Position numbers and translations under genes: made by a program. Of a stretch of 64,000 nt of DNA, positions 1 to 64,000 are shown piece by piece. The stretch's first letter is position 1; every line of letters begins with the position of its first letter. Source of the stretch: Bryoerythrophyllum caledonicum. Lineage: Eukaryota > Streptophyta > Bryopsida > Pottiales > Pottiaceae. The DNA is taken from the NCBI GenBank assembly GCA_963971425.1, contig OZ020523.1, positions 20,193,105 through 20,257,104 of the forward strand, read 5' to 3'. The notes under the pieces are model-generated. The model ran no database searches. It was not told where the DNA came from and saw nothing but the letters and a program-made list of their open reading frames with translations.

Positions 1-74
1 GTCTTGTTGAAACCTTGGGTGACTTTTCAATTATGCAAACATGGAGGTAGTGCTGCATCAAGTGCGAACATTAC

Positions 75-2820
75 CTGGCAGTGTCACGACAATCCAGATC
101 CGGGAAGAACCTGCACATGAATGTAAGAAGTGGAACGAGTCCATGAAATCCTCGCGAGCTCTGGTGGTGCGTCAAAACCTTGCAACAGATCCCCAGCACC
201 TGAACATCACAGCTTATAATCATCAGCACACTTGCACACATCATCAAACAGAAGAAGGAAAAAAAAAAAAGATTCACAGGATATCATCAAGAAAGGTCAG
301 AGATACTCTTATGACAATTGAGTTAACTCTGAAGTCACCCAAAGTTTCAATAAAGTACCGCTCTTCTTTTGGTTTACTATGGTACTCTTTCCTCACTCTT
401 CGTGGAAGAGCTTGGTGGTGTCTCACTAGAATCCTTCTATTACGTGTGGAAGAGCTTGGTGGTCTCTAAACTTAAGTTAGAAGTGGTTTTAGCCGCCTTG
501 GAGAAGGAAGGAGAGGTCATGTTGTAACATTAATCTCAGTCGCCTTTTTCCTCTTTGAGCTGATTATAGAATTTGTAGAAAAGAGGTCAAAACTCTGGAT
601 CACTTCGGAGAGAGTTACCTGGTTCCCACGTTGCCAGAGGCGCAAGCCGCTGTCGCCCTTGTCCTCTTCAACGCGCTTCCTCACATACATAGTGAGAAGC
701 TCCAGCAACCTCGCCGGGGGGATGTTAGGATTCTCAGCGATGCGCTCCAGCAACGGAAAGTAAGCCGGCAAATTCCGTGAGGGCCCGAGCTGCGGCAGCA
801 GATCCTCATTAAAAGTTCGCAGCAAATGCTCTCCCAACCCATGATGCACCTCGCACGCGAGCAGCTGGTCCAGCAGTTGCAGAATGCTCGGAATCAGGCT
901 CAGGATCCGGACCGCCATCCGCACCAGGACGAGCTGCACGGTGCCCAGGAGCGCCGCGGTCGTGGCCTGCGAGGTGAGGAAGCGGTGCAGCACGAAGAAC
1001 GCGATGCGCGTCTCGGTGCTGGAGCGCGGCAGCCACGTGAAGGACGAGAGGCAGAGCAGGCCCTCGTTCAGCACCTGGCTCGCGGCGTCCGCGGGCGCCG
1101 CGCCCATCTCCAGCACCTTGAAGATCCCTCCTCCGCCGCCTCCAGCTTCCAGGTGCGAAGCGCACTGCGCCAGCGCTGCGAGCTTCATCGCTTGCAGCGC
1201 GAGAGGGTCGTACATGCGAGGGTACAAACCTGCCGCGTCAATCTCTGTCGCCTGGTTTTGAAATCCGAGCAGCCAGTGCAGGCCCAGGAGGCGGACCGGC
1301 AGCGGTTGCTGGCTCTCCCTGCAGAACGTGGCGAGACGCTTCACTGTTTGGTGCTCCTCGCCTTCGAAGGCTTTGGGGAAGTGGGTGACGATGATGAGGA
1401 TGATGTGGATCATTACCGGGTTGTAGACGTAGAGGTGGCCGGCGACAATGGGCCGCAGGAGCGAGCCGTGCAGGTCCAGCGCCTTGGCGATGTTGAGGAA
1501 GCGCGTCGTGAACTCCAGCAGCGCAAACTCGGTCAGGAGGTCCAGGTGTTGGAGCAGGTAGGCCACCGCTCGCTTGAACTCTTTCACGCTTGCTGCACAG
1601 TAGAGGGATTAGTTAGGTAGAACAGGTGCATTCACGCGAGTTCACATGAGAAAAGCCATCGACAATCACACATTCCCAGGAGGTAACAACAAGGCTCAAG
1701 TTCACAAAATTTCAGGTCATCAACATTCGCAGATACATTCACAGGAGTTCACATCAGAGAAAGGTTACCAATACTAACCACAAGGTACACATTCACGGGA
1801 TCTCACATAAGAATAAGGTTATCAACATCCACACATATTCACCGACACATTCACAGACAAAATTCACGGACACAACATTCACGGACACAACATTCACAGA
1901 CACAACATTTACGGACACAACATTCACAGACACAACATTTACGGACACAACATTCACACAAACATTCAAAGACACATCGACGACATGCACACATGTTCAG
2001 AGGATTCCACGTCCTTACTTCTCACTGACACAACGTTCACAGAAACCATTACGAAAACGATGTCCATACCTGCATTCAGCTCCCTCGCCGGCACCACGCC
2101 CCCCTCTCCGACCAAAAACCCCGGCACCGAGAACGGCACAACCGGCACGGTGACCGCGAGAAATGCCCCACCTCCGCCGCCGCGGCCTCGCGCCGAGTAC
2201 ATCCAACACGCCATGTTGTGCAGCACCGCCAGAAACAGCAGCTTGTATGCCTGGCTCACGTGCGTCCTCTCGCTCTGGCAGAACGCGAACACATGACCGA
2301 CACAGAGGTGCAACAAGCCCGGGTGCGCCATCTCCAGCGCCTTCAGGCACTCGCACGCCGCGCCGCGTACGTGCCGGTCGATTGGGGAATTCGTCCTGGA
2401 GATGAACGCGAGCAGCGTCTCGATCAGGGCCTCGAACTGGGTGGTTGCGGCGTGGATCGCGTCCACGTCGATGGCGATGGCGGTGGTGGTGACGAGGAGC
2501 TGCTCCTTGAGGGCGAAGGTGACCGCGGCGCCGTCCACGGGCGTGTTGAGCAGGGACTTGAGGGCGTCGATGAGCATGGACATGGCAGCGGGCGTGCTGT
2601 CTTCGAAGAGGGCGGGCGCGTTCTCCTCCAGGAAGACGAGGAGGGGGGGCTTCAAGGGGAAGTCCTTCTTGGGGAGGCTCTGGAGCGCTTGGTCGAGGAT
2701 GGTGAGGCCGGGCCAGGCCGCGAGCCACTTGTGCTGGAGCGCGAGCGACGAGCGGAAGTCGTGAAAGAGCTGCTCCCAGTCGGCGAGCGAGAGCAGCTTG
2801 CCGCTGCCCTTCTCCGCCAT
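75..2820 (-). CDS. AP5B1: AP-5 complex subunit beta-1, 3' end beyond window
   Basis: Large beta-type subunit of the AP-5 adaptor complex, which acts in late-endosome sorting (family knowledge). Three exons read on the minus strand: 2820-2070, 1592-619 and 199-75. All have GT/AG borders and agreeing phases, giving about 617 residues of a protein usually near 1100. I recognise it by its similarity along the whole length to the plant AP5B1 family: the N-terminal LSLADWEQLFHDF, LLVFLEENAPALF, the helical-repeat stretch ending CQSERTHVSQAYKLLFLAV, and FFPDLDCRDTAR in the last visible exon. The start is the ATG at 2820, the first in the open frame, in an ACCATGGCG context. The remaining exons should lie to the left of position 1. 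The N-terminal exon is GC-rich, unlike the flanks. It is divergently paired with the PSF1 gene about 820 bp away. Confidence 0.9.
1840..1976. repeat. 15-bp minisatellite in AP5B1 intron 1
   Basis: About nine imperfect tandem copies of a 15-bp unit close to ACACAACATTCACGG, lying inside the 477-bp first intron of AP5B1. Related ACATTCACA fragments are scattered over the rest of the intron. It has no coding role, although it reads through as an open frame of repeated VNVVS on the minus strand. Confidence 0.85.
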
Positions 2821-3644
2821 GGTTGAATTTGTTTTGATGCGTCTGTGAACTACCTCGTCCTCAGAAGCTTACTTGTGATATCTACCATGCATCATCGCAC
2901 CATCCTCGTGGTTTTGCATGATCCGAACCCTGAGCTGCAATCCTGCAAGCTCCAAACCTCAGCTGCAGGATCCAAAACCTAAACTGAAATGCAATCTCCA
3001 AATCCTCGTCTGCAATCCTGCAATCTCCAAAATCCCTGAGCTGCTGCAATTCTGCAAGCTCAAAATCCTAGACTGCAATAGTGCAACCTCCAAAATCTTA
3101 AGCTCCAGGATCCAAACCCAACGCTGCAACCTCCAAGTCTTCAACTGCAATCCTGCAACCTTCAAACCCTAAGCGCCAATCCTGCTGCATTCTCGGAATC
3201 CTCACCTAATCTCCAAACCCTACACTGCAATCCTAAAATATTAAGCTCCAGGGTCCAAACCTTACCCTGCAACCTCCAAACCCAAATCTGCAACCTCCAG
3301 ATCCTCACCTAACCTCAAAGAATTAAACCGCTGCAATATTAAACCCTACCCTGCAATCTCCAGATCCAGCTGCAAAACCCGCTGCAACCCTGGCCTCTGC
3401 CCCGCCATCCACGGCCTCTCCGTCCCCATCCTCGACATAAGCTCACATCCACTACAACCATCGCCACAGAGACAACATTAACAACGACGACCACTCCACC
3501 CACGACGAGTCTTGCGGAACAAGAACACCACGGTTCCAACGTGGCACTGATCCTTGCTGAGAGAGGGGCTCGCTTGATGATGGGGTGATTTTGAGGTGGG
3601 TTCTTTGTTGGGATTTGGGCGTCCTCTGCATCCTCCTCGTCGTC
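2821..3644. promoter_or_regulatory. shared divergent promoter region of AP5B1 and PSF1
   Basis: The start codons of two housekeeping genes face away from each other over 824 bp, so this interval must hold both core promoters. About 2925-3420 is filled with a degenerate C-rich repeat built on CTGCAATCCTGCAA and CTCCAAACCCTA, with many CCCTAA-like steps. I see no clear TATA box for either gene. That the promoter is bidirectional is inferred from the layout only. Confidence 0.55.
2918..3420 (+). repeat. degenerate CTGCAATCCTGCAA / CTCCAAACCCTA repeat tract
   Basis: About 500 bp of imperfect repetition of CTGCAATCCTGCAA and ACCTCCAAAATCCT blocks with a period of roughly 25-35 bp. Short ORFs in it (for example 2918-3172) consist only of the repeat and are not genes. 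Confidence 0.75.
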
Positions 3645-5632
3645 ATGTTTGGGCGGACTGCAGCGCAGCTGGTGCGCGAGGTGGACAACGACGATCAGCA
3701 CATCCGCCGCTTCAATGTGCGTGTCTGCTGCTTTTGTTAAGGCTTTATGAGGGTTCAGGGTTTTCCGATGCGTTTGATAGTCGCGAGTTTGGACTCCGGG
3801 TTGTAGGGTTTAGGGTTTGGGGCCATTCTTTAAGACAGGGACCCTGACGATGGTTTAGGGTTTGGAGTGGTCTTTCATGAAGAAAGACAAAGAGCCTAAC
3901 TGACGATTGCTTGTGATTGCAGTATGACTTGTTCGACAAGGTCATTGCGGAGATTCAAGAGCACTTCCAGCAAGTGACGACGATCATGGAGTGAGTTCAT
4001 TTTCAGGGTTAGGGTTATGGCTAGTAAATCGATCGATGGTCAAAGTTTCTGCTAACAATTCGACAGTATATCAGAGGCATGGTTTGATTGCTTGCTTCAG
4101 GAAAATGCAGGGAGCGATTCCTCAACGTTAGGGTTATGGCGAAACGGATCGATGATGATGATAGAGCGTTCTTTTTTGCAGCTAATTTAACGAGGCACTA
4201 TGGTTATGATCTGTGATTGCTTCAGGAAAATGCAGGAAGTGAACGAGGACGGCGACTTCAACGCCGACGAGAACTACAACGGTGCTCTCATTCACCACCA
4301 AAGCATCCTCCGCAACAAGCGCTGTCTCTTAGCTTACATGTACGTCTAAGTGCCACAATATCTTTCTCGAGTTGTGAAAGTTGTGATGACAGAGTTCAGG
4401 GTGTGACTAGTTTGACGTGGTTTCCATCAGCTTAAAAGGGCTGTGTGTTCTCCACCACATTCTTCGAGATGACATTGTATAAATGCTGCGCTAGGTACCA
4501 CCGTGCAAACAGGTTGCAGCGCCTGAGATGGCAGCTGGGCGCCGTGCTGCCAGACGACGTGAAGGAGCTGTTGCATCCATCGGAGAAGGAGTTCGTCAAG
4601 AGCTATTCCGAGGCCTTGAGCTCGTACATGACAACATTGGACATCGATCTCACAGTTGTAAGCACATCTCACCTTGTTATCACTGACTACGTGAGTGAAG
4701 ATCGTTCCACCAGGTTTAGGGTTTAGGGTGTAAACTCAAGTTGTAACTAGTTTTTGAGAATGAAGAAGAAGAGTTCATGATATGTTACGACTACCCATGC
4801 TTATTATCATTAATATACTATCGATACATGTGATTGGATTGATTGTTTCATAGGATATTACTCCACCCAAGGACCCTTACATTCAAGTGAGAGTGCTGGA
4901 CAACATTGGCGAGGTGCTGTTGGGCGACCAGTCCACGTCCTTGGTGCGGAACTCCATCCATTTCGTGAAGCGAAGTGAAGCCGAGACGCTCATTTCACAG
5001 GTACAATTCTTCATTCTGCGACTGGTATCAAAAACCTTGTCTATGGTGAGCAATGAGCGTACTATACTGTGCATGAACCCTAAACCCTTTCCTGGCCTTT
5101 CACAGGTATTCATTTAATCTGCACAACTGATATTAAAATCTTCTGTGGTTATGGTGAGGAATGAGTGCAATTTCAATCTTTCCAGAGCCATTTTGTGCAG
5201 AAACCCTTAACCATAAGTAGGGTTGATGCACAAAATAGTTTGGTGCATAAACCCTAAACCCCAAACCTTGTGTGATTCTGGTGAGGAATTCTTGACAAGG
5301 AATGAGCGTAAGTGCTTTTCTTTCAGTTACCTGATCTTTCCGAAACAATATTGTGCATAAACCCTAAACCTTAGACCTTAAATTCTTGCATCTTGTTTAA
5401 GGAGGTCAACCCTAAACCCTCGCCTTCATAGCTTGTTTAGAGGAGTTTAACAGTTATGCTGAGTTTTATTCATCAAGCAAGTTAACCTAAACCCCAAACC
5501 TGGATTCTGTGGGCCTAGGTTCGGAGTTGAACCCCGAACCCTAAATCCTAAAACTCTAGCTTTCAAGTCTCAATGCTCACTAACTTGCATTTTTTGTTAT
5601 TACAGGGCCTGTTGGAGGAGTTCACAGGGTGA
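3645..5632 (+). CDS. PSF1: DNA replication complex GINS protein PSF1
   Basis: PSF1 is one of four GINS subunits in the CMG replicative helicase (nucleus, replication initiation and elongation). There are six exons: 3645-3716, 3923-3990, 4226-4339, 4495-4657, 4854-5000 and 5606-5632. Introns follow GT-AG, phases agree throughout, and the total is 591 nt (196 residues plus stop), the normal PSF1 size. Recognisable family blocks are MFGRTAAQLVREVDN at the N-terminus, YNGALIHHQSILRNKRCLLAY, LPDDVKELLHPSEKEFVKSY, DLTVDITPPKDPYIQVRVL and FVKRSEAETLISQGLLEEF at the end. The start is the first ATG and matches the family start. Intron 2 contains a copy of the exon 3 splice site, and intron 5 is crowded with AAACCCTA motifs. 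The gene looks intact. Confidence 0.95.
4005..4243 (+). repeat. tandem duplication of intron end plus exon 3 start in PSF1
   Basis: Two adjacent copies, about 4005-4122 and 4125-4243, share GTTAGGGTTATGG, ATCGATG and then GATTGCTTCAGGAAAATGCAGG. The second copy holds the acceptor actually used at 4225. The first carries a decoy acceptor followed by the first bases of exon 3, after which the frame would soon close. Confidence 0.7.
5070..5560 (+). repeat. cluster of AAACCCTA (telo-box-like) motifs in PSF1 intron 5
   Basis: At least seven AACCCTAA or near copies occur, at about 5079, 5203, 5250, 5358, 5408, 5488 and 5536. They are separated by unique sequence, so this is not a telomere array. 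The motif is the plant telomere unit and also the known telo-box regulatory motif. Its function here is not shown. Confidence 0.6.
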
Positions 5633-5644
5633 CTCAAGGAACAA

Positions 5645-6420
5645 AGGCGCTTTTGCTTTCATTGTACTTTATGTTTGATAGTGTAGAAAAGCTTTGAAAC
5701 TCTACTCTTTTTTTATATCTGCTGACTTTTGTTTGTACGCTTTTTACTTTTTAAAGAAATTCCTTTTACTTTTCAGCGAGATCCTCTTTTCGTAGTTTGG
5801 GGCATCCCTATTCTGTATGAAGTGATCACTCTGTATGAAGTGATCACTTTGTCTGTATGAAGTGATCACTTTCAGGCACTGCTTGCTGAACAAATTATTT
5901 TTCTACATTGTAGTGGTTTGGATGCAATGGATATCAATGGGTATGGCATTACATGGGTATCATTTAGGCATAACATAGGTAACACCTTTGCATTCTATGG
6001 GTATTGCTTAGGTAAATCTCTTGAATTTTTAAAAGTCTTAGAAATTCTCCATTTTGAATTAATTGTATATGAAACTAACTACTGCATAGAGTATAAAAGA
6101 GGAATTTGTATATCAAAGAAAGTTATATTGAATATATCACTCTCAGAAGTAGCTGTGCAGCTTGGCGGCTAGTGGTGTGACAAATCAATTGCAATGACGT
6201 TGTGATGAATTAGGCATAGTAGGCGACAATGTGATGAATATTGTGACCTGCAAAGCAACACAATATGAAGGCATGGTCATCATGTATGTAGTACTAGCCT
6301 ATATCGTCATGTATAGTAGTTTGCTCTTTGGTTACTATATCGATATTTCAGGTGTTCACAAGAAAAATAACTTTGGTTGTCCTCAATAGGATAAGGGTAG
6401 TCTCTGGTGACATGAAGATT
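5645..6420 (+). pseudogene. relic of sugar/H+ symporter (STP) 5' end, copy 1
   Basis: The stretch 6243-6370 reads as the N-terminus of a plant STP-type monosaccharide transporter: TQYEGMV, then YVVLAYIV, then LLFGYYIDISG, which corresponds to the family LLFGYDIGISGG loop. The upstream 5645-6240 is the former promoter and leader, because it aligns in order with 27028-27330 (for example GCTTTTGCTTTCATTGTA, TAGTTTGGGGCATCCCTA, TATATCAAAGAAAGTTATA, AAGCTGTGCAGCT-like). There is no start codon in frame and no further exons, so it is a truncated, dead copy. It begins directly after the PSF1 stop. Confidence 0.7.
5813..5870 (+). repeat. 18-bp tandem repeat, three copies
   Basis: CTGTATGAAGTGATCACT occurs at 5813-5830, 5831-5848 and 5853-5870, the first two perfectly adjacent. 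Each unit contains the palindrome AGTGATCACT. Confidence 0.9.
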
Positions 6421-8047
6421 GATTATAATATTAAATTACTAAATACAAAATACTTACAACGTCCACAATGTAATAAAATCTGTCTATCTACAAACTGTCA
6501 CTCCCTCAACACTGAACTCAACAATTTCAAATTTGAATGCATCAGACGATCATTACATCCGCAAAACGTTTGCATGAATTTTTAATATGCACATCACTCA
6601 AACTTCATGTTGTGTGAGGCATGCGATTCCTCAGTTTTTGGGCATTCCAGCCCTCTTCCTAGGCCTAACGGGTGGAATGTCTGTTGTTGTAAAGACATTC
6701 AGTAGATATTGCAAAAAATAGATTTATAATGAAAAGAGGGAATAGTAAATGGATAGGGCCGAAGGTGAAGATATGACTAGCGAATTAATCCTCAATTACG
6801 CAGTCATGTTTCATCCATCGACATCTTTATCTAAGAGGGTTTTTACTGCATCTTGTCACTAGCTTAGGGTTTAGAAATGTCCACGGCATGATTTCCTACT
6901 GATTTCAACAGTCCCTGGACCACGCATGTACCAACCGCTCTGACAAGCCAAAGAATCAAACCTAGACCGACGATGTACGACGAAATGTTTAGCTAGCCGT
7001 TAAAAGCTGTGGTTGATGACAATACTTGAACTCTAATGACATTTAAGCCATTATCTAACTCTTCAAAGATGAAAAAACCCATACAGAGTGCTATGGTATT
7101 TTAGTTTGTAATAAAAGTAAGAAATTTTAGTATTTGGGGTCAAGTTTGAGGGAGAAAAAAAGGGCAACTAGTAATATGTCATGGCATATGGCAACAAGGA
7201 AGATTAAGTGTCTCTTTAGGGGTTGGTAGTATAGTTTAATTGTTGGTTTAGCCTAAGGTGGGCCTAGTTTGGTTTGAATTAAGATTAGGAGAGTTTGGAG
7301 GTGTGAAAAGGGTTATTTTAGGATTGTTTTGGGGTGGTTGTAAGCCCAAGCTGCCCATGTCACCTTCATTCTTGTCAAGTTCAGATTTAAGTGTAGAAGG
7401 GAGAGTTGGAAGGGTGTGTAGTTGAAGGCCTTGTTGATGCTGGCCGTTTGCCATATAATACAAAGCTTAGTCACGGTTTCTTCTTTTCCTCTACTTTTCT
7501 GGACTAATTCTATAGGTATAGAGTAAAAAGGAGAGTTTTGATCTTCATTACTTGACAAGAATCTAGTTTTCAGTTGTTGAAATTTAGTGCTAGAGATTAC
7601 TTGTTGTGAAAAGAGACGTTGTGGACACTGTAGATGCGGTGGATGTATAGAGATCTGTAGAGGTTGTGGAGGTGTTGCAGAGGCGTGACAATAGCGGCAG
7701 CGGAAGGAGCATCAGCTGTTGCAGGGGCAGTAGTAGTGGAGCGTTAGAGGTTTTTCGAGCGCTTGTATTTTGAGGTATTTTGGAGTTGTTATCGGAGTTA
7801 CAATGTTGATAGAAGGAATTTTGGGAGAGACGAAGTTGACTTTGCAGGTAAAGGTGACTCGACAAGATAAGTGACTCGGCGGGTAGTAACTATGTAATAC
7901 TTACAGCCATGTAATAGTAATTGAGAAGTTACTATAGTGTAATAATATCTAGACAATTACTGTGAGGATAAATAGTAACTCACTTATTGTGGCAGTTACC
8001 GGGTAGTAATAGGAGGTCTATTGCTATTGTAAAAATTAACCAGGGGC
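6421..8047. other. gene-free AT-rich spacer left of the Ty3/gypsy element
   Basis: No coding stretch is supported here. The minus-strand ORFs at 7248-7865 are short and low in complexity. The right part, from about 7130, may contain the left LTR of the Ty3/gypsy element, but I could not match it to a partner on the right side. Confidence 0.5.
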
Positions 8048-8233
8048 TTGAAGGTGAAAGGCATTTTGAGCGACCAGACATTCCGAGCAACAGAGCTCCC
8101 AAGCTCCACGGACTACTCATTGCTTTATTCAACAACCTCTAACTGGATTCTACTAGCCTTGGTAACTTTCTACTCATTGCTTTGTTTCAAGAATGGTTTG
8201 TTGCATGCACATCAAACTATGATATTTTATTAG

Positions 8234-9600
8234 TTGATGGTACAAACACGTAAGAAAAACTACGGGTCATCAAAGTATTCATCGGTATCCGATAAGGTAT
8301 ATTTGGAGGACATTGAAGACGAAGAACTTGAAGAAGGTGCATATACGCCCTTCTTTGCGGTTGATCCAACTAAACCTTTGGTGTTAAGTGTCTTTGACAA
8401 CGTGGATGACCACGGTGGTGGATCCATGGTTCGAGATCGATACTCAGGAAGGGCTGAAGGTGTAGCCTACAATGGTTGAAAGACCAGATTTCGATCATGG
8501 CGAAGAACAATGAATCAACGTAACCCGTTGTTTAATGATTGGTAGGCCTTCGAGCAATTGCCAAACCATTTGAAATTTGAGGCATTGCAAGCATATGATG
8601 TGTGGTTTAAAGACCACATAGAAGATCTTGATGTTGTTGAAGACTACTGGACGCGGCGCGTGGAGTTGGTTACAACATTGAAGGAGGGTGCTGCTATTCC
8701 TGCAACTAGAGCATTGGATGATGATGATGAGAAAGTCTCTACAGGTGGAGATGTAGCATGGACAATAAGGCTTCAAGGTGCAACAACAAGAGCTCGTAGG
8801 GCTAGAAAGATTGCTACCTCAGGGACAACAATTACATTCATATCCAGATTGTCTAGAGCATTCACAAAGGCGATAGCCACTATTGGACCTCCGCCTTATT
8901 TTGATCCGTAGGTATTCTTTCAACACTTGGAGGTTGAATTTGGTGGGATAAGACGAGATTGTATGTGCCACATTCAAGATTTCAAAAAGGAAGTTAGAGA
9001 TACTCCAAGTATTATGTATGCATGCCTTGCAAGGTTTGCTTGTGAAAGTAGAGATGCATTTACAGAGCGACAACTGGAGGAGATTTATATGGAAAAACAA
9101 GACAAGAAGATCCGAGAGATGGCATATTCTCACATGCTGTTGTTGAATGGAGGTCGAGCCACCTTAGATCAAGCATTTGCAATAGTTTAGCAATTTGACC
9201 GAGGGTTGTGTGTAGAAGAAACTCGAAGGTTATCATCAATTATGACAACAACAACAACAAGTCAACCTAAGGCTGCTACTGGAGGTTCAAATAAAGGCCA
9301 TGCAAATCCAAAGCCATCTAAGCAAGTTGCAATGGCTGCAGAAGAGGCAACACCTATAAATCCGCATGTAAGGTGTTGGAGATGTGGAGAATTGGGCCAT
9401 AGTAAGAAGGATTGTCCAAAGCCTTCTGATAGTACATATGGTGTAAGTGGAAGGAAAGGAAAAATAGCTGACAAGGGTCAACAAACAAAGCCACAAAAGT
9501 CAAGGCAAGTCTGTAGTTATCGTTTTGGTTGGATTGGAAATAAACCCAAAGCACCAAATCAATATAGGTGGATTCGTTCGCGGGGAAAGATTGTTTATAT
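8234..9600 (+). mobile_element. gag region of the Ty3/gypsy fossil
   Basis: Gag-like acidic N-terminal part, a helical capsid-like middle, and a CCHC zinc knuckle (CWRCGELGHSKKDC) near 9374-9415. A second knuckle-like C..C...GHT...C pattern lies at about 10301-10355, beyond an inserted block. Fossil, not functional. Confidence 0.75.
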
Positions 9601-9606
9601 GAATGC

Positions 9607-10297
9607 CACTATGTTATTGTCACGATTGATTACACACTTGCGTCCTAACTTCTCTTAACAATTATCAACACTCAATCACTCTCTCTTACATCACTCTAAA
9701 CCTAACATTTCCAATTCTCTTCCTTCATGATCTCATAATCATGTCAATTTCTATTTTCTTCACTGTAATCACAGTACAGTATACTCAATTATACGTGATT
9801 ATCTTCCCGTAATCACTTTCAACAACCAATCCTTTCACAGAGATTACAATCTCTTCACTTTCATAATTCCATTCTCTAACTTTTCTATCGTCACAATTCT
9901 CACACAATGCTCATAAACTTCATCTCCAATCACACAATCACAGTTCTTTAACTCCAATTCCATTCATACTTAATCTTAATCACAATCCTACAAAAGAAAA
10001 TAACAAAATCAAAAGAAACAAAGAGGTAGCACCAAGCTTGCCCCGGCTTACGACTATCACAGTCTGGCCCCGAATCCATCTTCCACAAAGTCTTTATCCA
10101 AAAAAAACCGAACCTAACTTCCAGATTCCAAACGTCACATGAGTTTCCGCTTTTTAACCAACTTTTCACATAACTTCCCAAACTTACCAGTAAACTACAA
10201 AACTAACTTGCTAACTTCCGAAACTAACCAATTCTAATCCGCATGTGAACACAAAAACTAATTACACATTCTACAAAGTCTACCAATTCTCCCCCTA
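9607..10297. mobile_element. possible insertion inside the gag fossil
   Basis: About 690 bp of C/A/T-rich, G-poor sequence of different composition separates two zinc-knuckle-like parts of gag. A short AATGC occurs on both sides (9602-9606 and 10298-10302) and could be a target-site duplication. The block contains no ORF and I do not recognise its family. TGTCACG at 9618 resembles the start of many plant LTRs, but no matching end was found. Confidence 0.35.
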
Positions 10298-11199
10298 AAT
10301 GCTCTCATCCTACTTGTAGACATATAGGGCATACTTAGGCTCAATGTTCGATTAAGAATCCATAGTTGAGGCCTCAATCTTTTCAACCACAAGACAGTGG
10401 ATCAACCACTATAACTAGTACTTTCGAGGCACGTATAGGAGAATTGCAAAATAGCTTGGCTTTATTACTTGCAACAACAACTAAACAAGCACCTGCATCC
10501 TCCGAATCAAGACTAGCACATAGTGCTTCCCAACATCCAGGATATGATAGATTTGAATATGGAGTCCAAGGAGAGCTGATGGTAGCTGCAACAACAAGAT
10601 CACAGCTGAAGACACAATCAGAGGCATCAGACATACGTTGAGATCCTGTGTTGGTTGATAAAGTGCACGCTACAAAGGACCTGCAGACAATATTCGACAA
10701 TTACGATTGTCCTTTACATTTGGTCTTGCAGATGCAGCAATCAAACCACTTCACGATCAAAGTCCCAATAGGAACTAAACGTATGTGGAGGAAGACATGG
10801 TTAAGAAATTGGCACTCAAGGTATTAGAGATTCCATTGTTTTCAGCCATCCAACTACAAAGTTTAAACTTTGATGCAGCTATGGTCTATCACATGGCTGG
10901 AAAGTTAATGCAAGATAAAGTGCAATTACCTACCAATGTGGCTATGAAGGAGTTAGAAGAGTCTATTGTGACTGAAGATACAAAAGGTGAAAAGAAACAA
11001 ACTGCTATTGAGGCAAATGATGCACTCAGATGCTGAAAGAGGTAGAAGAAGGATCCTCCTTTGGTAGTAGAATTTGATAGTGGCCTACATTTGAATGAGA
11101 ATCCTCTTGATTTGAAAGAGGATATGAAGGTTGTTACAAGCTACTTGGCTGATATTTGTGCTAGGGCAACTTGTGAGCGTTTGTAGATGAAGCCCGGGA

Positions 11200-11650
11200 T
11201 GGTTAAATTGGCCAATTTTGGCCATGTATTCTTAGTGGCCAGAGGTAATGGTTCTAGAGTGTATCTACAAAAGGTTTTGCTTGATACATGGGCTCAATCA
11301 ATTATGGTGGGGAAGAACCTAGCAGAGAGGGTGGATATTAAGGAATGAGACTTTGATCCATGCCCATTTATAATTGCAGCATCTCTAGGGGCACAAAACT
11401 TCCAACATGGCTTACAAAAGAATCTTTAAGGCTCCAATTCAAGATGAGCAACGATGCATACACTCACATATTTGTAAGATGTGTGATCATCGGTGCTACC
11501 ACGTACAATATACTTTTAGGGCAACAAGCATTGTACCCTATCGGTTTTGGTCATGTTGTTGGACTTAGGAGGCATGGTTTAAACCAGGTTAATCTCAAAG
11601 AGATGGAAGGAAGGAAATACTTCCTGTCACCTTTGATGCGACTGCAGGCC
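11200..11650 (+). mobile_element. protease region of the Ty3/gypsy fossil
   Basis: A retropepsin-like stretch with an active-site-like LLDT at about 11279 and the following TYNILLGQQALYPIGF block near 11500, as found in Ty3/gypsy proteases. It lies between gag and reverse transcriptase as expected. Fossil. Confidence 0.6.
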
Positions 11651-12987
11651 TAATACATGGATATGTAGCTATGTATGGATGTGTGGCCGAGTCGTTTATA
11701 TTTGGTGATTTGCTACTTGAGGGAAACATGTCTTCATTGAATTCTCTTCCTGAATCACATACAAGTGCCAACTCAAATGTGCAAGTTTGGTAGGCATCAA
11801 AAGGATCTAACACCACCTTGGACTTCATCAAAAAGCTTAATGGCTTGATGTCATGAATTGGAGAAAAAGTTGATCACCTTTGGGAGCCGAAGTATACAAG
11901 GCTTTCTTTGTAGAAGCCTCTGGAGCTTCACAAGGATGTAGAGGGCATAGTTTTTATAGAATTATTTGCTAGACTTGGTATATGATTAGTTTCTACTATA
12001 GAAGTTGGATTATTGATACAAAATTATACATATGTGGATAAGAATTCCATTATCAACACAACAGCCAAGCATCATCTTCAACAATTGCGGATGAGATATT
12101 CAACGCAATTATCCGCAAGTGTTGTATAAGGTTGTATGTCACGTTTACCATCGGACATTGCTTGATTGGCCCAGAGGATCTTCAAAGGTTAAAAAGAGTG
12201 GACCTTGTGATGGCCTTGTCAACGGCATTCCCGAGCTGGGACAAGTCAAGGCCTCCAAGATCCCTAATCTACTCTATTTTGGAAGCTCTTATGGTTGTTG
12301 AAGTAGTGGCAGCATCTTCAAGCCACTCATGTAGCCTATATCTTTGAGAATGTGCCACCATTAGGGATGGTCAATACACAATTGCAAAATGCTACAGTAG
12401 AGGTGTACTTACACCTTTGAGAATCAATACTAGTGGATGCAACAGCTCTTGGTTCTTGTACACATCGGTTGCGGTGGAAATGAACAAATTTGGCTTCTGC
12501 ACTAGGTATTTTAACAATATTGGGGCAACTTACACGTCCACAAGGGAGACATGTTGACCACGTTTTAGATGCTGGTCATTATGCTCAACAAGTGGTGGAG
12601 GCAAATTCAGCTCCATTTTCCTTGATTAATAATGTAGCAGAGCCTCGTTTGGCTTTGCCTACATTCATGTGAGATCCTCGGTCTTTTGTATTTTGTAAAG
12701 GAGGACCATGTTAGTATTTGCTACTAGCACACAAAGTCTTTGTGAGCCTTGCGCTGATGAATTCTACCATGGCATTTGAATGGGTTCTAGAAGATGAACT
12801 ATGAGGTCAATGGGTATTCACGGCATTGGCCCTAGAATTGGGTAAGCAGAATGCCAAGGAAGTTTTTAACAAGGTATTTTTTGTAAAAAAAACACCTCCT
12901 TTCGTTCATATTTGTGATCAAATGATAGCATCTATTGCCTTGGAAAAATGCAATGGTGCATCTTCATCCAACTAGCAAGTAGAAGGA

Positions 12988-14465
12988 GTGCCAACACCTG
13001 TATTAGAGTCCTTAGTAAAGAATGTAATTTTTCCATTTCAGAAAGATTGGGAGATGGACATAGGGATGGGACTCACAAGTGCAGAGGTACGGAAGGTGCA
13101 AACTTTCATTCGCTCATATAAGGCATGCTTCGTTTTGAAGCTCACTAATTTAGAGGGCTATTGGGGCAAGCTGGTTAGGATACAATTGAAGGATGATCAT
13201 CCAATATTTAGACGTCGATACAAGTTGAATATTTCTTTGAGAAATGGGGTCAAACTACGATGCGAAGAATTATTTGATGCAGGTTTGGTGGAGCTCTCAG
13301 ATGGTAAATATGCATTTGCAACAGTCATGCCAGCGAAGAAGCCATTCTTGGAAATTGGTCAGAGAAGCGTATGTACGAAGACTACCAGTCAATTAACAAG
13401 AAGACCAAATCAGATCGCTACCATATGCCTACACCTAATGTGCTATTTGATGCACTTGAAAAAACAAGAGTCTTTAGTACTTTGGACTTGAGATCAAGAT
13501 ACCACCAATTGCCATTGAAAAAAGATTAGGTGGAGACAACATTTTGGGAAGTAGATGATGATGGAAGAGATATGCTCTTTCATTGGAAGTTTTTATCTTT
13601 AGGATTGAAAAATGTTGCAGCGGAATTTCAACGTGTAATGGATCAAGTCTTTAAGGGTTTGCCATTTGTTTGGTGTTACGTAGATGATGTTATTATCTTT
13701 AATAATACACCACAAGAGCATGTAAAACATTTACAACAAGTATTTGAAAGGCTGCAACAATGGGGTCTTTGCTTGCATCATGAAAAGTGCAAATCCTTTC
13801 ATGATCAATTACCTTATTTGGGCCATATGATCACGCCATGAGGTTTAGGTGTACAACAAGCAAAGGTGGAAGCTTTAAATAAGATCCCTATTCCAAGAGA
13901 TGTGTCAAAGTTGAAAGCTTTTATGGGTTTAGTAAACTACTACCGTCAATTTGTTTGTGGTTTTAGTCTTTTGGCTAAATTTTTGACTCTATTAATACGC
14001 TTTGATCAAGAATGGATGTGGGGTCTTGCTCAAGAGAAATCATTTGAGGCCTTGAAAGGAGCACTAGGTTCAGCACCAGTGTTGAGGAGGCCAAATGCAA
14101 GACGACCGTCCAACTCCATTATACAGCTTGGAGTATGTTGGAAATTGGTGCCGTTTTAACTCAAAAAGATGATGATGGAAAGGAGTATATCATTGCATAT
14201 CCTTCTCAAAGTAACAATGATGTAGAGGCCAAATACTCATCTTATCAGGGAGAATGTCTTGCGGTAGTATAGGTTGTGGCGCATTTTCCGTCCATACCTT
14301 TATGTGCAAAACTTTACACTTGTGGCTAACCATCAATCTCTTAAGTGGTTGATGAAATTAGACAAGCTTACAAGGAAATTAGCTAGGTGGGCATTATTAT
14401 TGCAAGAATATGATTTTGAAGTAGTCCACAAGGTAGGGTTGCAAAATTTAGATGCAGATGGCTGA
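12988..14465 (+). mobile_element. reverse transcriptase and RNase H region of the Ty3/gypsy fossil
   Basis: The palm-domain catalytic block WCYVDDVIIF lies at about 13670, followed by QWGLCLHHEKCKSF and LPYLGHMITP. The thumb/connection block KLKAFMGLVNYYRQFV is at 13905. RNase H-like sequence with LVANHQSLKWLM is near 14330. These are standard Ty3/gypsy signatures in the right order. Fossil. Confidence 0.85.
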
Positions 14466-14879
14466 AGTCGTAATCCAAGCCCATAATTACAAGATGATTT
14501 GACTAGTGCTACATGGCACGGTACTTCTGACCAAGAGGCAGTGCGAGGTTGGCCATGCTTGGGCTTATTTGGCATGGATGGAAGTGAAATCCGGCCAATG
14601 TATTGAAGAAACTTCGAAGAATGTTGTGGATGAGCAGTTAGATGAGAACGGATCTAGAATCACCACTGATGTGTGGCGAGATTAAAGGATTTTGTATCAT
14701 CTACAACATGGGGAGTTTCTTCCTAATACCATACTTCAAGAGCAAGACCAAATAACTCTTAGAGTAGCTAGGTTTAGGGTGGAAGGGTGGACTTATATTT
14801 CGGAGATGGCAAGATGGAACACGGAGAATAGTTCCTAGGCCAGAACAACGTCTTCAGTTGAATACAACAAATGCATGAA

Positions 14880-16090
14880 GACTTAGAACATTTTGGAGTA
14901 CGACGCACACATTCAATGTTGCGTGGTCAATATTGGTGGATGGGCATGCATCAAGATGTGGCAACCTATGTGGAGAGGTGTGAAGTTTGCGATTGGATTA
15001 GATCAAACTTTCGAACTACAACCATTATCAATTACGAGATTGGACTATAGGTGGAGTCTTGATTTTGCTGGGCCATTGATGAAAACAAAACGAGGTGCTA
15101 AGTATGTACTTGTTATCGTAGAGCATTTCAACAAGTGGATTGAGCTGATGGCTTTACCACAAAATTCTTCTGAGTTAGCAGCTGCAACTTCCTAGACTGA
15201 GTTCAAACTAGGTTTGGGGTCCCTGCAGAGGTGTTGACAGACCAATGAAAGAAGTTTGTTGGATCTTTGAAGAACTTTGCACAAAAGCTTTAATTGATCA
15301 TCGAACAACATCTAGAGACCACTCAGAGGCAGATGGATTGGCAGAGAGAGTAGTTCAGACAACCAAACATGAATTGCTCAAATATGGATTGCTAGCAAGC
15401 AATCATGGAAACTGGGATCTTAAGCTACCATGGATAGCAATGGGTTATTGCTTCAGTCGGCAACCTTCTCTTGCACGTTATGTCCTTATCAACTACTCTA
15501 TGGCAAAGAGCCAGTATTGCCTTTGACAGTAAAAGAGAAACTAGACCCTGTTGTGGACTTGGATAATCCAAAGATTTGGGCACAAATGCGACAAGATTGA
15601 ATTGAGAATTTTGAGAGGGCCATGCTTAAGGCTATGGAGAACTTGACAATAGCGCGACATAGAGATAGGTTGCGCCATGCAGGTATTAGAAGTGGAGCTT
15701 GTAAACCTCAGCTTTGACGTTTTCAAATAGGTGATTACGTATATTTACAACGTGAGGCACCCATGACTTTAGATGTCCGGGCATGTTGAACCATCTTGCA
15801 CGTCAAGAAGATCTTGCCAAGTGCAGTCTTCTTTTTAGAAAGAAAAGATGGACAAGAGTGTAGATATAATATCAAGAATTGTGCATTGAAAGATAACTTT
15901 ACATCCACAGATGGCGGTGGTTCCAGGCTTTTAGTTGGATAGAGATGTTTTGTTTGTAGAGAAACCAAGGGCGCAACAACTATGTTGATATGTGTCCAAT
16001 GCCAGAGAGGTTGGCATATGCCATGTCTTTATTCTCCTCTGACAACATTTTTTAGAGGAGAATATTGGAGTTGCCCATGATGTGAGAAAT
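14880..16090 (+). mobile_element. integrase region with C-terminal PHD-like finger, Ty3/gypsy fossil
   Basis: A zinc-binding N-terminal integrase part lies near 14885-14995. The catalytic core (WSLDFAGPLMKTKRGAKYVL, about 15052-15110) follows, then an HRDR-like C-terminal region. Close to the end, about 15985-16080, is a cysteine-rich block (CVQCQRGWHMPCL then EYWSCP) that matches the PHD-finger spacing rather than a chromodomain. Fossil. Confidence 0.6.
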
Positions 16091-16390
16091 CAAGGTGATC
16101 CTATAATGCACAAATGAAGTGAGAATGTACCATCATCAAGAGTACTACTAAGTTGAAAGTAGAGTCCAACCACGAAAATGGCGTTGGAAGCAATTGAGGA
16201 TGGGGCTCAAATGTACCTAACTTACTCCTCTGTTTACAACTTGGTTTGAAGACTCAAATGGACTATTATCAACTTCATGTTTGTTGTAGTATATTTTTTC
16301 AATAGTGATTGAGTTCAAAAGCTATGTTTTCTTCTACTAGTTGAATTGCGAGGGCGCAGTACACAATTAGGGGGGCAATTGCGGAGTTCT

Positions 16391-18219
16391 ACATGATTGC
16401 CTTGAATTGTCTGGATTTGCTGATAGTTAGATGTTATGTATGTTTATGATAAGGCAACTCTTATGAGATTTGCATAGATCATGAGTATATGTAGTAGTAA
16501 AGTGGCTATACGACACATACTACTGGCAACATGAAGAGATACAACAAGTAGAAGTGGTAGATAAGAGATTAGAGGGAATCTAGGCTTATGTGAGAAAATA
16601 AGGGCAAGTTTTTGAAAGTAAATTGATTTAGGTGACCAAATTTGATAAAAAGAAGAGGCTTAAAGGCGTAGGCTGATGTAGGTCCTTGTCTTTATTTGAC
16701 TTCCTCCCCTCCCTTGAACTCTTCTTCCAAGATTAAAAATAGCTTTTGAGTTTCTTGGTGTGGTATCGCGAGTTTTTGGAATTTGATTGTCAAATTTTTA
16801 AGTGTTGTTTTTTGTGTTGTTAGCTTTTCAATGATGTATTACACAATTCAATCGGAGTTGTAGTATAGACATGGTGTGGATTTGAATAAATGTAGGGTTA
16901 GAAATTACGGCAGTGATGTACATGGATTTTGAAGGGATGGATCTCCATGATTATTTTGAAGACAGGGTTGAAATTTTGAGGGTAGCATTATCCGTTTCTT
17001 ATAAACCTTGTGTCAAAGTCATGGTTAGATAAGGTCTGTGAACTAAACGTTTGAGCATTTTTGTATCCGGGATTTTTAGAGCCGAGTTGGGGCAGAGTTT
17101 GGGGAAAAGGATCTAGATTAGTGGAGATGATTGAAAATTTTTTTCCCTTTATATTTTGTGAGGGTGTTTTATGTTAGGTATGTGTTCGGGTTTTTAGAGG
17201 TAAAGTTTGGTATTGGGACTTTTGAATTTTGAATTGTCATGGAGAGGGACTAGGAAATATGACAAGTATTGGGACCATGCAGACGCTTATTTAAGCTAAG
17301 TACACAAAACAAACCTTGCACTTGACTACCTAAATGCAAAAAAGATCCAAATTTTCCTAAAACAAAGTAATTTAAATTAGTAGTACGTAATCTTAATTAG
17401 TAATATTCCTAAAGCAAAGTAATCTAAATTGATAATACTAATGTAATATTATTTTTCATCCAATTTGTTTTAAAGATAGTTCATTGAATGTTCAAGTATT
17501 TGATGATGATGAAACTTGCCTCATTGAGTTAATCATGTTATATCCAGAGAACAAAATGTTTCTGACATGGATCTCAATGGAGTGAGTTTTAGAAACTTCT
17601 AGCTCTAGTTCAAAATCAGAATTCGAGTCATTAAGATAATATTTTTTGATTTTAAGTCCAACAAATGAAGTTAAGTTCATGAAGTCTAGATTCCATTTCA
17701 ATTAAAAATTCTGCAGAACACATGAAATTGAAAAAGTTATTGCGATTGGGACAAGTATACGGACCAACTCTAGGATCTACCTATTTATCTTGGTCATTTA
17801 GATAATTCGTTTCCTATCAATAGTAGTCCAAGTTATGCAAGACATTTTTCTGTTGAGTACTCTATTGGATCTCCGTCAATGGATATGACAATGCTATGGT
17901 CTTGTGATATGCTTACAAGGGGATGTCTTTCATGCTTATTCGAGCAAGTTGCATGTCCACTCCTATCCTCTTTGGAAGGTAGTGCAATGTTTCAAGCACA
18001 TTCAAACTGGGATTGCAAGACTTTTTGGAGAGGACTGGACAACATGATGAATACAACATGACGATAATAAAAAACATTCTGAAATTACAAGCAGTACTTC
18101 TCACTGTTGCGAAGTGAGGGTCATAAGAACGTTGAAGCTGTAGAGTCTGAGGTCAAGGAATCTACCAACGTATTTAGGACATCAAAATGGTTGCAGGTTG
18201 CAACTAGCCACATAGTTTC
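16391..18219. other. spacer, possible right LTR and AT-rich sequence
   Basis: No gene is seen. The first several hundred bases after the polypurine stretch may be the right LTR of the Ty3/gypsy fossil. The remainder is AT-rich with only short chance ORFs (for example 17492-17701 and 17879-18061) that show no family resemblance. Confidence 0.5.
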
Positions 18220-19823
18220 CTATTTCGTGTAGATCACGATCTCGTGCACCTCTCTGATGACGAAGTGAGACTCAGAGACAAGTGTGAAAATGAGCTGCTG
18301 ACCCTCGTAGAGGGCATTTTCCCTGACAAAGTCGCCCCACCCGAGCGACAAGGGGGGTCTCTCGGAACGTTCCACGCTATCTTGCAGCACATTGTATGAG
18401 CAAGTCACGACTCGAAACGAGGACTCCTCTCGAGTTCCCTGCACCTTCACGTGAGGTTGAAGGTGGACGTTGTGCGTCTTCACAAAGCTCAAAGGGACGT
18501 CCTGCATTCGAAAAGCAAAATTCTTTAAGCTGCAAGCATGCAAGAAATCCGACATACTTAACTTGGATGGAGAGAGAACTTACAAAGCGAGCGCCGCTTG
18601 TGTTCCCTGCATCATCTTGAACATTGAACTTCACCAGTCGCTGAATGAAGCTCGGTAGAGAGTCCGCTCTGGGAGGTTGAAGTTCCTCCTTGACATGAAC
18701 TAAGCTTCTGACGCCGGAGTTGGTTGCGACACAGGGAGTCGGCGTCATCGGGATCTGAGGCTCCCGGTCTTGGCGCGTTTGTAACGGCGATACTTGAACA
18801 CCTTGCTGCTCCTAGCAATGGTGACAAATCATGTCAGAGCCTCTCCAGTTTGAAACTAGAACGTGACCCGAAGCCTTAGAATTAGAGTACTTGAGTAACT
18901 TTTCCTAATGACAGGTGATCTCGTCTGAGAGTGCATACCAGTTCCGAGAGACGCAGCTTCATGAGGAATGAGTTTTCAGTTGGACTGCCCACTGCGCCGG
19001 CACCCTCTGATCCGGCGACTTTCCTCTTCTTCGGGATTGCTTCACACAGATCCTCCTTATCAGGTTGGCCCTTATCAGATTGGACCTTATCAGGCTGGCA
19101 GCCATTGCTTCCTTGTGGTAGTGCGCTGCATCCTGCGCCTGAGTAATTCTGCGCGCTCCTTGGAGGGAGCTCGGACTCGGAGGAGCGCTTCGTCAGTGCG
19201 CCGGACAACGAATTGCGTCCGGGTCCTCGGAACATGTGGACGATGAACTCCGCCAGCCCTATGAGGTGGAAGACGAGCGTGTCGCCGGTCTCGAATGTAA
19301 TGCTCCTTGCAAAAGCCTTCCATCCTACGCCTAAGTAGGTTCCCGAGCTCTTTTTCTCGGTCGGCTTCGAGACGTGGAGTCGCACCATGAAAGGAGCGCC
19401 GCCCAATACAGATCTTATGACAACAAAGTCTTGAAGTTTGAGTTTGTCTTCGTGCTGTTGCACAAACCAAGCGGGCAGCATCTGATGTTCATGTCCAAGG
19501 GAAAGCACAAATGTCGTTAGACTCGGCAGAAGCTCTTGTGGCTCCTTGTTATTGCAAGGAGAGCACTTAGAATATATGACAGAGTATTCAAGGTGATTGT
19601 ACTAGAAGCTCGCGACACAAATGCTGTTCAACAAGGGATTGTGGAGAGCTCTTTCAGTGCAACTTACCACTTTACAGTTTCTGGTGTCATCCCCAGGTGC
19701 CTCGCACTGATTACGTGCCTTTATCTTGAAATGAGGGCTGTTATGACGGCTCAGAGCAGCAAGTAATTCTTCCATATGCATGTCGTTCGTTTCCAGAGCC
19801 ATTGCTTCTTCCTGCGCATACAT
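18220..19823 (-). CDS. B3 DNA-binding domain protein, REM-like, two B3 domains
   Basis: A nuclear DNA-binding protein of the plant B3 superfamily, closest in style to REM proteins. Exons on the minus strand are 19823-19668, 19544-18939, 18811-18584 and 18501-18220. All have GT/AG borders and whole-codon exon lengths, giving 423 residues. First B3 domain: LPSLTTFVLSLG, LPAWFVQQHEDKL, then YLGVGWKAFARSITFETGDT and LVFHLIGLAEFIVHMF. A basic, Lys/Ser-rich linker (PKKRKVAG, a classic nuclear localisation signal pattern) follows. Second B3 domain: DVPLSFVKTHNVHL, LSLGWGDFVRENALYEGQQL and IFTLVSESHFVIREVHEI. The start is the first ATG of exon 1, but the frame stays open upstream (to about 19905, after a possible acceptor), so a further 5' exon is possible. 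Target genes are unknown. Confidence 0.8.
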
Positions 19824-20614
19824 GTTCGTAATGAATTCATGCCGGTGGTTAAGTATTTCACAAGGGCTAGCTCTTACTTCAAGGCATGTAGGCCCTTGCA
19901 GTACTGGAATTGCTAGAAAGAAACCATGCCTTCACACGCTGCTCCAGGAGGGATTGAAAATACGGAGCAAGATCTTGCCCATGTTCGTGTTCAACTCGTC
20001 CATCGACTAAGCCAAAAATTATACAGACAACTACAAAAAGCAGCGTGTGCGGGTGCGCAAACTTCACCGAAGCTGAATTAGAGCGGAAACAGAGTCAGCG
20101 TGGGCGCCGAAATCTCGGATACAAAAGAAGACATCCTCCTTCCACCCTTTGCTGTTAGTAAACGTCACTGCTCATGCTCGAAGGAGCTCAAGCCAAGCAA
20201 ACACTCAACAATCGCCCTATACCTCACAAAAAAAAACTCACCCACACTATCACATGACGGCCATCACAACTAGCACCCAACAATCGCCCTACACCTCACA
20301 AACACAGCTCTCACACACCATGACAACCATCACAACTTCCTACATGGAATGCATGCTCATCCCCTCAAGAAAGCCAAACCGGCGGTGGTCACTGGGACCA
20401 AAAGGTACATCTGTTTCTCACCTGCCTGTGTTCTGCGGGATCAGAACGCTAGTTCTCCAGGAGCCTGGTAACTCGCGACACGGTGAAGACGCTCGGCCCG
20501 TACCTCGATGCCAGTGAAAGTCCGGAGGCTCGTTTCGTTGTGGTTAGAAATGCGAGGGGTGGCCGAACTTATATGCAGTGAGCGTGGAGGAGGTTAGACC
20601 GGGCCAGGTGGAGT
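19824..20614. other. upstream region of the B3 gene with 70-bp tandem duplication
   Basis: Probable leader and promoter of the B3 gene. Two diverged copies of a roughly 70-bp C/A-rich unit (CAACAATCGCCCTA, ACCTCACAAA, then CCATCACAACT) lie at about 20207-20276 and 20277-20340. A small minus ORF (20067-19879) starts with a signal-peptide-like hydrophobic stretch but has no recognisable body. Confidence 0.5.
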
Positions 20615-20629
20615 TTGGTGAGGAAGGTG

Positions 20630-21205
20630 AAGGTTCAGGGAACGCTTGTTCTAGTCTGGCACGGGTCTGACCAGGAGAATGACCGAGGCAATGAGTTCAC
20701 GCAGGCTCTGGCCGGGTCTGACCAGGAGAACGACCGAGGGAATGAGTTCACACAGGCTCTGGCACCACGAGCCCTACGCTTCCCAAGCATACGGCCTGAC
20801 CGGGAGAATGACGGGGGAACGTATGCTTGGTGCCTGCGTGACGACAGAGGGCTGGGTCCACGGTGCCTGCCCGGGTCCACGGTGCCCGCCCGGGGTGGAG
20901 TCGCCTGCGAGCCGACCCGACCAGCTCCCTCGATGTGACCATCATAATAGCCATGCAGCCCACCCTCAGCGATCGCTAGGAAAATATCTTTAAGACGCGG
21001 AGATGGACGGAATTCTCTCACAGCATGTAGCATGTCATCATCGCCAGCACTAAGTGTCCGGATTTCAGTTCTGATTGTAGGCCCATTGAGTTTTGTTTAG
21101 CCCCAAACACACTTGAACACCTCGCATCATGTTTCAATTCCCTCGGCACATGCCTCTGAAGCGTTCGAAGGGTCACACTGCAGTTGTACTGCATCCTTGA
21201 CTGTG
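20630..21205 (-). repeat. dispersed repeat, copy A (inverted relative to copy B)
   Basis: Read on the minus strand from 21205, this matches 23763-24190 on the plus strand over several hundred bases. Shared blocks include AGTCAAGG, GTGTGACC, TTCGAAC, GAAACATGATGCGAG, TTAGTGCT, GATGACATGCT, GAATTCC and GCACCGTGGACCC. The part near 20650-20760 is itself a 54-bp tandem duplication (GGGTCTGACCAGGAGAA, GACCGAGG, AATGAGTTCAC). The family is not recognised. Some blocks are conserved at the amino-acid level (for example HDARCSSV), hinting at former coding sequence. Confidence 0.65.
20645..20762 (+). repeat. 54-bp tandem duplication in the dispersed repeat
   Basis: Two adjacent copies of a unit containing GGGTCTGACCAGGAGAA, CGACCGAGG, AATGAGTTCACRCAGGCTCTGG. 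Immediately to the right, CCAAGCATACG and CGTATGCTTGG form an 11-bp inverted repeat around 20780-20832. Confidence 0.75.
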
Positions 21206-23762
21206 TGAGTTTCACTTTTGCAGGTTTGTGACTTGTTGTGACCCCAATGGTACACTTGACTAGCTTGGATTATAGTAATTTACTTCCCATCACTTATTTA
21301 TATCATCCTAAGTTCTTAATCACAGGATTTTATGAATTCTTTTTTGAGGCTCACAATTTTTGCTTGGTGTCCTTTGCTGAAACACATACTTTTATGAACT
21401 AGTATAAAATTTATCATTTGGTGAACCAGATTCCATGAGTTTGACAATTCTCTAGAACAACCTTTCTTCAAACACATTCACAACTCTTGTAATACGATTT
21501 TTGGTATCGTAAAATTGTTGTTTCTAATGTCTTGTGCCCTATTAGCATGTGGAGGGCTTTGTTCAATAAAAAAATAAAGTTTGTATCATAAAACTATAAT
21601 AACAAGGAGTTAAGGATCTATAATGTTACTATTTTAATGAACAGATTTTGAGAAAGTGGGGTTTATCCTCAGAAGAAGAAATTTCCGTATTGATATTTTA
21701 AAAATAGATCCGTAATAACAACCCCAAATGGCTCAAAATTGTTACAAATTCCAAAAATATTCCATATATTTCAAAAAAATTGTATCCCTTACAATATTTT
21801 TCAATATTATTTTCTTTGCCTAAGTAATATTATTGGATGGCCTCCTATGGTATTGTTTTGCTGCTTTCTAGAACCCATCACAAGGTTAGATAATAATTCT
21901 TTGAAAAAATTGAATGATTATACTAGACCTCTTCCATTATTTGCAGTTGTTCCTTTCCCCCAAACATTTGTCTCAGCCGTGCATTTATAGTGACACACAT
22001 CACTTTTAAGGAGTTCTTCATTATTTTTCTTGTTTGCATTCGAAGTTTGAAATTTTCTCAAACAACGATGTCTAGTATGTGTCCATGCTAGAAACTTGGA
22101 CCATTCCCCATATCATTTAGGCAGCAAATATCTATATGTACAATCACGAAGGACTTCAACTCAGTTTCCATCAGCTACTGGACTTTGGAACTTTGACGGT
22201 GGAGCACATTGGATCCTAGTGATGAGCACGATGGCAACCAAGTGGGAAATGGAATAGCGTGCTTTGAATACACACATGGTGGTTCAGCCTTGATGTGGAC
22301 TGCCATGTGCATACTATTATGATGAGATATTCCACTTCCCCGATCATTGACAGCGGGCCAGACGGAGCTCACTAGTTGCAATTACATGTTGACAAGGAAT
22401 TAGCTGTTGAGTATTATTTGCAGCAGCCCTCTAGGTAGTAGGCTCTTAGTTATTATCATTTCCAGTCTAATGAGACCAACCTCGGGAGTTCCGCTTGCTA
22501 AAAGCTTACGTCTCTACGTTGTGCACGTCCATTGTGCACTGAATGAAGCATATTAATTCAAGTCTGATCCTCCACCGAATAAGGCACGAAGAAGTACATC
22601 GGGAATTGCTTTATGTTATGAGCCTGGCTGTTAACGTAATTTTTGGTTTATACAAACATTGGTGAAAATAATGGAGCCTGGTGTTGCGATTGGCAGGAAT
22701 CAGAACATGAAACTCTGTCACTGTCCGTCATATTTTGTGATCACTAGCTCATTGAGCCATCGTTTACCTTTAGCTGCATAATACCAGACGTGGACAGTAA
22801 TTATTGATCTACATGATTGTAGCATATGCATACGGTACGTGTATCACATGTAAGAATATTTACAATGTAGGAGAAAATAGTGGTTTACTATGGCATGTCT
22901 TGATCGATATCTATGTGGTACTAGTATGGTACCCTGTAATACCCGGCTGTAAATGTGCTCCCTTTTTGTTAAAGAACAAAGAAGAAAACAATAGGATACC
23001 AAAAAAAAAAAAAAAACAAAAAAAAAAACGGTGTGAGCATGTGAAGGCTGCATGTATCCAACGCATGTGTTTATCACTACTCTATCTCAAAAATACAAAG
23101 TTTTCTAAACGTTCATTGTAGTGTTGAGTTTTATGCAACCAAAAGTGTTGGTCACTGAACCAAATTATTGGGCATTGGTTTCTAGGATTCACATAAACAA
23201 TGCTCATGTTTTCACTTCTGAAAATATCATCTTGAAATCAGAAGGTTCTCTTTTGGAGAACAGAAGGTTGTATATTATTCATGTATATACCCCCAGTTAA
23301 ATGCCCTGAGGGTGCGATGGATAGTCCCACATTCTCCAGCAGGAAACTCTCAAGTGCTTCTTCTCAAGTGCTACCCTTTCCAACCTTTTATAATGCCCCA
23401 GATCATGATTTCTTATAACATTCTGATTACGTTCTCAACGACTATGAATCAGAACTTCAAAATTATTTAAATGGTAAAATTCAACTTGTATATTTCTGAA
23501 ATTGAACATGAATTTACCTCACGAACTCAGTAGACTTACATAACAGTAAAATTATTGAAATTAAGCTGATTTCGAAACTTAACATTCATCTTAATTTGGA
23601 CCGAATGCTAGGCTCTAGCTATAAATTCTGAAGTGCCATGAGTAATCAAGACGTTTGAGCAAGTAAAATAATCATGCGTACTATCGAGGACCGTAGTCGC
23701 AGAGTACTCGCTACTGCACATCCCTGCAAACATATAATTCCTGTAGTCAAATGTAATCCATA
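21206..23762. other. AT-rich spacer with no gene seen
   Basis: About 2.5 kb between the two inverted copies of the dispersed repeat. It has no ORF with family resemblance. It contains an A-rich simple repeat at 23001-23029. Confidence 0.5.
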
Positions 23763-24190
23763 TAGTCAAGGCCGCAGTACACCCGTAGTGTGACCTTCGA
23801 ACTCTCCAGAAAAATTTGCAGAGGGAATAGAAACATGATGCGAGATGTTCTAGTGTGTCAGGACTCAGGAGGCCATACAGCTAGACCCGATGGGGCTAGA
23901 ACCAGAGCCGAATACGGCCAATTAGTGCTCGCGTTGATGACATGCTGTGGACAGAATTCCATACACCTGCCTCCCTTCAAGATGATCGCCCGGTAGATGA
24001 CATGGCTTTGATGGTAATGTACATGGTGGGAGCGAGTCGGGCCGTCCCGAGGCTCCACACCGAGCACCGTGGACCCGACCCGGCCGACTGTGCAGCTCAG
24101 TCTCTGGCAGCAGGAACCCTGCACCTCTCAATACGTATACGTGGCCCCCCTGAACTCATTTCCCCGGTAAAATCCGGCCAGAGAACGAGC
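23763..24190 (+). repeat. dispersed repeat, copy B
   Basis: Partner of copy A at 20630-21205 in opposite orientation, with homology starting at AGTCAAGGCCGCAGTACAC and running to about CCGGCCAGAGAACG. No terminal signature of a known transposon class was found at either border. Confidence 0.65.
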
Positions 24191-24379
24191 AATCCCCGAA
24201 ACTCCATCTCCTTCAACGCACTCCACCGGGCTCTGTCTGAGCTTCCAAAAACTCATGGTTCCCACTGTAGCATCTGACAAGTTTCTGCATTCCCAGTCCG
24301 TACACAAACGGTCGAACCAAGGTGGGTACGAAGAAGGTGAAGAAGGTGAAGAAGGTGGGTACATGCAGTATTCATAGTG

Positions 24380-24960
24380 TAGTAATCTGTCTTGATAGCG
24401 GTGATGTTATGTCTTTGTCGAAAGTGCTGATACATTGCACAGCCCTTGAAGTAACATAGCTTCAGAGAAAGTGTAGAGGCGGCCCGCAGCAGTCCACGCA
24501 ATATCAATTGCAGCACATTCAATTGTTTTTTTGGAGAGAGTTCTCTAATTGTGCTACAGTCGTATTGTGACTTCATTGATGCGCCGGCCACAATATGATA
24601 CATTACCGTAATATGATTGGTTCTTTACTTAAACAGACAAATTTAACAGACCTTGAACCAGCTAAGGTTCAAGCACATTTTAAGGGAGAAAGCGAACTAC
24701 AGACCAGCCACCAATGTGCAAGAACCTGACGACAAGGTGCCCTCACCCTCGCCTAGGACGCAATACTGAAATAATCACCATAAGAGAGAGTGTAGAGTAC
24801 ACTACATTCGTTTTCTTATTTGAAGTGTGATCCCTGTATTTGCTACAATAACTTTTTAACTTCACTGTAGCGCTGGCCCTCATGTGATGGTTCACCCTGT
24901 AACTAACTTGGTTCGCTTCCCTATATTGACCAGGGAACGTCGATCGGCCTGCAACCTCGA
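24380..24960. repeat. two diverged tandem copies of an unknown unit
   Basis: The stretch around 24570-24640 (TTGTGACTTCATTGATGCGCCGGCC, continuing to GATTGGTTC) resembles 24850-24920 (TTAACTTCACTGTAGCGCTGGCC, continuing to ACTTGGTTC). The unit length is roughly 280 bp. Similarity was judged by eye only. Confidence 0.35.
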
Positions 24961-26878
24961 CTGGCAAGAGCACGCTTAAGGACGAGAGAGCTCCAGGCCC
25001 GACGGCGTGCACGACGATAGCCTTAACCTCACCCTTGACCCTCACCTTTCTCGTACTGACAAGAACACGATACTGAAGAACGATTGTACCTTCTATTTGC
25101 TACACGGTGCTTCTTTGGGCGTGTGGAAGCCGGCAATTGTGCATCTCTCACGTTTCTGGAGGCCGTGCAGCTCGCTGAAATATTCTAGATGTTATGGACA
25201 AGCTTTCACGTTGACTGTAGTCTTCCCTCGATCAGTAGGAGGAGCTTGCACTAGCCTTGCGTTTCTTTGTCGTTATGTCCACCGACTCCTCCCCTAAGGA
25301 GCTAGAGGATACACTCGTTTCGTGCCTACTAACTAATTTGACCTCGCCTGAGCGTCTGAATATTCCATGACATGGGATAGTATCACGGAGGAAGGAAGTG
25401 AAATATTCGTAGAAGAAAAACTGCTAATACATGTAATTTGCACATGCGGCTCTACCCGAACTAAAGTTACTCACACAGCCACCACCCTTTTTTTCCACAT
25501 AAACCGTGAATGATCCAAAACGATCCAAAACGACGTGTGCAGCATGACAAACGACCTAACGAAACTGCAATATTTCCCTTTAGGCTTTGGCAAATTACTT
25601 ACAAAGAATAAGCTTCGTATCTAAAATAAATCTCTCACTGGTACAATGCGTTGTTATTGGATTCTAGTAAGAATAGATGAGCAATATGTTGCAAGCCTCT
25701 TCAGAACAGCTTCTTCAGAGATGTCTAATGTATGAAGCAAGTTGTGCAAGCTGTGGTAATGAGATATATCTTCTTAACAGTATTGTAAAATATCATATTC
25801 ATATGAGTCATTCTCAACTTCGAGATGTTTTAGGTTGTTGCAAGCTGTGGAATGAAGTCATAACAGATTCACTTTTTCACCTCAGTAGAATAGTAAACCA
25901 GCTTTTAAAGTTCAAAGCTATAGTCCACTGCATACTATCTAGGGTTTTGTAAATACAACATACATTTCCTTATATTTCTCAAAACCTTCTTGAACTAGTA
26001 ACAATACATGTTCATCTATCACTATGTTACGTAGGAGGGATCCAGCTGAAGTTGCAACACCAACTTGAGATACAGTCCAGAAGCAACTTCACGTCATGTC
26101 TTGCCGCCCCTGCAAGGATCCTACTCTGTTCCATCTCAAGTTCTCAACAAAAGCTCCAGATGTACGATATTCTGCATGACCCTGTCAGGTACATAGGTCT
26201 ATTAGATAAATCTGTCATTATTGACCTTGCTTTTAAAGTCTGGAACCCCAAATGAAACAAGACGTCATTCATGCTGAATCAGTCCCTTGTGAGACTCGTT
26301 CATGATAAACACTGATCGCTTTGTACTTGGGTGTTTTTAGGAGAGCCAACGGCCTCAACAGACGCCAGTTGATTGGGTGCTTCACGGTCTTCCATATGGC
26401 TGCAAGGGCCCAGGCCCGGGCAACTCTGAAAATCCACGCCGATGCGCCCTAAGCCCAAACCACCAGACCACCAGTATGGTATTCATACTGAACCCCGCGA
26501 GGCTGCTCTACGTAGATTTGAGCTTATACAGCTTGTCAAGTGTGAAATAACTACGTAGAAAATACTGAATACTTCATATTTACACATGTATGGCTTAAGA
26601 TCGCGGTTCAAAGTTACATGGGTTGCATCTCACTCGATGCCCTTCCCTGAGTTCAAACAATAATTCTTGTCGTCAAAAATTTGTCCACATAGCTTGCTTT
26701 GACGTTATGATTTCCATCTTGAAGAAAACTGATAAGAAGCAACCGGTGACGATATGAATGGTAATAAGCAAGCAACCGCTGATTATGGAAATAACAGGTT
26801 ATTTCTCGTAATAAGGGGCTTTTGCACAGGACCTAGTCCGCTACTATCAGTTGAAGAGGTGACTTTCTTCCCCGGAAC
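24961..26878. other. spacer with no supported gene
   Basis: Short ORFs at 25677-25952 and 26052-26255 have no recognisable domain and lie in AT-rich sequence. I do not call them genes. Confidence 0.5.
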
Positions 26879-26985
26879 GCCATATTCATTAAATTGAGGC
26901 ATTTCAGAGTCTCAAATGAGTGACTTTGAACTCGACAGATGGAAGTCTCAAACTTCGTGAAATGTCTCAATTTAACGAATATGGC
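26879..26985. mobile_element. MITE, 107 bp, copy 1
   Basis: Terminal inverted repeats of about 28 bp: GCCATATTCATTAAATTGAG on the left, and on the right the reverse complement of CTCAATTTAACGAATATGGC. The interior is ACTTTGAACTCGACAG. A second copy is at 35845-35959. It is too short to encode anything, so it is a non-autonomous DNA transposon or foldback element. Its superfamily is not determined. Confidence 0.8.
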
Positions 26986-27019
26986 CATCGGGGCTCTTCG
27001 TAAGCCATTGCGGAAGAAA

Positions 27020-27940
27020 CATCATCAGGCTTTTGCTTTCATTGTATTTTATGTTGGATAGTGTAGAATAGCTTTGTACCTTGATCTATCTTTATATGAT
27101 GACTGTTGTTTTCCGGTTTTACATTTTCTACAAATGTCTTTTTCTTTTCAAAGAACTTCTCTGTTAATTAAGTTTGGGGCATCCCTACAGAAGAGAGGTT
27201 GCCTCTTGATTTGTATATCAAAGAAAGTTATACATAGCATATTATTTTCAGAAGAAGCTGTGCAGCTCGGTGACTGGTGGAGTGTGGAGTCGATTGCAGT
27301 GACGTTAAACTAATCTTTCCAATTAGTCATGGCGGGCTGGTGAACGTTGGGGGCGGCAGAACGGCGCAGTATGAAGGCATGGTCACCGTGAACGTGGTGG
27401 GCTGCTCCTCGGTTACGATATCGTTATTTCAGGTAAGGAAATCTTGCCGACTTGCTGGTCGTTGGAATCTGCAACTTTCTGATGTTTGAAGACTTGATTC
27501 AAGGAACTTGCAACTGTCGTGATTTCTAAGAAATGCAATCTTGACTTCTGGTATCTGCGACTGCTGTAGTTTTCGATGTTTTCATGCATTCATGAGTCTG
27601 ATTTGAGTTATCACTGGGGGAGGATTGGTGGAATCAATCGGGGTGCTGCGAATTTTTGTGCTATGCCGGGAATGTGACGGCGATGGACAATTTTCTGGTG
27701 ATATTCTTCCCGCACGTGTACGAGATGAAGCACTCGCGCGGGCACTCGGAACGAGAGCCACTACGTTCTTGTGTATTGAACCTGCAAAATGACGCGATAA
27801 ACTGTGATTTGACTGCAGTCGGTGCCATTGTACTTCGGATGGCCCCACCGAAGCTACTCGACAGGCTGAACATCATGTTCCAGCTGGCGATGACGATTCT
27901 TGGGGTTAGTTTCATTGGGCATATTTGGTGGTAATCTTTC
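27020..27940 (+). pseudogene. relic of sugar/H+ symporter (STP), copy 2
   Basis: Three recognisable pieces of a plant STP-type monosaccharide transporter (MFS family, plasma membrane). The N-terminus begins near the ATG at 27329 (VGGGRTAQYEGMVTVNVV), then a shortened GYDIGIS region up to a GTAAGG donor-like site at 27433. The second piece, 27670-27760, reads VTAMDNFLVIFFPHVYEMKH, which is the family VTSMDPFLKKFFPxVY block. The third, 27838-27905, reads RMAPPKLLDRLNIMFQLAMT, the family EMAPPKxRGALNIGFQL block. Frames do not connect and most of the transmembrane core is absent. The upstream 27028-27330 matches the upstream part of copy 1, so promoter and gene were copied together. Confidence 0.8.
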
Positions 27941-27959
27941 GGACTTGTATGTTGACATT

Positions 27960-30640
27960 TTTTGCAATTAGTGCAATATTACTTATCCATGTGTCGTGAG
28001 GTAGATGTATGGGGGGTGGGTTCGGAATTTGTATGTTTTGAAGGTTTTGTAGTTCGTTGATGATAGTGTGGCTTCGCTAATGGGGGTTGTTTTCTGTGGT
28101 TCTTATGGTTTTCCGTATAGTGTGGTAAATGGTTAGATGTTGTTTCCATGTTTTAGATAATTTACGAGGTAAATATCCAACTTATTGTGATATTCGGTTT
28201 GTCATTTGAGGAATGGGTTGGGCTTTGCAGGTTTGTTCAATTGTATTGGATATGTTGTTGATGAGTATGTTTAGGGTGTGACAGGCTTCTTGCCATTGCG
28301 TTTGGGAAAGATGGTTATTAAGTTCTAATGTTTTGATTAGGGAGTCGATGCGTATTGAGTTTTTCTCAAAGAATTTTGTGTTGAATAATTCTATGTTGTG
28401 CTGTGGGATGGGGTTGAAGATACGTATGTGATCATTATTTATGGTGGTTGGTGTACGGTTTATGAGTGTGTTGTTTGGAATATGGAGTTGTATGGGTGAG
28501 TGATCGGAGTTCAAGTGAATGTTATTCTTTGTTGTGGAGGTAAATGTATTATGATTGGTTGCACGGGCGTAGAATCCATCAATGAGGCTCTATCGATTAG
28601 GCTCCAGTCGCTATAGTTGTATCCAGTGTCCACCTTGTCTAGAGTATGTAGTGTTTGTGGGTATATAGTTAAAGTTTAGGTTTTCTGTAAATTGTTTCCA
28701 TTGTAGGTCTGTTATTTGTGGTGGTGTATGTTGGTTTCCGTTTTGTCTACCTATGAGGGTAATGTCTCTATTGAAGTAACCACATAAGATATGGTTGTGG
28801 TTGGGGTTGTTGGTAATATGGGTGGTGATGTTAGTTTTGATGTCTTCGGTGAGTCTAATGTCTTCAGGGTGGGATGGCATGTTTATGTGGTGGATTAGCC
28901 ATGATTGTAGTGGGTGATTGGAAATTTTCAAAATTTGGAGGTATGGGGATATGTTCATTGGGGTGGGGATTTTTTTAACATTGCATGGGAATACATAATT
29001 TTTGTGTATGAGAGTAAGGAGGCCCCCTCGGCCCGGTGTATATGGTCTTCTTTGTCGTATACATTGTGTTAGGGCATGTATATTATTGAAGATAAGTTAG
29101 TAGTCGGGAAATAGTCTTTGTATGTATTTTGTGGATTTTGTGGCCGATATTTTTGTTTCTTGTATAACTATGAGTGCCGGTGGTGTGTTAGTGTGTATAA
29201 CTATGTTTTGTAAGTTTGGGAGCGTGGTGTTAAAGGATGAGGCATTCCATGTTATTATGCTGAATGTATTGTTATTCGTGTGTGGGTTATGGTTTTGAGA
29301 TGGGATGTGATTCGGCGGTGGGGGTGGGTATGTGTATTTCGGGAGAGGGTTTAAGCACTTTAGTGACTCATTCATTATTGTATTTGGGAGGTAGGGAAAT
29401 TTTTGTTTTATCATGTCAGTTGATGGGGGTGTGTTTTGGTTGTGTATAAAATCATATACTTCTTTGTTTATCGATGTATTGTGGTTTATGGTCTTTAGAT
29501 TATTTTAAATAAATGTTGTGCATGGGTGTGGGATGCTAATGTGTCTTTTGGGTGGATTTTGTAGATTGTGTAGAGTGTGTAGGAGTGTATTGGTCCACTG
29601 GGTTATGTTTTGGTTTTGTGTATTTAGACGTTGATTGCAGAGGTCTATGTTTGGGTGTATAGTGATGGTTAGGGCATGTAGGATGTGGGATGGTGGGTGT
29701 CCCTTATGTTGATTTATATATCTGGCAATATGTGGATATGTGTCATTATGTGGTTGATGTGATATGTGTGTGGTTTTAAAAAGGGGGGCAAATTGTTGGG
29801 CGATGTGTTTGTATTCGGGTTGTAGTTGTATGGTATTTGGTTCAAAGTATATTTTGGCATTCTTTCTGTGTGAAGCGGGGTGTCTTTTTAATACGTTTGG
29901 CATGGGTCCTGGATTAATTTCTATGTCCCCTCCAATTAGTATTATTAGTTTGTAGTAGGTGGATTTTTTGTTTTGTTTTAGAGATTTTTGTTTTTATATG
30001 TGGCTTTTGTATTTTATTTTGTATTTTTTTGGTTGTATGCATCTTTGTATGTGTGTGTGTTTCTTTGGTGGTTTGTTTTTATATATGTGTGTATTTGGTT
30101 TTGTATTAGTATTTAGAACTATGTTCTTTTTAGTATGCTTTTTCATGTTTGTCTTAGTATTTATATCAATATTTATATTAGTATTTATGTCAGTATTCGT
30201 ATTTGTACTCGAGTCAATAGTTGTATCAATATTTGTACCCATATTTGTATTAATATTCGTATCAATATTTATATTAGTATCCGTACCAGTATTTGTGTTA
30301 GTATGAGTACCAACATACGTACCAGTATTCGTATTATATTGTATATTGTATGTCGTATAGTATAGTATCAGCTCAAGTTCTTTATATAATTTTCGAGGGA
30401 TGTATAATATTTTTTTTGTATGTGTATATATTTTTGTTTTTATATAGTAGTGATGATGGTTTTTTTTGTAGAGTAATATGTATTTTGTTTTGGGTATGTT
30501 TGTGGATGTAGTAGTATGTATATTTGTATGCTTTTGTATACATAAGTATATATGTTTGTATTTATACTTGTAAAGAATACAATAGGTGTAGGTCCTATGT
30601 AGAATGTAGTCTAATTTGTCATTCTTATCACATAATATGA
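27960..30640 (-). mobile_element. LINE relic with AP-endonuclease domain
   Basis: Minus-strand fragments give an apurinic-endonuclease (EEP) domain of a non-LTR retrotransposon. The N-terminal motif FSIITWNASSFN is at about 29261, VIQETK near 29165, CGYFNRD near 28784 (normally GDFN) and NSDHSPIQL at 28512. An upstream ORF (29903-29505, starting MPNVLKRHPASHRKNAKIYF) would be the ORF1 product. The reverse transcriptase that should follow is missing: the sequence meets the STP relic at about 27945. The coding strand is extraordinarily poor in G. Frames are broken in several places. Confidence 0.7.
30135..30365. repeat. 6/12/18-bp degenerate tandem repeat (GTATTYRTAYYA type)
   Basis: About 230 bp of units such as GTATTTATATCA, ATATTTATATTA and GTATTCGTATTT, reading on the minus strand as alternating Asn-Thr, Asn-Ile and Asp-Ile dipeptides. 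It sits at the 5' side of the LINE relic. It is low-complexity, and the ORFs on both strands are products of the repeat. Confidence 0.8.
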
Positions 30641-30673
30641 GGGGATTACTAGTTATCTTGTAGTCTTTGCACG

Positions 30674-33155
30674 CTACATGTTTGACGGGTTGCCCTCCAA
30701 GCTTGGCTTACCAATCGAGCTCGTGATGGCTTGCATTGTTGCATATGCGGCTTCCATGGACTCTTGGATACTTAACATTTGGACCCATAGTTCTTCATTC
30801 TTTGCATCCACATACTCCTTCACTTCCAATCTCATCTTGTTGCTTCCTTCTACAATTTCCACTATATCCTTCTTTGTCAAAGAGGGAGGTGCCTCTTTCA
30901 TCTTGTATGTTGCCACCGTGTTGACCATGGCGGAGTTGATGTCGTCAAAGCCAAAGTGTTTTATTTGTTCTTGTGAAGGTGGCTCTTCTCCTTCCAAGCT
31001 CCTACAATGTGGTGCAAAGTCCACATAATTTTCTACACAATGGGATCAACACAATGTACATTGACACTACCATTGTGTCTAGTACCAACCACTTTGTGGA
31101 ACCAAGTCTCTTTAATGTTGTTTGCACCTATAATTTTATTGATTATGTTGGTAGTGTCAATGATACTCATGCGGAAAGGTAGAGGAGAGAGGGTTAAGGT
31201 TAGAGCATCTTTCTTAGCTTTGGAGGTTTACGTGGCTCGTCCTCCGGAGATGTGCTTGATATGAAGTACTTTGTGTTGAGTTGTGATTTGGTGGAGGTTG
31301 ATCCTTTTGGCTTGCTCCGGGGTTGTAGCAATGATGAAAGCATGTGAGTCCTCTTTAAGCTTGTGTACTCCCGTGGCTTTGATTTATTGCCCTCTTGTGA
31401 AGCTATTGTATAGAATGTCCTTGAAAGGTGCTTGTGCTTAAATTCCTACATGGTGATTGCACACTATGGTCGACCCCCTAGCCGTTGTACAAATTGTACA
31501 ATATTTAAAGTCTCCAAATTAAAATCGGATTTATGGGTATCTTTCCTATCGTGCACATGGTGGATTTGTTGTACCTATTGACATCCAATTTCAATTCACA
31601 CATTGAGAATTTTAACAAATCTATGGCAAAATAGGGAGTATAATCTTCAATGCAAGAAATGAGGAGAAAGAATTTGTTTTTTTCAAAATTCAATTATTGG
31701 CCGCCCTAGACATATAGTCCCTAAACGCCAATCTTTTAAAAAAATGGAAAAAAAAGACTTTAAACTCATGTTTTGGATCCCCAAAAAAAACACATTTGTT
31801 ACATTTATTATTTATTGGCTATCATTTTATCTATATAAACAACGAGGCGTGGTAGTTAAGGAATAGGGGATCATATATAGCTATTTAAAATGTAAAAATG
31901 ATAACTAAAAATCATCATAATGAATACAAACATGTGAAACCTGAATTGTAACAGTACCAACGTTTTATGTTTGTACTCATTTTGAGGGTTTCATTTTATC
32001 TAATGACTATTTTGATTTCAGTTCTTCAATGTATGCAAGATGTAGGACTATACCTACTAAAAAATTTCTCCAAAATATAAAAAAAAATCTAGTCTAAAAT
32101 TGAGTCGAAACTTGTACCAAGCCCTGAAATTGTGCCGTGACTACAAATTCGTACAACCATAGTGTGTTTTGACCCTACAATGGAGTCACTTTTCACTTTC
32201 ACAGAGAGGTTAGAACTTGCAATGTGATGGAAACTCTTGCAAACCTTGCCTATGGTGTTATGGCCATCAATTTTGAGTATAAAAGGCCTAATCCCTTTGA
32301 GCATCATGAGACCATCAATTTCTGGTTTTAATAGATGCAATTTTACGATACCCGCCCATATTCCTTTCTTTCCACCTTTTTTAATGCTAAGGCATTGTAT
32401 GGAGATTGGATCAATGAGGTCCTCACCAAGTTCAATTTCCATAAGTTCTAGTCTTTTAACAACCATGTTTTTAACTTCATCATGCATCATGGGGAAGGGA
32501 GGAGGCTCAAAATGAATAGCAACTTGGAAATCTAATGCCAAACCTGAGGCATTATTGACAACAATGTCACAAAGAACTTAGGTTATGTTGAAATGCTGGC
32601 CTTCCACGCCGCTTCTTATATTTGGGTATAGTTGTTGGGGAATCCTTGGGAAGGCAACTTTGACAATGCTTGCTTCCTCTGCCTCCTCCTTCTTGAGGCC
32701 TCTAACCATCAAGTCTTGAGCTGTCTCCTTTCTAGGGAGCTCCTCCATGCCCTCCTCTTGTGCAAGAGTCTCCATCACCTGAAACCAAACCAAAAATTAA
32801 AGCCCATGTTCAGTGGTTCAAGTGTGAAGGACTTACCTCTTCCTTCTGAGTTGTTCTTGTACTTCTTGAGGCTGCTGGTCGTTTCTTTTGGTTTTCTTGC
32901 AAGTTTTTTCCTTAGGGATGTGGTGGAGATCGCTGCAGGGGATTCTACTTCCATGTCCTTCTCAAAGAATAGGTTTCTTTTGGGGTCTCCACTTGTCATC
33001 TCTGTTGCTGCTGGAGATGGCTGGTGCCAAGCTTTGGGGGTTCGGTAAGATTCGGGGAGTGAGCTCAAAGGCCTATGATTTCGGGCGCCAAGTGAGGTTG
33101 GGGGGAACCTCCGAGAGTTTGGGCTGGCCGTTGCAGTCGTTACGCGAGGGTCCAC
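30674..33155 (-). pseudogene. spliced ORF of unknown repeat family, possibly LINE ORF1-like
   Basis: Coding-like minus-strand pieces lie at 33155-32823 (basic, Pro/Ser-rich), 32779-32578, 32541-32089 and 31024-30674. A GTAAGT donor (after NNSEGR) and a TTTCAG acceptor (before VMETLAQEEG) suggest one intron at about 32780-32834. The best-preserved block is 32541-32089 with RLELMEIELGEDLIDPISIQ, IWAGIVKLHLLKPEIDG, IRPFILKIDG and IGKVCKSF. That is the look of an RNA-binding ORF1 domain of some plant LINEs, although I cannot place it firmly. The piece at 31024-30674 is charged and coiled-coil-like. An in-frame stop and a large non-coding gap (31025-32088) indicate decay. Confidence 0.4.
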
Positions 33156-33159
33156 GCTA

Positions 33160-34230
33160 GCCAGTATAGCAACTGCGAGGGAGTTCGGGTTGGTTGGTGC
33201 ATGGATTCGGCGTTTTCCTCCCCCTTGGCGCCATTGTTTTCCTGCAAGGGTTCGGCTCTTCTCTACTCGGCGTTCCTAGCTCTTATCAGATGTGGGGTAG
33301 CTCCTCCCTATTCTCCTATTCTGGGTTGGCTTGTTCTTGGTTGTTGGTATTTTGCGCTTCTCCCTTGTTCTTCTGCTTGTGGCTGAGCGCTTCTCCCTTG
33401 TTCTTTTGCTTGTGTTTCCCCTTGTTCTTCTGCTTGCAGCTTCTGTCTGTTTGTCGTTGTGGTTGTTCGCCTCTGCTTGCTTGCAGCTGAGTCTTGGGTA
33501 GTGGGCTCCTTGTGTGCTATACGTGTCTGCAGTTGACTTCGTTTTTTCCGCCTCCAAAGCGGTTGTAGTCGTCTTCGTTTTCTTCTCCTTTGAGGCGGTT
33601 GCACGGCCACGTTGGGACGCCTGTGGTTTATGTACTCCTTATCAAGGTGTGGCTGCAGGTTCCCTTCGCTCATATAGCTCCCGACCAACTGCTCGTCTTC
33701 GTTGGGTTTCTTATGCTTCCAGTACTCCTTTCTATAGTGTAGCGGCTGTGGGTTTTCTTCGTCTAGTTTGTATTGCCCGAGTAGCTGCTCGCTGCTTCTG
33801 GGGTGCAAGGGACTTGTGTGATTTTCTTTGTTGGGGTGGAGTTGCGGGCTTTCTTCTTTTATCCTGCAATCTCTTCCCATCTTGTCTCTTCTCTCTGGCT
33901 GATGATATGTGATCTCCTTGTTGCTCTTGCTTTGAGTGATTTTGTTGGCACTTATCTTCTCTTGATTGCCTGTCTTGTTATTGTTCGGCTTGCAGGTTCG
34001 AGGGGCCGTATGGTTGGATCTGCATGGGTTAGAAGACGTGCCACCATTTGTGAAGATAATGTTATCGTTGCATTGGAATTCTTGGTGGTGAGTATTACTT
34101 ACCTTGGTCTTACTGCGTACTTTAGTCGATGTTGATGCTGTGAGCTGATGGAGGTTTTGTGTGTATACGCAAACTTTCTTTTTGACTGCCTCTTTTGTGT
34201 ATATGTCGTGAAGTACTTGCACGTACTATT
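33160..34230. repeat. T/G/C-rich tract with tandem repeats upstream of the spliced ORF
   Basis: Contains a roughly 33-bp repeat (CGCTTCTCCCTTGTTCTTCTGCTTGTG) at 33352-33440 and a roughly 97-bp tandem duplication at 33596-33692 and 33693-33790 (shared GTACTCCTT, GGCTG and TTCTTCG steps ending in AGCTGCTCG or ACTGCTC). The long minus-strand open frame here (34222-33308) is an effect of the base composition. It may be the 5' leader of the element whose ORF lies at 33155-30674. Confidence 0.5.
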
Positions 34231-35566
34231 GTGTGTAGGTGGCAGTTTTATGTGGCGATGAGCAGCATTCGCATCGTTTTTGTCTCAACCTGCACCGCGA
34301 GGAGCATTTTTCCTTTGTACTGTTATTTACAGTTGTAGGGTTAGACCTGATTCAAGGAAGAGATGTGTAGCTATGACTAGTAAATATGTGCGTGCCTTGT
34401 GGATTCAGTGTAGTTTTTGTGTTTTTATGGTGTGAGTGGTTTGTTATAACAAAGCAAACATAGACTTGACATGAAATGAGAGAGGGAAGGTATGGAATTA
34501 TCTGAAGTGTGGATGTTGGTGTTTGCGTTTTGTCCCTGGTGTCTTGGTCCTGTTGCTGCTCGTTGTGTTGTGTCGTTTTCTCGTAGCTGAGTGCTCCTTT
34601 GTCTGCTAGGCTTTGCTGGGAGGTGTTCGCGCGAGTTGGCCTTGAGCTGTTGTGAGCATTTGTTGTTTTCGTGGGTTGCCTTGCATGAATCTTGTTGGCT
34701 TGGTTCTCCTGGGAGCTATTCTTGTTTACTGATCTCAGGCGGTTGTTAAACTTGGACACTATTGTCTCGATATCTTAATCTTGGGTCTGGCTAACACATG
34801 GGGCTGTTATTATATCCTTGTGTATTGATACAAGACAATCATATGCTAAAATTTAATAACATACATGTGTATAATGTACTGAAAAGGAGGAGAGGGGGTG
34901 AGAGGTAGCCTGTTTGCTCAATTCGCGATCTTCAGGCTCTGCTTGGTCCTTGTGTTGTGTATCTGGCGCCTTTGAATTTGTCAGTTGCTTGTAGCGTCGC
35001 GACAGGGCTGGGCTCGTGTGTTGCTCAATCTTTGTGTACTGGGATCGTGGGTCAAGGAGGAACAAGGGCTATGTGGAGGGGGTGGAGATCTAACCCCATT
35101 CTTCCTCCCGATCTGGACAGATCTAATGGTAAGTAGGGCCTATGAGCTCAGATCTATGCACCAACACTAGTTTCTCCACTTCAGATAAACTTGCAACGAT
35201 CTCACACATAGGCATGCTCTTTTCCACTCAAAAATCTAGATCTGGTGTTTGAGCACCTCTAACATATGCAATCTGCATCCTAACCCTAACCAACATCTGG
35301 ATCTAAACAAACGTGGGCTCTCAATAAGGCCAGCAACCTCTTACTACACGAAGTTCTAGGTGTCCAGGCTGAGTCCTTGTGCCTCCTCTCACCACGACGT
35401 GCGGAGCTCACTCACTACTCATGTTCACTCCATCCTACAATAACAACACATTCCCTTGATTTTGCCTTCAACAAAGCACCAATACAAGTAGCTTTGTATT
35501 GCTCTTATGAATAACTACCGGATATTTAATCTAACAGCCATACCATACTAAGGAATGTTATCTTCT
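34231..35566. other. spacer with no gene seen
   Basis: Mixed T/G-rich then AT-rich sequence. Its short ORFs are without resemblance to known families. Confidence 0.5.
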
Positions 35567-35844
35567 GAGCAGTGAGCGGCAAACGGCGAGCGGCGAGCAC
35601 TGATTTTTAGAGTTTTATTTGCAAAAAAAAATTCAAATTTTGAAAGGAGACACCTGTGACCGTAGGTTTTATTTACATTTTTTTGGCATTAAAAAAAAAC
35701 ATGTAAAACATACAAGAATAAGATATTTGGACATATGGAAATCTAACTTGTTGAGGTTTTAATTGCAACAATTCTTCTAAAAATCATGACACAATGCCTA
35801 TGGCCGTGGAATTAGGTTTAGGATATATTAATATGTCTTTAAAC

Positions 35845-35959
35845 ACAATATTCATTAAATTGAGACATTTGAAAGTCTCAAACGAGTGACTTTAAACTCG
35901 ACAGTAGTAGGAATGGAAATCTCAAACATCATGAAATGTCTTAATTTAACGAATATGGC
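35845..35959. mobile_element. MITE, about 115 bp, copy 2
   Basis: Same element as 26879-26985: AATATTCATTAAATTGAGAC on the left, GTCTTAATTTAACGAATATT-like on the right in inverted orientation, and the shared interior GACTTTAAACTCGACAG. It is nested inside the candidate GAGCAGTGAGC element. Confidence 0.8.
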
Positions 35960-36859
35960 CATTTTACAAAATAAATACATAGATGGAGCAAAAAAAAATA
36001 TGGAAATGTGGAAATATCATACATGTTAGTAGATTTAGTACATAATTAATTAACAATGGGCTATTTAGAATTTCTTCAAAAGTTAATAGGGTTTAGGATA
36101 ACTGATATCCATCTTATGCCAAGCTCATACCCCTATAATACATAGGTGATATCCATGTAATACCTAGGCAATACCGATTGTGACCAAGATACTTTGAAAT
36201 TGGAAAAAATAAATATTGCGAAAATACATGTAGTTAAATACATGTCATTAGATGTTGTGAAAATTGCATCAATTGAACAATGAGCGAAACAAGAATATAC
36301 AATTGGTAACTACATTGAAATAACATATGTATAAAGCTGTGGGCAGTCCCAAATAAAACACAATAGATAGACAATTGTAATGAAAATGTCAAGAAACCAC
36401 ATGCCTCATGAGAACACAAAACAACAACCAAAGTAGAGAAATCAAGATTCCTCTGCTAAAAAGTCATCTGAGCTATCCTCCTGGATACGAAGCGAACTAC
36501 TATTCAACCCACTAGCCCCTGCCACTCCGTCTATGAACTGCTCTAAGGTAGACCTACATCGAGGTACTTGTGAAACACGTGGAGGAGATGGAAATGCAGC
36601 CATCGAATTTGCAACACCTCCATCTCAAGGATTCATACGATACGAGCACCAGGAATGCTAGAATGTGAGCAGTGAGCAGTGAGCAGTGAGCAGTGAGTAG
36701 TAAGCAATCTATTTTTTTCAGTTGGGCACCCTATAACCACAGATTTGGGGTGATTTACAAGAAACAATTTTACATTGTGACCTATTTCTGTGGTATGAAA
36801 AAAGATCAAAATGGGAGAAAGTTTGATTAAAAACCCGGAAATAATCTATTTGGAGGATA

Positions 36860-36915
36860 TTTGGATGAATGTAGATAGATGGATGAATGTAGATAGATGA
36901 ATGTAGATGAATGAT
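36860..36915 (+). repeat. GATGAATGTAGATA microsatellite
   Basis: Three to four copies of a 14-18 bp unit GATGGATGAATGTAGATA in tandem. Confidence 0.8.
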
Positions 36916-36984
36916 TGCTCAGCTTATAGTTAAAAAAATATAGCAACTTTTAAAATATTAGTAAAAAAAAGAAAAAAAAAAAAA

Positions 36985-37130
36985 AAAAACTAACCGAGGG
37001 GCTCCTCAGTACCGAGGAGGGCCCTGAGGGCGAAACCAAAAACAAAAACAAAAAAACAAAAAAACAAAAAAACTAGTCGAAGGGCTCCTTGGTACCGAGG
37101 AGGGCCATGAGGGCGAAACCACAAAAAAAA
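36985..37130. repeat. two copies of a palindrome-bearing unit in poly(A) surroundings
   Basis: Copies at about 36992-37036 and 37071-37121: GGGCTCCTNGGTACCGAGGAGGGCC, then TGAGGGCGAAACCA. The core CTCCTCGGTACCGAGGAG is (nearly) a perfect palindrome. Each copy is flanked by runs of A and AAAAAC. A third copy lies at 38905-38960. Confidence 0.8.
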
Positions 37131-37980
37131 TAAAAAAATAAAATCGTATACGGTTCTTCTATTTTCAGAGCATTTCTTGACTCTACCTTCACTATTCTTT
37201 CCTTTTTGTTAAATAACTGCTTACGGTTACTTTTGAGGACACTCTCATTTCACATTATAAATATTTTCAAATTTGGTCAAGTAGGTACATTTTACCATTC
37301 CTTGTTACTAATCATTGAACCTAACTCATATCTAAGAAGATCAAACACACCATATTTGATATCCTTGTCCCTTTTATCATGTCACAGTCTTTGAATCACT
37401 AGAATATGTCACTATTACCAGTTTTCATGACTTTGTTTACTATTCTTTACTCATTAACAGTTTGTTCACAACAAGTTGATCTAACTTGGTTACACAAAAC
37501 TTATTGTAGATAGACTCTTGCAACTATCTACAGATTACCTCATGCACATCATTCAATCACACTTGTAGTGTATACTAAAATCAAGAATATATTTTCTTAT
37601 TTAGTTCACAAATACAAGAGGACAAGGTTACATAAAATGGTTTGGTTCCACAAGCTTGGAGCTGGTTGTAGAAGCCCATAAGGTAGAGACCGTCACCTGT
37701 CCCCATGCACAACCACAACAAAAAATTGAAGTTGGTACGTAGACGAGGTGTCTTAAGGTCTTCCCACAGTTGTTATCCTTTTCACATGTGCTAATAACCA
37801 ATCACACAAACATGCAATACCAAATTTTTGCAATCAAACCCTAATCATATAAAGTTTCTGAACTTGAGATTGATCTGGTTGAGACATAGTATGGGACAAT
37901 GACGTGTTAGCATTGACAGTGTCCATGAATTAGTTTCTCCTTCAATCACCAAGTTGGACCAAATCACTACATCAACTTGG

Positions 37981-38125
37981 TCCAGACATGCAAATAGCTC
38001 CAGTCTGTTAACAACTTGAAACTTGCTCTAGAAATGCAAGCACTTCTAGCCTGTAGACTCTTAATAATAACAACTTGAAACTCGCTCTAGAAATGCAAGC
38101 ACTTCCACTCTGTAGATTATTAACA
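37981..38125 (+). repeat. 60-bp tandem duplication
   Basis: Two close copies of ACAACTTGAAACTYGCTCTAG, AAATGCAAGCACTTC, CTGTAGA (about 38011-38069 and 38070-38123), preceded by a partial third copy (CAGACATGCAAATAGCTCCAGTCTGTTAAC). Confidence 0.8.
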
Positions 38126-38897
38126 ACTTAAAAGTTGTTGTCACGTCTAGTATACAGACATGATGTATGACTAGCATACATGCATTGTGCAACAGTGAGA
38201 CATGATATATGACCACACATGCACTGTACAACAATAAATCATGACTAATTTACAGAATATCACTAATGATACTCAACTTTAATTTCCACTTAGTTTTGAA
38301 TCACCTTGCAAGTTCCAAGTTACTATCAGTGAAGTAGTTATGGTCCATCAATGACTTAACCACCACTTAGTACTGATTTTATTTGATTTGCGATATTAGT
38401 GAATCTAATCTCGAGATCATGCTTATGTTGGTGAACTACCTTGAATAAATGTCCAACAACCTTCATGAGGTCATATTCTTATTCAAAGGAAAGAAGGAAA
38501 ACTTATTGCCCTATTTCATGTCAACATGATCACATATATGCATCCACTAATTTATAGAGTGGTATGTATGTGTATTGACAAGTATTTTGTGGATTTAGTC
38601 AAGGTGCGAGCACCAAGGCTTATTTTTACCACTAACCAAATATTATTGTATCTATCACCAGTTATCCCATTGTATGTCCTCCCTAAATTAAGTAGAGGAG
38701 GGAGGGCGGGACTTATAATTGTCTTATTTTGGATAGATGTAGGGTCTTAAGTGTAGATTTTAATAAACCGTACACAAATATGATTAAGACATACCACTTG
38801 TCTTTTTAGTACAAAAAGTGTCTTTATTTCATGTCAACCAAATGATCTATTATTAATCTCTCATTGCCTACGTTGTTTAGCGTAATGCAAAAAAAAA

Positions 38898-38962
38898 AAA
38901 AAAAAACGGCTGAGGGGCTTCTCGGTACCAAGGAGTGCCCTGAGGGCGAAACCAAGGGAAAC
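38898..38962. repeat. third copy of the palindrome-bearing unit
   Basis: GGGGCTTCTCGGTACCAAGGAGTGCCCTGAGGGCGAAACCA in pieces, again directly next to a poly(A) run (38888-38906). It is slightly more diverged in the palindrome than the copies at 36992 and 37071. Confidence 0.75.
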
Positions 38963-38989
38963 CAAAAAAAGAATACAAAAATACAAGCA

Positions 38990-39080
38990 CGGTGGACTCT
39001 TTATCTCCTTCGACAAGGATGACAGCACCCCCGCCCGAGTTGTTGATGGTAAGGTCGTCAACAATGTCGGCCGACTTCAT
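38990..39080 (-). pseudogene. possible last exon of the ParB-methyltransferase gene
   Basis: A short minus-strand coding-like stretch (SADIVDDLTINNSGGGAVIL) lies one intron-length beyond the methyltransferase motif-I exon. It is acidic and Gly-rich, plausible as a C-terminal tail. Support is weak. Confidence 0.25.
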
Positions 39081-39184
39081 AAATAAAGTTTCACATCATT
39101 TTTAACTCAGAGAATAATCAAACTTTGTAAACTACAATATAAAATCATTTATCGAAGGGGAAGAGAACTTACTTACAAGTTCTC

Positions 39185-42100
39185 TTGCAAGCAGTCTTCA
39201 CCTCCGGCTTGTCGTCATCGAGCTCCAATGGGCGCTTGCAAGAGCCCTCCTGCTCTCGCGGCGCTACTCTGAACTATACCTCTACAGTGCGAGGAATTAA
39301 AGGCTGGAGGACTTCTTCTACCAAACCTGAGTCCTCCTCTAACGCCAAAATGTGGCGCTTGAGGGCCTTGCAAGCCTTGATACATGCCCCTATATAATAG
39401 AAACAACTAAATTGATATTAGCATTCGAACGTAAGAAAAATGATTGAATCTGAAGTAGTAAGAAAACGAACCGGTAGACGTTGTGAGGTCCAGGGACAAT
39501 GTCATCCTCCTCGGTGCAAAGGTCAATAAGAGCCTCCATGAGATTGGAGGACTTCTCTCGCGCTCCTTGCCATGGCTGGCTAGTGGTACCTCGCATTGTC
39601 AGCGTCTCTTGTGTGATCAGATTAGTCAAATGACCATATGAGGACAACTGGATCCCCTCCAATAACAACTCCATCCTGTCATTGAAAGAAAAATGGACTG
39701 CTGGCTCGAACTTCCTCACATAGCACTTCATTATGAAGCACTTGTGAGTGCGTCGGGGATGGCCCTCGCGCGAGAGAGACAAACCGTTAATGGCAAACCA
39801 TTTTGTCTCCTCGCGAAAGTCTGCCCACTTTGCCCAAACATGAAGCTCATTAGAGATGAGCTTTGAGTCCGGGTAGAACACAATGAGCGGCGCCCCATTG
39901 CAAAGAAAAGCCTCTTCCAGCTCAAAACACCGGTGAATCCAGGGGGATTCAATCTTATCACCTCTCGACAATTGAGTTGGAAGTTTGTTCCAAACCAGCA
40001 CGTCAACGCCGCCTTCAATTCCTGGGACGGGCAAATTCTCCGGGACGTCCATAAGTACCATGTCCACCAAGCCATCATCGCAATCTTGACCATGATGGCG
40101 CCGTATCCGCGATCCCGAATGCGCCTTCATAAACTGCCGTATCTCATACCAAATTGAGGGTCATGTCAGCCTCTTCAGCGATATTGTTGAAGAGGGTCAT
40201 AATGTTGAAAGCGCTCTAACACAATACCTCCACTTCAACAATAGACTCCACATCCTCCACCACCAGAATCAAGTAGATTTTCTGCAGAGGCTTCGCGACA
40301 AAGGTGGAGGGCAGACTGCTTGCTGAAGGAAAAATGCCTTGCATTGGTGCCATTGCAACAGGGAAAGTAAATGCAGCAACCCCTCCAAGCTGAGCAATCA
40401 GCTTCTGAGGCCCCCCCTTTGCCACCAACGTTGCCAACTCTTTGTTCCTCTCTTTCGTCTGCTTCTTCATAGCCCTCGTGATCTCATTGTCCACCCTCAA
40501 CGCCTCCTTCTCCGCCACCTTGACCGCCGCCCTCGCCGCCCTCTCCGCAACCTTCGCCTTCTCTTTTTCTGAGAGTGATGCGTCGACCGTCTCAATCATT
40601 GTAGTGACAGATAAAGGAAGCATGTCATCATCTCCAGAAAGAACAACTATAGAATCACAGTCCCTACGAAGCTAAATCTCCTCTCCCGGGGTAGGATCGG
40701 CATACGTCAACTCCAAGAACCAAAGGCATTGTACCAAGCGACGACGAGAGAAGCGCCGCCTCTGCTGCTCGGTAAAGATGCAATGTACTGAAGTAGGGTC
40801 CGTCCACACCTTGAAGCGGATTGGTAGCTCACCCGGCTGCAAGGCTCCTTTTGCAACAAGTTCCCTCCAGAAGTATCGAAGCACCGCCCAATGCATGGTC
40901 TTCTTACAACCCTCTTGCTTCAGTAACTCCTCTGACTTGGAGAAGGCGCCCTTCCTTCCAATATGGTCCTTGAATGCCATGGCCCATAACATAATGTTCC
41001 ACGCCTCCATCTAAGAATCAATATCTTCAATAGGATTAGGAAGCCCTTCATTTTTGAAGACAACCTTGTCTTCTTCAACAATCGCGGAGTATTTCTTTCC
41101 AGTTTCCTCCTCCAACTACCATAGACTACAAATTGTTAGATACAATTAAAAATTAGCTGGATGATTGAAATTGAATAGACAATAGGAATTAGGAGAACTC
41201 ACTCCAGCCCAAAATGCAGTTGTAACAATCCATCTCTGAAGACTCGTGTCTGAAGCCGGCGATTTTGAAAAATTGAACTCCGCCCTACTACGCTTGCTCA
41301 TGTTCCACCATTTGCACCATCACCCCTTGAACCTCCCAGCCACCTTCGCCGTGCAGAACAGTTGAAGCTTTTCAAGTCTCATTTTTGGCTTAGCCTAGTA
41401 AATATCAAAATTACGCATAACCTATACTACAGACACATATAGAAAGAATAAAATGCTTGTAGACAATTAGTCAAAACATATCAAGTTGAAAAACATAAAC
41501 ACGAAAACTATAAAACTTGAAATCAACATACCTCCTTAAAAAATTCCTCGCCGTTCGTTGGATTTGCAATCGCCAACATCCGGGTGAAGGTAGTCTAACA
41601 CGCCGATTTCTTTTTCTGCACGGCCTCCATGTAAAGTTTGACGAACTTAGTTGGACTACCAAGACGGTCAACACCAACGCCGGTGACGAGGCCATCCTTA
41701 TAGTTTCTAATACACTCCTCCTAGGAGGCAATAATCTCACGCTATAAAATCAACAACAAAAATTAAAGTACGTGAGAGAAAATATATTTCAAATACATTG
41801 TGTATGAAAAGCAATGGAATTACAAGGATAATTTGAATATGTACCTCAAACATGAGTTTTAAGAATGCATCGTACAACATATGATACCATTTCTTCATTG
41901 CCCTCTTCCCCGACTCGTGCATGCTTACCACGTAATTGTCTTCGCTAATCAAGCCCTTGAGCGGCTCAAGCCTCAAAGTCTAACAATCCAAAATGTTGGA
42001 TCCTCTTCAGGTTCTGTGATATGTGCCAAGGTACGTGATCTGCCTCCTTTTGCCTAGAAATTAAAAACGATTTAACTAAAACCTATCTATAGATAATTCA

Positions 42101-42640
42101 ACCGAAATACTCAATATGAACATGACAACAATGACAACCCACAATATAGATAAATTACTAAATAAAACAAAATGAGAATACTCCTTACTTGATACGATCA
42201 GTCATAACATTGAGAAGTATATTACGGTTTGCTAAGGTGGCTCCAGAAGCACCGCCCTCACCAGTGAATGAAAGATAAAGTCGGTAGAGTGCATCTGGGA
42301 TATCAACTCCATCCATGCAATATGGCGGTGGTTACTATCCCAGACAAAAAATACTTGTTGAAGAATGCTCGCAACTCCGGCCGACTCTGCAACCTTGCCT
42401 CAAACTTTTTATCCTCCAATCAAAGTGCAGGCCGATTGACTCACTCCGGGGGTAACACTTCATGTTCCATCAATGAAAAATTCTTCATGGCTACGTAAAA
42501 GCAGGCAGAGCCGGGTCGATATCCCTTCACAAACTCTGCCTTCAACTTTTCCACGTCGCTCCTCAGAGGAAGTTGCACCTCAGTTATGGGGAGCATGCGG
42601 CACAGTGGAACAAGGAGCTCCTCACTTATAACGGATATTT
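39185..42640 (-). pseudogene. ParB-like domain plus N4/N6 DNA methyltransferase-like gene, decayed
   Basis: Multi-exon minus-strand gene with clear exon candidates at 42640-42189, 42053-41845, 41741-41532, 41395-41203, about 41120 to 39475, and 39389-39185, mostly with GT/AG borders. Exon 1 reads like a ParB/Srx-type domain: MLPITEVQLPLRSDVEKLKA, FVKGYRPGSACFYVA, then FFVWDSNHRHIAWM, which matches the DGNHRxxA box. The middle part is basic and coiled-coil-like (KEKAKVAERAARAAVKVAEK near 40550-40500). The C-terminal part follows the order of a permuted amino-methyltransferase. A DPPY-like position reads DMVLMDVPENL (about 40070). A helix and strand FELEEAFLCNGAPLIVFYPD follow. Then comes a motif-I-like block split by an intron, DIVPGPHNVYR with ACIKACKALKRHILALEEDS. 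The key catalytic residues are not conserved and the frame is interrupted several times, so this copy is dead. The domain calls are by motif, not by search. Confidence 0.55.
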
Positions 42641-42900
42641 AACAAAATGTAGACAAAACGATCAATTGTGGACCAAATTAGATACTTGTGACGACCCTAA
42701 ACACCTACTAGATTGTCCTAAAATATACAATGTGTATCGGTGAAGGATATTCAAAATCTATAGAGGATTGTTAAAATGTTGCGTGACTTCTCTAAAATTT
42801 GTTGTTCTACCAAAATTGCAACAAATTTCACAAGTTTTTTTTTAAAACAATTTTTTTTCCCCGTATTATGAGTTTTTTATGCTCGCCGCTCACTGCTCAC

Positions 42901-43970
42901 AAGATAGCGTCGTTGATACCATACTTGGACTTTGGATGCGTTATCAGTTTTGAAACATGGAAGAAAAAAACATATTCAACATTATGACAGACTATCCGGC
43001 GTGTACTATGATCTACAAAGTTCGTACAGTGGGCTAATTTTACAACAACGTTTCATACAACAATAAATTCATTGTAACAGGGGGCATGGATCTAGAACAA
43101 AAAATGGCTCACTACAACGGCCATGTGGTATGACAACAACATCCATCAAACCAAATTATCACGTCGCATAACATCCATTCAGAATAAAGCATGTGAGAAT
43201 TAGATGCATGTTAGAACTAGATGAGTAATGTCATCCTTTAATAGAACCATTCGTCCAACATTTCCATCTAACAGCCTTCAGCTACTTAATATAGCAGCTC
43301 TATGTATAACAGACAGACCCAACAGGGTTGTTGAAAAGATTCTAGTACTAGCATAATCTTATGCTATTACAAATCTTATGCTAGTACTTTGAAAGTTAGA
43401 AAAATCAACGAAATTACTTGAGTCAAATTGATTCCAAACAATTATCATTTTCTTGATAATTCTTTTTTGGACAAAAAATAAAAGAATTTATGGTAAATAA
43501 ATAAATTTTCTAAGTAAAGATTTTCAAGGGATAGAAATGAGGATTGCACTCTTTGAGCTATGTCATGAAATAAAAGTTGAATTGTATTCTTTGAGTAACA
43601 AAAAAATTATATCAAAAGTATTTTCAAATATGAGAGCTGGATGTAGCTATAAAATGATTTTTAATGTTATCTATACCATTTATGCATGTATAGGCAGGGA
43701 ACGTTCAACTTATCGCAGGAGTAAAGAAAATGCCAGTAAATATAAGGATTGTTAAAAAATAAAAATAACACATTCTATCCATCACAAAAGCTCATTCTCT
43801 GATCTCCATTAATACCACTCGGAAGTTAACAAAGAACCAGCGCTTTTATTTTCATTCGCCAGATTTCCTTCTACCCACTGATTTATTATATCAAAGAATC
43901 TAAAGAACATAAAAAAATCCATTGTAAATCAAACATAAGGTAGCCCGGAAACTGTTATACAGAGCGATCA
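42901..43970. other. AT-rich spacer with no gene seen
   Basis: No coding resemblance in any frame. It separates the candidate element from the LINE relic. Confidence 0.5.
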
Positions 43971-43974
43971 GATA

Positions 43975-46140
43975 TGGAGGTGAGTGTTTTAACTTCTGCT
44001 CAAACATGTATTCTAGAAGGCCCCAGTCCATGAAGACTATAGATGCCTAGGAAGCCTCCGTAGGATGACCAAACTCCAAACTCTCCCCAACTATGCAAGA
44101 AATGCTAAAGTTGGATATCACTCTGGTGGAATTAACATATGTGGTGGAACATCTCGCCACAGGAAAGTCCTCAGGACCGGATGAGATTGTCACCGAATTC
44201 TACAAACGAATGTGGCCTAACATTGGAAAAGAATACTATACGATGTTGAAGGAGGCTTTAACAAGAGGGAGCATTCAGGGGAGTGTAGTCGAAGGGCTCA
44301 TGACACTAATCCACAAAGGAGGGGACATAGATACTCTTAACAACTGGCGTCCTATCACCCTCCTTAATGTGTCCTAGTAGTCCTACAAGATTTTTGCCAA
44401 AGCCCTTCAGATACAACTCTAGCCCATCCATATGGACCTCATTATCCTAGACCAATCAGCCTTCCTACCTGTGAGGTTTATCCTAGACAATGTTTTCTTA
44501 ATACAAGAAACTATTTACCATGCTAAAGTGTCTAATCAACCTCTCATTTTTCTAAAGTTGGACTTCTCCAATTTAGGCCTATGATAGGGTAGATATTAAC
44601 TTCTTATTCAAAGCCTTGATAAAAATGGAATTCTTAAGAGAGTTCCTGAACATGATTTCTATATTGTTTGAAGGAGCAAAAGCCCGAGTCAGCATAAATG
44701 ATCTTACCACATAGGCTTTCAACATTGAGCAAGGAGTCATGCAAGGATGTCCACTAGCCCCTTACCTCTTTCTAATAGTAGGCAAAATCCTGAACTCCTG
44801 CCTCAAGAAGGAAGTTGGGAGAGAAATGATAAAAGAAATTAACATCCCAAGAACAGAAAACACTCAAGTGTTAACCTTAGTAATATGCTGATGATACATC
44901 CTTCACATTAGCAGCAGAAGAACATATAATCTTGAATACCCTTAAGACTTTAGGTACTTTCAGTGACGCATCAGGCCTCATAATGAACCATGACAAGTCA
45001 GATGCCTATCACTGGGGGATTGCTGGACAACCTTGACTTACGAGACTTGACAATCTCCCCTTCAGATGGACACAAAAAAGAGAGATATCCAAACTACTGG
45101 GCACTACGTTTGACTTAGACTTAAACACGGAGGATATTGATGGGTTTATTGAAGAGAAAATTGATAGGAAACTAGAGTATTGGTCAACAGTTAAAGCAAA
45201 TAGTACTGTTACAATCATCATTGGCAACAGTGTCCTGGTGTCGACAACTCTTTTCTATCTAGCACTTTGGGGAGGGAACTCTACTGGAATTAAACGTGTC
45301 ACAGGAAAAATACGGAATTACATGTGCATGGGATCTCCTGAGTCCTAACCCTACCAGAGCCAGAGTGGCATGGAACGCCATCTGCCAAAAGAGAGAGAAA
45401 TGAGGACTCAATGTGGTAGACCCTATGAATGCTATGAATGCACTCATGTGTAAATGGATTATTGTTGCATGCATGCCGAGGAAGTCAAATTTTAGCTCAA
45501 TTTTTTGTTTTCGTTTATCACATTGTCAACCTGAACGGGGACCGAAGTAGCCATCGAACATGCGGTGGGGTTTTAAAAGAGGTTTTCAGGGTCCCAACAG
45601 TTCTCGACACTGGAACAAGACCAAGTCGGCATGGCGACTTTTAGTCAGTGATTTGTCCATCACCCCTGCTAAAACCATCAAGGAATGGCTACGTACACCG
45701 CTTTGGATTGAATCAGGAGCACTACGGCTGGGCTTCGAGTTTCCAAAATAGCCAGTTGCTCAACTGGCACGGAAGGGGCTTGGGTTCACCAGAGACATTT
45801 GGTCCTTTGAGGAGAAAAATATTCTCAATTTCAAAGAGGCAACTCCTCAATATGGACTTGAAGGGACTAAACTCGAGCCATGGGGGAGACTCGAAGTAAG
45901 ACTCAGGCCAATTCAAAATTATTGGATTAGGGTTGGCACTCATCCGGCGAAGAGTAGCGAATGGCTTGGTATCTTTGATACTAGGTACGACCACACTCCT
46001 AAATGTGTGGTAACGAGGGACGCCATCAACGGTACGAGGGAAATTGGAAAACATGAAGCTTAGTTCATGAAGAAGCAAGGAGGGCTTTTTACGGTCGCTA
46101 CTTGTGAGCCACAAAAACGGTGACGAAAGGGTCACACAAC
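43975..46140 (+). mobile_element. LINE (L1-like) reverse transcriptase relic
   Basis: Plus-strand pieces of an ORF2 protein. The RT N-terminal block LATGKSSGPDEIVTEFYKRM runs on to LTRGSIQGSVVEGLMTLIHK and LNNWRPITLLNVS (44093-44375). QSAFLPVRFILDNVFLIQET lies near 44455, the palm-domain MQGCPLAPYLF near 44735 (slightly altered), and the catalytic YADDTS near 44886. The stretch 45100-45420 (IDGFIEEKIDRKLEYW onward) and 45560-45900 (FQGPNSSRHWNKTKSAWRLL, SITPAKTIKEWLRTPLW) matches the C-terminal region of plant L1-type ORF2. The 5' part with the endonuclease is missing, as usual for LINEs. There are several stops and frameshifts. It is a different family from the A/C-rich LINE at 27960-30640. 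Confidence 0.8.
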
Positions 46141-47300
46141 TCAGATGTTGAGGTTAGAAATTAGTAAAATGGGTTCATCAATTGGATTAATCCATGATTC
46201 TTTGCTAAAAATGGCCAATTGGACTTTTCATCTACTAATTCTTAATTTGGAAGCCATGTTATGGCAACCAAGATTTTTATATGGTTAACCAAAAAATAAA
46301 TAGAGAGGAAAAAATAAAGGTTTTAGAACTAAAAACAATAGAAATGATAAAAAAAAAAGAATGGAGAAGGAAATTACCTCCTACCAATTCGGAGACCACG
46401 AGTAGCCCCGGTGATTTGACCACAATTAAAAGGGGGTTAGATGGAAGTAAAAATGAAGAATGATGGAGAGGAGGAAGAAAAAAGAATGAAGCTTGAAAAG
46501 CCCATTAAAAATTAGTCAAGAAAAGTCAAAATGGCTTGAGGCAAATCCCTCCACCAATCACTAATTAATTAACCATGGTCCATGCAAGGGCGGTTCAAGG
46601 TTAGATAAATGTAGGTGGGTTTAAAACCCTTGAATTAGTTAAAGGGGTTCACTTATTGTTGATCATGTACACATCATGTGACATCATTGAGGTTAAAGAT
46701 ATTAGTAGAAGTATTCTTAGGTTAGTGGAAGCACCTCCTTAGTTATTGCAAGAGTGGCTTGGAAGAATTTAGTTGTAGGTTAAGGTTTTTAATTGGTTGT
46801 GAGCCCAAATTTTGGGTTTCATTTAATTTTTTGTTAAAATTGTTGAATTTTCAGTACACTAGTTAAAAGTTAATCACGACATATGGTTAATAGTGTTAGA
46901 AGCCCAGAATACTTCGCGAAATTAGTGAAGAAGAGGGTTGGAGAGGTGTTAGAGTTTAGAGGAGTTTAGGCCTCACAAAGAAAAATTGGAAGTAGTAGAA
47001 AAGAGAAATAGAAAAGAAAAAAAAAAAAAAAAAAAAAAAAGAAGGAGGAGGAAAAGAAAAATTAGAAGTAGAATTAAAAAGGAGTAGAAGAGGTAGAAGG
47101 AGGAAAGAAGAAGAAAAGAGATCGAAAAAAAGAGGGGAAAGAAAAGAAAAGGAAAAAGAGGAAGGAGAAACCGGTTGATAACCGTGACTATGGCGGGCAT
47201 GGCTGGCCATAGCCAGCCATATCCATGACCACCATGGCCGGTTGAGATCGGTTGTCGCGGAGGTTATGGACATGTGGGATCCCCAGGGAGGGTATCAACT
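46141..47300. other. spacer with purine-rich simple sequence
   Basis: AT-rich and purine-rich, including an AG-rich tract at 46975-47165 with an A run at 47017-47040. A perfect 9-bp hairpin ATGGCTGGC / GCCAGCCAT lies at 47199-47220. No gene is seen. Confidence 0.55.
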
Positions 47301-49000
47301 CGCTGAGACCGTTGGAGTACGTTGGTGAGGGAGCTGGCAACAGGGTGGCGCTCATCTAAGAATTGGAACGGAAATCTGGACATCACATGGGAAGCTTGGC
47401 GCAACGCGCAACGTGTAGTGGGGGAGCTGAATCGGCGCAAGGGCGAGGGTGCGACGCGGGCGAGCGGGATCGGAGCGCGTCTCTCTGAGCGAATTCAGGG
47501 GGGCAAAGAGTGGGCGGCAGTGAGAGCGCGGGGTCCGGAGCATGTGACCGACGGGCGCTGGAAGCGTGGCGATTCCGGTAGGACGCTGGTGAAGGAGAGA
47601 GAGGAGCTCGTGTGCGTAAGCTAAGCAGGAACTGGAAAGACTGTCGTAGGGCGTTAGGTCGAAGCTAGGGTTCGGCGTGTGTATGTTGGAAGAGTTAGAT
47701 TGCTGGAGGGGATGCTCAGAATCGTGCGGACACAAGGTCTGTGCGAGAAGGATCCGGTGTCATGCATGTATGAGGAGGCGTGAGCTGTGGGTGATTGGAC
47801 GTCGGTTTCTGTGTGTCGGGAGAGAGGTTCGGGAAGTGGTAGGTGTGCGAGGGAAAGAGACGAGAGTGTCTGTGTGTGTGAGAGAGTTCGTTGGCTGGGA
47901 GTTCGGGGAGGGGAGTAGGAAGGAGATCCTGAGGGTACGGGCGGTCGGTGTTGGTGCGGAATTACGGTGGGTGGGCGTTGTGCAGGTGTGAGGAGGGTGA
48001 GCATTGGTTGGGCAGCAAGTCGGTGCGAAAGGCAGGGGCTGTGTGTGTGAGAAAAATCTAGGGTTGTGTGGGAAGCAAAGGTCGGGTCTTGAGCGGTGTG
48101 TGGTGAGCGGGAGTGGTGGTGCGCATCTCTGTGCCTGCAGGATCGGGGAAGTTCGAGAAAGGTTCGGATGCGGCGATCGCAGTGCGACGCAAGAGGAGCA
48201 AACCCTGGCGGTGTGGGCTCCGGGGTTGGTGAGTGGCGTGTCGACGAGAGTGGAGGAGGCGTTGGGTTGCTAGAGGCGCGGCTGGGTCTGTGATGCTCAT
48301 CACAAGGTCGATGTTCTTCTCAGTTCTTCTTGTGGAGTGAATGCAGTCGTGAAGGGCGGGGTCAACGAGGGCGGAAGGGCGTTCTGGTGGAACTGGACGT
48401 CGTCGTGACGTGGGTTCGAGCTACGGATGAAGGAGATAGCGAGGGAACTGTCGAGGAAGGGCGCGCGGCAATCTGTAGGGATCGTGAGGATCGGAGTCGC
48501 CCTTGGGCGGCTTCCTGCGTGGTGAGATCTGCGGTGCAACTTCGGAAGTGCGAGGAGATCCTGTACTGAAGGCAGGTGGACGGGGTTACTGTTTTTTTTG
48601 TTTTTTTTGTAATCGCGTGTCGCAGGGTCGTGAGTGTGGGTGAGTGTGATCGGGTGGAGAGCGAGGTTCGAGGACCAGCAGTGGTTGGGGTGGGAGACCT
48701 TGGAGTGAGAGTTGTGCTCGGCCGGAGGAGAGGCGCTGGTGCGCGGTGGTGTTGAGAGCTGAGGTCGCGTGCGGCGAAGGACGGATTGTGGAAGGAGTTC
48801 TCGAGGGTGCCGCACAACCACTTGTGGGCTGGACTCCTGGGTGCAGCGTCGCGGCACTGTGGAAGAGGGTCGGCGGCAGCCACAGATTGAAGCTCGCACG
48901 ACCAGCTCCTCGTGATCGTCATATCCTGTGTTGGAGTTTCTAGCTGCAAAGCACTGTGCACGAAGTTAGGGTTTCATTGCCCTGAGTCGTCTTCCGTCTC
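47301..49000. other. G-rich block of unknown nature
   Basis: About 1.7 kb is strongly G-rich on the plus strand and abruptly different from the AT-rich flanks. Open frames on both strands (for example 47322-47624 plus, 48899-48300 minus) overlap one another, lack family resemblance and are explained by composition. It could be the long terminal repeat or leader of a large retrotransposon, but no borders or partner were found. Confidence 0.4.
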
Positions 49001-50610
49001 AGTCCTGGTTGTGGTACTAATTATAAATGCAAAACCGATGTTTTGGAAGTTGGCACATGGTGGAATTGGTTGTTCGGAATGTGTGGAATCCGTATGGGGG
49101 TATCAAGCTGTTGCAAGTCTAGAGTATTGCACTAATATTGTCTAGGAACCATCACCATAACTTTGCAAGGAAAGGAAAAAAAAAACAACCAAAAAACAAA
49201 CAAGACATGTGAGACAAAGGAATCACGCCAGAAACTATTAACGGTTACAGGAAATTTACCATCCAGTAAAGGAATCAGGGGAGTCAATTCTGCCACGGTA
49301 ACCATAAGTCAAGTCTATAGAGCGGCATGAAGTGGCAACTGCATACAGGATGAAATGGGGTGGTCTTAATTCATTGAACTCCTAAATACCAAGTAACTGT
49401 GTTACTGTACCATCAAGCTAGAAGGATTGGGGTAGGATGGAGTTTATGTACTTAGAGTAAGTCATAAGTACGAATTAGTGTGTATCTTCCCAATGTGGAG
49501 CCAAGGGTGATATTAACGACACAATGTAATCTCAACTTCACCACTTGACTACTTAACGCAAATTAAGGGTAGTGAAATTGAGGTTACATTGGTAAGGTCA
49601 TTAATGGAGAAGCCAAGATGACGGTAGGGAACGCGAGGAGCACAAGGGGGAGCAAGGTCTTTGGAGGGGGTTACCCCCGTAAGGAGCTCATTTGAAGGTA
49701 CGGGCGAGAGAATGTTGAGAGAGAGATACTGAACCAGGGTAGAGTGAGTGCGATCCGGAATCCTCGGCTGGGAAGGGGGATTTTCTCTTAGGAAAGAGCG
49801 GAGTAGGGTAGAGGCGGAAGCCCGGGTGCGAGGGAGGCGAATTGATTAGGTTTGAAGAGGAAGAGGATCAGCAGCTCACGAAGATCACGAAGGCAGAGGG
49901 TGAATTGCAATTGGACCAGGGAGCCTTCTCTCAACTTGTTAAATCTCTTAGTGGTGGTGTGATTGTGTTGCGCTCGTGCATGCCGAAGTAAAGGAACAAT
50001 TAAGTTTACTGTATTCAACAATTGTACGGAAGCGCTACTAAATTTAGGGCAGAATTAGGGCTTTTTAACCTAAAAACATTTAATTAGAGAGCAAGGGTTT
50101 AACCACAGTGGGAAGATGGTTGCACGATAATGTGCATGTGATTGGGTTGTTTATGATTTATGTGAATGGATGTGTTGAGTAGTGGTACTGCTGGTCGCAT
50201 GCTTGTGAGTCCGGGTGTAAGTCGGTTGACTGATTAGTGATTCCATTGTGTTAAACATGAAAAACTAGTAAGGGCAGAAGAAGAAAACGTAAAAAACGGA
50301 GTTATGAGCAAAAAGATAAAGGGGACAAAAGTTTTGAAGTCTTGAAGAGTGCTTGTCTGCTGTCTACTGCTGTTGGGGTCGTACTTTGGTTGAAATCTGG
50401 TCTTGAATGGTCTAGTCAAGTTAACAAGGACGTGCTGAATCCTTTAAAGGCCAAAAACATTAAAAACAAAGCCATAAGGCAAAAGTTATGCATGTTTAAA
50501 GTCTGGGCATGAAATAAGTCTGAATTCATCCATAAAACCACTTGTAATCATCAAATTCCACGTAGCCAAACCATAAGCCACTATACCCTAGCATGTGGTG
50601 TGTGAATGGT
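49001..50610. other. spacer left of the CACTA element
   Basis: No gene is supported. It contains a MITE-like inverted repeat at 49512-49605. Confidence 0.5.
49512..49605. mobile_element. MITE-like inverted repeat, 94 bp
   Basis: Imperfect arms of about 36 bp: ATTAACGACACAATGTAATC plus TCAACTTCACCAC, against GTAGTGAAATTGAGGTTACATT plus GGTAAGGTCATTAAT in inverted orientation. Similar flanking words GGAGCCAAG and GGAGAAGCCAAG could be a degraded target duplication. Only one copy is seen in this window. Confidence 0.55.
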
Positions 50611-50640
50611 CACTATAAGAAACCCGTGTTTTTTGTGACA
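50611..50640 (+). repeat. left terminal inverted repeat of the CACTA element
   Basis: CACTATAAGAAACCCGTG followed by TTTTTTGTGACACG. The CACTA start is diagnostic for the superfamily. Confidence 0.8.
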
Positions 50641-51532
50641 CGTTGAAAAACATGCCTGAACATCAAAATGAACATGCTGTGACATCAATGTTGATGTCAC
50701 CTAAAATCCGTCTACCTTGACAGGCAAAAAACGTCCAAAATTTTGGGTGACATGGTTGATTTGGGGTTGTCAACCTCTTGACATCCAAATGAACGTGGTC
50801 TATAAAGCTTTGGAAAGGGCTCCACGTGGAGGGGGGGCAACGTCCACACAAGCAATTTCTTCATCCGGGCAATGCCACTTAGGATTTTTTTCATCCAACT
50901 CCATTTTCACAGTGGTAGTGACGTGGAATTTTGAATTTGCTGACTTGGATCTCTCAATTTCTGACGTGGACAGTCCACGTCACCTAGCGTCAGGTTTTAG
51001 GGCATATTTTGTCTACACAGGGCTGTTACTTTTGACGTTTGTTATGACATGCTCATGTTCTTTATGACATCAATCCTGACGTAGATACGTTTTGCCAATA
51101 TGTTGTCATTGATATTTGTTATGCTAGAGGCCATGTTCACTTGAACAACTACTTTGTTTATGCGGATGTTTTCCTAAACATGCACTTCAGATATTGCTAT
51201 TCTATGTGATGTCCTCTTTGACGTGGGTGGAACATGTGATACTGTCAGTGGAGACGTGCATCAGTGTCAGCTCAAATGTAAATATGAACATGCCATCAAC
51301 GTAGCTTTCACATTCCCGGAAACATGGACGATTTACAAACGTGGGACAACTTTGCTGCATTTGTCACATGTAGCAAGAGAAAACATCCTATAGATCCTCA
51401 TGGTCTACTAATCCATGTATGACATACAAAATCTGTCTCATCTAATGCAATAAAAATCGAGACTTGTTTTAAACATCACAAAAAACACTTGCCGATTGCC
51501 TTGACATGAATGAGGTCAACACTGCCACCCCA

Positions 51533-54250
51533 TCACTTCTTCCGAATGGCCTCAGCTTTCTTGCCACTTCCAGCCACCTGAATTACAATAGCCATCCTCA
51601 CAGTGTTAGATTGTGAATAAGCTATTGCATTCTCGAACACCACTTTGTATGCTGATTTAGCACAAATCTACCTATATGCTTGCATACATTTGTATAGAAC
51701 ATTAATGTCAAAGCATAAAAAATTTAGATTCTCCTGAGTTACCTTTGACACTACCTGTGCAGGTTTGGGTAGACCGGCTGGCTTCGGTGTTGGGCCTTTG
51801 GTTCCTGGTGACTAAGTCGTTTGCTTTATTGCCTTCACAGCTTGTGAGGTCTTAATCGCACGTCGTGGGCGGGTTGATGGCTCACCCGGTGCTTGAATCT
51901 CTTCCTGCAAGAGTAAGGTAAATCACTCATAAGATAAATCACGTGTATTGCCTCGGTCTTTGTTGACATTACAAACTGTCATTGGTGACGTCATAAATGA
52001 CGTCCCGATTGAGAGGAGGTTGTTTTGTTGAACGCAGTCAGGTCGTAAACTATACCATCTTCAACGGTATCTAGTAAAAGGAATTGCCAAATACAGGGTT
52101 TGGAGATCTCGTGCGCACCTGGAGCTCTGACAAGCTGTCAGAGAAAGATAGAACAACCTCTGGCAATGTTGTGTTACCTTCACCCGCGACGTCCACACCC
52201 TCACTGACAGGATGCACCCCATCCTCGATTCCCATGGAGTACACATCATCTTCTTCGTCGTGGTCTTTAGGGAGATTGTTGCCGGCTAAAACTTCATGAG
52301 AGTTGTCCAGCCCTTCCGTTGTCACTGCTGTGTTGTCCATGACATCGGCATGGACAACCGCAACGTCTGCGGAAACGTCATTCAAAACGACTTCGGTCAC
52401 AGTGAGGGGAAGAGGAGCACCTGCATTCTGTGTCATTGTCGGGAGGGCCGTGGTCTTCAGCATTGGCATACGGAACTCTTGAAGAACCGATGTTTGTGCC
52501 TCTGTTGTAGTTGACGTCAATGTAGATGTCTCTACCACCTTCGTTGATGATGAAGGCTCAGGCACATCTTCCAACACAATGGCTTGCTTCAACCCCTGAT
52601 TGTGAAGAACTTGACGCATCATATCCTCCATACGCTTGTTGGATGCATTCACATTCTCCCCGAGACGTGTGAGGCTACTCTCCAGCTCTGTGACACGACT
52701 ACGTACCTCTTCAATCTCTCTTCCGTAATCGGGACGGACCTTGCGTTTATCCTCTTGCTGCCGCTGGTACTCTTTTGCCACTTCTGCATCTATCTCAGGG
52801 TCGAACGGTGCTCTCCCTAGCACCATGGTCTACATGTCATAACACACACATTTACATCAAAGAAGGACATCAAGAACTTATTTATCAACATCAAATGAGC
52901 TGCAAAGAAGGAAGTACTAACGTGTAATCTTAGAAAATGCCACGAAGAACAAACATGGCTCACTTTAGGAGTATATTCACAACCTTGTAGAGAACAGACG
53001 TTCTCTACAACGTCTACATAAACATATAATGTGACATCTAGACTAAATGAATATGAGGGAAACGCAAATGATAATAGGGCGTTGTCACACTCACCAATCG
53101 TGACACAACATCCCTCTCAATGGCCCGCATCTGCGCCGTTGGTGACGCCTTACCCTTAGAAATTGAACGCATCTGAGCGGATTTTGCTTGAGCAGCTTCA
53201 GTGGCGCGCTCAGCCACCATATCATCCCAATACTCTTTCTTGACATCTGCTGGTCTAGCCTTGTTGCCATCAATCAACTGATTGGTCCGAAATCGCAAAG
53301 TGATTAGGCCTTTCGTTATAATTGGCCCCAAGAATTTCTCATTGATTTTGTCAGAATCGCCGCACACCTGCCAGTCTGAAACAAATGACAGACTTTAGCT
53401 TCATAACAAAGAGAGACATAACAATATTGTTCTTAGGATTTGCCGCTTAAGTTTGACTTGACGTCGAATTGAACAATAGCATGTACACATACATGTTTAG
53501 AGAGACGTCAGTTCAAACATGCAGAATGTTGCATAAAGAAAAATAAGAACACCAGACTATCCCCGCATTAAAGGGTCTCACTGTTGTTCATACCTGTGTA
53601 CAATCTTCTGAGAAGATTCTTCCTCAAACTCCGTGGTTGTCTCTCCCAGCCAACCCTAGGATCAAGGTCCTTTGCATATTTCTTCACATCATTCGATAAG
53701 GCCTCCTTCATGGACCCAAATGGGTGCCCATCGCCGCCCACTTCAATAGCTTTCTTCATGCCTGTAGTTCCTCCTTCTCTATATTTTGGATGCACAGCTT
53801 CAATAGCATCGTCCGTCTCGGCATCAGAGTCTTCACCTTCACCCCCCGAATGCGTATCATATCCTCGGCTGCAAAATAACCGTGCACTTTATGAGCGTAT
53901 GTCCTACCTGTATTACAGAAGAGAAAAATTAAAAGAATTAACGTAGAAATTTGGACGCAGGTGAGTCTGGAGTCATGAACTTCTCCACTTACCATCATTA
54001 CCTGAACAATGTATCACACGAGATGTTGAATATGACAGGTTGCTTGTTTCATTTGACGTCAGAAACAACAAGGACGTCAAAAACCCGCGAGATAATCGGC
54101 AATTCTCTCTCAGTCAAGCATCTCGTAGTGTGCATAGTGGAAGGGAAAAACAAAATTCAAACCTCCCAAAATGCATGTCAATAGAACAGGGTCAAAACAG
54201 GAGCAGGATCAAAACAGGAGCAGGATCAAAACATTTCGCCCAATGCCTCA

Positions 54251-54293
<43 letters not shown>

Positions 54294-57105
54294 ACTGTCC
54301 CTATCTACTATCTAGCGTTTCCACAGCCAAGGGAACGAGCTTGCAAAAATCAGCGGGGAAAGAAGACCTTGTTGAGCTTCACTCTAATCCGACTTTCTGA
54401 AATGACTTAAGAGGTGTAGAATAAGTGGGAGCCCTCAAGGCTTAAGGTGAAATACCACTACTTTTAACGTTATTTTACTTATTCCATGAGGTGGAGGTGG
54501 GACTCTGTCCGTGCTTCTAGTCTTAAGGGGCGCTTTTGGCGCCCCGATCCAGGTGGAAGACAATTTCAGGTGGAGAGTTTGGCTGGGGCGGCAAATCTGT
54601 TAAAAGATAACGCAGGTGTCCTAAGATGAGCTCAACGACAACTGAAATCTTGTGTGGAACAAATTTAGTGTAAAAGCTCATTTGATTTAGATTTTCAGTA
54701 CGAATACAAACTGTGAAAGCATGGCCTATCGATCCTTCAATATTTTGAAATTTGAAGCTAGAGGTGTCGAAAAGGTTACCACACGGATAACTGGCTTCTG
54801 GCAGCCAAGCGTTCATAGCAACGTCGCTTTTTGATCTTTCGATGTCGGCTCTTCTTATCATTGTGAAGCAAATTTCACCAAGTGTTGGATTGTTCACCCA
54901 CCAATAGGGAACGTCAGCTGGGTTTAGACCGTCGTGAGACATGTTAGTTTTACCCTACTCATGCTCGGTTTTAATCCAAGGTTTTAATCCAGAAGTCCGT
55001 ACCGGAAACCCTATCATCGCCCTTGACATCAACATGAAGATGACATGTCCAGATGAACGTCTACGTGAACACAACATTCTCTCCATGTTTCGAAACCGTG
55101 ACCCTAATGCACTCTGACGTCAACTACAATGTCAAGCTCCTCAAATGGACGTCTCTTTGGACAAGCTGACGTAAACACATACTTCTAAGAAAGAAGCCAG
55201 AATCGTACCTCCAAGATTGCTCCCTCAGAGAGCCGCTCTGTTTGCCTTCTTCAGAGCGATCATCATCGTCTTCCTCGTCCTCTGAGACCATCAGAACAAC
55301 CCTTCTCTTTCGTGGAGGAGAAAGTTCACGTGCGGGAGCCTTACCTTTCAGGCTTGCTGTGACTCGCCGGTCCTCTTGAGCCTTTGAACGACGCTCCCCG
55401 GCTGCGCGCGTGTGTCTTCCCAGGGACGGAGCCTCCTCTTCCACATCGGGACTTCTTGAAGCTTGCAATTCTTTCCGCTTCCCACCGTGTAACTGACGTC
55501 GAGGCATTTCTGAAATTCGGTCTCTCCAGTGCACAAAAAAACCTCCTTCCGCCTGCAACACATGACAACCGCACAAGTGACATCTTAGACACAACAAACT
55601 TGAAGCAAGGAAGACCTCCGCGGGATACTCTTGTTCGTGCCGACGTCACGGGAAACCTTGGAAACTTGTAAGCGGCCTTCTGATCAGGGTTAGAAGCATT
55701 TGTCCAGCATCATCACCACTAACGTAATAGTGCCATCCACATTGAACATGCAATTTCCGTGGAGATCATTGTGACATCACTTGAAACTAACCACATCTGT
55801 AGGAAACCCGAAACCCAAAACTTAAAAAACCCTAGTACGCGTGATTTTTTGGTACCTGGGGAAATTGATGAACGCAAAGCAATTGTATTGCAACCTAGTT
55901 GGGTGCAGTGCGCGAAGGAAGTACTAATGGCAAGTACGCAGCATGCTGCAAGAAGGTGCAGCCACAACTTGGACCTCAAGTTCAGAACGACCTGAACGAC
56001 CTGCTTCGGAGCGAGCTAGAGCTTCGTCTGGAGTCACGCTACAAGCTGGTTCGCAGCGAGCTGGAGGATCGTGCTGGAGCACCTTGCATCTGCTGGTTCG
56101 GAGCGAGATTATAAACAAGAGCGAGCAGGAGCTTCGTGCTGGACCTCCAGGAGGTGGTTCGGAGCAAGACGATGTTTCGGAGCGACCTCAACCACCTCGT
56201 TCGGAGCGAGATGAGCGTGCGGAGTGACCTGAAGGAGCTGGTTCGGAGCGAGCTCGAGCCATGCCCCTCTGCGTAGTTTGGAGCTCGACGTGGACCTGGA
56301 GATTTGGGCTGCGACTTCAATTTTGGAGCGACCCTCTTCGAGTTCGGAGGAAAGGACCACCACCAGGGACGGAGCGAGGAAGGTAGAAGAGGGAGTACGT
56401 AGTTTGCATCCGCAGAACCAACCGAGGGGGTCCTTTTGAGAAACGGCGGCTGGAATAAACACATACCCAAGACTCCTTACCCGCTGGAGGCCTGCACAAT
56501 ATCCGGGTCGGAAGCTACTCCACATAGAGCTACGGTAGGCTACCCGCGCTTCACGTTAGAAGATGTACTCACGATTGGGAAGCATGCCCAAATGGTTGCC
56601 TACAAACCCTGGAAAATTCTTCACGTCTGTAGTGTCACCAGAGAAGCCAATGTCTAGACTTTTACTAGTCGATGACTCTCTGTGAGGGGACTAATTTTGG
56701 TGCGCCTCTGCCAGTATGTCACAGTGAGGTGGAAGAGCATCATCAATAGCGTAGAAGTGACATGCTACAACCTGACCTTCGGTGACTGACTTGGAGGGGG
56801 AATGGTGTACCGCAGGTTGTAGTGCATCATTTTTACAGACAAATCCTCGTCACACAGAGCCATTTCGAGCATACCCATCAAAAATTTCATGCCGTTCTGC
56901 TATAGGGTTTCAGTATGGCCAGAGATTAATGCATCAAGATGAATAGAAGGAGCGAAGAGTTTGAAATCACCTGATTGGTGGGTGGATTTCCTCCATCAGT
57001 CTCAGGCGTGCAAGGTTGCGACGGGCTTTGGTGTCGGTCACGTCTGTGCAAACGAGAGCTCCGTCGGGCCACCGGCGCGACCAAAATTTTAGTCTTGGGC
57101 TTCAT
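51533..57105 (-). CDS. CACTA accessory protein (TNP/Transposase_24-like), seven exons
   Basis: Exons are 57105-56971, 55552-55209, 53868-53594, 53375-53095, 52829-52119, 51904-51755 and 51577-51533. All borders are GT/AG and all phases join, giving 646 codons, with one in-frame stop in exon 6 (after VKAIKQTT). In order the protein has a basic N-terminus (PVARRSSRLHRRDRHQ), an acidic Ser/Glu-rich linker (MVSEDEEDDDDRSEE), and a central block (GWERQPRSLRKNLLRRLYT, then NEKFLGPIITKGLITLRFRT and KKEYWDDMVAERATEAAQAK). The central block has the layout of the plant Transposase_24/TNPA-like proteins. A coiled coil follows (EIEEVRSRVTELESSLTRLG), and the C-terminal tail is basic. Such proteins bind the subterminal repeats and assist the TPase (family knowledge). 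Intron 2 holds the 25S rRNA fragment, and intron 1 holds a GC-rich repeat. It is nearly intact. Confidence 0.7.
54186..54236 (+). repeat. 18-bp tandem repeat at the junction with the rRNA fragment
   Basis: About 2.5 copies of AACAGGAGCAGGATCAAA, ending a few bases before the start of the rRNA-derived sequence. Confidence 0.85.
54238..54964 (+). pseudogene. 25S (LSU) ribosomal RNA gene fragment captured in the CACTA element
   Basis: The sequence follows the 3' third of plant 25S rRNA almost base by base. ATGCCTCATCATCTAATTAG and TGACGCGCATGAATGGATTA are followed by the CCACTGTCCCTATCTACTAT stretch, CACAGCCAAGGGAACGAGCT and GAAATACCACTACTTTTAAC. Then come GGAGAGTTTGGCTGGGGCGG, GATAACGCAGGTGTCCTAAG and GTGAAAGCATGGCCTATCGA. 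The peptidyl-transferase-centre strand is GGATAACTGGC at 54784, followed by GCCAAGCGTTCATAGCAACG and CACCAATAGGGAACGTCAGC. It stops at TTTTACCCTACTCATG, before the sarcin-ricin loop. Scattered substitutions and a shortened expansion segment show it is a diverged pseudocopy. It lies in sense orientation on the plus strand within intron 2 of the minus-strand accessory gene. The minus ORF here (54942-54523) is the antisense of rRNA. Confidence 0.93.
55985..56260 (+). repeat. degenerate GGTTCGGAGCGAG tandem repeat in accessory-gene intron 1
   Basis: Roughly six imperfect 35-50 bp units containing GGTTCGGAGCGAG followed by AGCTGGAG- or AGCTTCGT-like words. GC content is higher than in the rest of the element. 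The open frames on both strands consist only of repeat. Confidence 0.7.
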
Positions 57106-57850
57106 AGCGCTCTTGAGAGGAACAAAAACAAAAACAAGATTGGTGAGAGCCTCCGCAGCCTCTGAGTCCTGAAAGTTTTGCGCGTGCGCATGTTTTGGAT
57201 TTCCAGTAGCACGGATCCTAGCGGGCGTGGATATTCTAGGTTGTACTGTCATTTCGGTGAACAATTGCAACCAACTAACAAACTGCTTGGAAGACTCTAC
57301 AGAGTGCATGCAAGAAACCCTAAGCGCACGCGGACGGTTTCTTCTACTGCAATATTCCTTCTCCAAGAAGGTACAGACACGTGGGAATGTATACTCTTCC
57401 GGTCGCGATAAGTACGGAATCATGTTACTGTAGACGTCCAAGACGACGTCAAAGTAAACATGATTACATATCCTCAGAAAATCCTACTCATCTGTAATGT
57501 GCCACTTCTTGTAAAATTTTGAGGTCCATTATCGTGTTGGTAAGCTATTGTGGCACCAAGAGAACTGCGCACCGATGTTCTTACGTTACTTATTTTATTT
57601 GCTGCAAGGTTTTGTTTCTATTTTAATGGTTTTGCTCATTCATATGTAATGCCACATGCTTTGTGGGCACAGTACTTAAGGGACATGGCGTTCTCAATGA
57701 CATGCACATTTTTCCCTTACTTGTACTTCTAAAATGATTCTATTGCCAGTATGTCACAGATGATTCTATTGCTATTGTCTTACATATTTCTATACGGCCC
57801 GTGGTATATTGGGGCCCTCCAAAGAGTTTGTGAAGTTTGCAGAGGTTTCC
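57106..57850. promoter_or_regulatory. central divergent region of the CACTA element
   Basis: Lies between the start codons of the accessory gene (57105, minus) and the TPase gene (57851, plus), so it should hold both promoters or long leaders. It contains GACGTC words (for example CGTCCAAGACGACGTCAAAG at 57434) and AT-rich sequence. No clear TATA box was assigned. Confidence 0.4.
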
Positions 57851-60800
57851 ATGGCAACTTGTATGAGTTTTGGTTCCGAGCAGCGTGGCACTACAATCCG
57901 TATAGCTCAAGATGGACGCACACTACGTCACATCCCTGTGGGTGACTTGATTTTGCACACGGAGTTGCGAGTGGCCACAGAGAAGAATGTGCATTCTTTC
58001 AGGTGCCCGTGTCGGGATTGCAAGGGTGGCCGTCGCAAAACCATCCAAGTCATACGGCAACACCATGCAACGGTGGGTCGAGATCCTTTTTTAAACAGGT
58101 TCCTTCTAGGGGAGGACCCCCTTGAAGGCTATCCGGCTGGTGGTATTTGGGTTGAAGACGTTGCATTTGATGACGATGTCGTCCGACAGGATGTTACAGA
58201 TGACGTAGTCGACAATGCTGACGTTTTTGAAGACGTCAACCCTGACAACAGAAATACTGAACCTACTGAAGATCCTGAATTTCCTCCACTGGATGAGCTC
58301 CACGAGGTGCAGCGCCAGGTAATGGAGGCCTTGGACAGAGGAGATACACTACACGAAGAGGCAGATGCGTCACACAACGTAGGCGATCAAGATGATGGTG
58401 CCAATGATACTGTGGACGGGTTAGAAGAGTTGTATACCCAAGCTACCACTGCAGTGTATCTTGGTTCGAGAGAAGCATCGTGTCAGCCACTATCATCATC
58501 ATGAACATGTGTACGGTGTTCCACGTCAGCAACAAATTCACTGATGAGTTGTTTCGATTTTTGTCTGTTGACTTACTCCCACCAGGTAACAAATTGCCTC
58601 GAACCCATTATGAAGCCCGCAAGAGCATTAGAAGACTTGGATTGCATTACAACAGCGTGCACGCATGCCGAAATGGTTGTATTCTATATGAAGGTGATTA
58701 CGAAGCTATGGATTCTTGCCCTAAATGTAGCACCTCTCGATGGGCAGACGAGACAAACTACATTCCTTCAAAGGTCATTCGACACTTTCCTTTGATTCCA
58801 AGGTTGAAACGAATGTGGAGGTCGTCAGAGATAGCGCGGATGCTTACGGGGTACACTAAATACGTTAGCAACGACGGTGTCATGCGTTCAGTGGTGGATA
58901 GTCCAGCGTGGAAGCACATTGACAGTGACGTCGCGTTCAACAACTTTGGGTCTGAAGTTCGTAACATGAGGCTTGCTCTTGCTTTAGATGGTGTGAATCC
59001 ATTCAAGTTAAACAACACCAATTGGTCGACGTGGCCGGTCTTGATCTTGATATACAACCTGGAGCCATGGTTTGTCACAAAAAAGTTTTTCATCTCTTTG
59101 TGCATCTTGATTTCAGGGAAGCACTCACCGAATGCTGCCAGTCTTGACGTTTTCATTCGTCCCTTGTTGAGGGAGCTCCAGGAACTGTGGCATGGTGTTC
59201 CGGCACTTGACTTTTCTCAACCGGAACACAGTCGTACTTTCACCTTACGTGCCGTACTCATGTGGACCATCTCAGATTTTCCAGCTTACGGACTCATTTC
59301 AGGCCTTTGTTGCAAAGGTTACAAGGGTTGCCCTTCTTGTGGACCAAATACTGAAGCGAGAATGGCCAAGACAGGTGACGTTCTTGCAAACAGAAGAACA
59401 AGAGGCTCAAAGATTGTGTACGGAGGCATACGTCGTTATTTGCCTAGGCACCATCCATACCGTCGGAACTTGAGATTTAATGGGAAGGTGGAGAACCGTG
59501 AACGACCAACTCCACAGACAGGAAAAGATAGTATTCGTCATGCTGCGTGGCGGCAATCATACCTAGATTTAGGTGGAAAAGAGAATGGTCCAGATGATCC
59601 GGTCCACGTAACAGGAGTGAAACGGCTGTGTGCATTATATGAGCTGCCATATTGGGAGGTAAGGACTTCTGGACTTTGCATCTGTAACAGTCTTGCGGCG
59701 TTGCTACGTTCCTTTAAACATGCGAAATTAGATTTAACGTCCATACTGATGTTGGTATAATCAATTTTGACGTCCATCTTGACATCACAGAGGACGTGTT
59801 TTTTGAGGGAACGATGTTAGTCTGGCAAGGATATGCCACAATGCCATAATGTATTCTATTGTGATTGCTTCATGTCCTCATGCGGCACTTGTTGGAGAGA
59901 CATACCTTGGATGTCATGCACTGTGAGAAAAATTGTGTGAAAATATAGTGAAGACATTGTTGGGAATGAAGGACAGTCCCGGAAGTCAAGTCGACGCTCA
60001 AGAATTGGGCATTCGGGAAGAGATATGGCTTAAACCTCCACGACGGCGTCAAGATGAGTATTACATGCCACAGGCCCCTTTTGTTTTGAAGCCACATGAA
60101 CGCAAGGAGTTTGTAGAAATTATTTCTAATATTCGAACCCCTTCGTATTACGTTGGTAGCATTCACAAGCGATTAGAAGATGGCAAGCTACAGTATATGA
60201 AGACACATGACTATCATGTCCTCATGCAATAGGTACACTAAGAACTTAGTCTCTGCATGCATTGTAATGAAGTTATAAAAATGTAGAGCCCGCCACGTAA
60301 TTAATGGTGGACGTCACCATAGACATAGGAGGAGAGAGAATCATGACACTTTAAATGTCAAAAACAAGGACACTAGCCACAGCGGACGTTATATAGGATG
60401 TTCATGTTGGCGCAGTAGGAGACGTCTGTGTCATGTTGTTATTACTAAATCTTGAATGTTGTTATTACTAAATGTTTGGTTCTTGGTGGAACATGTTTTG
60501 TAGATTCTCCCAATGGCAGTTCGGAACCTTCTGGATGACAATGTCCGCTTGGCTATCATAAAAATGAGTAGAGTATTCCAGAGACTTTGTGCGAAGGAGG
60601 TACGATTGGCGGAGAAGGATGACATGATGCACGATGTCATCATGGCCACATGCGTATTGGAGAAGGAATTACCAACTATATTTCTGGACATCATGATGCA
60701 TCTGCCAGTGCATTTGGTGGAGCAACTGTTCAATTGCGGTCCTGTGCACTGTCGGTGGATGTATCCAACAGAGTGATACATGAAAACGCTTAAGGATTAT

Positions 60801-62212
60801 GTCAGAACATTTTCGCATCCAGAAGGTAGCATGGCTGAAGGGTATCAAATGGATGATACCCTTGGATTTTGTACTGAGTACATGCGTCACTACAGAGGAA
60901 CCGTACATCGCATATGGGATCCGGAAGAAGAGCCTGCAATGATTGATGAGATTCTTTGTTCCAAGTCGCAGCGAAAGCGGAAGATGCCAGATGAGTTTCG
61001 AAAATACGCACATGCCTTTGTACTGGACAATGTAATGTGTTTGGAGGAGTGGCGTCAGTGAGTGCCAAACCCTAAGTTGTTTGTCTATAATTCTTCATGA
61101 TTACATATGTGGTACGTAGTAATCGATAAAATTTCTCCTTTCCATTGTTTCAGTCGACGCAGTTCAAAGCATAGCGGGTTGAGTAACATCTTCATTCTGA
61201 CATGTCCATCTACATCACTTCAACAAATGCGTTTGTTTGTATGTCATTCTCGATATTTGCTTAGACGTCAGTGTGTTATAGTGCATATCATACATGACAT
61301 AGTCTGATCCCAGATGACGATGGGCATCTGGAACTCTTTCATCATAACACCTCATGGAAATTGATGTGTAGGAAATATGTAAGAGCAAGAGGGCAGCGGT
61401 GGGAAGAGAGGGAGATGTACCGAAGACAATTTCGCCGTCGACATCCTACAACGGCCATGCGGTACCCTGTTCACTTTTTTGACTTGCCTCCTTTTGCATC
61501 GTGGGTGAGTGCCCGTGTAAATGCTCTTCGGGACGCTGGTGAACACGTACATGAGGATGTCATACAATATGGGCAACCTCCAGAGCGGTATGCTGTGTCA
61601 CATCGTCAAATGCATGCCTTTAGCATGCACTTCCGTGTCCGTAGTGCAGAAGGAGGACTTGTCACACATGATTCTTGTGTGGTTGCCTCATTCAGCCGAC
61701 AACTTCGATGGGGGCTTCGTAATGGCCGACCCATAGAGAGAACCGATGACTAGATAGGATACATTGAAGAGATCCTGGAGCTCGACTACCGAAATCATTG
61801 CACCACTGTACTTGTATGCGATTGGGTTCGAGGAAACCAAGATAGTCGTTTTCCAAATGTGCAGAGGGATAGATATGGATTTCCTATGGCAAACTTCAAC
61901 CACATGGATGGTAGGATTCATGCTGAGTCCTTTGCGTTTCCATTGCATTGTCAACAAGTGTTCTTTTCTGACGACCCGCATCGGCGTGGGTGGAAGATTA
62001 TATGCCGCACGGATGTGAGGGGAAGACGTGGTGAACTCCAAATCAACCAATCCATCCCTATTGTGACTGAAGTGGGAAATGATGAAGACTTCGCTGGTCT
62101 GCAACCGGAACTGTTGGTCACGGAGCCAGTGAGAGAGGCAATTGCAGATGGTGGAATATACATCTCAGCACCATCAGAGGCTTCCATGCATCAGCAAGCA
62201 GAAGCAGCATAG
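57851..62212 (+). pseudogene. CACTA TPase (tnp2, DUF4218 and DUF4216 domains), slightly broken
   Basis: The transposase of the CACTA element. The start chosen is the ATG at 57851 (MATCMSFGSEQRG); the frame is open slightly upstream. Coding blocks are 57851 to about 58500, about 58490-59658, about 59880-60234, 60504-61057 and 61372-62212. Good GT/AG borders are at 59658, 60504, 61057 and 61372. The N-terminal part has CPCRDCKGG and an acidic linker. The tnp2 core has LHYNSVHACRNGCILYEGDY, CPKCSTSRW, the catalytic-type LALALDGVNPF, DFPAYGLISG and GCPSCG. The DUF4218 block runs from ILPMAVRNLL through HLPVHLVEQL to RWMYPTE. The DUF4216 block has ILELDYRNHCTTVLVCDWV and FNHMDGRI. Two frameshifts (near 58490 and 59930) and three in-frame stops (near 60232, 60777 and 61751) make it inactive, but the decay is recent compared with the other elements here. 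Confidence 0.88.
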
Positions 62213-62407
62213 TAGGAATGTGCATGGCGGTCCTCTAGAGCCCTTTTGATGAGGATTGGCATAGGCACGAATGTGGACACCAATGTCATAGGCGACGTCA
62301 TTTTCAATACTCCCTACAATGTTTGGAGTGACGTTTTTATATACATATTTGGTGACGTATTCGGTGATGTCCAAGCGTGAATGATGGCATTTGTAACGGT
62401 TTTAGTA

Positions 62408-64000
62408 CTTGACAATATTTAAGATGTAAGTGAATGATTTGAATATTACAGATTATCTTAACGTTTGCGATATAGGGAAGCCATTATTACAAAATAGCTC
62501 TATTCATAAGTATTTTGTCCATATGTTTGTACAAAAAAAGATAACAACAAAGAAGTCGCTAGGCCATTGGAAATTCACAATCTTGTAAAGAACTACATAA
62601 TATATTGTCTCCGTTGAGTACACTCATGGCTCACTTTTGCGTTTACTGTTTGTGCTTTAAAGTTTACAAAGATCTCATTTTTCACGCAACTTTTGCGTTG
62701 ATTTTTATTCAATGTTTCAATAGTAAAACACCCAAATGAGCACTTACTAACGTCTCCTTCTCTGTATTTAATATTGAGAGTTATGCCTAAATCCATGAGC
62801 ATTTCAAGCGTTCTCAAAACATTTTATGTATTGCTTTTGATTTTGCCTAAATCCTAAACCACATGATATTCTTTAATTTTTGTCTTTTAGTATTGCAATG
62901 TTGAGAAAAGATCTAAGACCACAGCTTGAAGCATTTGCATTATTTTGCTTTAACCCGTACAGGACAAAACGTCTCCCCGGGGTCAAATTGATTATTGGAT
63001 TTTGAGCATGTACCTAAAATTCGATTAAAAATCCTTTTTGTTTCAAAATTTTATGGAAGATAGTCTCTGATAAGAGCTTCATAGAGGTATTTTTAATTTA
63101 TTTTTTGGATTTCTGGTTTGAAAGTTAGTACCACGTAAAGCTAAAAGGGGGGACTCCGGGCACCTCCAAATTTGGTGACAAAAGTTTCTATTGACATTGA
63201 GATTTTTCACACATATAAAGAATATTTCCTTCATTAGATATAAAATAAAGAAATTCTTGTCTTTAGTGTAAAATGGCAATTAATTCCACGTAAAACATTT
63301 TCACACATTGTCGGGCAATGGGGGAAAAAAAATTAATCTTTTGTACATAAAACGTAGAGATCTTCATATTTTTCACTTTTTATTTTTTCAAGTGACAAGA
63401 ACAATATGTGGTGAAAACCTTCTTATTTTCCGTTTGGATTATCATTTGAATACATACGTAGTTTAGGAAAAAAACCTAAAATGGCAATTTATGAACCTCC
63501 ACTCCTTCTACACTTGTTTTGTTGAATATGGTACATCCCTATTTTACCTCTAAAAATTGGTGTGCTGGGAAATAACATCATGCTTAAGACAATGGTAAAA
63601 GATTTAGACCTTGTACAATGAAATAAATAGATACAAAGTGAAGTCAAAGTCTGCTCCTCTTCTGAACACAAGGAAGAAAATGAACAATTGTTTTGACTTT
63701 AAACACTGAAATCTATGAATCTGTGCGGTGGATTGCAACGAAAATTTTACAGCATGTTTACATAGAAGTATTTTTTAAAATCTCACGGTTCAAAATCCAA
63801 AATTCACTTTAAAATGTGATTTTCATGTGACTTTTTGGTAGTGGCAGTTTCGGTTTGGTTTTAGAGCGAAAGCGGTCGTGGTCCTTTAGGGACCTTGTAA
63901 GTTTCCAAACACACAAAAAACACTTCAAGCATTATAACAAACAAACTTTCAGTTTTTTCAATTATAAAACAACCGAGAAACAATTATACATTTCCCAATT
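62408..64000. other. AT-rich right end of window, no gene seen
   Basis: Short ORFs only, with no coding resemblance and no repeats matched to the rest of the window. Confidence 0.5.

Follow-up and report, generated by a model that had tools for sequence, protein, structure and literature searches.

A decayed, intron-bearing gene on the minus strand

The window (the whole 64,000-nucleotide stretch of Bryoerythrophyllum caledonicum DNA that was analyzed) contains the remnant of a gene on its minus strand, extending from about 42638 to 36448. In tblastn, the 1136-residue protein of an intact homologue, L002, aligned with the window in nine collinear pieces, each 47-74% identical, which start at 42620, end at 36448 and lie within residues 65-1135; so ordered an alignment is not due to chance. 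The gaps between pieces take in residues 194-207, 961-967 and 1041-1069, and a targeted N-terminal search of the window with residues 1-64 returned no convincing match. The features of the remnant and its surroundings are listed in Table 1.

Table 1. Features of the gene remnant and of the transposon-related ORFs in the window
Feature	Position	Strand	Remarks
Exon 1 remnant, ParB/Srx-like motif region PITEV...DVEKLKAEFVKGYRPG...FVWDSNHRHIAW	42238..42620	-	residues 65-193; 2 stops, 1 frameshift; tblastn
Exon 2 remnant	41845..42061	-	residues 208-277, two frames
Exon 3 remnant	41529..41741	-	residues 278-348, 2 stops
Exons 4 and 5 (first part) with the intron between them	40165..41421	-	residues 348-737, 5 exonic stops
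Charged linker in the exon 4/5 piece	near 40219-40671	-	
Permuted methyltransferase-like domain	39495..40160	-	residues 739-960; 64.9% identity to L002; frame changed relative to the preceding piece
Motif IV equivalent DVPE	40038..40049	-	equivalence to DPPY from profile alignment
Motif I equivalent DLTTSTG	39470..39490	-	not in the frame of the preceding ORF, adjoins intron
Exon 6, GACIKACKALKRHILALEED... and basic tail	39172..39390	-	residues 968-1040, 1 stop
Last exon, first part, SRPTLLTTLPSTTRAGVLSSLSKEIKSPPC	38981..39076	-	aligned by eye to L001/L002
Nested ~2.33-kb insertion in last exon, A-rich repeats	about 36650..38980	.	10-bp near-duplication at both sides
Last exon, remainder	36448..36645	-	residues 1070-1135, 1 stop; tblastn E 1.4e-11
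EnSpm/CACTA-type Tnp2 transposase ORF, broken; possible partner	58408..59757	+	PF02992 E 6.6e-61
ORF with DUF4216 match	61754..62209	+	PF13952 E 1.8e-6, 28.8 bits, cut-off 30.6

A preliminary description of this DNA had read 39185..42640 as a dead copy of a mobile gene joining a ParB-like domain to an amino-methyltransferase-like domain. Every peptide that it quoted was found on the minus strand: PITEV...LKAEFVKGYRPG in the ORF at 42441-42638, FVWDSNHRHIAW in the ORF at 42232-42399, DMVLMDVPENL and LEEAFLCNGAPLIVFYPD in the ORF at 39390-40160, and ACKALKRHILALEEDS at 39390-39172. The assigned span covers part of the remnant and ends too early, because a nested insertion splits the last exon and the gene continues past 39185 to about 36448. 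The insertion is flanked by ATACGAGCAC (36640-36649) and ATACAAGCAC (38981-38990), which are identical at 9 of 10 bp. An A-rich repeat of ~97 nt with a GC-rich core occurs within it in three copies (36968-37147 and 38884-38980), and these repeats may be a short retroposon. Six GTGAGCA-type heptamers lie near the insertion edge at 36665-36706. Inverted repeats with such heptamers at 36657-36685 and 42880-42908 were considered as the termini of an element and rejected because the left arm lies within the nested insertion.

The exons of the copy contain 11 stops and at least four frameshifts, of which exons 1 and 2 have one each and exon 5 has two (near 40162 and before motif I). The copy is therefore dead, as had been described. 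The intron reported to split a VYR sequence downstream of the DPPY-like motif is present, and VYR itself is a frame-shifted reading of motif I, DLTTSTG.

An intact homologue encodes both halves in one protein

Two related loci, L001 and L002, were located by a scan of genome contigs; both belong to the bin AVDCRST_MAG81, which carries a cyanobacterial label. Both are taken as contaminating eukaryotic DNA because they bear introns, and they are probably moss DNA contaminating this public cyanobacterial bin. L002 is a complete gene of seven exons (552 to 4565) separated by six introns of 81-133 bases, all GT..AG. Its splice sites were chosen manually, those at the 3' end by reference to the reading frame that L001 and the window also keep. 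Both halves belong to one polypeptide because L002 encodes a single 1136-residue protein, which bears out the earlier placement of the two halves in one intron-bearing eukaryotic gene and excludes their being separate genes. The predicted layout of the intact protein is a DGNHRH region, a long middle of no recognised fold, a charged linker, the permuted methyltransferase-like domain and a basic tail. The L002 query used for the Pfam, NCBIfam and phage searches was a 1043-residue version with about eight incorrect end residues and no C-terminal tail; the domains are unaffected.

When the methylase-like ORF (39462-40160) was used as the query of a protein search, 22 homologues with E no higher than 0.01 were returned over 21 listed contig sizes, and no precomputed Pfam domain is recorded on any of the 22. 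The exon-1 region gave 16 protein-search matches, and an alignment of that region raised the number to 44 at E up to 10 with the earlier ones included. One of these relatives (P0043) comes from the moss Ceratodon purpureus, where it is listed as a hypothetical protein. Three listed contig sizes (219580, 17102 and 312168) recur in the match lists of both halves and are read as the same contigs carrying both. The viral contigs held no confirmed relative of either half. Two of the methylase-half homologues, P0010 and P0001, are on contigs of equal listed size (521512). P0010 is a divergent relative (45% identity) with a motif I, DLTAGTG, that is nearer the classical form.

The N-terminal half resembles ParB at one motif

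The main ParB/Srx sign in the N-terminal half is the DGNHRH motif, which corresponds to the DG.HR box. At the G-x-(R/H)-R box, 38 of 50 relatives fit the WD.NH pattern, with R replaced in two; the 12 outside the pattern are P0045, a variant, and 11 that are partial by eye. With matches allowed up to E 10, none of 37 relatives matched Pfam ParB_N (PF02195), in a search in which HMMER discards most weak matches. One of the 37 touches a ParB C-terminal model (E 0.12), and L002 has no ParB match in NCBIfam. PHROG 1033, a ParB-like family, was the commonest PHROG match (9 of 37 relatives, best E 0.05). A tblastn search of phage sequences with this half returned no match. PDB profiles gave four weak rows, or six with more sequences, and the best of these (alignment A5, positions 94-145, against ribosomal protein eL24, PDB 9ygm) was taken as chance at its marginal E of 0.0038.

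Profile-profile alignment with hhalign was calibrated by shuffling. Against 18 ParB domains the N-terminal half scored 12.66, and 43 of 150 shuffles did as well; with the insert cut it scored 12.21 (33 of 150); global mode was worse, with 82 and 92 of 150 shuffles as high. Eight IbrB-like ParB domains gave 15.02 (47 of 200 shuffles as high), or 16.98 with the insert cut (13 of 200). The same N-terminal alignment scored 17.5 against an unrelated methylase set. In the controls, every ParB reference was recovered by the rest at 39.7-189 (P1 ParB at 45.6), and the IbrB-like set recovered the canonical ParB set at 94.5.

The ParB domain of the preliminary description is thus not established: ParB_N is unmatched in 37 relatives, the hhalign scores fall within the shuffled null, and the positive signs are DGNHRH and the weak PHROG matches. 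There is a considerable possibility that the N-terminal half has no ParB/Srx domain and that DGNHRH is convergent. The missing Pfam matches, the scores within shuffled controls for both ParB sets and the 17.5 against methylases all point this way, as does the ability of the same method to detect true divergent ParBs. Against convergence, the best local ParB match landed on the DG.HR box each time, PHROG 1033 led the PHROG matches, and on visual inspection the elements follow one another as in ParB. A putative ParB identity is still taken as likely for the N-terminal half.

The C-terminal half is a permuted methyltransferase-like domain with DVPE aligned at motif IV

The spliced L002 domain matched Pfam N6_N4_Mtase (PF01555) with E 1.1e-5 and 25.9 bits, slightly short of its curated cut-off of 26.7 bits. 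The match spans profile positions 165-217 of 221, which is the motif-I end. The family was also matched by 8 of the 12 members of A1 (E up to 10); the best, P0010, aligned with profile positions 9-193 at E 5e-4. Phage methylase families matched the L002 domain with a best E of 9.7e-5, and its best NCBIfam match was CcrM (E 8.5e-5, far below that model's own cut-off). Phage sequences gave weak matches in tblastn with the methylase half (best E 0.09), and PDB profiles gave none. The hhalign comparison with nine phage methylases extended from DVPE to motif I over 170 columns, with a probability of 94% and low confidence mid-alignment. For the domain alone, a stretch of 42 columns at the motif-I end scored 61.1; the best of 60 column shuffles scored 23.7. 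On these hhalign results the methylase relationship is secure near motif I and, toward DVPE, collinear and weaker. The motif order is IV followed by I, as in permuted methylases. The C-terminal half is therefore permuted amino-methyltransferase-like, as had been proposed, on the evidence of hhalign and a Pfam match just under the cut-off.

Motif I has the form D-(L/I/M)-T-x-(S/G)-(T/I)-(G/S) in 15 of 25 sequences; the other 10 fall short of it or, in the window copy, are out of frame. It resembles DPFxGSG with T replacing F, and both the motif and the stretch downstream are retained (DITASTG, ASIKACKALKRHILALEED). The catalytic tetrapeptide was readable in 22 of the 25 sequences, as three end short of the site, and is DVPE in 14, DVPK in three, NVLE in two, and DVHE, NVPE and DMPE in one each. 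The first residue is D in 19 of the 22, and the third is P, likewise in 19. The fourth place is E in 19 copies and K in three and is never aromatic, in contrast to the nine reference phage methylases, which all have Y; the catalytic pattern (D/N/S)PP(Y/F/W) is accordingly absent from the 22 readable copies. The equivalence of DVPE to DPPY comes from the phage-methylase profile alignment, in which per-column confidence is low, and the Pfam matches miss DVPE. In active enzymes the flipped base is stacked against the aromatic residue of DPPY; METTL14, with EPPL, is an inactive analogue.

Related proteins in algae, phages and bacteria

Proteins of this kind are known from algal transposons. Dinatale et al. 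2025 describe a 1104-residue ParB-like and N4/N6 methyltransferase protein carried by the Ectocarpus transposon Sola1-1_Ec32 (PMC12477816). According to that description the element is a 21.5-kb DNA transposon with the ParB-methyltransferase gene on the strand opposite the transposase, and green and red algal transposon proteins of the same type are cited there (PMC12477816). Compared by description, the plant protein is likewise large (1136 versus 1104 residues) and eukaryotic, with a ParB-like region and a methyltransferase domain. It differs in being a plant protein in a land-plant-type genome, may differ in its methylase tetrapeptide, DVPE, and would be carried on a transposon by inference.

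Phage ParB-N6_N4_Mtase fusions (Lactobacillus CV244, Evtepia NatCom_11697 and Streptococcus Javan117) share the arrangement of an N-terminal ParB and a C-terminal permuted amino-methyltransferase. They are 388-422 residues long with an intact DPPY and a significant ParB_N match, whereas the plant protein has a middle region of ~550 residues and its gene has introns. Motif IV also precedes motif I in the beta-class amino-methyltransferases (PF01555; CcrM), whose QKP...VLDPF.GSGT stretch is resembled by the plant REKS...L..LIDL...DDIVLDLTASTG. Unlike them, the plant protein has DVPE for DPPY and TASTG for FxGSG, and it falls just under the Pfam cut-off.

The published algal transposon ParB-methyltransferases weaken the earlier statement that such a writer on a plant mobile element would be unusual. 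Searches of an open-licence library yielded no report of a ParB-methyltransferase transposon protein from a land plant. The protein kind is already known from the algal transposons; the additions made here are its occurrence in a plant and the DVPE tetrapeptide.

Purifying selection and the possible activity of the domain

L001 and L002 were compared over 883 codons, which gave a dN/dS of 0.108 (bootstrap 0.081-0.141) at dS 0.30. The ratio is 0.047 for residues 758-1000, the methyltransferase-like domain, and 0.585 for the C-terminal tail, which is nearly unconstrained; L001 has a stop at codon 1104. The compared introns are 85-88% identical. Coming from one sequence pair, the ratios show past constraint along the lineages and are no measure of present activity.

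The selection on the domain is what would be expected if, despite DVPE, the protein were an active 4mC or 6mA writer that methylates amino groups in the DNA of its own element. The retention of motif I with the stretch that follows and the prevalence of D and P in the first and third places of the tetrapeptide agree with this, and for the brown-algal protein 4mC or 6mA activity is predicted (PMC12477816). The E or K that replaces the tyrosine of the phage references in every readable copy argues otherwise, and we regard an active writer as quite unlikely. The preliminary assignment as a 4mC/6mA-type writer is doubtful because the DPPY aromatic is absent from 22 of 22 readable copies. Given the DVPE tetrapeptide, we think it more likely that the plant form retains the fold to bind a cofactor or DNA, or has altered chemistry, than that it makes ordinary 4mC or 6mA.

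Genomic setting and possible mobility

The broken Tnp2 ORF lies ~16 kb from the gene remnant on the opposite strand, and DUF4216, matched below its cut-off by a second ORF farther along the plus strand, usually accompanies Tnp2. A search of the window for CACT-type inverted termini bracketing the gene and Tnp2 produced no pair that stood out. The ORFs of L001 and L002, both short contigs, include no transposase that could be seen by eye.

These observations bear on whether the gene is carried by a transposon at all. It could instead be one of a family of host genes, in mosses or related plants, that was duplicated and pseudogenised, the EnSpm sequences being nearby by coincidence in TE-rich DNA, and the copies in relatives could be host paralogues. 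The failure to find termini shared by the gene and the transposase, the selection on L001 and L002 and their ORF content are consistent with such a family. We consider it rather unlikely in view of the many matches across many contigs and the precedent within a brown-algal transposon (PMC12477816). The mobile eukaryotic version postulated earlier is borne out as to the eukaryotic, intron-bearing gene, and its mobility is likely on indirect evidence, with no shared termini found in the window.

Our preferred reading, to which we assign a probability of roughly 55%, is that a repetitive plant gene has left a decayed copy in the window and that its intact product is an algal-type transposon accessory protein, with the fold more likely kept than ordinary 4mC or 6mA made. 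We infer that the accessory protein would attach to repeats within the element that encodes it and would act at them through the methyltransferase-like domain. A candidate target is present in L002: ahead of the start codon (position 552), positions 1-397 form a tandem array of 3.7 copies of a ~106-bp unit. The units centre on a palindrome like TGGGTCTCGGATCCGAGACCCA, which is near-perfect in three and degenerate in one. In the window, where the copy lacks its 5' end, the nearest matches to this palindrome have 8 mismatches in 22 positions. A more specific and distinctly tentative proposal is that an ancient methyltransferase domain in a land-plant transposon-borne protein lost its base-stacking aromatic residue (DPPY to DVPE), remains preserved by strong purifying selection all the same, and became a repurposed SAM- or DNA-binding module, perhaps non-methylating, that would recognise its own element, possibly at the palindromic array upstream of the L002 gene.

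If the accessory-protein reading is true, self-targeting DNA-modification-like transposon proteins, in print for algae, extend to land plants, and the land-plant form has a diverged active site still under selection. The intact L002 gene and the candidate binding array would make self-marking of DNA by a transposon testable at the bench.

Two other features were noted in the window. A eukaryotic large-subunit rRNA fragment lies on the plus strand at 54348-54963 (Rfam RF02543, model positions 2392-3002 of 3401), and an ORF at 9191-9655 encodes a zinc knuckle (PF00098, E 2e-6) and is gag-like by eye.
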